A stretch of 48,237 nt of DNA from Bacteroidales bacterium (GTDB lineage Bacteria > Bacteroidota > Bacteroidia > Bacteroidales > UBA932). The DNA lies in the NCBI GenBank assembly GCA_017473705.1, contig JAFUJQ010000013.1, forward strand, positions 1-48,237, written 5' to 3'. The notes under the pieces are model-generated. The model ran no database searches and was not told where the DNA came from. It worked only from the letters and a program-made list of their open reading frames with translations. This document shows, piece after piece, positions 1 to 48,237 of this stretch (positions within the stretch are counted from its first letter, which is position 1; every line of letters starts with the position of its first letter). Made by a program: the position numbers and the translations under genes.

Positions 1-2
1 AC

Positions 3-131
3 GAGTTCATAGCAGAGGTCGAATGGAAACTTAATAACAGACCCCGCAAATCGCTCGGTTATCTGACTCCGTTGGAATATTGTAGAAAAATGTTTAACTT
101 TGACTTTCGCCAGTGTTGCACTGGCAGTTAA
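3..131 (+). CDS. IS30-family transposase, C-terminal end (partial)
   Basis: The window opens inside an open frame of 42 codons that ends at TAA (129-131). The residues NNRPRKSLGYLTPLEY match the conserved end of the DDE integrase core in IS30-family transposases, where N-x-R-P-R-K-x-L-x-x-x-T-P surrounds the last catalytic Glu. The 5' part lies outside the window. In many IS30 relatives the terminal inverted repeat overlaps the 3' end of the gene; here TGTTGCACTGGCAGT just before the stop may be part of it, which would put the right end of the element close to position 140. This is inferred, because the left end cannot be seen. Confidence 0.85.
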   Translation, partial: EFIAEVEWKLNNRPRKSLGYLTPLEYCRKMFNFDFRQCCTGS

Positions 132-210
132 AATTCAGCATCGATTTTTTGCTGGCAGTATTAAAGTCAAAGATGATCAAACTGATAATTAATCACTAAA
201 ATCAAGCGCT

Positions 211-1038
211 ATGAAACGAATCTGGATTGTTTTGGCTCTGATGTCACTTTTAACCGGATGTAACAACAGGAATAGTCATACTGATCCTCGCTTCGCTATT
301 GAGCTTGGGTCTGACACCGAAGGTACTACCTATTCTATAATTGACACGGTTACAGACAGCCTGATTTATGAAAGCGGGCACTATGCCATGAAGCTGAAAA
401 CCGTCATTGATGGCTCCTACATCTTTTACGAAGACATCTTTACTGAGGAATGTTCCGGCAGATTTGTAGTATATAATCCTGAAGAGGACCTTTTGATGAG
501 AGCGGGATTCTATTGGGGATTCGATGCCGACAAGGAACTAAGGTTTAGAGTGGGAAGTTATATCAAGGATGATATTTATAAAATAAAATCACTGGATTTC
601 ACAAATAGGACACTCACAGTCGAGTTCTTTAATAGAAGTCGTATGACTCTTGACCTGGAGGGAGAAAAGCACGGCAATTACTGGGTGACATACAACGTCA
701 CTCCAAACGAAACAATAGCCCAAGAAGTAACACTGTCACCTGAGGAGAGCTCACTCGGTGAGGAGTGCATCATGGTCTGGAGAAATAACACCATTTACAG
801 CAAAGTGTACTACAAAGGCAAGCTCATTGCGGAACCAGTCATCGAGTCGACATCATTCAAAGGTATTATTGATCCAGAGACATATGTATTGGCCCCAACA
901 AAGAAGGTATGGTTCAAGACCGATGGAGACGAGCTTGTGGCAAACACCGGAATGTACATGCCAGACACCGATTGTGGCTATCGTGTCGAAATCAGGATTG
1001 ACAGTTTGGGAAACAGGTCGCTTCACTATTATCGTTAG
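211..1038 (+). CDS. Predicted lipoprotein of unknown function
   Basis: A 275-residue protein. The N-terminus has a basic start (KR), a hydrophobic stretch of about ten residues and a lipobox, LLTGC, with the acylated Cys at position 17, so it should be anchored in the periplasmic or outer membrane. The mature part is rich in Asp, Glu and Thr and alternates polar with hydrophobic residues, as beta-rich secreted proteins do. I recognise no domain or catalytic motif. It sits alone between an IS30 remnant and a decayed DUF4419 gene, with no operon partner, so its context gives no function. It may be cargo left by insertions. Gene call good; function unknown. Confidence 0.75.
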   Translation: MKRIWIVLALMSLLTGCNNRNSHTDPRFAIELGSDTEGTTYSIIDTVTDSLIYESGHYAMKLKTVIDGSYIFYEDIFTEECSGRFVVYNPEEDLLMRAGFYWGFDADKELRFRVGSYIKDDIYKIKSLDFTNRTLTVEFFNRSRMTLDLEGEKHGNYWVTYNVTPNETIAQEVTLSPEESSLGEECIMVWRNNTIYSKVYYKGKLIAEPVIESTSFKGIIDPETYVLAPTKKVWFKTDGDELVANTGMYMPDTDCGYRVEIRIDSLGNRSLHYYR

Positions 1039-1191
1039 CGAAAATCTGATTTGTAGAGACCGTCCATCATAAATTCAGCCATTTTTCTGCCGGACGATTC
1101 CCGATGCATAATGGAAGTATAATTATATTTTCAGGTTTTTACGAAGATGCATATGAAAAGATCCGTCATCCATAACATTTGTTGTCGATGA

Positions 1192-1565
1192 GAATCTCTC
1201 CTTTATACTTCCTTGTTGGACTATTGCGGAGTCGATTATGAAAAAGAATTTTCTTTGAATTATGCCAACCATCGCCCCATTGTATTATCCCCTGATGCAA
1301 TCTGGCTGCTCATAAGCCAGTCGTTTTCGTATCATGTGAACACGAACTCCGATGAGCTTCGTCCAATGTTTCTCGGGCATGATGGCAAAAGCGAATTGAC
1401 CATACGGTCAAGCACAGACTTGTTGAGCGAAGGAGCGGATCGGGATGCCATTCTGGATATGTTCTCGGCAAAGATTGCATCACATACTAAAGGCGATGTC
1501 GAGGAAATCTTCATTCAATAACATTGACAGGAACGCCAGAGGAAGTCAGAGGTGCAGAGATTTGA
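1192..1565 (+). pseudogene. Decayed DUF4419-family gene
   Basis: An open stretch from 1192 (after TGA at 1189-1191) to TAA at 1519-1521 encodes residues of DUF4419 type, including NHRPIVLSPDAIWLLISQ and a following HVNTNSDELRPMF. There is no convincing start and the fragment covers only an N-terminal part of the family. Immediately after its stop, in another frame (1518-1565), the DNA reads ITLTGTPEE, which resembles a segment found much further along intact DUF4419 proteins. This is best explained by an internal deletion plus frame loss. DUF4419 proteins have no firmly established function. No product is expected. Confidence 0.6.
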
Positions 1566-1703
1566 ACCACGTGAGTTTGTTATAAGTAATGACACGTTAT
1601 GCCTTGACACATATTCTCATATGTTATCACTCAATTCTCAATGGTAATGAATAACATCAAGAACGGGTGGGATTCATTATCGTTCCATATGATATCTGAG
1701 AAG

Positions 1704-1814
1704 CGGCGTGACATGAAATCCACGTTTTGTGTCACGCTGGTGGGTGATTTTGGCAAAATACGGTCCAAAACATGACCGGCGTGACATGAAACAGCAAATT
1801 CATGTCACGCCGGT
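1704..1814. repeat. Paired-hairpin repeat, copy A
   Basis: Two hairpins lie 35 bases apart. The first pairs GCGTGACA (1706-1713) with TGTCACGC (1730-1737). The second has a perfect 16-bp stem, 1775-1790 with 1799-1814, closing an 8-base loop. The spacer carries the shared core GATTTTGGCA. Copies B (27919) and C (44093) have the same order, length and sequence core. It lies downstream of the peroxidase gene, where it could also act as a terminator or mRNA 3' end protector. Confidence 0.85.
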
Positions 1815-1824
1815 TGTTTATAGA

Positions 1825-1884
1825 GATTCCCGATCATGTCGGGAATGACGAAGCACGGATGGAAAACCGATCAGGTCGGGATTG
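1825..1884. repeat. Two CCCGA/TCGGG inverted repeats
   Basis: ATTCCCGA (1826-1833) pairs with TCGGGAAT (1839-1846) across the loop TCATG. A weaker variant, CCGA TCAGG TCGG, follows at 1867-1879. Such motifs occur as dispersed intergenic repeats in many bacteria. The first lies about 80 bases past the peroxidase stop and could end that transcript, though no strong T-run follows on the minus strand. Confidence 0.5.
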
Positions 1885-1923
1885 GAAATCCGTTCGATGC
1901 GATTATGATGACTGAGCTATATT

Positions 1924-3324
1924 TTAGTGCCCGTCGATCAGGTCGCGACTGTTGTTGTTTGTCAGCGGCTGGCCCTTATATTCTCCTGTGAGCGTGAGGA
2001 GGAAGGCCTCGATCTTGTGGACTTCTTCATCTGTGAGCTCTACTCCACTCTGATAGAGAGCCATGTCACGGACAGCAGCATCCAGAGTCTCGCGTGTTCC
2101 GTCATGATAGTATGGCCATGTGTGCTCGACGTTGCGGAGTCCAGGCACCTTGAAGCGATGGCGGTCACGCTCCTGCTGTGTCTCCTTGAAGCGTCCGTTA
2201 TCCTCGACAGTGAGCTCAAGGCCTCTCTCCGCGAAATAGTGACGACGAAGACCCATAAGTTCATAAGTAAGTCCTCCGAGATTTTTTCCTGCATGGCAAG
2301 TCGCGCAGTCATACTTTTTGAAGAGTTCATATCCCTCAAGCTCCTCTGCAGTGATTGCAGAGTCGTCGCCGCGGAGCCATTTGTCAAATCTTGAGTCAGG
2401 AGTGATCAGAGTGCGCTCGAAATGTTCGATCGCATCTGTAATGTTCGCCTGAGTGAGACCATCAGGATATACTGCAGTGAACGCCTTTGCAAAGTTCCTG
2501 TCTGCCTGAAGCTTTGCAATGATATGGTCGAATGACGGAGAAGCCATCTCGATCGGATTGAGCGGCGGACCTGCTGCCTGGTCAGCCAGAGTTACCGCAC
2601 GTCCGTCCCAGAACTGAACGAAGTTATATACAGCATTATATACTGTAGGAGCATTGACACCTCCTACCTGACCGTCGACACCGTCAGAATATCTGTGGTT
2701 GTCAACGCCGGCTGTTTCGATAGCGTGGCATGTCGCGCAAGATACAGTGTTATCTACTGACAGACGTGTGTCATGGAAGAGCTGGAAGCCGAGAGCAGCC
2801 TTTGCCTCGTCATACTCCACATAGGCATCGATCGGCCTCACAGGCTCGTTGACGCGATGTTCCGGAAGTCCGTCCGCATAAAGAGCCACACGCTTTGTCT
2901 TGATCCAGTCAAGCACGATTGCTCGTTTCTCGGATGTAAGAGAACTGCCCCAATGCACAAGATAATACTTAGGCATAGGCATGCGGTCGTCAAGAACGAC
3001 CTTCTCGACCTTTGCAAGATCCACGGCATTCACTTCGCCGTCAACCTTGACAGCCTCCATGAACTTAGTTATATCATAGGCACGATATCCGGAGTCCACA
3101 TCCTTCATCACGACCTTCCCGACAACAGGAAGCTTCGCGTAGAAAGGCAGCTCAGGATCAGCAGAATGGCAGCTCAGACAGCCGCCCTCAGCAAGGATTT
3201 CGTACACGCGCTCATTCTGCGGAAGATCAGCAGAAGGCGCCTGGTTGACGGCCCTGTAGACCACAACCATTGCGGCAGCCGCCACCAGCAGCACAACCGC
3301 ACACCATTTAAAAAATCTTTTCAT
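1924..3324 (-). CDS. Tri-haem cytochrome c peroxidase (YhjA-type)
   Basis: A 466-residue protein with one N-terminal membrane anchor (about residues 5-24) and three CxxCH haem c sites: CLSCH at 49-53, CATCH at 196-200 and CATCH at 340-344. The last two, with the VNAPTVYN and FKVPGLRN segments between and after them, belong to the classical di-haem CCP/MauG fold. The extra N-terminal haem domain and total length match E. coli YhjA, a quinol-dependent peroxidase of 465 residues. It should reduce hydrogen peroxide in the periplasm with electrons from the quinol pool. It is the last gene of a five-gene minus-strand operon that also encodes the haem-attachment proteins ResB and CcsA. The quinol link is inferred from architecture. 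Confidence 0.88.
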   Translation of the reverse strand: MKRFFKWCAVVLLVAAAAMVVVYRAVNQAPSADLPQNERVYEILAEGGCLSCHSADPELPFYAKLPVVGKVVMKDVDSGYRAYDITKFMEAVKVDGEVNAVDLAKVEKVVLDDRMPMPKYYLVHWGSSLTSEKRAIVLDWIKTKRVALYADGLPEHRVNEPVRPIDAYVEYDEAKAALGFQLFHDTRLSVDNTVSCATCHAIETAGVDNHRYSDGVDGQVGGVNAPTVYNAVYNFVQFWDGRAVTLADQAAGPPLNPIEMASPSFDHIIAKLQADRNFAKAFTAVYPDGLTQANITDAIEHFERTLITPDSRFDKWLRGDDSAITAEELEGYELFKKYDCATCHAGKNLGGLTYELMGLRRHYFAERGLELTVEDNGRFKETQQERDRHRFKVPGLRNVEHTWPYYHDGTRETLDAAVRDMALYQSGVELTDEEVHKIEAFLLTLTGEYKGQPLTNNNSRDLIDGH

Positions 3325-3347
3325 AAGCCCAACACCAGTTAGTTATT

Positions 3348-4172
3348 TCATCTGTTGTATATGTGTATGCTGTCCTGTGCAGAAGGAAGGTAGTTTATAC
3401 CCCACCAGCACATCTGCAGGCACGCAAAGGCAAAGATCAGAAGCAGACACTGCGCTGTCCTGGATCCTCTGCCCATTACTCTCAAATGTATATATAGAAC
3501 ATAGCAAAGCCATGTTATCAATGCCCATGTCTCCTTCGGATCCCAAGCCCAGTAGTGGCCCCAAGCGTCCTTCGCCCATAAGGCTCCGGAGAGCATCCCG
3601 AAGGTCAGGAATGCCGTTCCCAGATATACGAGCGTGTCTGCCGCACTCATTATATCCTTTCCCTTCCCGAAAAGTCCGGCCAGAGCCAGCAGGAAGGCAC
3701 ATCCAAGAAGCGAATATGAAAACATGTACACTGTGACATGCGGGATGAACCAGCCGCTCTGAAGCGCAGGCATCAGCGTCTGGTCATGTATCTCCGGACG
3801 AAGCACATTCAGTATCATGAACACACTCGCCAGGATTGCAGAGAATGACAATATCCATCTATATCTCCATCTGACATAGGTCAGAAGACCGGCAGTAAGC
3901 GCAAAGAACGAATACCATAGACGCGTCTCGCCCATAGTCCTGAGAGGCGGACGTTCCAATGACTCCCACAGTCCTGCGATGAAAGCAGCAAGAACGGCCA
4001 CCGAAAGCACAGACATGAATATCGATATTCTGCGGAAGCGGCGATAGCGCAGTGATGACGCAGACCAGTGGTCATTCGCGCATAGCGACACGACAGCCGC
4101 AGCAAATGCAAATGCTATTGCTGCTGACGCGAACCATATGAATATATCCCAAGTCACCATAGCACTAATCAT
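3348..4172 (-). CDS. ccsA: Cytochrome c biogenesis protein CcsA (WWD haem-handling)
   Basis: An integral membrane protein of 274 residues with about eight hydrophobic segments. The segment WGHYWAWDPKETWALITW is the tryptophan-rich WWD motif of the CcmC/CcmF/CcsA haem-handling family, which presents haem to apocytochromes on the periplasmic side. The frame is open further upstream, but that extension would overlap ResB by over 90 bases. I chose the ATG at 4172, which overlaps the end of resB by eight bases; an ATG four codons later (4160) is also possible. With ResB it forms a system II cytochrome c synthase, here next to a tri-haem peroxidase that is its likely client. Confidence 0.85.
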   Translation of the reverse strand: MISAMVTWDIFIWFASAAIAFAFAAAVVSLCANDHWSASSLRYRRFRRISIFMSVLSVAVLAAFIAGLWESLERPPLRTMGETRLWYSFFALTAGLLTYVRWRYRWILSFSAILASVFMILNVLRPEIHDQTLMPALQSGWFIPHVTVYMFSYSLLGCAFLLALAGLFGKGKDIMSAADTLVYLGTAFLTFGMLSGALWAKDAWGHYWAWDPKETWALITWLCYVLYIHLRVMGRGSRTAQCLLLIFAFACLQMCWWGINYLPSAQDSIHIYNR

Positions 4173-4914
4173 TAACATGCCTTTGTCTCTGCGGACCCCT
4201 GAGGAATAGCAGCAGCGCTCCTGCCAGAAGCATTGCAATTCCTGCCATGGTCCCATACTTCCAAGGTTCCCTCACTATCTCCAGAACACACCCCCGCTCA
4301 TCATATCCCATAAGATAGACATCTTCACATAAAGTCCTGGAATACGGATGATTGACCTTTATCTTTGCAACCTTTCCATCAACTTCGACCAAGGCCTCGT
4401 ACGAGGACTGGTCAAAGTCCTTGAGGACAATGTCATAGGACAGCCACTCCGGCTTTCCATCCATATGGTAAGCCTCTTGTGTCGGCATGTCAGCAAGAGC
4501 CTTCATCCTCATGATCTGCACATCAGGTGCACCCCAGAACGCAGAGCCAAGGGCGACAAGCAAGCCAAGATGCAACAGCAGAAATCGCCATCTTACAGCA
4601 CCGAGTCGAGCCCCTGTCGGAGTCTGCTCGCGCCAGCCTCGCATGATCACGAAAAGCAGCACAGTCTGCAGAAGGAGCATAATGCATACAAACACCCACG
4701 AGGATGCAATGTCCCGGTTGCCGGTAAAACCTATCACCAGACAAGCAATCAAGAATGCAGACACAGAGAAAATTGTTCCAGTCGTTGAAAGAAAGAATCT
4801 GACAATCAGAGATTTCCTGCAATGGTTCCACAGCAGCGAGCATCCCATGATCCACCCTGAAAGCAGAATGACATTCAGAGGAAAGGCGAAGAATGATGTC
4901 GGGAAACCACCCAT
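4165..4914 (-). CDS. resB: ResB-like cytochrome c biogenesis protein
   Basis: A 249-residue protein with three to four N-terminal hydrophobic segments, a periplasmic loop (about residues 130-215) and a last membrane segment near the C-terminus (about 222-240). This layout and its position before a CcsA gene fit the short ResB/Ccs1 proteins of Bacteroidota, which keep apocytochrome and haem reduced during attachment. Sequence conservation in this family is low, so the call leans on topology and gene order. Its start lies three bases after the GNAT stop, and its end overlaps the ccsA start, so the genes are co-transcribed and probably translationally coupled. Confidence 0.75.
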   Translation of the reverse strand: MGGFPTSFFAFPLNVILLSGWIMGCSLLWNHCRKSLIVRFFLSTTGTIFSVSAFLIACLVIGFTGNRDIASSWVFVCIMLLLQTVLLFVIMRGWREQTPTGARLGAVRWRFLLLHLGLLVALGSAFWGAPDVQIMRMKALADMPTQEAYHMDGKPEWLSYDIVLKDFDQSSYEALVEVDGKVAKIKVNHPYSRTLCEDVYLMGYDERGCVLEIVREPWKYGTMAGIAMLLAGALLLFLRGPQRQRHVND

Positions 4915-4917
4915 GAT

Positions 4918-5436
4918 TTATGCCAGTTTATAGATTTCTGAAACCTTTACAAAACCTTTGCGGATGAAGTATTCGTGAGCGGAATGATTGTTCAATCCGG
5001 ACTCGAGGTATATATCAGAAATGCCTTTCTGAGCGAACCATTCCAACCCAGCCTTGAGCAGAGCGCTTCCGACTCCCTTGCTTCTGCAGTCACCCTTGAC
5101 AAGAAGGTCGCAGAGCATTCCATATGGATCAGCCCCGTCCTCCTGGATCTCCACAACACAGAATCCCAGGATGTTCCCATCAGGGCCGACAGCCTTGAAT
5201 ACTCCCGAATCCTCCGCACTTGTAATGTTTCCATGTATATATTTCATCCAGAAATGGCGGGCACGGGAAGACGGTCTCGCAATCAGTCTTCCATCCACAA
5301 AATCGCCCTCGCCCACTCCCATCTGGATTTCTCCATGTGAAATATATTCAGTGTTAGCTGTGATATGCTCCAGAAACATATCACACAGTGCAGGTTCATC
5401 TTCTACAGAAGCGTTCAATATCTCAAATTCAGTCAT
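4918..5436 (-). CDS. GNAT-family N-acetyltransferase
   Basis: A 172-residue protein. The acetyl-CoA binding motif A of the GNAT fold is seen as CRSKGVGSALL at residues 117-127, followed by the usual HSAHEYFIRKGF segment, where the family often has N-x-x-A-x-x-x-Y-x-x-x-G-F. It should transfer an acetyl group from acetyl-CoA to an amine; the substrate cannot be read from the sequence. Its ATG sits inside the end of the upstream gene (ATGACTGA overlap of 8 bases), so the two are translationally coupled. Whether it acts with the cytochrome genes downstream is unknown. Confidence 0.85.
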   Translation of the reverse strand: MTEFEILNASVEDEPALCDMFLEHITANTEYISHGEIQMGVGEGDFVDGRLIARPSSRARHFWMKYIHGNITSAEDSGVFKAVGPDGNILGFCVVEIQEDGADPYGMLCDLLVKGDCRSKGVGSALLKAGLEWFAQKGISDIYLESGLNNHSAHEYFIRKGFVKVSEIYKLA

Positions 5437-7264
5437 TTTTCTTCTTTTTAAACCTTTTTATTTGTTTGGAAATTCCCATGACAAGACCTACAACAGCCAA
5501 GACTGCAACAGCAGCTGCCGCAAGGGATGAAACGGCCGCAGCCAACTTTTCCCAAACAACATTCTCTTCTATAAGCACAGACACAAAAGGCCACTTGCTG
5601 TCCTGGAATGCAAGTTCCAGCAAAGACAGTACGGAAATGGCGATCAGGACCTTGTTCATCAAGGAGTCTGCCTTTGCCGCCTGATATTCTCCAAGGCTCT
5701 GAAGATTGCTGCTGACCACCTCCTGGACATCCTTGAAGCTTTGGAAATCAGTCTCCAGGTCAAGTCTGCGAGCTGTCCTGTCATACATAACCTTATGTGA
5801 CGGGAACTTCATATGCTTGATGACATCCAGCTGTATAGCCTTCTGCGAAGCGACCAAAGCCGCTTTAGAGCACTCTCCGATCTTAGCCTTTGTGACATCT
5901 GACATATCATCTGTCAATCTCAGCAGTGTTGTGACAGCATGATTGAAAGTGTATTTCTTGGCAAGCACAAGCTGGAGGATCAGCAGATATTCCTCCCAGG
6001 AAACGTGATAGAACCTGCGGTCCCTCATCACCTCTTTCCAGTTGACGCCATCAACCCCATCTCCACGGCGCCCGTATGTGCCGATCACTACTGCCATATG
6101 AGAGCCGGCAAGGACAAGGTCATCAGTATCGATGGCTATGTTTTCACCGCACACATCGTCATATGCTTCTGCATCCCTGTATGGCCATTCTGCAGGATAC
6201 ATTGTCATAAGCCCGACGATCTCCGGCTTATGAAAATCCCTTATATGATTGATTATATCTGCTTCTGAAAACCTGGCACATTCATACTGCGACTCCCCTT
6301 TCATGAGACTATAATTATCGGAGAACAGATCCCGATTCGCACCATATGGGTGCCGCACAGTTTCCCAAATGTCCACCATTGCATAACGCAAGTCATCGTA
6401 AACAGAAACTTTACTCAAGTCAACACCCTTTACAAACATCCTGGTAAGGAACTTCTTGTAACATAGAAGCACTTTGTCAAACACGCGGTCTTCACTCTTT
6501 TCGTGCCATGACATCGGCCACACTGCATTTCCCTCATCATTCAACCAGAAGCCATCGACAATCAGACTGTTGAGCAGGTCAATTCCTCCACCATCGGACG
6601 TGCTTGCATCATCTTCGTCATCGTCCCCTGTCCAGTATTCGGCTCCAAGACAGGAAGACAGCAAAGATATGATATGATTCGTCTCGGCCTCCACTGACTT
6701 TCTTCCAGGACGCCCCATATGCTCGTCATCATCCAGGTCTGCTTCAAGAATCCGACAGGTGAAGCCGTCGAAAAGGAAACGATATGTAAGTGAAAAGATG
6801 TTTCCAAAAAATTGGGACACTTCGACATTGACATGTCCCTGCAGGTCTATAGGATCAAAATCCAGCTTCGCCTTACCGTCTTTGCCGATCTCAACGTCTG
6901 AGCGTACAGGAATACGGAAATCAAATCCTCTCAATGAATATCTTGCGATCTGCTCATTCTCCTTCCTCATATAGCTCTCCGGGAAAACAAGCCTTTCGAC
7001 TTCCGGATTCATCCTGACTATGTTCATTCCTGAAAATTCCGCAAGAGAGGAGACCGGTACATCTCCTTCTTTCGGATCCTTCTTCAGTTTTCGCTTCATC
7101 TGGGTCATCATTTCCCGATATCTGTCTATTGAAAGCTCCGCTTCGGGCAGATGTTCAGCAACGACATCAGCATCCGCCATGAAGGTATGGATAAAGACAA
7201 CTGAGAATGAAGGATATGACAGTGGGTTCTTATCCACCGAGCAACAAGTCTTTCTAATGTCCAT
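5429..7264 (-). CDS. Unknown protein: large soluble region plus two C-terminal TM segments
   Basis: A 611-residue protein that I do not recognise. Residues 1 to about 530 look soluble and mixed alpha/beta, with an acidic low-complexity patch (WTGDDDEDDASTSDGGG). A helical stretch leads into SLMNKVLIAISVLSLLEL, the first of two hydrophobic segments, then a short loop, a second segment and a very basic tail (KQIKRFKKKKND). A long soluble part followed by two closely spaced C-terminal TM helices resembles CorA-like topology, but I see no GMN motif. The protein at 34599-35822 has the same layout. The gene heads the operon ending in the peroxidase; a TAnnTTTG box (TATTTTTG) lies at 7290-7297 on the minus strand. 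Confidence 0.75.
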   Translation of the reverse strand: MDIRKTCCSVDKNPLSYPSFSVVFIHTFMADADVVAEHLPEAELSIDRYREMMTQMKRKLKKDPKEGDVPVSSLAEFSGMNIVRMNPEVERLVFPESYMRKENEQIARYSLRGFDFRIPVRSDVEIGKDGKAKLDFDPIDLQGHVNVEVSQFFGNIFSLTYRFLFDGFTCRILEADLDDDEHMGRPGRKSVEAETNHIISLLSSCLGAEYWTGDDDEDDASTSDGGGIDLLNSLIVDGFWLNDEGNAVWPMSWHEKSEDRVFDKVLLCYKKFLTRMFVKGVDLSKVSVYDDLRYAMVDIWETVRHPYGANRDLFSDNYSLMKGESQYECARFSEADIINHIRDFHKPEIVGLMTMYPAEWPYRDAEAYDDVCGENIAIDTDDLVLAGSHMAVVIGTYGRRGDGVDGVNWKEVMRDRRFYHVSWEEYLLILQLVLAKKYTFNHAVTTLLRLTDDMSDVTKAKIGECSKAALVASQKAIQLDVIKHMKFPSHKVMYDRTARRLDLETDFQSFKDVQEVVSSNLQSLGEYQAAKADSLMNKVLIAISVLSLLELAFQDSKWPFVSVLIEENVVWEKLAAAVSSLAAAAVAVLAVVGLVMGISKQIKRFKKKKND

Positions 7265-7289
7265 TTAGCCGTTTTTTTTGATATCTTTA

Positions 7290-7317
7290 CAAAAATAGCA
7301 AAAGTTTACTAACTTTG
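7290..7317. promoter_or_regulatory. Divergent promoter pair for 7264(-) and 7349(+)
   Basis: The 84-base gap holds two Bacteroidetes -7 boxes on opposite strands: TATTTTTG read on the minus strand (7290-7297) and TAACTTTG on the plus strand (7310-7317). Leaders would be about 20 and 30 bases. No clear -33 element was identified for either. Confidence 0.55.
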
Positions 7318-7348
7318 TTCTTAATAACGTTATAAAACCTACAACAAA

Positions 7349-8314
7349 ATGAGTGAAGAAATCATTCAGCATCTTGATGCAATAGACGTCACGATGGGCG
7401 GAGGCTCAAACCTCCTGAATGTCGTCCTGGCCCTGGTAATGTTCGGAGTAGCTCTCGGAATCAAGCCCGCCACTTTCATAGACATCATAAGAAATCCCAA
7501 GTCGATCATCACAGGCATCGTCTGCCAGCTGGTCCTTCTTCCGGCTCTCACTCTCGTGCTGATCATGTGCCTTGGAAACTTCATCTCACCGATGATCGCC
7601 CTCGGAATGATCCTCGTGGCATCATGCCCGGGTGGAAACATCTCCAACTTCATCACATCTCTCTCAAGAGGTAATACAGAACTTTCGGTGTCGCTGACAG
7701 CGTTCAACACTGCAGCCTGCGTGTTCACCACTCCTATGAACTTCTCGTTCTGGGGCGGCCTTTACCTCAAGTTCGCGGAAAAGAGAATGGTGCTCCCTGA
7801 GCTTGACATTCCTTTCTGGGAGATATTCAAGAGCATAGTCATCCTCCTCGGCATTCCTCTCGTGCTCGGAATCCTCTGCGCACAGTACCTGCCTAAGGTG
7901 ACTGCAAAGATCAAGAAGCCTTTCCAGTATTTCTCAATCGCGGTGTTCATCATCATGGTGATAGCCATCTTCGCCGGAAACTTCGACGCATTCATGAAGT
8001 GCATCAAATACATTTTCATCGTGGTACTCATCCACAACCTCCTCGCACTCGGCATCGGCTTCGGCACAAGTACGGCGCTCAAGCTGCCATACAAGGACCG
8101 CAGGACCGTTACCATAGAGACCGGCATCCAGAACTCAGGCCTCGGCCTGATCCTCCTTCTCAACCCTGCGATATTCCCTGATTCAGGCGCATGGGCCAAC
8201 AACGGAGGAATGCTCGTGATCACAGCATGGTGGGGCGTATGGCACATCATTTCAGGTCTCACCCTTGCATACGCATGGAAAATCAGAGGAAGAAAAGAAG
8301 TAAACGAAGAATAA
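7349..8314 (+). CDS. Bile acid:sodium symporter (BASS) family transporter
   Basis: A 321-residue membrane protein with about nine to ten hydrophobic segments. The segment ASCPGGNISNFITSLSRGN (residues 91-109) is the conserved unwound-helix region of the SBF/BASS fold, where CPGG and N residues help to bind sodium. Members carry bile acids, pantoate, pyruvate or other organic anions with sodium; the substrate here cannot be told. It is the first gene of a four-gene plus-strand operon with a lipid acyltransferase, an outer-membrane barrel and a deoxynucleoside kinase. The stop codon overlaps the next start by one base (TAATG). Confidence 0.88.
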   Translation: MSEEIIQHLDAIDVTMGGGSNLLNVVLALVMFGVALGIKPATFIDIIRNPKSIITGIVCQLVLLPALTLVLIMCLGNFISPMIALGMILVASCPGGNISNFITSLSRGNTELSVSLTAFNTAACVFTTPMNFSFWGGLYLKFAEKRMVLPELDIPFWEIFKSIVILLGIPLVLGILCAQYLPKVTAKIKKPFQYFSIAVFIIMVIAIFAGNFDAFMKCIKYIFIVVLIHNLLALGIGFGTSTALKLPYKDRRTVTIETGIQNSGLGLILLLNPAIFPDSGAWANNGGMLVITAWWGVWHIISGLTLAYAWKIRGRKEVNEE

Positions 8315-9633
8315 TGGCTAGAAAGATATACGAGAAGGATTCCGCTTACAGCATCCTCAGACATCTGGTCGACTGGAGCATAAAGCACAGCTACAGGAAG
8401 GTTGAAGTGCACGGAGAGGAGAATCTTCCGACCGACGGAGCGCTTCTGCTCGCTCCCAACCACTGCAACACCCTGATGGATGCTTTGGTCATGCTTCGTG
8501 CATACAAAGGATCGACAGTATTCGGAGCGAGGGCGGACATCTTCAACAATCCTTTCCTTGCCAAGATCATGTACTTCCTGAGGATATTGCCTATGGTACG
8601 CCAGAGAGACGGCCTTCGCAATGTGCTCAAGAACAAGGACACTCAGGAAGTGATCGTGGAGACGCTCGAGAACGGAGTCCGCTTCTGCATGTTCCCTGAG
8701 GGAAAGCACAGGACAATGCATTCGCTTCAGGTTCTCGGCAAAGGAGCATTCAGAGCCGCACTGGCTGCCAACGAGAAATTCGGAAGCGAGAGACATATAT
8801 ATATAGTGCCTGTCGGCATCGAATACGGAGACTACTTCCGATACAGGAGCACTTCTCTTGTAAACTATGGCAAGGCGATCAATGTGACGGAGTTCGTCAA
8901 GACGCTTGACGTCGAGAACGACGTGCAGATGATAGAGCCGCTCCGCAAGGAACTCTCGGCAAGGATGTCGGAACTCATCACATTCATTCCGGACGACGAG
9001 AATTACGAGGCGAAATGGGCACTCTTGAAGATGCTGTCAATAGCAGGATCTAAGAAGGGATACGGAGATTGCGGATCGAGCCTTTACGAGGACATGCTCC
9101 GTAACCGCGAGATCGCTCTTGACATAGAGAAGGCTCTCGAGGACAAGCCTGAAAAGATGGCGGAGATCCTCGAGGAAGTCAAGGAGTTTGAAGCGAAGAG
9201 GAAGAAAAAAGGCATCTCGACATACGCCTTCAAGAAGAAGAGCAATCCTGTGCTCAGCGCCATAGGAAAGGGATTCGCCGCCCTGCTTGGGCTCCCATAC
9301 TTCTTATTCAGCGCCATCACATCGCTGCCGATGTGGGGTGTGTCAGAAATGATCAGAGGAAAAGTCAAGGACAAGGCGTTCAGGAACACCGTAGGTTTCG
9401 GTGTAAAGCTCGTCATGACAGTCCTTTTGGGTATAATCTACACCGTATTGGCATTTTGTCTGGCGCCTTGGTGGCTCGCGCTTGCACTTCTGGCGCTCTG
9501 GCTACCGTCATACAGCTATTTCTATGATTATATTGAAGGATGCAGACGATGGTTCTCAGATATAAGACTCCTCTCAAACAAGAAACTTTGGAAGAAATTC
9601 AAAGAAATCGTCAAAGACTATAAAAAACTGTAA
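8314..9633 (+). CDS. PlsC-domain glycerol(phospho)lipid acyltransferase
   Basis: A 439-residue protein. The acyltransferase catalytic motif is NHCNTLMD (residues 49-56) and the substrate-binding motif is FPEGKHR (127-133). The His-to-Asp spacing is five residues rather than four, a variant I associate with larger Bacteroidota and yeast Gat1-like members. Two or three hydrophobic segments near residues 315-410 should anchor it in the inner membrane. It probably acylates glycerol-3-phosphate or lysophosphatidate. The frame is open upstream inside the previous gene; I chose the ATG at 8314 because it forms a TAATG junction with the upstream stop and starts the conserved region at a normal distance. 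Confidence 0.85.
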   Translation: MARKIYEKDSAYSILRHLVDWSIKHSYRKVEVHGEENLPTDGALLLAPNHCNTLMDALVMLRAYKGSTVFGARADIFNNPFLAKIMYFLRILPMVRQRDGLRNVLKNKDTQEVIVETLENGVRFCMFPEGKHRTMHSLQVLGKGAFRAALAANEKFGSERHIYIVPVGIEYGDYFRYRSTSLVNYGKAINVTEFVKTLDVENDVQMIEPLRKELSARMSELITFIPDDENYEAKWALLKMLSIAGSKKGYGDCGSSLYEDMLRNREIALDIEKALEDKPEKMAEILEEVKEFEAKRKKKGISTYAFKKKSNPVLSAIGKGFAALLGLPYFLFSAITSLPMWGVSEMIRGKVKDKAFRNTVGFGVKLVMTVLLGIIYTVLAFCLAPWWLALALLALWLPSYSYFYDYIEGCRRWFSDIRLLSNKKLWKKFKEIVKDYKKL

Positions 9634-9637
9634 CTAT

Positions 9638-11170
9638 ATGAAGAAGACATTCATCATCGCCCTGGCGGCATTCATGCTTTGCACACCGTCTTTTGCCGAG
9701 ACTGCGCTCAACACCGACATGGCGACAGAAGCAAAGGCTGAAAAGAAACAGAAGAAAAACGTAACATACAACGAGAAAGGCGAGATCATCAAGACCGGTA
9801 CCAACTTCGGTCCTCTCCCTGTCGTAGCTTTCGACGCTGACCGCGGATTCCAGTTCGGAGCCCTCCTGAACCTTTACAACTTCGGAAACGGAGATACATA
9901 CCCCAATCCTAAGTCACAGTGGTACTTCGAGGCTTCTGCTTACACAAAGGAAAGCTCGATCAACAGCTACAAGTTCATCGTAAACTACGACAACAAGACT
10001 CTCATCCCTGGCGTCAGAATGTCGATCTGCACAGGATACTACAAGGATGCAGCCCTCGATTTCTACGGTTTCAACGGTTACCAGAGCAACTATGACATGT
10101 CAATGCTCGAGCCTACATACCGTTTCTTCGATGACGAGGCAGGACAGAAACTGCAAAAGAAGTTCGAGGAGAAAGGCAAGCTCCCTAAGGGATTCTACCG
10201 CTTCGGACGCGACCTCGTGAAGGCAAAGATCGACTTCACAGGAGAGATATTCAAGAATTTCTATTGGGAGGCAGGATACAACTTCTCATGGACCAAGGCA
10301 CAGCCTTTCACTCCTAAGGGATATGCTGTTCTTGACAGACCGGAAGTTCTTCTCGATCCGGAGAATGCAGCGCTATACGTTCCCGGGGGTACCACCCTTT
10401 TCGACCTCTACAAGATCTGGGGGATCATTCCTGAAGACGAGGCAGAAGGCGGTCTTACATCATCAATCCGTCTCGGACTGATGTATGACAGCAGAAACGT
10501 AGAGAACAACCCTACAAAGGGTATCTGGGCTGAAGCTCATGTGATTGCAGCTCCGAAGTGGCTCGGCACCACTCACGAGCACTACAGATATTGCGCGACA
10601 TTCCGCCACTATGTACCTGTCGTTCAGGACAAGCTCACATTTGCATACAGGATCGGATACCAGGGCACATTCGGAGAGTCAGCACCTTGGTACAACCTTC
10701 CTTTCTACACAAACATGGGTATCAAGGCAGATAACGACGGATTCGGAGGATACAGAACAGTGAGAGGACTGATGCTCAACAGAGTACAGGGTCTCGATGT
10801 AGGATTCTACAATGCAGAATTCCGTTGGAAATTCATCGATTTCAAGCTCTGGAAGCAGAACATCGCTTTCGCTCTCAGTGCCTTCTGCGACGGTGCACAT
10901 GTATTCAGAGGCTATGACATGGAATTCAGTCAGGCAGCCAAGGAAGCTGCAGCTATGAGCGTGATCAAAGGCGAGATACCTGCCGCCAACTACGAAGGAT
11001 TATACAAGAAATTCGTATTCGACCGCAATGACGGATTCCATGGCTCAGCAGGTGCGGGACTGCGCTTCATCATGAACCAGAACTTCATCGTGGCATTCGA
11101 GTATGCACGTTGCTTCAACAAGCAGGACGGTAACGGAGCATTCTACATCAACACAGGATTCCTCTTCTAA
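9638..11170 (+). CDS. Outer-membrane beta-barrel protein, BamA/Omp85 surface-antigen-like
   Basis: A 510-residue protein with a signal peptide (MKKTFIIALAAFMLCTPSFA, cleavage after residue 20). A Lys-rich linker is followed by many short amphipathic strands with aromatic girdles, and the chain ends in ...YINTGFLF with a C-terminal Phe, the usual signal for Bam-assisted insertion. The segment FGGYRTVRGLMLNR resembles the conserved RGY-type motif of the Omp85 barrel domain. No POTRA repeats are seen, so it is a barrel-only member, common in Bacteroidota. It begins four bases after the acyltransferase stop. Its cargo or function is not known. Confidence 0.8.
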   Translation: MKKTFIIALAAFMLCTPSFAETALNTDMATEAKAEKKQKKNVTYNEKGEIIKTGTNFGPLPVVAFDADRGFQFGALLNLYNFGNGDTYPNPKSQWYFEASAYTKESSINSYKFIVNYDNKTLIPGVRMSICTGYYKDAALDFYGFNGYQSNYDMSMLEPTYRFFDDEAGQKLQKKFEEKGKLPKGFYRFGRDLVKAKIDFTGEIFKNFYWEAGYNFSWTKAQPFTPKGYAVLDRPEVLLDPENAALYVPGGTTLFDLYKIWGIIPEDEAEGGLTSSIRLGLMYDSRNVENNPTKGIWAEAHVIAAPKWLGTTHEHYRYCATFRHYVPVVQDKLTFAYRIGYQGTFGESAPWYNLPFYTNMGIKADNDGFGGYRTVRGLMLNRVQGLDVGFYNAEFRWKFIDFKLWKQNIAFALSAFCDGAHVFRGYDMEFSQAAKEAAAMSVIKGEIPAANYEGLYKKFVFDRNDGFHGSAGAGLRFIMNQNFIVAFEYARCFNKQDGNGAFYINTGFLF

Positions 11171-11187
11171 AACAGATCAGACAGAAT

Positions 11188-11799
11188 ATGCATATAGGTA
11201 TAGCCGGCAACATCGGCTGCGGAAAGACAACACTTACCAGGATGCTCGCCGAGCATTACGGATGGACGCCTAAATTCGAGGCGGTCACTTATAATCCGTA
11301 CCTCGAGGACTACTACAAGGACATCCAAAGATGGTCCTACAACCTCGAGACATACTTCCTGGCTCAAAGATTCCAGGATCTTGTCGACATCTCAAAATCC
11401 AAGGATGTAATCGTCCAGGACAGGACCATCCTTGAAGGAGTGCACATTTTCGTCGCTAATAACAAGGCGATGGGAAACCTGTCAGACCGCGACTACGACA
11501 CCTACATGCAGCTTTTCAACCTCATGATGTCGATGGTCAGCGAGCCAGACCTGCTGATATACCTGAAAACGTCTGTCCCTACCCTGGTGTCACAGATACA
11601 GAAAAGAGGGCGCGATTACGAAAAGAGCATCAGTATCGAGTACCTCAGCAACCTGAACGAAAGGTACGAGGCATGGATAGCCGATTATAAGGGCAAGGTA
11701 CTTATCATAGAGGCGGATGACCTCGACTATGAGCACCGCCCAGAAGACTTCGCGCTGATCACAGACAAGATCGACGCACAGCTCTACGGACTCTTCTAA
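11188..11799 (+). CDS. Deoxynucleoside kinase
   Basis: A 203-residue protein with a P-loop GNIGCGKTT (residues 7-15), the DRTILE segment corresponding to the family's DRS/ERS motif, and an Arg-containing lid region (QKRGRDYE). These place it in the deoxyadenosine/deoxyguanosine/thymidine kinase-2-like family, which phosphorylates deoxynucleosides with ATP for salvage. Specificity cannot be told from sequence. It is the last gene of the plus-strand operon, and its 3' end overlaps the convergent LytTR gene by four bases. Confidence 0.92.
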   Translation: MHIGIAGNIGCGKTTLTRMLAEHYGWTPKFEAVTYNPYLEDYYKDIQRWSYNLETYFLAQRFQDLVDISKSKDVIVQDRTILEGVHIFVANNKAMGNLSDRDYDTYMQLFNLMMSMVSEPDLLIYLKTSVPTLVSQIQKRGRDYEKSISIEYLSNLNERYEAWIADYKGKVLIIEADDLDYEHRPEDFALITDKIDAQLYGLF

Positions 11800-12590
11800 A
11801 GAAGTTCAGCGAGATTATTATAGAATTTCTTGCTGACTGGGATATCTCTGACATCATCGGCATCCAGCACAGCATATACGACCCCTTCCTTGTCTTTCCG
11901 TAGGACCTTGACATGGGAGGGGTTTATGTAGAATGACCTGTGACACCTGACAAGGCCATTTGACAGGCACACTTCGTCTACTGACCTCATCGAGTTTCTC
12001 AGGACATAACACTTCACTTTGCCATTATCCATATAATATATGTTGATGTAGTTTTCATCTGCACCGATATACAGGACACTTCCAGCAGTGATGACAAACT
12101 TGAGGTTATGACTCACGTCATAGAATCTCATGCGCTTCTGGCTCTCTTCTACTGATTCTGATGCAGAATTGGAATCGTAAACCTTAATAGAGAGGGCTAG
12201 AATCGCATAAGGTATCGGAAGGGTAAAGAAGAGGTATTTGAACGAATACATCATGATGTCAAAATACGGCGCAGGCTTGTCAAGAACAAGCCAGAGATAT
12301 AAAGCCACAAAGAACGACATGAACAATGTCTCACCGACGCACCATAATGTATATAAGGTATAATTAAGTCTTAGAGGAAGAAAATAATAAAGGACTCTCA
12401 TTATGATTACACTTACAAGGACGATGCAAGTAGCAATAGTCACATGGACGCCGAAAAATTCAGAGCCGATCATATGGCTGACGCCGAAAGGTCTGTATAC
12501 GAGCGTAAAGGCGAAAACAAAAAGAGGGAGGACGATCATATGCAGAAGTTGCGGGATAAATCGCCTGAAAAGTCTAGGAACAAGGTTCAT
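11796..12590 (-). CDS. Membrane-bound LytTR-family transcriptional regulator
   Basis: A 264-residue protein with four hydrophobic segments in its first 140 residues and a LytTR DNA-binding domain at about 155-264. Typical LytTR residues are seen in VLYIGADENYINIYY, the middle NSMRSVDEV and RCHRSFYINPSHV. Tying a LytTR domain directly to a membrane sensor, without a histidine kinase, is common in Bacteroidota. The start ATG is ten bases from a TAAATTTG box (12601-12608, minus strand). An array of TCACA motifs lies just upstream of that promoter, which suggests autoregulation. The signal sensed is unknown. Confidence 0.88.
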   Translation of the reverse strand: MNLVPRLFRRFIPQLLHMIVLPLFVFAFTLVYRPFGVSHMIGSEFFGVHVTIATCIVLVSVIIMRVLYYFLPLRLNYTLYTLWCVGETLFMSFFVALYLWLVLDKPAPYFDIMMYSFKYLFFTLPIPYAILALSIKVYDSNSASESVEESQKRMRFYDVSHNLKFVITAGSVLYIGADENYINIYYMDNGKVKCYVLRNSMRSVDEVCLSNGLVRCHRSFYINPSHVKVLRKDKEGVVYAVLDADDVRDIPVSKKFYNNLAELL

Positions 12591-12594
12591 GATT

Positions 12595-12716
12595 TGGTCA
12601 CAAATTTAGTGTGACAAAAATACAAAATATATTTTTTAGTCACAAATATCGGATTTTAGTCACAAAACACCCTCTTTAATCACATTTTAGTCACAGCAAT
12701 CACATTTATTGGCACA
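12595..12716. promoter_or_regulatory. Phased TCACA repeat array upstream of the LytTR gene
   Basis: Copies of T-A-G/A-T-C-A-C-A or close variants start at 12595, 12637, 12657, 12677, 12688, 12697 and 12709. Most intervals are near 10 or 20 bases, so the copies would fall on one helix face. TCACA (12598-12602) and TGTGA (12610-12614) also form a dyad over the -7 box of the LytTR gene. This looks like an operator for a cooperatively binding protein, the LytTR product itself being the first guess. Confidence 0.5.
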
Positions 12717-12732
12717 GTTAGGCAATAGTGGA

Positions 12733-12815
12733 TAATTTTGCATCAGAAAAGGTAAGTAACAAACCTGTTCCAAGTTAAAGTACACAATTAAAGGGCTGCC
12801 GTGAGGTAGCCCTTT
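12733..12815 (+). ncRNA. Candidate small RNA: promoter box to hairpin
   Basis: TAATTTTG (12733-12740) fits the TAnnTTTG -7 box, with a TTGG about 22 bases upstream as a possible -33. A strong hairpin follows: 12790-12800 pairs with 12805-12815 (11 bp with one G-T pair, loop GTGA). A transcript of about 70 bases would start near 12747. The T-run after the hairpin is weak (CCTTTAGTCT), so the hairpin may instead mark the end of some other transcript. Tentative. Confidence 0.3.
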
Positions 12816-12932
12816 AGTCTATATGAGGAGCCTCACAGTATGGACTGCAGTTCCACTTATGAGGACGCGGGAAGTTGATTGACAATAGACAATCATCGGA
12901 CCACAGACCATATCCGAATCACTTATATTTAC

Positions 12933-12940
12933 TATCTTTG
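12933..12940 (+). promoter_or_regulatory. -7 box of the SAM methyltransferase gene
   Basis: TATCTTTG fits the TAnnTTTG consensus, and the ATG follows 13 bases later, leaving a very short leader without a Shine-Dalgarno sequence. Confidence 0.55.
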
Positions 12941-12953
12941 TCGCGATTGAGCT

Positions 12954-14198
12954 ATGAGAAAGATGACCGCACTATTATCCTTCGTTCAGGAACATCTTGA
13001 AGATGATGTGACAAGGCTGGTTCTTGACCGCGCCAGATGGCCCGAGATAGACATGGACCTTGCGGCAGCATGCATCGAAAGCCGCAGGAAACTAAGATAT
13101 AAAGTTCAAGAATGGCACGACAACCCAGAACTCATATTTCCTGTGCGTCTCTCAGCCGAGCAATGCAGCAGCACAGCCACGGGACTTTACAAATCAGGAT
13201 TGGCCGAAAGGATAGCACAGAAGCAGCAATTCAGGCTGGCCGACCTTACGGGAGGGCTCGGAGTAGACAGCTGGTTCTTCTCCAAAAGAGCCGAAAAAGT
13301 ACTTTACAACGAGATGCAGGGGCCACTCTGTGAAGCTGCAGAGCACAATTTCAAGGCCCTCGGAAGCAACAACGTAATCATAAGCAATGACATTGCATCC
13401 ATTGAAACCATAGACAGCTTGCTGGGCGTTTTTGATCCTGACATAATATATCTCGACCCTGCAAGAAGAGGTGAAGGAGGACGGAAAGTATTCTTGATAG
13501 AGGAATGCACTCCAGATGTACTCGGGCTGAAGGAGAGCCTCTTCAAACATGCAAGGCATATATTGCTGAAACTCTCCCCTATGGCTGATGTTTCCATGGT
13601 ATGCAGCAGACTCGGCAACACTTGCCGTGAAGTGCACATCGTGGCCGCCGGAGGAGAATGCAAGGAACTCCTCGTGTGGATGGACAGAGAGTGGTCTGGG
13701 AAATATGGAATCACAGCAGCTGAACTGCCGGCAGACTACCCTGCCACAAAGCCTGCCATTTTCACGTTCCTGCCGGATGCAGAAAAAGAAAAAGTCGCTG
13801 ACATCTGCACCACAATGCCTTCAGAGGGGACATATCTGTTCGAGCCCGGGAAGGCGCTGATGAAGTCAGGATGCTTCAATCTTATCGGCAGGAACCTCGG
13901 TATGGTCAAGTTAGGACGCTCAACACACTTCTATCTGACTGATGATGTCCTGAAAGCAAAAAGCCTGAAGAATCTCGGAAGAGTATACAGGATCATCAAC
14001 TGCGTCCCGCTGGACAAGCGAAGCATCAAGGAAGCCGGCAAGACTTATCCACGTGCAGAAGTCACAGCACGCAACATCCAGATGGACACCGACACCCTGC
14101 GCAAGAAATTGGGCGTCACCTCAGGAGATGACGCCCACATATTCGGCCTCAAAGCAGACACCCTCGGCAACCTGCTTATCACTACAGACAGATTATAA
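12954..14198 (+). CDS. Class I SAM-dependent methyltransferase with THUMP-like domain
   Basis: A 414-residue protein. Residues 97-105, DLTGGLGVD, form the SAM-binding glycine loop, and YLDPARR (166-172) stands where base N-methyltransferases have their D/N-P-P-x catalytic motif, here DPAR. A C-terminal domain resembling THUMP RNA-binding folds is usual for this Bacteroidota family. It probably methylates RNA, but the target is not established as far as I know. The gene is monocistronic, starting from its own TATCTTTG box and ending at a symmetrical terminator shared with the convergent DUF4301 gene. Confidence 0.82.
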   Translation: MRKMTALLSFVQEHLEDDVTRLVLDRARWPEIDMDLAAACIESRRKLRYKVQEWHDNPELIFPVRLSAEQCSSTATGLYKSGLAERIAQKQQFRLADLTGGLGVDSWFFSKRAEKVLYNEMQGPLCEAAEHNFKALGSNNVIISNDIASIETIDSLLGVFDPDIIYLDPARRGEGGRKVFLIEECTPDVLGLKESLFKHARHILLKLSPMADVSMVCSRLGNTCREVHIVAAGGECKELLVWMDREWSGKYGITAAELPADYPATKPAIFTFLPDAEKEKVADICTTMPSEGTYLFEPGKALMKSGCFNLIGRNLGMVKLGRSTHFYLTDDVLKAKSLKNLGRVYRIINCVPLDKRSIKEAGKTYPRAEVTARNIQMDTDTLRKKLGVTSGDDAHIFGLKADTLGNLLITTDRL

Positions 14199-14232
14199 TA
14201 CTAAGGGGATGACTTGGTCATCCCCTTAGTAT
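14198..14232. terminator. Bidirectional terminator hairpin
   Basis: A perfect 16-bp stem (14198-14213 with 14217-14232) closes a three-base loop. The hairpin begins on the last base of the methyltransferase stop codon and ends on the last base of the DUF4301 stop codon, so the two convergent genes share it with no spare sequence. Confidence 0.85.
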
Positions 14233-15812
14233 CAGTTCTGGTGTGCCGGGCGGAGAAGGTCAAGGACCACCTTGACCGGGTTGAATGTCTCAAGCGGAAC
14301 CTCAACGAACAAAGTGTTCCAGTTGCTCATAGCACCGTTCCAGAGGCCCGGCAGCTCAAGTGCCTTAAGCTCACGGCCCTGATAACTCTTCGAACTGATG
14401 AATCCCGCATCCTCATCTACATACTTCAAGAGATCGAAGCTCTCACCCTTGTAGTTGTGCAGACAGCACACGATGTCAACAGGATTGAAGTGAGTGGCAT
14501 TTGCAAGGCACTCACGAGCATGCTCGTCAGACATATTGATCTGTACGCTCTCAAGCACCTGAAGCGACGTAGAACCGTCCTTCTCGGCGATGATGAAAGG
14601 ACCGCCGCCAGGCTCACCCTGATTCTTTACCATACCAGCCACTCTGACAGGCCTGTCAAGTTTGGCGCGAAGCGCCTCTACCCTCATCTTAGGAGTCTCA
14701 GCCTCAGGCATTTCCACGCAAAGGACATTCTTGAGGAACGCCTCGATGTCATTGCAGAGTGCAATAGCCTCAGGAGTCGAGCAAAGGTCATCATATACCG
14801 GATCATAGCCAGGAACGCCTACAGTAGTATTCCTTGAACCCTGGATAGGATTGCATACGGCATCCAGCTCACGGAGATATCCGTGAAGAGTGTCTCGAAG
14901 CTCGAGAGCCTTGCCGAGGAGCACCTTCTTCCATGTAGCCGTATCCGGAAGGAGCCTTTCGTTTGCAACGTTGTCGATATTCTTGATGGAAACTACTTCC
15001 TCAGCAATATTGTTGAGATTATAGATAAGAGCACCGTGTCCTGCAGGACGGAAAAGAAGCGAGTCTGTCTCCGTTCTGAAAGGCTTGTTCTCTACATCGA
15101 CAGCAACAGTGTCTGTAGCCTTGTCCTGGAATGTGAATGTAATGTTGTACTTCACACCATATTTTGCCTCATAAGCAGCCTTCACTTCAGCATACGCCTC
15201 CTCGAAAAGATGCTGATGCTCAGGAGATATAGTCACTACAAGATTTGCTGTGCCATCCTCGTTCCTCATGTAGTTCTGAGCCTCCACAAGATGCTCGGCA
15301 AATGCCGTGCGGATCTCGCCGTCAGTATATTTGTGGAACTTGAGGACGCCCTTAGGCTTTGCTCCATATCCGAGGCCTTCATCTGTAAGAGTCTTTGCAA
15401 GAACAGACTCACGGTATTCAGGACACTTGCATGTCTGCTCTCCGAAAAGTTCAGGAGTGTAGAAAGCGAATGACTGGATCTGGTCTACGAACCTGGCAGC
15501 AGGAGCGTCATCTGCGAGTTCCTTGCCCGCCTTCAACGCATCAAGACCGCTGAAGAGGTCCTTGAACATGCGTGAAGCAGCTCCGGAAGCCGGGACAAAC
15601 TTGCACTTGCCGTTCATTGTCGCATTGTCATAATAGCTCGCTGCAGCTTCTACCGCAGCCTCATCCAGAACCTGGATTCCTCTCTCCGGAGTAGCCGGTG
15701 CAACGATCTTGAGCCAAGGGAACCCCTTCTTGAAGCGCTCAACCTGCTCTTCAACTGTCTGTACAGACGAGCCTCTCTGCTCGATCTGCGCGATGTCTTC
15801 TTTTGTAAACAT
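14232..15812 (-). CDS. DUF4301 family protein
   Basis: A 526-residue protein matching the DUF4301 family found mainly in Bacteroidota. The family-like start MFTKEDIAQIEQRG and the segment VPASGAASRMFKDLF (about residue 73), which resembles the G-rich nucleotide-binding loop of sugar-nucleotidyltransferase folds, support this. The biochemical role has not been defined to my knowledge. It has no signal peptide or membrane segment, so it should be cytoplasmic. It is the last gene of the long minus-strand operon and lies 22 bases after pdxB. Confidence 0.82.
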   Translation of the reverse strand: MFTKEDIAQIEQRGSSVQTVEEQVERFKKGFPWLKIVAPATPERGIQVLDEAAVEAAASYYDNATMNGKCKFVPASGAASRMFKDLFSGLDALKAGKELADDAPAARFVDQIQSFAFYTPELFGEQTCKCPEYRESVLAKTLTDEGLGYGAKPKGVLKFHKYTDGEIRTAFAEHLVEAQNYMRNEDGTANLVVTISPEHQHLFEEAYAEVKAAYEAKYGVKYNITFTFQDKATDTVAVDVENKPFRTETDSLLFRPAGHGALIYNLNNIAEEVVSIKNIDNVANERLLPDTATWKKVLLGKALELRDTLHGYLRELDAVCNPIQGSRNTTVGVPGYDPVYDDLCSTPEAIALCNDIEAFLKNVLCVEMPEAETPKMRVEALRAKLDRPVRVAGMVKNQGEPGGGPFIIAEKDGSTSLQVLESVQINMSDEHARECLANATHFNPVDIVCCLHNYKGESFDLLKYVDEDAGFISSKSYQGRELKALELPGLWNGAMSNWNTLFVEVPLETFNPVKVVLDLLRPAHQN

Positions 15813-15834
15813 ATCGGTTATTGATTATGATGGT

Positions 15835-16872
15835 TTATTCTATATAATAAATGTCTCTTCTGTATTGGTATTCTGTGCGCAGCTTGTCGAACCTGTGAGG
15901 TTCCATGCGAAGTCTGAAATCATCCGTGAATATCGGATAATTATACTGGAATACCGCAGCAATCTCGCCATGATTCTTCCCTTTAAGGTCCAGAAGCACT
16001 GGCTCATGAGTCGGATCTGTATCCGATGGCTTGAAGTCATACAGATCCGAAAGGCCAAAGAACCTTGCCACAGCCTGCACGGCCATGGTAGTGGCATTCC
16101 GCTTTCCCTGAAGCGAATATCCGGCAATATGAGGTGTCGCTATGTCCGCTATATCAAGCAGTTCCTCATTGATATCAGGTTCATTGCACCATGTATCGAT
16201 GACCACCGCCCCGAATTTTGGCGCAGCCGCCACGAGTGCCTGCTCGTCAATCACTTCTCCACGCGCGGCATTGATGAATATCGAACCTGGTTTCATCAAT
16301 GCGAAGAATGTCTCGTCTGCCATCCCCTTTGTCGTTTCATCCAACGGGACATGCATCGTGACAATGTCAGAGTTTTCAAGCAGATATTCCAAAGAGCAGA
16401 ACTTCTGAGGGCCTTCGACGGCAGCCCTCGGCGGATCGCAAAGAAGCACATTGAATCCGAGATATCTTGCCATGGCTTCCACCTTGCCGCCCACATGACC
16501 TACGCCGATGATTCCGAAAGTGCAGTCCTCCAGCTTGATACCCTTGCGTGCACCCACTCCATAAAGAGCAGAAAAAACATACTGCATGACACCTCCTGCA
16601 TTGCATCCCGCAGCATTCTCGACATGGATTCCGTGAGTTCGGCAATATTCCATGTCAATATGGTCCATACCTATCGTGGCGGTAGCTATCATCCTGACAG
16701 ACGAACCGTCAAGCAATGAGGCATCACATCTTGTCCTTGTGCGGACAATCAGTGCATCAGCATCTGAGACATCTGCCGCAGAAATTTCACTTCCGGTCTT
16801 ATAGACCACATCCGCATAAGGCTCGAAGACGCCTTCGAGGAACGGAATATCCTTGTCTGCAACTATCTTCAT
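15835..16872 (-). CDS. pdxB: 4-phosphoerythronate dehydrogenase
   Basis: A 345-residue D-isomer-specific 2-hydroxyacid dehydrogenase. The NAD-binding loop is GIIGVGHVG (120-128), and the catalytic Arg/Glu/His pattern of the family is present in NAARGEVIDE and ATPHIAGYS. The start MKIVADKDIPF and the segment MIATATIGMDHID are characteristic of PdxB, which oxidises 4-phospho-D-erythronate in the DXP-independent branch of pyridoxal phosphate synthesis. A frame start two codons upstream would use TTG; the ATG at 16872 matches the family start and lies six bases after the DUF721 stop. Confidence 0.92.
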   Translation of the reverse strand: MKIVADKDIPFLEGVFEPYADVVYKTGSEISAADVSDADALIVRTRTRCDASLLDGSSVRMIATATIGMDHIDMEYCRTHGIHVENAAGCNAGGVMQYVFSALYGVGARKGIKLEDCTFGIIGVGHVGGKVEAMARYLGFNVLLCDPPRAAVEGPQKFCSLEYLLENSDIVTMHVPLDETTKGMADETFFALMKPGSIFINAARGEVIDEQALVAAAPKFGAVVIDTWCNEPDINEELLDIADIATPHIAGYSLQGKRNATTMAVQAVARFFGLSDLYDFKPSDTDPTHEPVLLDLKGKNHGEIAAVFQYNYPIFTDDFRLRMEPHRFDKLRTEYQYRRDIYYIE

Positions 16873-16878
16873 AAGCAA

Positions 16879-17223
16879 TTATCTTAAAACCAATGACTTG
16901 ACGCATGGTCCCTTTTCCCAGGCCCAGGTGAAAAGTTCATCCTTACGCAGGGCCTCGTTGACTGCTTCCGCCAACGCCTCCTTCTGAAAGTAAAGATGAT
17001 TCCTTATCACTGACGAATTTATCGTACAATACAGCACACCATTGTCAAAGCTGACATCAAGCGTATACATACCGGCACCTGACACCTCTGCCCATGCCTC
17101 TGCCATACGCTCCCTGTTCAATCCTGCATCCAGACGCATTTCGCGGATGAACTGCTTCACCAGCTCATCCATCGCAACCGCTTCCTGCCTGCGCAGTTTG
17201 TTTGATCTCGAATCGTACGCCAT
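16879..17223 (-). CDS. DUF721 (DciA-like) protein
   Basis: A 114-residue protein of the DUF721 family. It opens with a basic segment (SRSNKLRRQEA) and has the family-like sequence AWAEVSGAGMYTLDVSFDNG followed by an alternating strand pattern. Distant relatives include DciA, a loader of the replicative helicase DnaB. In Bacteroidota the gene commonly follows recF, as here, with a gap of two bases. A role at replication forks is inferred from family and neighbours. Confidence 0.85.
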   Translation of the reverse strand: MAYDSRSNKLRRQEAVAMDELVKQFIREMRLDAGLNRERMAEAWAEVSGAGMYTLDVSFDNGVLYCTINSSVIRNHLYFQKEALAEAVNEALRKDELFTWAWEKGPCVKSLVLR

Positions 17224-17225
17224 GT

Positions 17226-18323
17226 CTATATCCTTCTGAATGTTCCTGCAGTCGTCTCGAAATATGCCCGGTCCTGAGTCAGGCCATCCACTATTCCGGA
17301 CATGCGGACCTTGTTGCTGTCCGTGATGAAGATCTGCCCAAAATCCTTGCCGGACACCATCTCCAGAAGATTAGAGATTCTTCCCATATCAAGTTTGTCG
17401 AACACGTCGTCAAGAAGGAGTACCGGAGCAAACCCGTAATTCTTCTTCATGATCTCATACTGGGCGAACTTCAACGACACCAGGAAGGACTTCTGCTGTC
17501 CCTGCGAGCCGTGACGCCTGATCGGCCAGCCGTTCATCTTGAACGCGAAATCGTCCCTCTGAAGGCCTGCTGTGGTATATTTCAGCACCCTGTCCTTCTC
17601 ATATGAAACCGCAAGAAGTTTCTCAAGAGAAGCCTTTGACAGTTCTGACTCATACTCTATGTCAACCTGCTCCGAACCGCCGGAAACAGCCTTGTAATAT
17701 TCGGCAATGATCGGCTTGAGATCCTCCACAAACTTCTTTCTTGCCTGATATATCGGCTCTGCAAGGGCAGACATCCTCATGTCGATGACTTCCAGGAGAG
17801 ACCTGTCCGGATCCATCTCCTTCAGCATCTTGTTTCTCTGCTGCAGAAGCCTGTTATACTGCTGCAGAGCAGTCATATATTCACGGTCCATCTGTGAGAG
17901 CACGGCATTCACAAAGCGCCTTCTCTCCTCACCGGACTCGCTTACCATGGAAATATCAGCCGGAGAGACCATAACTATCGGAAGTATGCCGACATGCTCC
18001 GATACCCTGCCGTAAGCCTTGTCGTCACGCTTCACCTTCTTCTCCCCCTTTGTAGTCATCTTGAGGGAAAATCGGCTCGAAAGACCGTTCTCCATGCGAT
18101 ATGTGCCTGATATGGAAAACTCTTCCGTTCCATAGCGGAAGGTATACCTGTCCGATGACGCGAACGCGCTCTTGGTCATGGACAGATAATATATGGCATC
18201 GAGAAGGTTGGTCTTGCCCTCGCCGTTGTTTCCGCTGATGCAGTTTATGTTAGGCGAGAACTCCAGCTCCTGGAGCTCGATGTTCCTGAAATCTGATATT
18301 ACTATTTTCTCCAGTACCGGCAT
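17226..18323 (-). CDS. recF: DNA replication and repair protein RecF
   Basis: A 365-residue SMC-like ATPase. The Walker A loop is GNNGEGKTN (31-39), followed by the family segment LLDAIYYLS. The signature and Walker B regions near the C-terminus are RRHGSQGQQKSFLVSLKFAQ and VLLLDDVFDKLD. RecF binds gapped DNA and helps RecO and RecR load RecA. The length is normal. It sits between mntP (two-base gap) and the DUF721 gene (two-base gap) inside the ten-gene operon. Confidence 0.97.
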   Translation of the reverse strand: MPVLEKIVISDFRNIELQELEFSPNINCISGNNGEGKTNLLDAIYYLSMTKSAFASSDRYTFRYGTEEFSISGTYRMENGLSSRFSLKMTTKGEKKVKRDDKAYGRVSEHVGILPIVMVSPADISMVSESGEERRRFVNAVLSQMDREYMTALQQYNRLLQQRNKMLKEMDPDRSLLEVIDMRMSALAEPIYQARKKFVEDLKPIIAEYYKAVSGGSEQVDIEYESELSKASLEKLLAVSYEKDRVLKYTTAGLQRDDFAFKMNGWPIRRHGSQGQQKSFLVSLKFAQYEIMKKNYGFAPVLLLDDVFDKLDMGRISNLLEMVSGKDFGQIFITDSNKVRMSGIVDGLTQDRAYFETTAGTFRRI

Positions 18324-18325
18324 AA

Positions 18326-18880
18326 CTATAAAGTATGTTCCAAAAGTATCTTAAGTCCCATAGCCACGAGAATGAATCCTCCGGCAAATTCGGCCTTGGA
18401 CTTGTATCTGCTGCCGAAAAACTTACCGATGCAGACGCCTGCAGCCGAAAACGCCCCTGTAATCAGGCCGATCATCAGCACGGCGCTCCATATGTCCACG
18501 CGCAGGAAAGCCAATGAAACTCCGATGGCCAGGGCGTCTATGCTTGTCGCCACTGCCATAGGGAACATGGCATTCGCAGAGAAGTCGGGACTATGCTCGC
18601 AATCGTCATTAGAGAAGGACTCCTTGATCATGTTTCCGCCTATGATTCCCAGCAGTATGAATGCAATCCAGTGATCGACTGACGACACGAAATCCGCAAA
18701 GCTGACTCCCAGGAAATAGCCGACCAGAGGCATCAGGGCCTGGAATCCGCCAAACCAGAGCGCCGTCAGGGCGGCATGCTTCGGCCGAAGGGTCTGCACT
18801 GAAAGGCCCTTGCATATCGACACCGCAAAGGCGTCCATCGACACTCCGACTGCTATTATGAGAATCTCGGCTATATGCAT
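18326..18880 (-). CDS. mntP: Manganese efflux pump MntP
   Basis: A 184-residue membrane protein with six hydrophobic segments arranged as two similar halves. The repeated motifs VSMDAFAVSICKG (near residue 13) and ATSIDALAIGVSLAF (near 112) carry the conserved Asp residues of the MntP/YebN family, which exports Mn(II) from the cytoplasm. I see no yybP-ykoY-like manganese riboswitch upstream; the gene is embedded in the operon 11 bases after the nucleotidase gene. Confidence 0.93.
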   Translation of the reverse strand: MHIAEILIIAVGVSMDAFAVSICKGLSVQTLRPKHAALTALWFGGFQALMPLVGYFLGVSFADFVSSVDHWIAFILLGIIGGNMIKESFSNDDCEHSPDFSANAMFPMAVATSIDALAIGVSLAFLRVDIWSAVLMIGLITGAFSAAGVCIGKFFGSRYKSKAEFAGGFILVAMGLKILLEHTL

Positions 18881-18891
18881 TACGCAACCAG

Positions 18892-19719
18892 TTAAAAGTC
18901 AATATCCAGTCTACCGACCTGCAGTCCCCACTTCCAGTCTGTAACGATGACTACATCTTCACCATCAACATTCTTGAAGACCTTCTTGTCCTCGAGCTTT
19001 GTGTGGGAATGTCCTCCGACAATCACATCGACATTCCTTGTCACACCAACAAGCTCCCTGTCAGTATATGGCTCTCCCTCGTATCCGAGATGCGAGAGAA
19101 CGACAACCAGATCGCAGTTCTTTTCATTCTTGAGATATGCTGCATATTCATCAACGACCTTGTCCGGTGCAAGGAAGGTAATCTGAGAAGCAATCTTCGC
19201 ATCAACCACATCCATGAGATCCGGAAGGAGTCCGATGATACCTATCTTCTTTCCAGCCTTCTTCACTATGGTGTATGGCTTGACAAGCTTTTCAAGCGGA
19301 GTGCCTGTGAAATCATAGTTTGCACACACAGGAACCGCCTTCAGGCTCTTCAGCCTCCTGGCAAGTTCTTCCATTCCGTTGTCGAACTCATGGTTTCCGA
19401 GAGCGACAGCATCAAATCCCATGGCATTGAGCAAGTCTATTTCTATATTGCCATCAAGTTCGGTGAAATATGATGTTCCCTGGCTGAAGTCTCCTGCGTG
19501 GACCAGCAGCACATTCTTCTTTCCGACTTCCGAGCGGACTTCATCTACATATGCAGCCTGCTCTATCACTCCACCCTTGCCGGCATGCTTGCCTGAACGC
19601 TCGGGGTCTATATGGCTGTGGGTATCATTCATATGCAGGATGACAAGATCCTGCGCCTGCGCAGCAGTGAATGCCGCAAGAGCTGCTATTGTCAATAATA
19701 ATCTTCTCATAATCATCAT
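18892..19719 (-). CDS. Periplasmic 5'-nucleotidase, metallophosphatase half
   Basis: A 275-residue secreted protein with a signal peptide (cleavage near AAQAQ, residues 19-23). The dinuclear metal site of the calcineurin-like fold is seen in ILHMNDTHSH, GNHEFDNG, VVLSHLGYEG and VGGHSHTKLE. This is the N-terminal catalytic domain of UshA-type 5'-nucleotidases; the substrate-binding C-terminal domain is absent from this chain and is encoded by the gene directly upstream. The start overlaps that gene's stop by ATGA. The two products probably form one enzyme in the periplasm that strips phosphate from nucleotides. Confidence 0.9.
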   Translation of the reverse strand: MMIMRRLLLTIAALAAFTAAQAQDLVILHMNDTHSHIDPERSGKHAGKGGVIEQAAYVDEVRSEVGKKNVLLVHAGDFSQGTSYFTELDGNIEIDLLNAMGFDAVALGNHEFDNGMEELARRLKSLKAVPVCANYDFTGTPLEKLVKPYTIVKKAGKKIGIIGLLPDLMDVVDAKIASQITFLAPDKVVDEYAAYLKNEKNCDLVVVLSHLGYEGEPYTDRELVGVTRNVDVIVGGHSHTKLEDKKVFKNVDGEDVVIVTDWKWGLQVGRLDIDF

Positions 19720-20546
19720 CTTACCACTACTCGTCCATCCTTATGATACACTATAGGTCTGCCGGCCTTGGTCTCTGCATGAATATATTCAAGGACGGCA
19801 TCAATGATGTCCCAGTCCTTGAAGTCTGTGACAGAAAGCGCATCTCTGCCTATAGCCAGACCGTCACCGCCTTCCATCAGGAATGAAATTGTGGCGACGC
19901 CATATACCTTATCGTCATCGAGAGGTTCACCGTCTATCTCTACAGACACAAGCTTGCCGTCTTCTGCAACCACCTTGACTCCACCCAGAACCTGGAAGCG
20001 TCCGGCAGCCATTTCTTCCAGCCATCCTCTGATGACACTTCCCTTATGCTCGACATACACGAGACTGTTCTTGAACGGGAACATAGAGAGCATGTCATCC
20101 AAAAGGACATCGCCTTTCGGCATGTCAACCCTGATGCCGCCGAAGTTGGTCACACCCATGTGCACCTTCTTGCCGGAAAGTTCCTGCACCTTGTGCATGA
20201 TGATGTCCACATACATGTTGGACAGTTCGCTTTCTGGATAGTCCTTGTCCATCGCTTCAGGAGAATATGCGATCACGTCCTTCACACGCGCCATCGCCGG
20301 CTGTGCTGCAAGGACTGCCTTTGCAGCCTTTGCAGCCGCGCTGCGGCGGCCGTGCACCGTGCCGTTGGGAGCATGATACTTCCCTCCCTTGAAATATCCG
20401 ACAGACTCCTTGACATTGTCTTTTGACGGAGTGGTGCATCCTGTCCTTTCACCGACAACCGGAACTGCCGTCCAGGTATATTCCTGGGCGGCGGCAGCCA
20501 GCGTCATGAGAATAAAGACGGAGATTGCTATGAATCTGTTCTTCAT
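19716..20546 (-). CDS. Periplasmic 5'-nucleotidase, C-terminal substrate-binding half
   Basis: A 276-residue secreted protein with a signal peptide (MKNRFIAISVFILMTLAAAA). The segment VTNFGGIRVDMPKGD is the hallmark N-x-G-G-I-R motif of the 5'-nucleotidase C-terminal domain, which holds the nucleoside base. The catalytic metallophosphatase domain is missing and lies in the downstream gene. The order in the operon is thus C-domain first, then N-domain, the reverse of the fused enzyme UshA. It starts four bases after the ABC permease gene. Confidence 0.88.
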   Translation of the reverse strand: MKNRFIAISVFILMTLAAAAQEYTWTAVPVVGERTGCTTPSKDNVKESVGYFKGGKYHAPNGTVHGRRSAAAKAAKAVLAAQPAMARVKDVIAYSPEAMDKDYPESELSNMYVDIIMHKVQELSGKKVHMGVTNFGGIRVDMPKGDVLLDDMLSMFPFKNSLVYVEHKGSVIRGWLEEMAAGRFQVLGGVKVVAEDGKLVSVEIDGEPLDDDKVYGVATISFLMEGGDGLAIGRDALSVTDFKDWDIIDAVLEYIHAETKAGRPIVYHKDGRVVVR

Positions 20547-20550
20547 ATGA

Positions 20551-21915
20551 TTATTTTTGCTTGAGCCATTTCCAGAGATCCTTGAATGTGGTCTTCTTGC
20601 CGAACATAAGGATTCCTATCTTGTATATCTTTGCTGACGCCCATCCGCATGCAGCGAATGTAGCAAGCAACAACACGATTGACAGAACAAGCTCCCACAT
20701 CGGCACACCGAACGGTATGCGGGCGAGCATCACAATCGGAGATGTGAAAGGAATCATCGATCCCCACCATACTATCGGACTGTCAGGAGCATTGAATGCA
20801 TATATCGCTATGAAGAATGCCAGAAGAAGAGGCACTGTCACAGGCATCTGCAGCTGGTTGGTATCAGCCTCGTTCTCCACTGCAGATCCGATCGCAGCAA
20901 AGAATGACGCATAGAGCAGATATCCCAAAGCAAAGTAGATGATGAAAGCAAGGATCATCTGCACCCAGTCGATATCCTTCAGAGTGCTGAGGACTGCTCC
21001 CATGCCTTCCTCCTCAGTCATTGTCTCAGTCATTTCGGCCATGTCCATGCCACCCATCTGCATCTGGGCCATCTCCATCATCTGCTCAGTCTGTGCCGGA
21101 TCTCCCATGAGAGAGTCAAAGCCTACGAATGCCGAGAAGCCTCCGACAAGCACGAGAGTGAGGATGATCCACAGGAAGAACTGAGTCAGAGCGACGCATG
21201 CGACTCCGATGATCTTGCCGAACATCAGTTCGGTGGCCTTCACGGAGGACACGAGCACCTCGACCACGCGGCTCGACTTCTCCTCGATGACGCTCTGCAT
21301 CACCATTCCGGAGAACATAGCGATGAACATATAGATGATGATCGAGAGGAGCATGGAGATGATCATATAAACCTCAGACGAAGTTATCTTCTCCTCGCCT
21401 GACTCATCAAGAGTATATGTAGACATGGAGATATCAGACTTCACATCTTCCATGATCTGCTTGAGGTCTCCGATCTCATACAGAGCGAGGCGGTAGTCCT
21501 CCACTGCATCGTTAACCTTCGACTGCACACCTTCCTTGAGTTCCATGCTGAGCGGCTTTGCCGAATATGACGCCACCGTGACGCTGCGCTGGACACTGTC
21601 AAGAGGAGAGACCACAACAAGAGCGTCCAGACCAAGCTCCTCGAAACGGAGCTTCATGCTGTCCACAGGCTCTGTAGAATAATCCTGGTAGTCAACAGCA
21701 TCAGTGTCTACGAGATATGGCATCACGATGCCGGACTGGTCTACGACGGCAACCTTCTTGTCTGTATCCTTGGCCATGAACATTATGACACTCGGAAGTA
21801 TGCACATTGCCGCAAAGAGGACAGGTACAAGAAAAGTAGTGAGAAGGAATGACTTCTTCTTTACGCGGGTCAGATATTCGCGTGATATGATGATATTTAT
21901 GTTTCTAAGTTTCAT
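20551..21915 (-). CDS. ABC-2 type permease, NatB-like
   Basis: A 454-residue membrane protein. One membrane helix near residues 22-44 is followed by a large extracytoplasmic domain (about 45-185) and then five to six helices. A Met-rich acidic loop (QTEQMMEMAQMQMGGMD region) lies between two of them. This layout, with a partner ATPase gene directly upstream, fits the ABC-2/NatB exporter permeases. The Met-rich loop might bind metal, but this is speculation. It begins three bases after the ATPase stop. Confidence 0.87.
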   Translation of the reverse strand: MKLRNINIIISREYLTRVKKKSFLLTTFLVPVLFAAMCILPSVIMFMAKDTDKKVAVVDQSGIVMPYLVDTDAVDYQDYSTEPVDSMKLRFEELGLDALVVVSPLDSVQRSVTVASYSAKPLSMELKEGVQSKVNDAVEDYRLALYEIGDLKQIMEDVKSDISMSTYTLDESGEEKITSSEVYMIISMLLSIIIYMFIAMFSGMVMQSVIEEKSSRVVEVLVSSVKATELMFGKIIGVACVALTQFFLWIILTLVLVGGFSAFVGFDSLMGDPAQTEQMMEMAQMQMGGMDMAEMTETMTEEEGMGAVLSTLKDIDWVQMILAFIIYFALGYLLYASFFAAIGSAVENEADTNQLQMPVTVPLLLAFFIAIYAFNAPDSPIVWWGSMIPFTSPIVMLARIPFGVPMWELVLSIVLLLATFAACGWASAKIYKIGILMFGKKTTFKDLWKWLKQK

Positions 21916-21918
21916 AGC

Positions 21919-22833
21919 CTACTCCTCCTCTGTTACAAGTTTGATGAATATGTCGTTCATTCTCGGAACAAGTTCCTTGAACGAATTGACGGTAAGCCCC
22001 TGCGCTATGACTGCCTCAAGCACCTGATTGCCGGTCACGCCCTCTTCGAGAGCCAGGACTGCCGTATGTCTTCCTGAATCATCCTGGTCTGAAAGTGTCT
22101 TGAATACACCTTCCACCGATGCCACAGACTGCCTTGCTGTGTATATGAGCTCTACATTGTTGTTGCCGTATTTGTGACGGATCTCGTCCACTCCTCCCGT
22201 GATCACGACATGTGACTTGTTGATCAGCGCTATGTTGTCGCAGAGTTCCTCTACAGACTCCATGTTGTGTGTCGAAAGAATGATGGTTGCGCCCTCTGCC
22301 TTGAGGCGAAGGATCTCCTCACGGATGATCTGCGCATTGACAGGATCGAAGCCGGAGAACGGCTCGTCAAGGATGAGGAGAGAAGGCTTGTGCACCACTG
22401 TTGTGATGAACTGAACCTTCTGGGCCATACCCTTCGAGAGTTCCTCGACCTTCTTGTTCCACCAGCTCTCGATGCCGAATCTCACGAACCATTTCTTGAG
22501 CTCGGCCATCGCATCGCGGTAGCTCATTCCCTTGAGCTGGGCGAAATACATAGCCTGCTCTCCCACCTTCATCTTACGGTAAAGTCCACGCTCTTCAGGC
22601 AGATAACCTATCTTCTCTACATCGTCCTGGGTTATAGGACGACCGTCAAAACTTACTGTTCCAGAATTTGGAATCGTGATGCGGTTGATTATTCGGATAA
22701 GAGTGGTCTTGCCGGCTCCGTTAGGACCGAGCAGACCGAAAATCTTTCCTTTGGGGATCTCAACCGTCACATTGTCAAGAGCCACTTTCTCACCGAAGCT
22801 CTTGCTGACATTCTTGCATTCGATTATTCCCAT
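21919..22833 (-). CDS. ABC transporter ATP-binding protein, NatA-like
   Basis: A 304-residue ATPase. Walker A is GPNGAGKT (36-43), the signature is LSKGMAQKV instead of LSGGQ, and Walker B is LLILDEPF; the H-loop His lies in LSTHNMES. A C-terminal extension of about 80 residues matches the DUF4162-type domain found in this exporter group. It pairs with the permease encoded next. Cargo is not known; NatA/NatB relatives export sodium or small toxic molecules. The gene follows holA by ten bases. Confidence 0.92.
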   Translation of the reverse strand: MGIIECKNVSKSFGEKVALDNVTVEIPKGKIFGLLGPNGAGKTTLIRIINRITIPNSGTVSFDGRPITQDDVEKIGYLPEERGLYRKMKVGEQAMYFAQLKGMSYRDAMAELKKWFVRFGIESWWNKKVEELSKGMAQKVQFITTVVHKPSLLILDEPFSGFDPVNAQIIREEILRLKAEGATIILSTHNMESVEELCDNIALINKSHVVITGGVDEIRHKYGNNNVELIYTARQSVASVEGVFKTLSDQDDSGRHTAVLALEEGVTGNQVLEAVIAQGLTVNSFKELVPRMNDIFIKLVTEEE

Positions 22834-22843
22834 TGTGTTAGTT

Positions 22844-23884
22844 TTATATGTTCAACAGTTTAGCGGTGAGCTCGACCATCAGCTGGGCGTCCGTCGCCTC
22901 GCCTGTCTCGCCTCCCTTGCCCTTGAAGTCATACTCCTTCAGGAGGGCTATCGCAGCCATGCATTTCTTCACAGGATAGTTGCGGACTGCGGTATCATAC
23001 TCGGCAAAGAAAAACGGATTGACTCCAAGAACCTTCGCCTTCTGGTCGTTCGCAGGACGCGGAGTGACCATCAGCAGCGCGTTATATCTGAGCAGCCTGT
23101 AGAAATGCGTATACAGCGCGGCCACAGCCATAGGCAATGCAAACTTCGCGGCAGAGCCGATGTATGCTGCAATCCTCAGTGCCTTTGCAGAGTTCTTGAA
23201 AGACAATTCCTTTGTAAGCTCGAAGATGCTGAACTGACGGCTTATGCCGACATTCTTCTCTATGTCGGACGCAGTGACAGTGGTCGTTCCTTCCGGAAGA
23301 TTCTTCAACATCTTCTCCGTCTCGATGGCAATCTTGTTGAGGTCAGTTCCTGCATGCTCTGCAAGAAGAGCAGCAGCGTCGGGAGCGATCTGGAGACCCT
23401 TTGACTGATAATACACAGGTATCCACCTCGGCATGTCATAGTCCCTCAACGCCTGAGAGTCCACAACCACACCAATCTTCGAGACAGTCTTGTATAGAGA
23501 CTTTCGCTTGTCCGCGCTAGCCCCATGCATGGCAATCACAAGGACGGTAGACTCAAGCGGAGCCTGGCAATATACAGCCAGCTCCTCCAGTCCCTTCATC
23601 ATCTGAGCTTCCTTCACTACCACCAGCTGACGGTCTGCGAACATAGGATATCTTCTCGCCGCGGTTATGACTGCGTCAGCATTTACATCCGCTCCATAGC
23701 ACACTGTCTGGTTGAAGTCCTTCTCGCTCTCGTCAAGGCAATGCTCCAGTATCGCATCGCACACCATATCAACATAATAAGGCTCATCACCCATCAGCAG
23801 ATACACCGGTTTGAAGACGCCGTTGCGGGCATCTTTCACAATCTCCCTGCACAGAGAGTCCGTTTCTACAAATCCTTTTGCCAT
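22844..23884 (-). CDS. holA: DNA polymerase III subunit delta
   Basis: A 346-residue protein matching HolA, the clamp-loader subunit that opens the beta sliding clamp. Family segments include the N-terminal VYLLMGDEPYYVDM, LVVVKEAQMM and the C-terminal RYNALLM region. Two in-frame ATGs lie close together (23890 and 23884); the second gives MAKGF and is more likely. A TATATTTG box (23892-23899, minus strand) ends only seven bases before that ATG, so the mRNA would be leaderless or nearly so. It is the first gene of the ten-gene operon. Confidence 0.9.
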   Translation of the reverse strand: MAKGFVETDSLCREIVKDARNGVFKPVYLLMGDEPYYVDMVCDAILEHCLDESEKDFNQTVCYGADVNADAVITAARRYPMFADRQLVVVKEAQMMKGLEELAVYCQAPLESTVLVIAMHGASADKRKSLYKTVSKIGVVVDSQALRDYDMPRWIPVYYQSKGLQIAPDAAALLAEHAGTDLNKIAIETEKMLKNLPEGTTTVTASDIEKNVGISRQFSIFELTKELSFKNSAKALRIAAYIGSAAKFALPMAVAALYTHFYRLLRYNALLMVTPRPANDQKAKVLGVNPFFFAEYDTAVRNYPVKKCMAAIALLKEYDFKGKGGETGEATDAQLMVELTAKLLNI

Positions 23885-23891
23885 AATCATA

Positions 23892-23899
23892 CAAATATA
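23892..23899 (-). promoter_or_regulatory. -7 box driving the holA operon
   Basis: Read on the minus strand the sequence is TATATTTG, a full match to TAnnTTTG. The holA ATG at 23884 lies seven bases downstream, so transcription would begin at or just before the start codon. Confidence 0.6.
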
Positions 23900-23962
23900 G
23901 TAAGAATTATCGATTTCACTCGATATGACACTGGAAAATCAACACAATGGAGCAAATAAAAA

Positions 23963-23985
23963 AAGCAGCGTCGGGGACGCTGCTT
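23963..23985 (-). terminator. Rho-independent terminator after hpf
   Basis: On the minus strand GCAGCGTC and GACGCTGC form a GC-rich stem with a three-base loop, followed by seven or more T residues (complement of the A-run 23957-23963). It starts ten bases past the hpf stop and ends the cca-xerC-hpf operon. Confidence 0.9.
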
Positions 23986-23994
23986 CGTGAAGTT

Positions 23995-24285
23995 CTATTC
24001 TGCTCTTTTTTCTTTGACTTTTACCAGTTTCTCCTTGAGGATGTCTGCGCAGTCTACTACTGCGTCTTCGAAAGTCTTCGCATTCTTCTCCACCACGATG
24101 GTGCTTCCCGGAATGCTTACCTGGACTTTCACATTCTTGTTGTCGTGTTCTGGAAGCAATGAAAGCGCTACATCAACCGATGTCACCGCCTCATAGAATT
24201 TCTCAAGTCTAGAGAATTTCTTTTCTACAAAGTCCAACAGTTTCTGATCTGCATTGAACTTGATCGACTGCACTCTAATCTCCAT
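23995..24285 (-). CDS. hpf: Ribosome hibernation-promoting factor, short form
   Basis: A 96-residue protein of the HPF/YfiA family, with the typical start MEIRVQSIKF, LLDFVEKKFSRLEKF and the VEKNAKTFEDAVVDCADIL segment. It binds the decoding region of idle 70S ribosomes. It lacks the long C-terminal dimerisation domain, so it is a short form. The frame is open for 13 more codons upstream, but the ATG at 24285 matches the family start and has GGAGG seven bases before it. It overlaps the end of the recombinase gene by 11 bases; this xerC-hpf pairing is common in Bacteroidota. Confidence 0.92.
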   Translation of the reverse strand: MEIRVQSIKFNADQKLLDFVEKKFSRLEKFYEAVTSVDVALSLLPEHDNKNVKVQVSIPGSTIVVEKNAKTFEDAVVDCADILKEKLVKVKEKRAE

Positions 24286-25264
24286 GTTTACCTCCGTTTT
24301 TTGCCCTTGGATGGGCTTGTTCATAAATATTCTTCAGCCGGGCGAAGCTGCTGTGGGTGTAGACCTGAGTCGTCGCCAGCGATGAATGGCCGAGCATCTC
24401 CTTGATGGAATTGAGGTCAGTCCCTTCATTCATCAGTTCGGTCGCTATGGAATGCCTGAGCACATGCGGGGACTTGCGTCCCGTGATGCCCTTGGCTCCT
24501 CCAAGTTCCTTTTTCACTGCCCTGTCGACATACGTCGGATACAGAGGTCTTCCGGTGTATGTGACCAGCAGCGGCTCCTTCAAAGACCTTTCCGTTTCAG
24601 CCATCGCCTCAACTGCTTTCAAATATAATAAAATTTCTTCACATAATGATGCCACAAGCGGAATTTCTCGCATTTTATTGCCTTTTCCGACAACTTTAAG
24701 CTTGCTTCGGCCAAAATCCACGTCCTCAATCTTCAGAGCGATCAGCTCCGAACGGCGAAGACCCGTGCCATAAAGCATGGAAATTATCAGCCTCGCAAGG
24801 CGTCTTTCATAAAAATCCTTGGAATAGTCAGCCTTTGGATCGGACAGGAAAGCATCCAGATATTCCTGAGAGGCATAGATCGCTGTAATTTTAAAATAAT
24901 CTTCGAGGGCATCATTCCTGTAATACTCCGGCAGCCGCTTCTCCACCTTCGGCTTGCGGACCAGGCGGACAGGATTGGATTTCAGATGTCCTTCCTTCAC
25001 GAGATAGCGGCAGAAGCCGCTCAATGCCGACATATGCAGGCTCACGGTCTTAGGGACAAGATGCTGCTCATCCATAAGACAGACCATATGGGAACGGATC
25101 TGGGAGAAGTTGAGAGAAGCGACAAGGTCGCTGTCCGAAGGCTCGTCAGACTCGAGGACTGCCTTGCAGAAATTCCTGATGGCCTCCTCATACAGCTGCA
25201 CAGTGCGAGCGGAATACCTTCTGATATCCCTTATGTACGAAATATATTTCTCGATCAGATTCAC
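24275..25264 (-). CDS. XerC/XerD-type tyrosine recombinase
   Basis: A 329-residue tyrosine recombinase with an N-terminal SAM-like core-binding domain and a C-terminal catalytic domain. The catalytic residues appear in order: R170 (GTGLRRSE), K194 (GKGNKMRE), H267 and R270 (HVLRH), H293 (LGHSS) and Y302 (QVYTH). It is probably one of the housekeeping Xer pair that resolves chromosome dimers at dif, because it sits in a stable housekeeping operon (cca before it, hpf after it) rather than in a mobile element. It overlaps cca by ATGA. Confidence 0.9.
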   Translation of the reverse strand: MNLIEKYISYIRDIRRYSARTVQLYEEAIRNFCKAVLESDEPSDSDLVASLNFSQIRSHMVCLMDEQHLVPKTVSLHMSALSGFCRYLVKEGHLKSNPVRLVRKPKVEKRLPEYYRNDALEDYFKITAIYASQEYLDAFLSDPKADYSKDFYERRLARLIISMLYGTGLRRSELIALKIEDVDFGRSKLKVVGKGNKMREIPLVASLCEEILLYLKAVEAMAETERSLKEPLLVTYTGRPLYPTYVDRAVKKELGGAKGITGRKSPHVLRHSIATELMNEGTDLNSIKEMLGHSSLATTQVYTHSSFARLKNIYEQAHPRAKNGGKHGD

Positions 25265-26772
25265 TTCACCGGAAACATGCCCATCTCGGCAGCCCTCGCC
25301 CTCATGTAGGCGTCCGCCGCCTCGAAAGTATTCTCAATCTCACCATCCAGGATGGCATTCTTCACCTTCTCCTTAAGAAAGCCGATCACATTGCTCGGCT
25401 CTATGCCGAAGAGGTCCATCACATAATCACCAGTTATAGGATTCTTGAAATTGCGGATGGCGTCCTTGGCCTCGACCTCTACCAGCTTGGTCTTCACCAG
25501 CTCGAAGTTTGCCTTGAGTCTTGCCACCTTGCGAGGATTCTTCGAGGTGATGTCCGCATTGCAGAGGAGCATGAGGTCGTCTATGTCATTGCCGGCGTCG
25601 AAAAGGAGCCTGCGGACTGCAGAATCCGTCACCTCGTCAGTCACAAGAGCAATCGGGCGGAGATGCAGATTCACAAGTTTCTGCACATATTTCATCTTCT
25701 CGTTGAGAGGCATCTTGAGGCTCTGGAATATCCTCGGAATCCATTTAGCCCCGACGACCTCATGTCCATGGAATGTCCATCCGAGCGCCGGATCATACCT
25801 CTTTGTCGCAGGCTTGGCTATGTCGTGCAGCAGAGCCGCCCAGCGGAGCCATACATTAGGCTCCGTGCGGACCTTGGCGACCTCCTCGCCGTCTTCGAAC
25901 ACGAAGTCCTTCAACTGACCTGCAGCGATAGCCTCAACCTCGGCAACAGCCACATTGTCAAGCACTTCCAAAGTATGAGAAAAATTCTCCTTATGGCCTT
26001 TGCCCTCTACTGTCTCGACTCCCTTGAGTTTGGAGAGTTGAGGAAGGATCATCTCCAGCAGACCGGTCTCGTCAAGGAGTCTGAATCCTATGGACGGCTT
26101 CTCACTGACGAGCATCTTGTTCAGTTCTTCCACGATCCTTTCCTTTGACAGGATCTCCATCCTGCCACGATTTCTGCGTATAGACTCAAATGCCTCAGGA
26201 ACGATTTTGAATACATTTTCATCAGTGCTGAGCCTGGTCACAAACCTTATCGCCCTCACCATCCTGAGAGGATCGTCGCTGAATGTGACATCAGGATCAA
26301 GCGGAGTCCTTATAACGCCTGCGGCCAGGTCCCTGATGCCGCCGAACGGATCGACGAGAGCTCCGTAGTCCTCCTTCTGGAGGCTGAAGGCCATGGCGTT
26401 GATGGTGAAGTCACGGCGCATCTGGTCTTCCTGCAGAGTGCCATCCTCGACGACAGGCTTCCTGGAGTCCCTGTTATACGACTCTTTTCTCGCTCCGACG
26501 AACTCAACCTCGATACCCTTGAAGCGCAGCATCGCTGTGCCATAGTTCTTGAACACGGACACGTTACTGCGGACTTTGGCGCCGACTGCCTCGGCGAGTT
26601 CGATGCCGCTTCCCTCCACGACTATGTCTATGTCCTTGCTCTGCCTTCCGAGGAAGCAGTCGCGCACATATCCTCCGATGACGAATGCGCGGACGCCCAT
26701 GGAGGCAGCCACATCCGAAACGATGCCAAATATTTCATGTTCAAGAAAACCTTGAGTGATAGTCGGTTGCAT
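25261..26772 (-). CDS. cca: CCA tRNA nucleotidyltransferase with HD domain
   Basis: A 503-residue protein. The N-terminal nucleotidyltransferase domain carries GGYVRDCFLGRQSKDIDIVV (residues 33-52), with the G-G-x-x-R-D and D-x-D motifs of the poly(A) polymerase/CCA family. A neck and tRNA-binding region follow (RRDFTINAMAF). A C-terminal HD domain is marked by LLHDIAKPATKRYD and several later His residues. It adds or repairs the 3' CCA end of tRNAs. Its start overlaps the upstream stop by one base (TAATG), and its end overlaps xerC by four. Confidence 0.93.
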   Translation of the reverse strand: MQPTITQGFLEHEIFGIVSDVAASMGVRAFVIGGYVRDCFLGRQSKDIDIVVEGSGIELAEAVGAKVRSNVSVFKNYGTAMLRFKGIEVEFVGARKESYNRDSRKPVVEDGTLQEDQMRRDFTINAMAFSLQKEDYGALVDPFGGIRDLAAGVIRTPLDPDVTFSDDPLRMVRAIRFVTRLSTDENVFKIVPEAFESIRRNRGRMEILSKERIVEELNKMLVSEKPSIGFRLLDETGLLEMILPQLSKLKGVETVEGKGHKENFSHTLEVLDNVAVAEVEAIAAGQLKDFVFEDGEEVAKVRTEPNVWLRWAALLHDIAKPATKRYDPALGWTFHGHEVVGAKWIPRIFQSLKMPLNEKMKYVQKLVNLHLRPIALVTDEVTDSAVRRLLFDAGNDIDDLMLLCNADITSKNPRKVARLKANFELVKTKLVEVEAKDAIRNFKNPITGDYVMDLFGIEPSNVIGFLKEKVKNAILDGEIENTFEAADAYMRARAAEMGMFPVK

Positions 26773-27173
26773 TATAACAGATCTGTATATTTAGGAACAT
26801 TTCCCGTGTACCTGTATCCTTCCTCACCTCTTTCGAGGATGAAGGTCCTGGTGCCGTTGGTTATGATTATCATCCTGACATTAAGAACCATGTTGTATCT
26901 TATCGCCTGGTCAAGGACTTCCTGCGTCAGCTCCACTTCGGGCCTCTTGCACTCGACGACAATCAGAGGATCGGTCTTGCGGTCATAGACAATGATGTCT
27001 GCCCTGAACTGCTTCCCTCCGAGACGGAAGCCGGCCTCGCTCATCATCATGTGCATCGGCACTTCCATCTGATTTGCCAGCACTCCTATGAACCACTGCC
27101 TCACCCTCTCCTCGGGAGTCAGAGCGACTTCCTTCTTCCTGAGCGGATCCCATATGGTTTTCCTGTCATTCAT
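26772..27173 (-). CDS. HsdR N-terminal (PD-ExK) domain protein, standalone
   Basis: A 133-residue protein consisting only of a domain like the N-terminus of type I restriction enzyme R subunits. The nuclease-fold residues are visible in RADIIVYDRKTDPLIVVECK: Asp in RAD, then E-x-K in VECK. No helicase, methylase or specificity gene is nearby, so it is not part of a restriction system. Such lone proteins are widespread in Bacteroidota next to housekeeping genes; their role is unknown to me. A longer frame exists upstream, but it would run into the divergent rluA-like gene; the ATG at 27173 lies four bases from a TATCTTTG box. Confidence 0.82.
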   Translation of the reverse strand: MNDRKTIWDPLRKKEVALTPEERVRQWFIGVLANQMEVPMHMMMSEAGFRLGGKQFRADIIVYDRKTDPLIVVECKRPEVELTQEVLDQAIRYNMVLNVRMIIITNGTRTFILERGEEGYRYTGNVPKYTDLL

Positions 27174-27210
27174 TCTGCAAAGATAATTAAAATTATTACT
27201 TTTGCAGAGT
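27174..27210. promoter_or_regulatory. Overlapping divergent promoters in a palindrome
   Basis: The 37-base gap holds two -7 boxes back to back: TATCTTTG on the minus strand (27178-27185) and TACTTTTG on the plus strand (27197-27204), only 11 bases apart. The ATGs follow after four and six bases. CTGCAAA (27175-27181) and TTTGCAG (27201-27207) bound a near-palindrome of 33 bases centred on 27191. Confidence 0.65.
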
Positions 27211-27894
27211 ATGAAAGCAAAGAGCAAGAAGCTTGAAATAGTATATGAAGACCAGTGGCTGATCGTCGTTGACAAGCCGTCCGGTCTTCTCAGCATGTCG
27301 ACCGGCAAGAAGGGCGACGTGACGGCATATTCCATACTCAACGAGTACTGCAGGGTGTTCATTGTCCACAGGCTGGACCGCGACACCTCCGGACTGCTCG
27401 TCTTCGCCAAGGATCAGGACACCAAGCTGGCCCTGCAGGAGAACTGGGACGAGGCTGTGCAGGAGCGCAAATATCTGGCTACCCTCGAGGGCAATATCGA
27501 GGACGAGGAAGGCTGGGTAGAGTCATGGCTATATGAAAGCCCGAAGTCCATGAAGGTGCACAGCTTTGCCCTTTGCGAGGGCGACACGCCTGAAAGGCCG
27601 CCTCGCAAAGGCTGGCAGTTCGCATCGACCCACTGCATCACGCTCAGACGCTTCAGCCTTGAAGGTCAGGCATATACAAATGTGGAATTTGAACTGGAAA
27701 CAGGAAGAAAAAACCAGATCAGGTCACACTCCGAATGGATCGGACACCCCATCGCAGGAGACAAGAAATACGGAGCACAGACCAACCCGTTCGGACGCCT
27801 CGCCCTCCATGCCCACAGACTGTCATTCATCCACCCATGGACAGGCAAGGTCATGAAATTCACCTCACCCCTCCCCAAAAGCCTGAAGATTTAA
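27211..27894 (+). CDS. RluA-family pseudouridine synthase
   Basis: A 227-residue protein with the RluA catalytic motif HRLDRDTSG (residues 53-61), where Asp56 attacks the target uridine, preceded by VVDKPSGLLSMS and followed by the family segment GRKNQIRSH. It lacks an N-terminal S4 domain, so it is a compact member acting on rRNA or tRNA; the target position cannot be told. The ATG at 27211 was chosen over in-frame codons upstream because these fall inside the promoter. The gene is alone on the plus strand and is followed by repeat copy B. Confidence 0.92.
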   Translation: MKAKSKKLEIVYEDQWLIVVDKPSGLLSMSTGKKGDVTAYSILNEYCRVFIVHRLDRDTSGLLVFAKDQDTKLALQENWDEAVQERKYLATLEGNIEDEEGWVESWLYESPKSMKVHSFALCEGDTPERPPRKGWQFASTHCITLRRFSLEGQAYTNVEFELETGRKNQIRSHSEWIGHPIAGDKKYGAQTNPFGRLALHAHRLSFIHPWTGKVMKFTSPLPKSLKI

Positions 27895-27918
27895 TTGAAT
27901 AGACCGAAGACCAGAAAA

Positions 27919-28029
27919 CCGGCGTGACACGGAATCTCGGTTTTATGTCACGCTGATGGCCTAATTCGAGCAAAACTGCCTAAAAACAAGGCCGGTGTGA
28001 CATGAATCCGCATTTTCTTGTCACACCAG
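27919..28029. repeat. Paired-hairpin repeat, copy B
   Basis: Hairpin 1 pairs GCGTGACA (27922-27929) with TGTCACGC (27946-27953). Hairpin 2 pairs GGTGTGACA (27994-28002) with TGTCACACC (28019-28027); the C-to-T change in one arm is matched by G-to-A in the other, so pairing is kept. The spacer core ATTCGAGCA matches copy C (ATTCGGGCA). It lies between the convergent ends of the rluA-like and GT4 genes. Confidence 0.85.
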
Positions 28030-28138
28030 TTAAGTATAGAACCACCTGTTCAGTATAGAACTGTCCTCTCTGAAATCCCATGTCACCAAGAGGATTCTGT
28101 CACTGGGATACGCTTCGCAATTTGCCGATCCGGCAAGG

Positions 28139-29308
28139 TCAAGCATATGATTCCAATATGATGCAGCGTTCCTTTGACGCTGTCACCGACCAGTCCAGTT
28201 GGGACGGAACTTCCTGACGGACTTCACCTTGGAGCATCTGGACTACTCTGTCGGCCAAGGCGTCTGCAAAGGTGGAGCAGAGCGGGAAGACGTTTTCTGC
28301 ACCGATCACTTCAGGGATGCCTCCGACGTCAGAGCCGGCAGCGTTTGCGCCACAGCGCAGAGCCTCGGCGCAGACCAGCGGGAGACCTTCGTTCAGACTC
28401 GGGAGCACAAGGACATCAGTGCTGTTCATGAATGCCGGCATTTCCTCAGAACCAAGATTGCCAAGGAAGTTCACGTCGAGCCCGGCTGCAGACATGTCAG
28501 CTTCGACAGCCGGACGCAGTTTGCCATCTCCGGCAATCAGGAACTTGACACTTCCGTCAAAACGCTCACTTATCTTCCTGAAAAGAGGAGCCAGAACGCG
28601 GACATTCTTGACTGAAACAAGACTTCCAGCAAATGACACTGACTTATCTCCTTCTGTCACACCGAATCTCTTACGCGCTGCTGCACGCTCAGCGTCAGGA
28701 AATCTGACGAACGAGTCTGATACTCCATTATATAAAACATCCTTAGGCGCATCTGCAACGATCTTGTCGGAGAAGTCCTTCAACGCCTTGCTGACAAAGA
28801 AGTTGCACGAGGCATGCTTCATTATCTTACGCGTATCATCCAACACCATCGGCAGGCGCCACGGGTGCGTATGGACATCTGACCCGTGCCAGTTTGCAAA
28901 GAAGATTGTACCATAGATGCAATGGGCCATATAGGCAATGTATGAACCTGTGAACGAATGGCCTATGAGCACATCATAGCCCTCGAGCCTATCCACTACA
29001 CGTCTCACTAAACTCTTGAATAAGAGCGGTCTGCAATGCATCTTCTCAACCAGCACATGATCCATGATGGAGAACCTGTACCACATCATTTCATACCTGA
29101 TGCCGTCTATCGTCACCTGGTCGACAGACGGTGTCTCCGGAGTGTGACGGACCTTGCGGGTAAAGGCATTGTCCCTGCTGTGGATGCAATATGCATCAAT
29201 GGTGCAGCCGCCTTCGGCAAGCAGATGACGCACTCGCTCATGTACAGCATTGAAGAGCCCCTTCCTGTCGAACGGACTGCTCTCGAATATGACAGCTATC
29301 TTCATCAT
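28139..29308 (-). CDS. Glycosyltransferase family 4 (GT-B)
   Basis: A 389-residue glycosyltransferase of GT-B fold. The N-terminal half opens with MMKIAVIFESSPFDRKG and contains a HGSD segment near residue 145. The C-terminal half holds SFAGSLVSVKNVRVL, the FLIAGDGKLR strand and the nucleotide-sugar binding E-x7-E segment SLNEGLPLVCAEAL. It transfers a sugar from a nucleotide or lipid donor during surface polysaccharide assembly. It is the last gene of the polysaccharide operon and overlaps the GT2 gene by four bases. Confidence 0.9.
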   Translation of the reverse strand: MMKIAVIFESSPFDRKGLFNAVHERVRHLLAEGGCTIDAYCIHSRDNAFTRKVRHTPETPSVDQVTIDGIRYEMMWYRFSIMDHVLVEKMHCRPLLFKSLVRRVVDRLEGYDVLIGHSFTGSYIAYMAHCIYGTIFFANWHGSDVHTHPWRLPMVLDDTRKIMKHASCNFFVSKALKDFSDKIVADAPKDVLYNGVSDSFVRFPDAERAAARKRFGVTEGDKSVSFAGSLVSVKNVRVLAPLFRKISERFDGSVKFLIAGDGKLRPAVEADMSAAGLDVNFLGNLGSEEMPAFMNSTDVLVLPSLNEGLPLVCAEALRCGANAAGSDVGGIPEVIGAENVFPLCSTFADALADRVVQMLQGEVRQEVPSQLDWSVTASKERCIILESYA

Positions 29309-30330
29309 TTCCTCTTGCGGAATATAGTTGCGAAAAACGAGGTCACCTTATATACCTTGACAGTAAAGCCAGGCTTGCCTATCTTATATAGGATCAGATT
29401 AAAGACCTGTCCTGCCCTGATTGAGAATATCCCAAGGCCGGGATCGGCATCCATATATTCATATAACAGGGCAATATTGTCCATGGTGAGCATATCCGTG
29501 CTTCTTCTCGCATAAAGGTTCAGCAGACGACATATATACCTGCCTATCACATCCTTACGATATAGCGTCAGGACGCTCTTTGTATTAGGGCAGCGTGCCC
29601 TCAAAGATTCTGTCACCTCGACATACAGGGGCAGGAATATCTGCAGCTGCTGAATGTGCCTGTCAGAGGAAATGTCACTGCCCAGAGAGCCCGGACGCAT
29701 GTAATATCCATAGACAGCACCCGAGAAAGTCATTATGGACGAGCATCTTGACATGACCGTAAAGACGAAAAGCTTGTCTTCGGCATAGTGGAGACTCTCG
29801 TTAAATCTGACGTCGCCTATGGCCTTGCGCTTGAAAAGCTTGGCCCATGGAGCGTCAAGCATCTCGCAGTTGCGCCTGATGTTGTCCTGGAAGAACAGCG
29901 GATAGTCCGCTCCCCTATAGGTCTTTGTCTGAGCCGGACGCACGTCCTTTACCGGAATGTTTCCCACAAAGGCCGCATATCCGCCGACTATCATGTCATC
30001 GCCCGCCACGGCATCCATCATGTCGTCCAGAGCGAACGGAAGCAGAGCGTCATCTGAGTCCAGGAACATGATGTATTCGCCCTTGGCAAGCTCCAGACCT
30101 GCATTTCGGGCAGAGCTTACTCCCCCGTTGGGCTTATGTATAGTCCTGAAACGAGGATCGGTAGAGGAATATCTGTCGCATATCAGCGGAGAGGAATCCG
30201 TGCTTCCGTCATCCACGAGGATGACCTCATATGAAGAGAAATCCTGATCAAGGACGCTGTGTATGCATCTGTCAAGATATTCCTCCGCATTGTACACGGG
30301 GATAATGATACTTAATCTGCTCTTATCCAT
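29305..30330 (-). CDS. Glycosyltransferase family 2 (GT-A)
   Basis: A 341-residue protein with a classical GT2 start, LSIIIPVYNAEEYLDRCIHS, then VDDGSTDSS (UDP-binding Asp residues) and MFLDSDD, the D-x-D metal site. The C-terminal 140 residues are helical and may bind the acceptor. It adds a sugar to a growing lipid-linked glycan at the cytoplasmic face. The open frame continues upstream into the previous gene; ATG at 30330 (MDKSRLS) gives the normal distance to the first strand and lies four bases after the pyruvyltransferase stop. Confidence 0.92.
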   Translation of the reverse strand: MDKSRLSIIIPVYNAEEYLDRCIHSVLDQDFSSYEVILVDDGSTDSSPLICDRYSSTDPRFRTIHKPNGGVSSARNAGLELAKGEYIMFLDSDDALLPFALDDMMDAVAGDDMIVGGYAAFVGNIPVKDVRPAQTKTYRGADYPLFFQDNIRRNCEMLDAPWAKLFKRKAIGDVRFNESLHYAEDKLFVFTVMSRCSSIMTFSGAVYGYYMRPGSLGSDISSDRHIQQLQIFLPLYVEVTESLRARCPNTKSVLTLYRKDVIGRYICRLLNLYARRSTDMLTMDNIALLYEYMDADPGLGIFSIRAGQVFNLILYKIGKPGFTVKVYKVTSFFATIFRKRK

Positions 30331-30334
30331 AACT

Positions 30335-31471
30335 TTATCCTTTGCGGAGAGCCTCACTGAGGAAGCTTCCGGATTTGATTCTTTCTTCTGCCAGCACAGC
30401 ATCGACGGCGTCCCAGTCAGGCTGTGACAGGAAAAACTCTCCGTCATCATCCGGATCAATGCCGTGCACCAGCCTCATGTCCAGGCCAAACCGGGACAGC
30501 AGAGACTGCAGCCTCGCCATTCCTCTTATGGAATTTCCTACAGCCACAAAAGGCTTATGAAACAGGATCGACAGCACGCATCCGTGGAACGAATCCGTAA
30601 CCACAAATCCCGCATCTGCAAAACCTGCCAGCCATTCCTCCAGAGGCGGCACCACACGCTCTACCAAAGGACGGGTACTGTCCGTCACCGGCGAAAGGTC
30701 ATGGACCGTAAGTCCTGAAACATGCGACATGAAATCAAGGACATTATCCTTCTCCTTTGACTTGTCCAGAATATATGTCACAAGCTTGCCTTCAGCCGGA
30801 TGTATCTTAACGGAAGCTGCCATAGCCGCATATACAGAAGCATCAACAAGCATGACTGGATCAAGCACCTGCACGGCATTCTCACAGTCAAACCACTCCT
30901 GGCACATCTGCACTCCGACATCCTCGCGGACTGACACTCCGTTGAACTTCTCCAGCAGAGACGCGCACTCCTGCACCTGCATGTATTCATATTCGAGCTG
31001 GTCCGTGCCGAAGGATGCGGCGTAGGCCACTCTCAGCACATTCCAGTCTCTGGCAAAATCCAGGAAAGCATCCTCTATACGCCCGAAATAACGCGGACGC
31101 CACACCTGATCGCTTCCGACTATGAATGCGTCGTATTCTCCTTCCCGGATGTCCTTGTATCTCTTAATGACACGAGGTGCTATCAGTTCGTCGATGAACC
31201 TCTGAGTATTGGCAGATAGAGCCGGAAACTCCTTGCGGAATCTTAGCTCGCGGAACACTTCGGGGCCTGCTGCACCCTTGGTCATACGCTGCACGGCCCT
31301 CTTTGCATAGACAAAAGGAGCCTTCCACAGGGGCGGCAGCGGCATCTTGACCTTTCGGTCCAGAACCGTAACCTGATGTCCCATGGACTCCAGATATGTC
31401 TTCAGCGCATAGGCCTGAAGAATGCCTCCGTAATTGGTGTGCAGAGGCAATGTCACGACAGCAATCTTCAT
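30335..31471 (-). CDS. Polysaccharide pyruvyl transferase family protein
   Basis: A 378-residue protein of the PS_pyruv_trans family (CsaB/WcaK/ExoV type). It starts with MKIAVVTLPLHTNYGGILQA, typical of the family's first strand and N-Y-G-G loop, and has FIVGSDQVWRP and, near the C-terminus, VTDSFHGCVLSILF, the conserved D-S-F-H-G segment. The enzymes add a ketal-linked pyruvate from phosphoenolpyruvate to a sugar. In Bacteroidota it is regularly next to an FrhB-like iron-sulfur protein, as here. It overlaps that gene by four bases. Confidence 0.9.
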   Translation of the reverse strand: MKIAVVTLPLHTNYGGILQAYALKTYLESMGHQVTVLDRKVKMPLPPLWKAPFVYAKRAVQRMTKGAAGPEVFRELRFRKEFPALSANTQRFIDELIAPRVIKRYKDIREGEYDAFIVGSDQVWRPRYFGRIEDAFLDFARDWNVLRVAYAASFGTDQLEYEYMQVQECASLLEKFNGVSVREDVGVQMCQEWFDCENAVQVLDPVMLVDASVYAAMAASVKIHPAEGKLVTYILDKSKEKDNVLDFMSHVSGLTVHDLSPVTDSTRPLVERVVPPLEEWLAGFADAGFVVTDSFHGCVLSILFHKPFVAVGNSIRGMARLQSLLSRFGLDMRLVHGIDPDDDGEFFLSQPDWDAVDAVLAEERIKSGSFLSEALRKG

Positions 31472-32607
31472 CTTACAATCCTCTTCTTCATGTCGGAAAG
31501 GAACCTGCGCACCTTTCTGTATATTCTCTGATGCATTGGCCTTCTGACAACGAATCCTTTCATATATGCAATCAGGTCGGACGCACTGTGAACTCCCTTG
31601 AAGAACTCTTCGCGCCTCTCCGGAACGGCAGCAGGGTCAGAATATCCTCCATTATCACGCATAGCAGCCTCCGCGCTCACAGCGACAGACCGCATGCTCA
31701 CAGAGTCCAGCAGTGCCTTGCCCTTTGCCGTATTGACTAAAACAGCAGACGCTCCCCTGTCGTCATTGAACGCTGGAGCCGCCTCAGCAACGCTCCACAG
31801 GTCGGCAAGCGTCAGGTCTGAAGCCTTCCTGCCTGCCCTGAAAGGACATTTATAACAAGATGGCCTCAACGACATGTCCTGAACGAACAAGGCCATGTAT
31901 GGATCGTCAACATAATCCACACTTACATCGTCATGTCTGAAGCAGTAATGTCTCCAGCTGCGGGATTTGTCCCTGAAGGACAGTGACCTGATCCTTCCTC
32001 CGCTTCGGGTCTCGAGCGCCTTCACATACTTCTCCCAAAGTCCCGGACTCGGGACACCATGGCATGCAAAATCTATCGTCAGCAGCCCTTCTGTATTGCC
32101 CCTCAGATAGTTCTTCAAGCCCGCAACCTGGCATGGCGTGCCTGTGAACAGCACTTTCATTCCATCTTCCAGATATTGCCTGACGTCTTCAAAAGCAGAA
32201 TACAGGTCACTCTGGGCATATTTCGAGCCTCTCATCGGCTCAATCCCCGGCAATTCCGAAGCTTCGGCATGCGCGACCTTATAGTCACTCTCAAAGACAG
32301 CTCCGAAGACAATGCCTCCCTCCTCAATCACAGGCTTTGCAAGCGCCGGGAACACTCCTCCGGAAGAGGATCCGGCAACATGTTCCTCAGACCTCGCAGC
32401 CAGGACCACGACTGGAGCCGAAACTGCAGGAGGATTCAGCATAGGACATACTTTCTCACACTTGCCGCAGCCGATGCACAAGTCCGGATTGGCTACCGGA
32501 TAGTCAAAGCCCTCGCGGTCACGGCGCATGACTATGCACTGCGCGGGACACGCAGTGGCGCAGGCAGTGCAGCCGCAGCATAGAGACTTATCCGATATCC
32601 TTATCAT
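31468..32607 (-). CDS. FrhB/FdhB-like iron-sulfur protein of polysaccharide cluster
   Basis: A 379-residue protein. Two ferredoxin-type 4Fe-4S sites lie at the N-terminus: CCGCTACATACP (about 9-20) and CIGCGKCEKVCP (about 43-54). The rest is like the C-terminal domain of F420-dehydrogenase subunit beta, with further Cys residues in TGTPCQVAGL, FACHG and CYKCPF. F420 itself is not expected in Bacteroidota; members beside pyruvyltransferases in glycan clusters probably carry out a redox step on a sugar or donor, but the reaction is not established. It overlaps the flippase gene by ATGA. Confidence 0.87.
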   Translation of the reverse strand: MIRISDKSLCCGCTACATACPAQCIVMRRDREGFDYPVANPDLCIGCGKCEKVCPMLNPPAVSAPVVVLAARSEEHVAGSSSGGVFPALAKPVIEEGGIVFGAVFESDYKVAHAEASELPGIEPMRGSKYAQSDLYSAFEDVRQYLEDGMKVLFTGTPCQVAGLKNYLRGNTEGLLTIDFACHGVPSPGLWEKYVKALETRSGGRIRSLSFRDKSRSWRHYCFRHDDVSVDYVDDPYMALFVQDMSLRPSCYKCPFRAGRKASDLTLADLWSVAEAAPAFNDDRGASAVLVNTAKGKALLDSVSMRSVAVSAEAAMRDNGGYSDPAAVPERREEFFKGVHSASDLIAYMKGFVVRRPMHQRIYRKVRRFLSDMKKRIVR

Positions 32608-34136
32608 TTCCTGACAAATTTCTCTTTAATCTTGTTTACCAGCCACTTGCGTTCATCACCCCTCAGACCGAGAGCAATGATCACGAACATAGACCACAGC
32701 ACGCACACCGATGCGCTGACCAGGAAGCCCACAAATCCAGAAGGCTTGACAGCCTCGAGGATCAGCGGCACGACCAGCGAGCCGCATACCACCTTGAAGA
32801 GGACACTGAAGTACACATCCTCAAGGAATGGCAGCACTGGGAATCCCGTCGCCTTGCTGAGCATCAGCAGACGCGCCCACATGCATATCTGTGATATTAT
32901 GATGGCTACGATTACAGTCACTTCAGGGATAGCTCCCATCCTGAGGCATACATACGACACAGGAAGGTTCAGGAGCTGGATGCCGCCCACTACAAGCTGA
33001 TAGTTGCGTATGTTTCCTGTCGCGAGCATCGCCGTTATCATAGGATTCGAGAGCGACTCGCTCAGAGCGAATATGAGGAAGAGCTGCACGAAGAGCGATG
33101 AATGCTCAGGCACCTCCTTGAGCCATATGGACAGCAGATAATCTGCATTGAAGATTACCGGAAGGGCAATGATGAAAAGAAGGAAGAAAGACATTCTGGA
33201 TGACCTTCTCACCAGACTGAACATATACTCCTTATCCCCAGCCGCATACGACTTTGTGATCTGCGGATTCACAGCCGTCATGAAGTTGGTCACAAAGCCC
33301 TGCACAGCTCCGTTCAGCTGCACGGCAACGCCTCTGGCAGCATTGACGGCCGGACCGTAAAACAGGTTTACCAGTATGTTTCCTCCGTGGTCCCTCAACA
33401 CTCCCGATGTAACTCCTATGAAGTTCCATCCCGCAAAAGAGAACATCTCCCTGATCAGAGGCCTGTCAAAGACAGGACGGTATCTGCATTCTTCGAAATG
33501 CAGACGGCAATATAGGCCATAGGCCAGACGCACGATCAGTACGACACCGGCCATCAGGGCCGCATAATATATAAGTCTGTCTATAGGAGAATGCAGTATG
33601 AGGAATGCCACGCCTAGCCTCAGAAGGCCGTCAAGGATGCCTATGTATGCGTAAGCGGACATATGTTCGTGCGCTGTGATGGAGGCCATCTGCGGCACGC
33701 TCATGAGGTTTATGACGAATGCCAGGAGCGAGAAATGCAGCACCCATCGTGCTGCAGGAATCCTCGACGGGTCTATGGTCATCTTGTTGTCTATGAACCA
33801 CAGGCCGAGGGGCTCTGCGAGGAGGACCACGACGGCCGCAAGGATCAGCTGGATGGTCACCGCTGTAGAATATACTTTACCAAGCTGCGCGTCAGTCCCC
33901 TTGCCCATCTCAAAAGTTATGAATCTGGAGACCGCGGAATTCAGGGCTCCGGATATTATGGTGAACATGGAAACGACACCTCCAACGACATTGTATATGC
34001 CGAAATCGTCCTCCCCGAGTGCTCCGAGGACTACACGCGAAGTGTAAAGTCCGACGAGCATGAGGACAAGCATCCTGACATATAGCATCAGTGTGTTCCT
34101 GGCTATCTTTGTTCCCCTATGTCCATAGTCATCCAT
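32604..34136 (-). CDS. Polysaccharide flippase (Wzx/PST-like, MATE superfamily)
   Basis: A 510-residue membrane protein with about twelve to fourteen hydrophobic segments. It opens with GTKIARNTLMLYVRMLVLML, a typical first helix of the oligosaccharide flippase family, and it heads an operon of glycan enzymes, so it probably moves lipid-linked sugar units across the inner membrane. A TATATTTG box (34143-34150, minus strand) ends six bases before the ATG, leaving almost no leader. No polymerase (Wzy) gene is seen in the cluster, so the unit may be used singly or be polymerised by a gene elsewhere. Confidence 0.9.
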   Translation of the reverse strand: MDDYGHRGTKIARNTLMLYVRMLVLMLVGLYTSRVVLGALGEDDFGIYNVVGGVVSMFTIISGALNSAVSRFITFEMGKGTDAQLGKVYSTAVTIQLILAAVVVLLAEPLGLWFIDNKMTIDPSRIPAARWVLHFSLLAFVINLMSVPQMASITAHEHMSAYAYIGILDGLLRLGVAFLILHSPIDRLIYYAALMAGVVLIVRLAYGLYCRLHFEECRYRPVFDRPLIREMFSFAGWNFIGVTSGVLRDHGGNILVNLFYGPAVNAARGVAVQLNGAVQGFVTNFMTAVNPQITKSYAAGDKEYMFSLVRRSSRMSFFLLFIIALPVIFNADYLLSIWLKEVPEHSSLFVQLFLIFALSESLSNPMITAMLATGNIRNYQLVVGGIQLLNLPVSYVCLRMGAIPEVTVIVAIIISQICMWARLLMLSKATGFPVLPFLEDVYFSVLFKVVCGSLVVPLILEAVKPSGFVGFLVSASVCVLWSMFVIIALGLRGDERKWLVNKIKEKFVRK

Positions 34137-34142
34137 AATCTA

Positions 34143-34150
34143 CAAATATA
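34143..34150 (-). promoter_or_regulatory. -7 box of the polysaccharide operon
   Basis: TATATTTG on the minus strand lies six bases before the flippase ATG (34136). The mRNA would be leaderless or have a leader of a few bases. Confidence 0.55.
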
Positions 34151-34268
34151 GCATTAATTGACGTAAAACGTAAATTTAATATATTAAAACATTTTATTTT
34201 GGCAGTCTCGAATATTATTGCTAAATTAGTGGTCAGTTATGAAATTTGATCACTAAACACTAACAGCT

Positions 34269-34568
34269 ATGGTAAGATATTGTGTAATGTGGAAGTTCAA
34301 GCCATCAGATGGCAAGACTTCCAAGGAGCTCGCTGAAGATGTCAAGGAACAATATGAGTCCCTCTTGGGACTCGTGCCAGGACTTAAGAGCATTGAAGTT
34401 GGCGTAAACAGAAATGAAGGTAAGACATCTTATGATGCAGTAATGATGGCAGACTTCGACTCTTGGGAAGCTCTCGCAGCATATAAGGCAGACACCTTGA
34501 GGGGCAACGTAATACAGTACGTGAAGACTATTGCCGAGGTTCGAGCAAAAGTTGAGTACGAGAGATAA
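34269..34568 (+). CDS. Dabb (stress-responsive alpha/beta barrel) family protein
   Basis: A 99-residue protein that matches the Dabb family, with the dimeric alpha/beta barrel pattern: VRYCVMWKFKP as the first strand, a helix, LKSIEVGVN, YDAVMMADFDSWEALAAY and the closing helix. Members are small cytosolic proteins linked with stress responses in plants and with varied enzymes in bacteria; no specific reaction can be assigned. The gene is alone on the plus strand between the polysaccharide operon and the two-TM protein and shares a terminator with the latter. Confidence 0.88.
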   Translation: MVRYCVMWKFKPSDGKTSKELAEDVKEQYESLLGLVPGLKSIEVGVNRNEGKTSYDAVMMADFDSWEALAAYKADTLRGNVIQYVKTIAEVRAKVEYER

Positions 34569-34576
34569 GAAAAGAA

Positions 34577-34607
34577 AAAGAGACTCATCTGAGTCTCTTT
34601 ATTTTTT
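34577..34607. terminator. Bidirectional terminator, Dabb gene and two-TM gene
   Basis: AAAGAGACTCA (34577-34587) pairs with TGAGTCTCTTT (34590-34600), followed by ATTTTTTT on the plus strand and a T/C-rich run on the minus strand. The hairpin overlaps the stop codon of the minus-strand gene at 34599, so both convergent genes end here. Confidence 0.88.
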
Positions 34608-35822
34608 TCTTCTTACAACTATCGCCGCCATGCAGATGATGGAGATCAGCGCCATGGCGCAGGCTCTGATGCCTGTAGCTGTTCCTATGTTGGTGCTGAA
34701 TTCGAAGACTCCGTCCATCAGACAGGCAAAGTCCCATATTGCAGAGAATAATGTCAGGCAGGTGATCACTCCGAGGAAGAGGTTCATCTTGTCTCCCGTC
34801 TCCGCTTCCCTGCGGGCATTCTCACGGTTGATCATATCTGCAATCTTGGCAGTTTCCTGCTCGACATCGAGTCCCTTTTCCATTGAATCCATCAGAATCT
34901 CAGGAAGGAAGTTGTATGAAACCTTTGGGAAAGTGTAGTCTTTCTCGAATGTCGTCAGATCCTTGCGGACATCCGAAACATCCTTGATCTCGCCACGGAA
35001 GTCCCCGTTGATTCGGAAAAGGAAGAACTTGCGGTACAGCGCATACATATACATCTTGCCGAAATATTCCTTGTTCCAGAACTCAAGCATATTGTCAGGC
35101 ACGTCATGAGCGACGATTGTATATGTATCAAGAAGAGACAGCGACTTCCAGTTGTTGAAGACTGACACACGGCTTCCGGACATTATGCTTTCATAATATT
35201 CCTTAGAAAAGCCCTTCGGATCATTCTCCTTATATACCATCAAGGTGCCACCACCGTATAAAAGCACATCATAACCTGCATCATCAGCAGGTCTTTCCCC
35301 ACAGAGCAGCGTGTGGAAGATCTTAAGCTTGTTTCCGCATTCCATGAGGGCACGGAAATCTCCCGAATTGCCGGCAGCCTTGTTCAACGCGACCAGAGGA
35401 TCAAGAGCCAGGGTGATATAGTCCTTGACTGCATCCTTGTTGAGACTGCATACGCTTCGCATCATGAAGAGAGCGTCAAGCATGTCCTGAACCTGCTGCG
35501 ACTGCTGGCTGACCCTGACCGAATACATCACGATACCGAAAGGGAAAAGATATGCCTGAAGTTCATCAAGGTGCACCTCATGCTCCCTGCCGTCCCTCAA
35601 TGTAAGCGAAAAGTCCAGATCATAAGCATGACTGAAGACCTTTACATCAGACATCATGAATTCTGCAAACTCCGGATAATAGAAATCCTTAGCCCACGAA
35701 ATTTCATTGTCATCATATGCGACAGGAGTCCAGAAGTCACCTTGAGAAGCGATGATCGCTGACGCATTTCCGGCCTTTGATGAAAAATAGCCGCAAAGGA
35801 AGGCCGTATCTTTATACTGCAT
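34599..35822 (-). CDS. Unknown protein: soluble region plus two C-terminal TM segments
   Basis: A 407-residue protein without a recognisable family. Residues 1 to about 335 are soluble and mixed alpha/beta. The tail has GDKMNLFLGVITCLTLFSAI, the first of two hydrophobic segments (about 345-368), a loop, a second segment (about 383-402) and a basic end (VVRRKK). The layout, including Met-Asn at the start of the first TM segment, is like the C-terminus of the 611-residue protein at 5429-7264. It is divergent from the HEPN-NACHT gene, 89 bases apart. A TAATTTTG box lies at 35839-35846. It could be a membrane effector, but also an unrelated neighbour. Confidence 0.75.
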   Translation of the reverse strand: MQYKDTAFLCGYFSSKAGNASAIIASQGDFWTPVAYDDNEISWAKDFYYPEFAEFMMSDVKVFSHAYDLDFSLTLRDGREHEVHLDELQAYLFPFGIVMYSVRVSQQSQQVQDMLDALFMMRSVCSLNKDAVKDYITLALDPLVALNKAAGNSGDFRALMECGNKLKIFHTLLCGERPADDAGYDVLLYGGGTLMVYKENDPKGFSKEYYESIMSGSRVSVFNNWKSLSLLDTYTIVAHDVPDNMLEFWNKEYFGKMYMYALYRKFFLFRINGDFRGEIKDVSDVRKDLTTFEKDYTFPKVSYNFLPEILMDSMEKGLDVEQETAKIADMINRENARREAETGDKMNLFLGVITCLTLFSAIWDFACLMDGVFEFSTNIGTATGIRACAMALISIICMAAIVVRRKK

Positions 35823-35838
35823 ACATCTTAATTTTTCA

Positions 35839-35886
35839 CAAAATTAATCAATCTGACCCATAACACGCAATTTTATTGTAAATTTG
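35839..35886. promoter_or_regulatory. Divergent promoters between two-TM gene and HEPN-NACHT gene
   Basis: The 89-base gap contains TAATTTTG on the minus strand (35839-35846) and TAAATTTG on the plus strand (35879-35886), both matching TAnnTTTG. The distance between them allows a shared regulator site, though I see no clear palindrome. Confidence 0.55.
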
Positions 35887-35911
35887 TTTGTTACAGCTTA
35901 AAACAACCACT

Positions 35912-38900
35912 ATGGGAACTGAAATCCTAGCCAAAGGCACAGCATCGCTTCCATACTCGCTTGCACATCCGCTGCAGGGATTCAAGGCAAATGCAGAAAA
36001 GAAGAACTGGCACAGTGCCATGAACTATATGCTCGACTTCTTCGAGACCTCCTGCCAATTCCTCTCTATAGTGGTGATGGGTCTCCTCAAAGCCGATGGC
36101 GAAGAACTGAAAAACGATCCTGCCATTATCAGGGCAGTGGGCAAAATAGACAGCAAGAGACCTTTGTCATTCGGAGACTGGGCAAACGACATCCTGACGC
36201 CGCTGACCACGCTGGCAGCATCAAGACTGCCTGGCAACGCCTTCGTACAGTCGCTCTCAAAAGTGATATCCCAGAAGAAGCATATCATCCTCGGCAGAAA
36301 GGGCGAGCAGAGCATAGTCAAGATCAGAAACGACTACAAGGGACACGGCACCACCCTGTCACAGGACATATACAAGGACGTGGTGCTGACACTCGAAGGC
36401 AGACTGCTCGAATTCATAGAGGCGCTCATGCCGCTCTCGCAGATGCAGTTCATGGCAGCTGTGCCGGGAGGCGGCACGCTGCTGCTGAACGGACACTGTC
36501 CGGAAGCGGCACCGGCCGACGGCACGTTGGAGGAAGGGCACTACTACTTCAGCTATGACGGAAAGCTCACTGATCTCTATCCTCTTGCATATTGCAATGA
36601 GCTGGGACACATATATATATTCCAGACGCTCAAGGACGAGAGCACTGCGCATATTTCATCAAACGAGGAGGCGGTTTCGCTGACGACCAGCGAGCGCAAC
36701 GCCGAATTCGATGCGTGGCTGCAGGAGCTCATGCCGTCGTTCGACATAAGCAAGATCATCAATTGGGAGCAGTGGAAAGGTCTCCTGCATGAAAACACAT
36801 CAGCATTCCTGACAAAGCTGTATGCGGAGAAGAAATACAACCGGGAACTGTTCGTAGAGAGAGAAAGCCTCACCAGGGAGTTCGACGGATTCCTCGGATC
36901 CGAATCATGCATCTTTCCTCTCCTGGGCGAAGCCGGACAGGGCAAGACCACGCAGCTATGCTACTGGACTGAGACTTTCTCGGAAACTGACAAAGGCGTC
37001 ATGATATTCTCCGGCTCCGAATTCGCTGACATTACTCTGGAAAACAAACTGAAGTACTCATTCGGATGGGCCATGCATAAGCCTGTGGCCGGTCTTGTAC
37101 AGTCGCTGGCGAATGCCGCCGAGTCAAGAGGGAAAGAAGTGCTCATATTAATCGACGCGATAAACGAGTGCATAGAATATCCAGGTCTTGCCGATGACGC
37201 AGATGGTCCTCTGATGCTTTACAGAGACCTTTACAAGATATTCATAGAGCCCGGATACAGACGCTTCAAGATACTCTTTACCTGTCGCAACTACACATGG
37301 AAGAACCTCCTCATGCCGGAGACAGCCAAGCAGGACCAATCGCTCTTCTACAACTCCGGAGAAGAGGAGAACACTGCAGTCAAGGGCTTCACTGACAGTG
37401 AAGTGAAGACTGCATATCACATATATGGAGACCTCTTCCAGATGAAGACACCGTTCGACCTTCTGCCGCGCGGCATCACCATCAGGATGAAGGATCCGCT
37501 CGTGCTCAAGATGTCATGCACAAACTATCTCGGCCAGAATTTCCCAGAGGCCATGAGGGAATTCACATCTCTGGCGCTCTTCCATAAGATGGTGCAGGAC
37601 ATTTCCGTATCATATGCAGGAAACAGACAGGTTGAGATACTCCGGGAAATCTCCGGACACATTCTCGATTCATACTTGTCCGGAGATGCGAAAGACTCCA
37701 TCACGATGACCGATCTTCAGGCTGCATCCGAGGATCCGGAATCGCCTCTGCACAGGGCCTCAGCCCTCATCTTCAAGAAGGACGGCTACAGCGTGGCATT
37801 CGCCGAACTTCTCAACAAGCCCGAGAGACCGATCCTAAGGCTGGTCGACAACGAGAAGATACAGTTCATCTACGAGCGATTCCTCGAGTATATGCTCGCG
37901 CTTCTCTACTTTGAAAGGAACGCGCAGGGAGCAGACAACATCACTTGCCAGACTTTCGTAGACACGATTGAGAGGGCGACGGCTAACGAAGTCTTCATGG
38001 GTGCCATGCGCAATGTGCTGATAATGGACTACCTGGCGACAGGTAAGTCTGACACGATCATAGCATTGTCCAACCTTGAGGACAGCGGCTTCGAGATCAT
38101 GTCACTCGCCACAGACGTCATGAACATCATGGTCCGCGAAAACTATGAGACAGAGATATTCTCCCTGCTCGGAGAACTTATAGAAAGGACCGGAGAGGAA
38201 TGCACTGCAATCATTTCTGAATACAACGCCGTCACGAAGAAAATCGAATCCAACAAGGCGGACGAAGCGACAATCGCAAGGCACAAAGAGCTTTCGCCTG
38301 TCATAGCTCCGCTGATCAGACAGCGCTCCCTCGCCTCGGTGACACTCCTCAATGGCGTCCTGCTCACAGACTACCATAACGAAGGAATATACTCGCAGGA
38401 TCCGTTCGCGCTGCTTTGGAAGCTGCTTCTCGACCCTGTCACTGAAGTCAAGAACGACGTATGCATGTATGCATATTACGTCTCCAACAAGAAGACAACC
38501 CTCAGCGGCACGCCTCTCAGGGAAAACCTCTCCGAGCAGATCGTGAACAGGATGTACAAGGAGATATGCACGACTCCGCTTCTCGCGATCCCGTTCGGGG
38601 AACGCAGAAGGAAGTCGATAATGAGCGACCTGGAGGTGGGCACAAGACTCAACGTACTGCTGATCATAGACGCCCTCATTTCCGGAAAGGAAGAAGACAG
38701 GGCAAGAGTAGGAGGAATGCTTGGGGAGACCATAGAAGTGTTCAGGCACCTGACTGCGAACTACTCGCTCATCAGGATGCTGCTTCCTTTCTTCCAGATG
38801 GTCCTCAGGAAGCAGCTGACCTTCCAGTCCGACTATGTAAACAATGTGATAGAATACCAGACATACTGGGAGGACTCTGTCATACCGCTCAAGAGCGAGG

Positions 38901-39955
38901 ACGGAACCTGGTGCCGCGAAGACCTCAAGACCGCAATGCAGTTCATCTTCCAGCATTCATGTTACTTCGCTCCGGACGCAAGATACAGCAAGGAAGATGC
39001 ACCGGACTTCGGGCCGTTCCAGCACAAGGTGATCTCAGCCTACCGCACGGGAGACAGTTTCACATACTTCGCCTTCGAGAGGATCCTCATCATCATGGGC
39101 ATATGCTCATGGGACAAGGTCTACCCTATCCTCAAAAACTTCAGGGAAGGAGGCATCAGGGATACAGAGTGGTTCGACTACTCGCAGATGTCGCTGATAT
39201 ATGTCCTATACCAGTTAGGACTTAAGATGGAAAATTATCCCGAGTATGCCTGGGAGATGCTTTCCGAGTGGTGCGAAGAATGGACACTCAAGTGCAAGGG
39301 ATACTTCAAGGGCAGAAACAGCCATAAGGCAAACCCTCGCCAGCTTTACAAAAGGAACGTAATGACATGGTATGCAATGGTATGGGCGCACCGCCATGGC
39401 GATGTACAGGATCCGGACTGCGCCAATGCACCATTGTTCAGGAGGCTCCTGGACGACGCGATAGAGAAACGTGACACCGAACTTCTCGTACACCTGATCG
39501 AGAACATTTCCGAGCTCGTGACAGACTCGGGATACATACATACAGCCCTTGACCTGCTCCTTTCCGTAATGAGCAGGATAGACAGCAAGGAGATGCTCGG
39601 AGAGTTCAGCGAAGACATCGTAACATTCATCGGCAAGGTACTCGGCACTGCTAAGAACTATTTCCCGGACGAGGTGAACACCTTCCTGAAGAAGGACCTC
39701 TCTGGCCTTCCGTTCCCGGGAATTCCTAAGTACAAGGACGAGCTGCTGAGCTACAATCCTGGCGGAGAAAGGCTCTCCGACCTGTTCACCCACAAGTTCG
39801 GCAACTTCCTCATCTGGTCGCTGATACACGAGGAGGCGGTGGACGAATTCGCGTACGAGGCTATGTGCCTCGCGCCTGAGTCGAAGGACAGTTTCGAGTG
39901 GTTCGACAAAGTGGTAAGGGTTTTGTTCAGGCACCTCTTTAAAGTGAAATTATGA
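35912..39955 (+). CDS. HEPN-NACHT (STAND) NTPase with long helical C-terminus
   Basis: A 1347-residue cytoplasmic protein. Residues 1-180 are helical and hold RNDYKGH (139-145), an R-N-x4-H motif of the Rx4-6H type that marks HEPN ribonucleases. A linker with DGKLTDLYPLAY follows (about 216-227). The NTPase domain has Walker A GEAGQGKT (339-346), Walker B VLILIDAINE with Asp415, and FKILFTCRNY as a sensor; VKGFTDSEVKTAYHIYG looks like the G-F motif after the NTPase in NACHT proteins. Residues from about 560 to 1347 appear as helical repeats, the usual sensor of STAND proteins. Some NACHT proteins are known anti-phage factors; that role here is inferred. ATG at 35912 was chosen because a longer frame would need TTG. 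Confidence 0.82.
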   Translation: MGTEILAKGTASLPYSLAHPLQGFKANAEKKNWHSAMNYMLDFFETSCQFLSIVVMGLLKADGEELKNDPAIIRAVGKIDSKRPLSFGDWANDILTPLTTLAASRLPGNAFVQSLSKVISQKKHIILGRKGEQSIVKIRNDYKGHGTTLSQDIYKDVVLTLEGRLLEFIEALMPLSQMQFMAAVPGGGTLLLNGHCPEAAPADGTLEEGHYYFSYDGKLTDLYPLAYCNELGHIYIFQTLKDESTAHISSNEEAVSLTTSERNAEFDAWLQELMPSFDISKIINWEQWKGLLHENTSAFLTKLYAEKKYNRELFVERESLTREFDGFLGSESCIFPLLGEAGQGKTTQLCYWTETFSETDKGVMIFSGSEFADITLENKLKYSFGWAMHKPVAGLVQSLANAAESRGKEVLILIDAINECIEYPGLADDADGPLMLYRDLYKIFIEPGYRRFKILFTCRNYTWKNLLMPETAKQDQSLFYNSGEEENTAVKGFTDSEVKTAYHIYGDLFQMKTPFDLLPRGITIRMKDPLVLKMSCTNYLGQNFPEAMREFTSLALFHKMVQDISVSYAGNRQVEILREISGHILDSYLSGDAKDSITMTDLQAASEDPESPLHRASALIFKKDGYSVAFAELLNKPERPILRLVDNEKIQFIYERFLEYMLALLYFERNAQGADNITCQTFVDTIERATANEVFMGAMRNVLIMDYLATGKSDTIIALSNLEDSGFEIMSLATDVMNIMVRENYETEIFSLLGELIERTGEECTAIISEYNAVTKKIESNKADEATIARHKELSPVIAPLIRQRSLASVTLLNGVLLTDYHNEGIYSQDPFALLWKLLLDPVTEVKNDVCMYAYYVSNKKTTLSGTPLRENLSEQIVNRMYKEICTTPLLAIPFGERRRKSIMSDLEVGTRLNVLLIIDALISGKEEDRARVGGMLGETIEVFRHLTANYSLIRMLLPFFQMVLRKQLTFQSDYVNNVIEYQTYWEDSVIPLKSEDGTWCREDLKTAMQFIFQHSCYFAPDARYSKEDAPDFGPFQHKVISAYRTGDSFTYFAFERILIIMGICSWDKVYPILKNFREGGIRDTEWFDYSQMSLIYVLYQLGLKMENYPEYAWEMLSEWCEEWTLKCKGYFKGRNSHKANPRQLYKRNVMTWYAMVWAHRHGDVQDPDCANAPLFRRLLDDAIEKRDTELLVHLIENISELVTDSGYIHTALDLLLSVMSRIDSKEMLGEFSEDIVTFIGKVLGTAKNYFPDEVNTFLKKDLSGLPFPGIPKYKDELLSYNPGGERLSDLFTHKFGNFLIWSLIHEEAVDEFAYEAMCLAPESKDSFEWFDKVVRVLFRHLFKVKL

Positions 39956-40644
39956 GAACAGTAGCACATAGAGGAGGGGCCGGTCTCGGATGCGAGAACA
40001 CCCTCTCATGCATAGAGATGGGACTGTCATGCAGCAGAACGGACATGGTCGAGGTCGACGTACACCTGACAAAGGATGGAGAAGTCGTGGTCTGCCATGA
40101 CCCGGATGTGGACAGGACTACTGACGGGAAGGGAATGATAGAAGATCTGACCCTTCAGGAGATCAAGGCACTTCATATAAAGAACCGCGACGGAAAGACC
40201 ACTACCGACAAGATTCCGACGCTTAGAGAGGTCCTGACGCTCATAGGTTCGCGAGCAGAGGTTCTTCTTGAAATCAAAAGGATAGACGACAGGGATGACG
40301 GTCTTGAAAAGGCATGTCTGGACATAATCCATGAGTGCGGAGCATACGGCAGGGTGACAGTCCAGTCGTTCAACGACATCGTGCTCGAGAGATTTCACGC
40401 CATGGATCCTTCAATAAGACTTGAGAAGCTTCTCTTCGTACGCCCTTTCTGCTGGAAGGGAGTTGACCAGAAGCCATATATAGCATCATACAACATATTC
40501 CGCCTCGGATTGGTGACAAGACGCTTTGTGGAGAAGATGCATGCCAGAGGGAAAGAAATAAAGGTCTGGACACTCCAGACCTCGAAACAGTTTTACGCTG
40601 ACAACGTAGACGGCATCATTACTGACCGTCCTGATCTTTTTTAG
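39952..40644 (+). CDS. Glycerophosphodiester phosphodiesterase
   Basis: A 230-residue protein of the GDPD family (UgpQ-like, TIM barrel). It starts with VAHRGGAGLGCENTL (catalytic His and Arg-Gly-Gly, then E-N-T), then EVDVHLTKDGEVVVCHDPDVDRTTD with the E-x-D metal ligands and second catalytic His, and ends with WTLQTSKQF and GIITDRPD. No signal peptide is seen, so it should act in the cytoplasm, cleaving glycerophosphodiesters to glycerol-3-phosphate and an alcohol. Its ATG overlaps the HEPN-NACHT stop (ATGA), so translation is coupled. Its 3' end overlaps the convergent small membrane protein gene by 26 bases. Confidence 0.93.
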   Translation: MRTVAHRGGAGLGCENTLSCIEMGLSCSRTDMVEVDVHLTKDGEVVVCHDPDVDRTTDGKGMIEDLTLQEIKALHIKNRDGKTTTDKIPTLREVLTLIGSRAEVLLEIKRIDDRDDGLEKACLDIIHECGAYGRVTVQSFNDIVLERFHAMDPSIRLEKLLFVRPFCWKGVDQKPYIASYNIFRLGLVTRRFVEKMHARGKEIKVWTLQTSKQFYADNVDGIITDRPDLF

Positions 40645-40921
40645 AGCGGCTGTCCACCCATAGCCAGAGGCGCCACATGAGCCAGCCCCAGGCGATGAAG
40701 AGCGCGACATGCACCCATACAGGTGTCTTTGCCTGATAGGCATCCTCCGGAAGGACCTGATCGAAGTTCGGTATGTCTACATAATAGTATGCTCCTCCAC
40801 CGAAGTCATAGCCTTCCACGAGTCCCATATGATTCCACATCACATATAGGGCACCAATAACTATAGTCACCGCCATTATGACGGTGACTATATTGAATAT
40901 CATCTTCTTACTTATTTTCAT
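40619..40921 (-). CDS. Small two-TM membrane protein next to YeiH-like transporter
   Basis: A 100-residue protein with two hydrophobic segments (about 8-28 and 67-87) and a short periplasmic loop between them containing FGGGAYYYVDIPNF. I do not know the family, but its coupling with the transporter gene (start overlapping the transporter's end by 14 bases) suggests an accessory subunit. An ATG six codons later (40903) would remove the overlap. Its 3' end overlaps the GDPD gene by 26 bases on the opposite strand, so the two mRNAs are antisense there. Confidence 0.75.
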   Translation of the reverse strand: MKISKKMIFNIVTVIMAVTIVIGALYVMWNHMGLVEGYDFGGGAYYYVDIPNFDQVLPEDAYQAKTPVWVHVALFIAWGWLMWRLWLWVDSRSKKDQDGQ

Positions 40922-42389
40922 TTTCCTGAACAGATTCTGCCTGAGGCATCAGGTCGACAGCAGGCTGCTGCTCTGCCGCCTTGACCGCCTTGGCCTCCTT
41001 CCTGGCATTGATCTTATCCTCCTTGTGAGTGAAAGTCTTGATGTCAGGCTGAGGAATCACCTTGCCTGAAAGGAGAAGCCATACCACTGCGAAGGTAAGG
41101 ATGATGTTGAATGTCTGTCCCACGATATAGAGCCAGAGGACCTTTCCGCCCTGCATGCTCTTGGCGATCTGCTTGAAGTTGGTGTCGAGTCCGATCGATG
41201 TGAACGCAAGCACAAAGCACCAGTCCTTGAACTGACCGAGAACCTTGTTGACTGCGCTTGTCTTCTCCGCGCCGAATGCCGGAACGAAGATGATGGACGC
41301 TATGACAGACGCCGCCATGAATCCAAGGATGAACTTAGGGAAGCGGTTCCAGATTTCAACAGCCTTTACTTCTGACTTTCCTGTCTTGTCGATCTTTCTT
41401 GCAAAGAAAATGGCAACGAAGAATGCTATGAAGCCGATGAGGATGTTCTGAATCATCTTCACAAGAGATGCAACCTGCTCAGCCTCAGGGCCAAGGGCGC
41501 TGCCGGCGAGCACTACGGCTCCGGTCGAGTCCACTGTTCCACCGATGAGCGCTCCACCCATGATCTGACCCATTCCTGTCCACTCGATGATCATCGGCTC
41601 GAACACCATCATGATGATAGTAAAGATGATAGAGATCGAGATGGCAACCGAAAGGTCTTCCTTCTTTGCGCCAGATGCTGCTCCTGTAGCGATCGCCGCT
41701 GATGTTCCACAGACTGATGTTGCAGCAGCCACAGTCATCAGAAGCGGCTTGTTCTTGATCTTGAGGATCCTGTTTCCGAACCACCACATGAAGATGATTA
41801 CAACAGGAGTCACACCCCAAGCGATGCCGAGGCCATAGAGACCGAACTTCGCGATGTTGGAGAAGAGGATGGAGAATCCGAAGACCACCAATCCGGTCTT
41901 GATGAAGAATTCGGTGCGGATGGCAGGTTTGAGCCACTTAGGCACGCCTACAGTATTGGCAATCAACAGACCTATGATAAGAGCCCAGAAAGCCCACTCG
42001 AGATATCTCTTGAGGGTGAATTCCGCGCTGACCATCCTGACAATCACCGCAATTACGAACAATGCGAGGAAAGCAGGGATGAAATTGCGGAGCTTCTCGC
42101 CCTGAAGCTTTACTCCGGCTCCGAAGAGGACGCCGAGAATCAGGACAGTCTTGATGCATTTCCACCAGAATGCCCATGAGCCGAGCTGCTCGCCGAGCGG
42201 AACGACCTTGGCGGCGTCCGCAGCAGCGAGTGTCTCGCCTGCTGTCCAGGTCTTGAAACTCAATGCTGAAAAATCGAACCATCCTGTAAGGACTGCAACT
42301 GAGCCCAGAATGATTACAATGGCTCCTATCCACACGGAGAGCCAATCCTCCGTCCTGAGGAGGTTTGAGATTCGACGATTTGTATTCAT
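40908..42389 (-). CDS. YeiH/PSE-family putative sulfate exporter-like membrane protein
   Basis: A 493-residue membrane protein with about ten to twelve hydrophobic segments. The segment SVCGTSAAIATGAASGAKKE is the conserved motif of the YeiH family (putative sulfate exporter, formerly Cons_hypoth698), and GGTVDSTGAVV is also typical. It is longer than E. coli YeiH (about 350 residues): an extra N-terminal membrane region and a charged, Ala/Lys-rich cytoplasmic tail (about 450-493) are added. This longer form is seen in Bacteroidota. Substrate is unproven. It forms a pair with the small membrane protein gene downstream. Confidence 0.85.
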   Translation of the reverse strand: MNTNRRISNLLRTEDWLSVWIGAIVIILGSVAVLTGWFDFSALSFKTWTAGETLAAADAAKVVPLGEQLGSWAFWWKCIKTVLILGVLFGAGVKLQGEKLRNFIPAFLALFVIAVIVRMVSAEFTLKRYLEWAFWALIIGLLIANTVGVPKWLKPAIRTEFFIKTGLVVFGFSILFSNIAKFGLYGLGIAWGVTPVVIIFMWWFGNRILKIKNKPLLMTVAAATSVCGTSAAIATGAASGAKKEDLSVAISISIIFTIIMMVFEPMIIEWTGMGQIMGGALIGGTVDSTGAVVLAGSALGPEAEQVASLVKMIQNILIGFIAFFVAIFFARKIDKTGKSEVKAVEIWNRFPKFILGFMAASVIASIIFVPAFGAEKTSAVNKVLGQFKDWCFVLAFTSIGLDTNFKQIAKSMQGGKVLWLYIVGQTFNIILTFAVVWLLLSGKVIPQPDIKTFTHKEDKINARKEAKAVKAAEQQPAVDLMPQAESVQENENK

Positions 42390-42419
42390 TGGTAGGTTTG
42401 GTTTTAATACACTGATGTG

Positions 42420-43535
42420 TTATTTCTGGTATTTCTTAGTATGCTCGGCAATCAGTTCGGCATCGTCGAAATAGTCGATCTTCATGGCCTTGCGTACATC
42501 CGCGAGGGTCTTGGCCGCTTCTGCGCGGGCTACTTCAGAGCCCTTGCGCAGAATCTCATATACCTGCGGGATATTCTGCTCATAATGCGCTCTCCTCTCG
42601 CGCATAGGCTGCAGGAACTCCTCCATGATGTTGAAGAGGAACTTCTTGCATGTGCCGTCACCCAGTCCGCCACGGCGGTAGTGATCCTTCATCTCCTCGA
42701 GGTTTGCATACTCAGGAAGATACTTCGCAAAGTGGTCGTCTGTGCTGAATGCGTCGAGATATGTGAAGACCACATTGCCCTCAATGTGACCGGGATCTGT
42801 GATCTGGAGATGCTCAGGATCGGTGTACATGCTGTTCACCTTCTTCTTTATCTCCTTTGATGTGTCCGAGAGGTAGATGCAGTTTCCGAGAGACTTGCTC
42901 ATCTTCGCCTTTCCGTCAGTGCCAGGGAGGCGGCAGCATGTCGCATTTTCCGGAAGCATCATCTCCGGAGTCACGAGAGTCTCGCCGTATACTGTGTTGA
43001 ACTTGTGCACGATCTCGCGCGTCTGCTCTATCATAGGAGCCTGGTCTACGCCCACAGGAACCGTTGTCGCACGGAACGCTGTGATGTCTGACGCCTGGCT
43101 TATAGGATATGTGAAGAATCCCACAGGGATGCCCTTCTTGTTCTGTGCCTCGTCATCGTCGCTGTCGCAGAATCCTCTCAGCTGCACCTCCTGCTTTACG
43201 GTAGGGTTGCGCTGAAGCCTCTGCACTGTGACAAGGTTCATATAATAGAATGCAAGCTCGCAAAGTTCAGGAACCTGAGACTGGATGAAGATTGTGACCT
43301 TCTCAGGGTCGAGGCCTGCCGAAAGATAGTCCAATGCCACTTCTATGATGTTCTGACGCACCTTTTCAGGATTGTCTGCATTGTCTGTCAGCGCCTGCGC
43401 GTCTGCAATCATGATGAATATCTTTTCGTACTCACCCGAATTCTGGAGCTCTACTCTCCTCTTGAGTGATCCGACATAATGTCCCAAATGAAGTTTGCCT
43501 GTAGGACGGTCTCCCGTCAAAATGATCTTGCCCAT
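42420..43535 (-). CDS. trpS: Tryptophanyl-tRNA synthetase
   Basis: A 371-residue class I aminoacyl-tRNA synthetase that charges tRNA-Trp. The HIGH-type signature is PTGKLHLGHYVG (about 11-22) and the KMSKS loop is GKAKMSKSLGN. Trp-specific segments include PVGVDQAPMIEQ. The length is normal for the bacterial enzyme. It is transcribed alone from a TATATTTG box at 43591-43598 (minus strand), leaving a leader of about 50 bases; I found no clear tandem Trp codons or antiterminator in it. Confidence 0.96.
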   Translation of the reverse strand: MGKIILTGDRPTGKLHLGHYVGSLKRRVELQNSGEYEKIFIMIADAQALTDNADNPEKVRQNIIEVALDYLSAGLDPEKVTIFIQSQVPELCELAFYYMNLVTVQRLQRNPTVKQEVQLRGFCDSDDDEAQNKKGIPVGFFTYPISQASDITAFRATTVPVGVDQAPMIEQTREIVHKFNTVYGETLVTPEMMLPENATCCRLPGTDGKAKMSKSLGNCIYLSDTSKEIKKKVNSMYTDPEHLQITDPGHIEGNVVFTYLDAFSTDDHFAKYLPEYANLEEMKDHYRRGGLGDGTCKKFLFNIMEEFLQPMRERRAHYEQNIPQVYEILRKGSEVARAEAAKTLADVRKAMKIDYFDDAELIAEHTKKYQK

Positions 43536-43590
43536 AAGTTTCTCTCACAATTTTGGCGTTATTAATGCGTATTTCACCACAAAATACCCA

Positions 43591-43627
43591 CAAATATAAC
43601 AATCTTTTTCGAAAGTCGGTATATTTG
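43591..43627. promoter_or_regulatory. Divergent promoters of trpS and the DUF2147 gene
   Basis: TATATTTG occurs on the minus strand at 43591-43598 (trpS) and on the plus strand at 43620-43627 (DUF2147 gene). Both match TAnnTTTG fully. Confidence 0.6.
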
Positions 43628-43654
43628 CGTCCGTAACTAAAACCAGAACTATAG

Positions 43655-44083
43655 ATGAAAAAGATTATTTTCAGCATGATCTTCATGCTTCTGCCCCTCG
43701 CGGCAGCATTCGCACAGGACGTTGCAGGAAAGTGGAAACTCGAAGACGGATCGGCAATCGTAGAGGTCTACAAGAGCGGCGACGTATACAACGGCAAGGT
43801 AGTATGGCTCCAGAATCCTACTGAGGCTGACGGATCCCCTGCAGTTGACAACAAGAACCCCGACAAGTCTCTCCGCACAAGACAGATCATCGGTCTGAAC
43901 ATGCTCAGCGGCCTCAAGGCACAGGGCGGCAACGAGTACGGCGGCGGATCGATCTACGATCCGGGCAACGGTAAGACCTACAACTGCTCGATGAAGGTCG
44001 AGGGCGACATCCTCAGAGTACGCGGCTCACTCGACAAGAAAGGTCTCCTCGGAAGAACAATGAACTGGATAAGAGTGAAATAA
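43655..44083 (+). CDS. DUF2147 secreted protein
   Basis: A 142-residue protein with a signal peptide (MKKIIFSMIFMLLPLAAAFA, cleavage before QDV). The mature part starts with VAGKWKLEDGSAIVEVYKSG and shows the beta-strand pattern of DUF2147, a small periplasmic beta-barrel domain with lipocalin-like features. The segments RQIIGLNMLSGLK and WIRVK at the end are typical. The ligand is unknown. The gene is monocistronic and followed by repeat copy C. Confidence 0.87.
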   Translation: MKKIIFSMIFMLLPLAAAFAQDVAGKWKLEDGSAIVEVYKSGDVYNGKVVWLQNPTEADGSPAVDNKNPDKSLRTRQIIGLNMLSGLKAQGGNEYGGGSIYDPGNGKTYNCSMKVEGDILRVRGSLDKKGLLGRTMNWIRVK

Positions 44084-44092
44084 CACACAACA

Positions 44093-44203
44093 ACCGGCGT
44101 GACAAATATCTGCTTTGATTTGTCACGCCGGTATTGTTTTTGGGCTGATTCGGGCAGTTTTCCCTATCGGCGTGACACGGAAACGCATTTATGTGTCACA
44201 CCG
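44093..44203. repeat. Paired-hairpin repeat, copy C
   Basis: Hairpin 1 has a perfect 15-bp stem, 44093-44107 with 44118-44132. Hairpin 2 pairs 44168-44178 with 44193-44203, with one C-A mismatch. The 35-base spacer carries GATTCGGGCA. It lies between the convergent ends of the DUF2147 gene and the FNT channel gene. Confidence 0.87.
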
Positions 44204-44217
44204 GTCTGAACATGAAA

Positions 44218-44835
44218 TCAATACTGATCTTTGGCCAGAACTATTCTGTAAAGATTGCAGCCGATCAGGTTTCCGATAACTATGCAGGCGTATACGCCAA
44301 GGACCTGGAGTGCATGAGCTTTCAGGAACGCCACCGGCACACAGAGGTAGTAGAAGGCGTCGGCCACGCAGTGGGTGAAGCCGCATACGATGAAGAGCGG
44401 AACACCGAACAGGAGCGGAAGATATTTCTCCTGACGGGCAAATGTCACCGCTGTCGTCATCAGGAATCCGCAGCCGATGCCGAGGAGACCGCAGCGGAGC
44501 GCTCCGGTGCGGAGGCGGAGCTCCAGGATCTTCTGAGCGGCACTCTGTATGTCCATCGGTGAGACTCTGGCCAGAAGTGCAAGGCAGAGACATCCGATGA
44601 TGTTTCCCAGGAGTATGATGAAGAGTTCGCCTACCTGGTTCTTCTCTATGAATCCTGCTGTTCCGGTATAAAGCTTGAGCTTATATCCCACAACGGCAAG
44701 AAGGCCGAGGGAGAAGAGCACGGCACCGACGAGGCTGCCGTAAGTCTCAGCCTGAATACCTGAAGCGAGGAATCCGAATCCCGCTGTTCCTATGCATATG
44801 CCCGCAAAAATCGACGAGCGTAAAAGTTTCAACAT
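44218..44835 (-). CDS. Formate/nitrite transporter (FNT) family channel
   Basis: A 205-residue membrane protein with six hydrophobic segments, shorter than FocA (about 285) but typical of the small FNT-like proteins of Bacteroidota. The segment LYTGTAGFIEKNQVG resembles the first re-entrant half-helix of the family, and VCGFTHCVADAFYYL matches the G-F-x-H central histidine region that controls conduction of formate, nitrite or hydrosulfide. The transported anion cannot be told. A TATCTTTG box lies at 44861-44868 on the minus strand. Confidence 0.82.
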   Translation of the reverse strand: MLKLLRSSIFAGICIGTAGFGFLASGIQAETYGSLVGAVLFSLGLLAVVGYKLKLYTGTAGFIEKNQVGELFIILLGNIIGCLCLALLARVSPMDIQSAAQKILELRLRTGALRCGLLGIGCGFLMTTAVTFARQEKYLPLLFGVPLFIVCGFTHCVADAFYYLCVPVAFLKAHALQVLGVYACIVIGNLIGCNLYRIVLAKDQY

Positions 44836-44877
44836 ATATCCTTAAGGTTAAAATTGCGTGCAAAGATATATTATTTT

Positions 44878-45564
44878 CTACAATCCCTCGTTTTCGATCT
44901 CTATGACATTGAGAATATCAGCGCAGACGACGAACTTCACATTATATCCGGCGAATGACAATCCGTATTCCCTGTGCGGGTCATTATGATAGGAAGGGCG
45001 AGGATCCAGGCTCAACGTCTCGACGAGCGCAGCCAAGACATCGTCATCAGTCACTTTCGCCACAAGTTCTGCTGAGATCTTCACCTTGAGCTTCCGTTCA
45101 GACAGCTCGTCAACATAGCCACAGACGGCCTCCGGACGCGAATCCGCATATCTTATATACGGCTTTATATCATATATAGGAGTACCGTCCATTAAGTCAG
45201 CACCCTTGACATATATGACTGGACCATCCGGTGTGTCTGGATCTATGGAAGTGATCTCCACACATGACAGTCCTATAGGGTTCGGCCTGTATGGCGACCT
45301 TGTCGCGAACACGCCCATGTGGGCGTTTCCGCCAAGGCGCGGAGGCCTCACTGTCGGCTGCCACTCTGCATGCCTGTTGGCCGAAAACTCCCAGATCATC
45401 CAGAGATGCGAGAATTCTTCAAGGCCTCTCAATGAATCTATGTTCCTGAATTCCTTTTCAAAGACTATCTTGCCAGAGAGGCTCTCTGCAAGACCGCTCT
45501 GACGCGGAATCCCGAATTTCTCGGGAAACTCCGTCCTGATATGCGCAATCGGCCTGATTTCCAT
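44878..45564 (-). CDS. trmO: tRNA (N6-threonylcarbamoyladenosine37-N6)-methyltransferase TrmO
   Basis: A 228-residue protein of the TsaA/TrmO family. The beta-barrel core is marked by GLEEFSHLWMIWEFS, the SAM-binding segment FATRSPYRPNPIGLS and LMDGTPIYDIKPYI, all near-diagnostic. It methylates N6 of t6A at position 37 of certain tRNAs. A C-terminal extension of about 60 residues, as in E. coli, is present. It is transcribed alone from a TAAATTTG box at 45587-45594 (minus strand). Confidence 0.93.
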   Translation of the reverse strand: MEIRPIAHIRTEFPEKFGIPRQSGLAESLSGKIVFEKEFRNIDSLRGLEEFSHLWMIWEFSANRHAEWQPTVRPPRLGGNAHMGVFATRSPYRPNPIGLSCVEITSIDPDTPDGPVIYVKGADLMDGTPIYDIKPYIRYADSRPEAVCGYVDELSERKLKVKISAELVAKVTDDDVLAALVETLSLDPRPSYHNDPHREYGLSFAGYNVKFVVCADILNVIEIENEGL

Positions 45565-45586
45565 GACAAATCATAGTTACAACCCT

Positions 45587-45613
45587 CAAATTTATAAAAT
45601 TTATGTAACTTTA
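45587..45613. promoter_or_regulatory. Divergent promoters of trmO and the debranching-type gene
   Basis: TAAATTTG on the minus strand (45587-45594) and TAACTTTA on the plus strand (45606-45613, one mismatch to TAnnTTTG) lie back to back with 11 bases between them. Confidence 0.5.
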
Positions 45614-45644
45614 TAGCAATTATTGATTACAGAAATAAACAGAT

Positions 45645-47804
45645 ATGAAAAAGACAGCTGGCATATGCCTATTGGCAGCGACTGTGATAGCGCAGTCTTG
45701 CGGATTTGGAAATAGGGAAATGGCCTCCGACACACTTGGCGTCAAGGTTTCCCCTGAAGAGAACAGGGAGTATTCATACACCGACAAGAAGGCCGGATAC
45801 TGGTATGGCTCGACCCACCAGGAGAAGACCGAATGGTGGTCTGGATGGAACATGGCAAAGAAGAGGATACTCGCTGACTACGCTATCGGAGTAGATGATC
45901 CTGCCATAGGCACCGACCTCGCGCTCAACAGGAAGGACGCCCTCGAATGCGTCGTATATCCGGACAGGATCGTGCGCGACTGGGGCCACACTCAGGAGAC
46001 ATTCCAGATGCTTGACAACACCCCTGTCCTTTCGATCGATCTTGTCTCGATAGCAGATTCTCTCTTCATTGTTCCTGACCTCAGCCACATATCGGAAGTG
46101 AAAGATTCGGAACACGGGCTGTTCCTGACTCCGACAGAGGCTCCAGACATGAATATCCTCATTGCACCGGCCAGGAAAACCGGTTTCGTGAGGTTCGGAG
46201 ACGGCATCAAGGCCGGGGCGGAGGCTGACGGATTCATAATGACATATGGCACTGAAGATGAATGCATTGCACTCGCCGACCTGTATCGTAAGTCAGGCAG
46301 GCAGATGATGAAGGAGAGGAAAGAAAGGATCAGCAGGCTCATCACAGATTACAACTATGTGAAGACCAACCTGCCGTCGCTTGACAGCGCACTGAACTGG
46401 ATCACCATCACCATGGACGAACTCATCACCGAGCAGCAGGGCAAGGGAATTTATGCCGGCCTGCCATGGTTCAATGAATACTGGGGACGAGACATGTTCA
46501 TATCATTCCCGGGCGCATGCCTCGTGACCGGCCAGTTCGAGACAGCCAAGCAGATCCTCAAGGACTTCGCACAGCTTCAGGACACCGATCCGGCGTCTGA
46601 GACATACGGCAGAATCCCTAACAGGGCGAACCTGGAGGGCATACTCTATAATACTACAGACGGCACCCCACGCTTCGTGATCCAGGCGCTTGAGGTTGCG
46701 AAATATTCGGGAGATATAGACTTCCTCCACGACCTCTACCCTGCCATCAAGACAAGCATCGACGCCTCGATAAAGAACTACACAGACGAGAACGGATACC
46801 TCACACATGCCGACGCGGACACATGGATGGACGTGAAGAGAAACGGCATCCCGGGCTCACCGCGCGGCGACAGAGCCAATGACATCCAGGCACTATGGTA
46901 CGACCAGCTTACGGCCGGCAGCGAGATCGCCCGTCTCATGGGCGACACTGCGTCAGCAGAGGAATGGAGCGGCCTGGCGACATTGCTGTCAAGCAACTTC
47001 GAGCGCGACTACTGCGCTAAGGATGAGGCTCTTATATATGACCACTTGAACTCAGACGGAACCCCTGACAAGCAGTTCCGCCCTAACCAGCTCTACTGCT
47101 TCGAGCTCGTTAACGACGACATTTTCAAGCAGAAGGTCACAAGGCGGGTATGGGAAGAACTCGTGTATCCATGGGGCGTCGCATCGCTCGCCCAGTGGGA
47201 TCCGCAGTTCCATCCTCAGCACGAGAACTGGCACTACTATCACAAGGATGATGCATATCACAACGGTACCATCTGGCTCTGGAACAACGGAGCGGCGATG
47301 CAGAGGATGATCGAGTACGGACAGGTCGAGCCTGCATGGGAGCTCTTCAAGAACATGAACAGGCAGGCGTTGAACGAAGGAGCCGTCGGCAGCCTCAGCG
47401 AGAATGCAGACGCGCATCCGCGTGAAGGGCAGTCATGGGTGAAGCGTTCTGGAACATTCCTCCAGGCATGGAGCAACGCAGAGCACCTGCGTGCATGGTA
47501 CCAGCACTTCCTCGGCATCCGTCCGAACCTGCTTGAGGGCAAGATCGTGATCGAGCCACGCATCCCGGCAGAAATCACCGACCTCGAAACCAAAGTCAAG
47601 ATCGGGAACGGCTCACTGCGCTACAGTTACCACAACGGCAAAGTGTCTGTCAAACTTGATGGATGCGACGCCGACCTCGAGATACACGAGCAGCATGGCC
47701 AGCAGGCCTCTCCCCTCTTCGAAAGCGTAAGCTTCTGCACTCCAGACCCGCTCGAGAAGTATCCATGCTTCGACACCTATTACGAAGAAGCACTGACATA
47801 CTAG
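45645..47804 (+). CDS. Glycogen-debranching-type glycoside hydrolase, lipoprotein
   Basis: A 719-residue protein. The N-terminus has a signal sequence and a relaxed lipobox, IAQSC, with Cys19, so it is probably a membrane-anchored periplasmic or surface protein. An N-terminal beta domain runs to about residue 215. The C-terminal domain is an (alpha/alpha)6 barrel of the amylo-alpha-1,6-glucosidase/MGH1-like type: LPWFNEYWGRDMFISFPG, GRIPNRANLEG, TWMDVKRNG and NADAHPREGQSWV carry its acidic catalytic candidates. It should hydrolyse alpha-glucosidic or related linkages; exact specificity is uncertain. It is transcribed alone. Its stop codon lies inside an 18-bp tandem repeat. Confidence 0.87.
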   Translation: MKKTAGICLLAATVIAQSCGFGNREMASDTLGVKVSPEENREYSYTDKKAGYWYGSTHQEKTEWWSGWNMAKKRILADYAIGVDDPAIGTDLALNRKDALECVVYPDRIVRDWGHTQETFQMLDNTPVLSIDLVSIADSLFIVPDLSHISEVKDSEHGLFLTPTEAPDMNILIAPARKTGFVRFGDGIKAGAEADGFIMTYGTEDECIALADLYRKSGRQMMKERKERISRLITDYNYVKTNLPSLDSALNWITITMDELITEQQGKGIYAGLPWFNEYWGRDMFISFPGACLVTGQFETAKQILKDFAQLQDTDPASETYGRIPNRANLEGILYNTTDGTPRFVIQALEVAKYSGDIDFLHDLYPAIKTSIDASIKNYTDENGYLTHADADTWMDVKRNGIPGSPRGDRANDIQALWYDQLTAGSEIARLMGDTASAEEWSGLATLLSSNFERDYCAKDEALIYDHLNSDGTPDKQFRPNQLYCFELVNDDIFKQKVTRRVWEELVYPWGVASLAQWDPQFHPQHENWHYYHKDDAYHNGTIWLWNNGAAMQRMIEYGQVEPAWELFKNMNRQALNEGAVGSLSENADAHPREGQSWVKRSGTFLQAWSNAEHLRAWYQHFLGIRPNLLEGKIVIEPRIPAEITDLETKVKIGNGSLRYSYHNGKVSVKLDGCDADLEIHEQHGQQASPLFESVSFCTPDPLEKYPCFDTYYEEALTY

Positions 47805-47880
47805 TCTGGACCGACTTGCCAGTCCAGGCTGACATGCCAGCCTGAGCTGACAGTTCCAGACGGCCCTGACAGTTCCAGCT
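47791..47880 (+). repeat. 18-bp tandem repeat, five imperfect units
   Basis: Units start at 47791, 47809, 47827, 47845 and 47863. The shared core is CTGACAt(g/t)CCAG. The first unit contains the last codons and stop of the glycoside hydrolase gene, and the other four would read in frame after it if the stop were lost. Confidence 0.75.
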
Positions 47881-47887
47881 AACCGGT

Positions 47888-47978
47888 AAGTTCAAAAGCA
47901 CAAAAAACGGGCTTTTCTGTGCTTTTGAACTTAATTTTACCAGTCTAAAACACAAAATAAGCCGTTTTTGTGCTTTTA
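47888..47978. repeat. Pair of GTGCTTTT hairpins
   Basis: AAGTTCAAAAGCACA (47888-47902) and its exact complement (47918-47932) form a 15-bp stem. A second hairpin at 47946-47978 has nearly the reverse-complement sequence of the first (both with CACAAAA, GCCGTTTT and GTGCTTTT). The two thus form an inverted pair around ATTTTACCAG. Confidence 0.7.
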
Positions 47979-47996
47979 ACCAATTTACGCTTACGA

Positions 47997-48030
47997 AAAA
48001 CCCCTCTCAGAATGCACTGAGAGGGGTTTT
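47997..48030. terminator. Bidirectional terminator hairpin
   Basis: AAAACCCCTCTCAG (47997-48010) pairs perfectly with CTGAGAGGGGTTTT (48017-48030) around a six-base loop. The A and T runs at its edges make it active on either strand. It would end transcription from the glycoside hydrolase gene and shield it from the insertion element. Confidence 0.88.
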
Positions 48031-48071
48031 CTGTGGTGTCACCGGCTTGCAAACTTGTTACTTCCTGCAAC

Positions 48072-48237
48072 GTAAGCATCCGACGAAATGCATATTGTAG
48101 CGGGCAGCGATGCTCGCTACTTTTGCATAAAAAAGGAAAGCTTATGATGACACGTGAAGAAATCCTCTCGATCGAGGAGTACTGTGCAGAGCATAAGATC
48201 TCGCACAAGAAGCGTCTGGAAGAACTCGGAATACCGT
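48072..48237 (+). mobile_element. Left end of an IS66-type insertion sequence (partial)
   Basis: GTAAGCATCCGAC at 48072-48084 resembles the terminal inverted repeats of IS66-family elements, which usually begin with GTAAGCG. A TACTTTTG promoter box (48118-48125) and a small ORF follow within 75 bases, as at the start of IS66 elements. The rest of the element is outside the window. Confidence 0.55.
48144..48237 (+). CDS. IS66-type accessory ORF, N-terminal fragment
   Basis: The last 94 bases encode MMTREEILSIEEYCAEHKIS and eleven more residues with no stop before the window edge. A helical, charged start of this kind, with a run like KKRLEELGIP, fits the small TnpA-like accessory protein that precedes tnpB and the transposase in Bacteroidota IS66 elements. 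GGAAAG lies nine bases before the first ATG; the second ATG, one codon later, is equally possible. The call depends mainly on the IS66-like end upstream. Confidence 0.5.
   Translation, partial: MMTREEILSIEEYCAEHKISHKKRLEELGIP

Follow-up and report, generated by a model that had tools for sequence, protein, structure and literature searches.

The closest described relatives of the locus analysed here come from several lines of work. HEPN-STAND proteins of bacteria, in which an N-terminal HEPN motif is joined to a STAND NTPase, were described by Anantharaman et al. in 2013 as single proteins, as far as the available sections of that report show (PMC3710099). A NACHT-type NTPase within a large three-part protein is likewise a feature shared with Avs2 (AVAST type 2) and bNACHT receptors. 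The available parts of two reports on SAM-AMP type III-B CRISPR describe the CorA effector as a SAM-AMP-gated membrane protein whose adjacent hydrolase is needed for immunity (PMC10600005, PMC12255297).

In the window, that is, the whole stretch of 48,237 nucleotides of gut Bacteroidales DNA that was analysed, a receptor with a HEPN-type motif and a NACHT-type NTPase is linked to a two-TM membrane protein (TM2) resembling the CorA effector and to a GDPD, neither CorA nor GDPD being mentioned in the available main text of the HEPN-STAND paper (PMC3710099). The cassette may combine known defence parts in a new way. Literature searches, mostly outside subscription journals and outside bioRxiv, did not turn up these three genes together, and a STAND system with two arms, one directed at RNA and one at the membrane, would be of a type absent from the papers found. 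A gdpD reported in PMC10975372 belongs to an antibiotic resistance context.

Layout, conservation and spread of the three genes

The ORF listing of the window contains the TM2, receptor and GDPD ORFs as they had been given for it (Table 1), and a TTG 8 codons upstream of the receptor ATG lies in the same open frame. The arrangement proposed in the original prediction was recovered as well, with TM2 transcribed divergently from the receptor across the 89-base gap and the GDPD start overlapping the receptor stop. In a blastn comparison with the syntenic site L113 of genome G786, homology stops at 34571 and restarts at 40652; the flanks in this close relative are the same as in the window, where they consist of ordinary genes, and 731 other bases take the place of the cassette.

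Table 1. Coordinates of the cassette and its features in the window
Feature	Position	Strand	Description
Cassette extent	34572..40651	.	part without counterpart in syntenic site L113, genome G786
TM2 gene, 407 aa	34599..35822	-	soluble N-terminal part, then two C-terminal hydrophobic stretches
TM2-receptor divergent gap, 89 bases	35823..35911	.	sequence
Receptor gene, 1347 aa from ATG	35912..39955	+	HEPN-motif N-terminus, NACHT-type NTPase, long C-terminal part
HEPN-type motif RNDYKGH, R139-x5-H145	36326..36346	+	R139, N140, H145 invariant, 18 sequences
P-loop GEAGQGKT, residues 339-346, including K345	36926..36949	+	G339, A341-T346 invariant, 18 sequences
Walker B type stretch DAINE, residues 415-419	37154..37168	+	D415, A416, N418, E419 invariant, 18 sequences
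GDPD gene, 230 aa, leaderless in window	39952..40644	+	Pfam GDPD, ATGA overlap with receptor stop

The association of the receptor with both neighbours, first noticed in the window alone, extends to its relatives. Across 27 homologous loci, corresponding to 18 clusters at 90% identity with L003-L006 excluded from the locus count, TM2 is present in 24, GDPD in 26 and all three genes in 23, and three gene orders occur. The receptor was found in 6/299 family genomes, which are not independent since four of the six come from one genus with nearly equal scores, and TM2 was found in 7/299, including all six receptor genomes. These locus counts, together with the nesting of the receptor genomes within the TM2 genomes, rule out chance neighbours, and the divergence of the three proteins is correlated across loci. 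TM2, receptor and GDPD thus form a conserved unit, which is sporadically distributed and, given its presence in so few family genomes and the syntenic site without it, accessory. Neither TM2 nor GDPD is strictly required, because the receptor stands without an adjacent TM2 at L013 and L028 and the sister locus L009 has no GDPD gene. The L028 genome encodes TM2 on a different contig; in the L013 genome TM2 is absent anywhere in an assembly of only 1.6 Mb, which may be incomplete.

The expectation that defence genes would lie nearby was not borne out, as a neighbour scan of the loci revealed no clear defence island. No relatives were found in viral contigs with the TM2 and receptor profiles, in plasmids with the receptor or in phages with TM2. 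Among the cassette genes, no Cas genes were seen and no messenger-making enzyme was present.

The receptor and its relation to Avs2

The Rx5H motif at R139 and H145 and the P-loop with D415 lie where they had been placed by the first reading of the DNA, and R139, H145, K345 and D415 are each invariant in 18/18 homologues. These motif residues are also listed as conserved in at least 22 of 23 sequences, and R139, N140 and H145 are also invariant across 15 aligned receptor N-termini. On the basis of this motif, the N-terminus is quite probably a HEPN RNase head, and yet no HEPN family of Pfam matched 18 whole receptors (E<=1) or five isolated N-termini (E<=5). Pfam NACHT is the best Pfam match of the window receptor, albeit at 18.2 bits and so below the cut-off of 26.7, and it is matched by 14/18 family members at E<=1. 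The C-terminal part of the receptor, about 780 residues of which the original prediction read as helical repeats, gave weak TPR/PPR-like matches only, and a PDB sequence search with the receptor and TM2 yielded no usable match.

Avs2 profiles match the NACHT part of 17/18 receptors, and in the window receptor these matches are confined to about residues 294-574. By contrast, profile comparison showed nothing in the receptor that matches the sensor part of Avs2, and the partner genes differ from those of Avs2. Full Avs2 membership is ruled out by the NCBIfam Avs2 score, 25.2 bits where the cut-off is 1000.

TM2 and GDPD

The original prediction described TM2 simply as a two-TM protein, and hydropathy of the window protein does place two hydrophobic stretches near the C-terminus, at about residues 344-373 and 378-406; what has changed is that the protein is no longer anonymous, as it shows a likeness to the CRISPR CorA effector. 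TM2 and that effector (PMC10600005) share a soluble N-terminal part followed by two C-terminal membrane helices, and a gene position beside a phosphodiesterase, to which a remote collinear profile similarity may be added. CorA profiles match 13/20 and 12/20 TM2 members. An 18-row TM2 profile compared with seven CRISPR-type CorA proteins (L080, with undetermined letters at the end of its translation, being excluded) scored 41.4 with a probability of 41%, against <=22.8 for 30 column shuffles; in global mode, for which no shuffled control was run, the E value was 9.3e-7. With a 20-row profile, two outlier TM2 rows being left out, the score falls to 32.4 and the probability to 8%. With three sequences on each side, TM2 scored 35.5 against CRISPR CorA and 22.1 against housekeeping CorA. 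Identity with a housekeeping CorA transporter is ruled out by the latter score and by GMN not being among the TM2 invariants. Judged by these profile comparisons, TM2 is probably related, though remotely, to CorA, the membrane effector of SAM-AMP type III CRISPR, and it is likely to act as a CorA-type membrane effector.

The GRR and DDR pairs, the proposed SAM-AMP site, are invariant in the seven CorA rows, while the TM2 family invariants R122, E161, G163, N164 and K165 gave no confident alignment to them. Cas10 (Pfam PF22335) was detected in 0/17 genomes, a count that includes G450, an expected positive that was negative as well. The PADLOC family PDC-M19A weakly matched 7/20 TM2 members (best E 0.0011), and a search with this family returned other proteins and not the window TM2.

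The window GDPD matches Pfam GDPD at 122.7 bits, far above the cut-off of 23.6. Like the Pfam GDPD enzymes, of which 2pz0 is the nearest solved relative, it has a full-length domain and invariant active-site residues: H6, R7, E34, D36, H49, E107 and K109 are present in 26/26 rows and presumably have the same catalytic roles as in the GDPD family. It differs from other GDPDs in its coupling to the receptor and in an N-terminus that ranges from none to a leader or anchor, and in a tree from which L128 and L131 were excluded the cassette GDPDs are separate from the five other GDPDs sampled. The cytoplasmic location first assumed for it holds for the window protein, which is leaderless along with those of L010 and L032, but not in general, because 15 of the 26 GDPDs carry a clear export leader or anchor, eight are ambiguous and three have none. 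Whereas the hydrolase partner of CRISPR CorA is NrN, DEDD or a lyase, TM2 is paired with a GDPD that in many loci carries a leader.

Possible functions of the cassette

In the best explanation, which has about an even chance of being right, the three genes would be an accessory immune cassette composed of a HEPN-NACHT STAND receptor, a CorA-like membrane effector and a modulating GDPD, and the function of the cassette is likely to be anti-phage defence. In this proposal, the NACHT-type STAND protein would sense infection by phage via its long C-terminal part, bind and hydrolyse NTP and then assemble, whereupon the N-terminal HEPN head of the assembled receptor could cut RNA. TM2, linked in function to the receptor, would act at the inner membrane as the second effector arm, depolarising the cell or arresting it. 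The dedicated GDPD might modulate this membrane arm through a presumptive substrate, apparently working outside the cytoplasm in many of the relatives, and there is an even chance that such modulation is its role. The locus counts, the correlated divergence, the retention of TM2 on a separate contig in the L028 genome, the invariant residues of receptor and GDPD, the Avs2 and CorA profile matches, the sporadic presence, the syntenic site lacking the cassette and the published properties of the CorA effector speak for the proposed cassette; the missing HEPN match in Pfam, the fall of the CorA score, the lack of a messenger-making enzyme, the loci without TM2 or GDPD, the neighbourhoods, which are not clear defence islands, and the absence of relatives from the viral contigs scanned speak against it.

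The loci without an adjacent TM2 or without GDPD, and the absence of TM2 from the L013 genome, would also be expected if the receptor were self-sufficient and TM2 and GDPD were separable additions, TM2 anchoring or restraining it at the membrane and GDPD limiting membrane damage. A HEPN-type motif lies in the receptor itself, and HEPN-STAND proteins are single proteins in the available description (PMC3710099). This explanation is nevertheless rather unlikely, as TM2 occurs in 24/27 loci across three gene orders, the L028 genome still encodes it elsewhere, and the small L013 assembly may be incomplete. An envelope or lipid stress module, with a transporter-like TM2, a lipid-recycling GDPD and the receptor as a regulator, would fit the leaders on many GDPDs, the ordinary genes around the window cassette, the neighbour scan, and the searches of viral contigs, plasmids and phages described above. 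It sits poorly with the sporadic presence in 6/299 genomes, the Avs2-like NACHT, the HEPN-type motif and the higher score of TM2 with the CRISPR effector (35.5) than with housekeeping CorA (22.1), and is considered improbable. Slightly less probable still is that a small signal from the HEPN head, such as RNA ends, opens TM2 and is destroyed by the GDPD in the manner of NrN. The likeness of TM2 to CorA and the leaderless GDPDs of the window, L010 and L032 are consistent with such a signal, and CorA beside a hydrolase is an arrangement found in the available parts of the published accounts (PMC10600005, PMC12255297). However, GDPD and NrN are different enzyme families, and the 15/26 GDPDs with a clear leader or anchor would sit away from a cytosolic signal. 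To our knowledge, no GDPD activity of the signal-destroying kind has been described.

If the preferred explanation, the three-gene immune cassette, is correct, it would join two separate fields, one dealing with NLR-like receptors of bacteria and the other with the SAM-AMP/CorA branch of type III CRISPR, and would point to triggers of CorA-type effectors other than Cas10 products. It would also offer an independent comparison for the puzzle, raised in the available parts of the published work, that CorA immunity needs an adjacent hydrolase (PMC10600005, PMC12255297). A more tentative and rather doubtful extension is that CorA-type effectors are plug-ins outside CRISPR, one of which is driven by a HEPN-NACHT receptor and tuned across the membrane by a dedicated, often-exported GDPD. 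The type strain Phocaeicola plebeius DSM 17135 has all three genes (L023), which makes the idea directly testable.

Boundaries and conservation of the cassette

The original prediction placed a candidate defence locus at 34599..40644, and this interval is almost exactly the stretch absent from a syntenic site in genome G786, where homology to the window stops at 34571 (92% over 671 bases) and restarts at 40652. At that site, 731 bases stand in place of the cassette, flanked by a Dabb gene on one side and by a small ORF and a PF03601 gene on the other. In two further genomes (G782 and G809), Dabb adjoins TrpS, with 58-65 bases separating the matched parts, and at the sister locus L009, the two-TM protein (TM2) and receptor genes lie between Dabb and TrpS without a GDPD gene. 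The cassette is accessory and bounded. The 731-base gap holds a 213-aa ORF that by eye looks like a TetR-type regulator. In the window, the sequence AGAGACTCATCTGAGTCTCTTTATTTTTTT in the interval between Dabb and TM2 resembles, also by eye, an intrinsic terminator.

Coordinates of the cassette genes and of other features in the window and at compared loci
Sequence	Feature	Position	Strand	Remark
Window	TM2	34599-35822	minus	open reading frame as originally predicted
Window	Receptor	35912-39955	plus	open reading frame as originally predicted
Window	GDPD	39952-40644	plus	open reading frame as originally predicted
Window	AGAGACTCATCTGAGTCTCTTTATTTTTTT	34572-34610		Dabb-TM2 interval
Window	Genes left of cassette	28139-34136		
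L041 (G281:C19)	Distant TM2 and neighbouring genes	433-11410		TM2 beside 175-aa protein
L047 (G339:C1)	Distant TM2 and gene of 173-aa protein	8837-10713		the two genes overlap
L061 (G377:C8)	613-aa protein	757-2598		
L022	TM2 and GDPD-like ORFs	11846-14882		
L113 (G786)	213-aa ORF	3353-3994		

One scan of GTDB genomes found receptor relatives at 25 loci, including Phocaeicola plebeius DSM 17135, and the titles at all 25 name Bacteroidales or groups that we take to belong to that order. Adding the window and a locus from the same genus brought the total to 27 loci, which form 18 clusters at 90% identity; four family loci (L003-L006), each with both TM2 and GDPD, were excluded from the count as near matches of L011, L012 and L025. 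The closest titled relative is L010, whose receptor is 93% identical to that of the window. The predicted three-gene grouping recurs at these homologous loci: GDPD follows the receptor at 26 of 27 (the exception is L009), and TM2 is present at 24 of 27, upstream and divergent at 19, upstream and co-directional at one and downstream and co-directional at four. TM2 is absent from L013, L028 and L031; the upstream side of L031 ends at a contig end, the L028 genome encodes TM2 on a different contig, and none was found in the L013 genome. Among 299 family genomes, the receptor occurs in six, all within the seven that encode TM2. Pairwise distances among the three proteins (18 loci) are correlated (r 0.96, 0.92 and 0.90; as high in 0 of 2000 permutations), which could be explained by common descent alone, near relatives being included. 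At L022, two GDPD-like ORFs flank TM2, a possible duplication.

TM2 and CRISPR-type CorA proteins

In the window, TM2 has no Pfam match and is matched by PADLOC as CorA; the PADLOC CorA models match 13/20 and 12/20 TM2 members. Of 198 phylum genomes, 104 also gave a match to one of these models, chiefly across the membrane end, so the label alone is weak. A separate profile was therefore built from CRISPR-type CorA proteins; of the seven used, two are annotated next to Cmr genes. In local mode, the 18-row TM2 profile scored 41.4 against it (E 2.8e-4, probability 41%), and the controls reached at most 22.8 (30 column shuffles) and 15.3 (reversed profile); global mode, run with no shuffled control, gave E 9.3e-7 and probability 84%. 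A 20-row TM2 profile, which omits the outlier rows L041 and L047, as well as L042, and holds more near-copies, scored 32.4 locally (probability 8%, E 0.0043). TM2 scored 35.5 against three CRISPR-type CorA proteins versus 22.1 against three housekeeping ones, and the two CorA types scored 53.8 against each other, across the membrane end. TM2 is thus a probable but unproven remote relative of the CRISPR CorA effector. That effector is described as SAM-AMP-gated, with immunity requiring a neighbouring hydrolase (PMC10600005, PMC12255297), and a second ligand is speculated for part of the family in PMC11229360. A Cas10 family search was positive in 0 of 17 genomes, the expected positive G450 being negative as well.

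A phylum search found TM2 in 2 of 395 genomes (G000 and G339). Distant copies without this receptor occur in G281 and G339, and TM2 appears able to change partners. Both adjoin a small protein of 173-175 aa; the two small proteins are homologues (26% identity, E 1e-22), and the one at L047 has no Pfam match. About 5 kb from TM2, L041 also encodes two large proteins: one of 1517 aa, which carries an R184-x4-H189 motif and weakly matches NACHT (15.8 bits), and one of 1513 aa, which contains an S1 domain. The 613-aa protein at L061 (PADLOC CorA match, E 8e-12; C-terminal end weakly matching vWA) is possibly a further CorA-like effector outside CRISPR.

Receptor, GDPD and proposed roles

The receptor motifs named in the original prediction hold across 18 receptors (43-93% identity to the window), in which R139, N140 and H145 never vary, nor do D415, E419 and most P-loop residues. 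The N-terminal block has a second invariant stretch, DxKRxLSFGDW, and residues 1051-1300 are among the best conserved (mean agreement 0.61-0.75 per 50-residue block; P-loop block 0.68). Pfam matched no HEPN family in whole members or isolated N-termini, so the putative HEPN assignment rests on the motif. The receptor's NACHT fell under the Pfam cut-off; PADLOC places Avs2 on this part, to which all Avs2 profile matches are confined. The HEPN-STAND architecture is not new, because bacterial examples are already described in a 2013 HEPN survey (PMC3710099).

The third gene scored far over the Pfam cut-off for GDPD, and H6, R7, E34, D36, H49, E107 and K109 are kept in all 26 GDPD rows. These 26 lie on one side of a branch (support 91/96, long branches flagged) from five other GDPDs of the window's genome, G291 and the cassette-free G786. 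As read from hydropathy and start codons, 15 of the 26 carry a leader of at least 28 residues (signal-like, lipoprotein-like or anchor), eight begin with a short hydrophobic stretch (13-17 residues), and three (window, L010 and L032) have no leader; by cluster, the counts are 11, four and two, L009 lacking the gene. The exported form argues against simple destruction of a cytosolic messenger; the window's own leaderless GDPD could act in this way.

The mechanism originally envisaged, which paired RNA cleavage with a membrane or lipid branch, is accordingly recast, and we infer all functional steps: one arm would be a STAND receptor whose head is of RNase type, TM2 may act at the membrane as an effector resembling CorA, and a dedicated GDPD, probably exported in many loci, would be the third component.

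Genomic setting

The window's genome comprises 171 contigs (2.35 Mb, 71% complete). Relatives of TM2 and of the receptor were sought in viral contigs, of the receptor in plasmids and of TM2 in phages, and none was found. Among neighbouring ORFs (146 selected, 121 scanned with PADLOC), 65 families matched at 1e-10; the 25 listed occur in 1-4 proteins each and are mostly helicase, ATPase and kinase-like models, which housekeeping enzymes may match too. In the window, ordinary genes lie to the right of the cassette and a polysaccharide-type cluster to the left; the glycosyltransferase, FrhB-type and MatE-type genes in this cluster suggest that the polysaccharide is a surface one.
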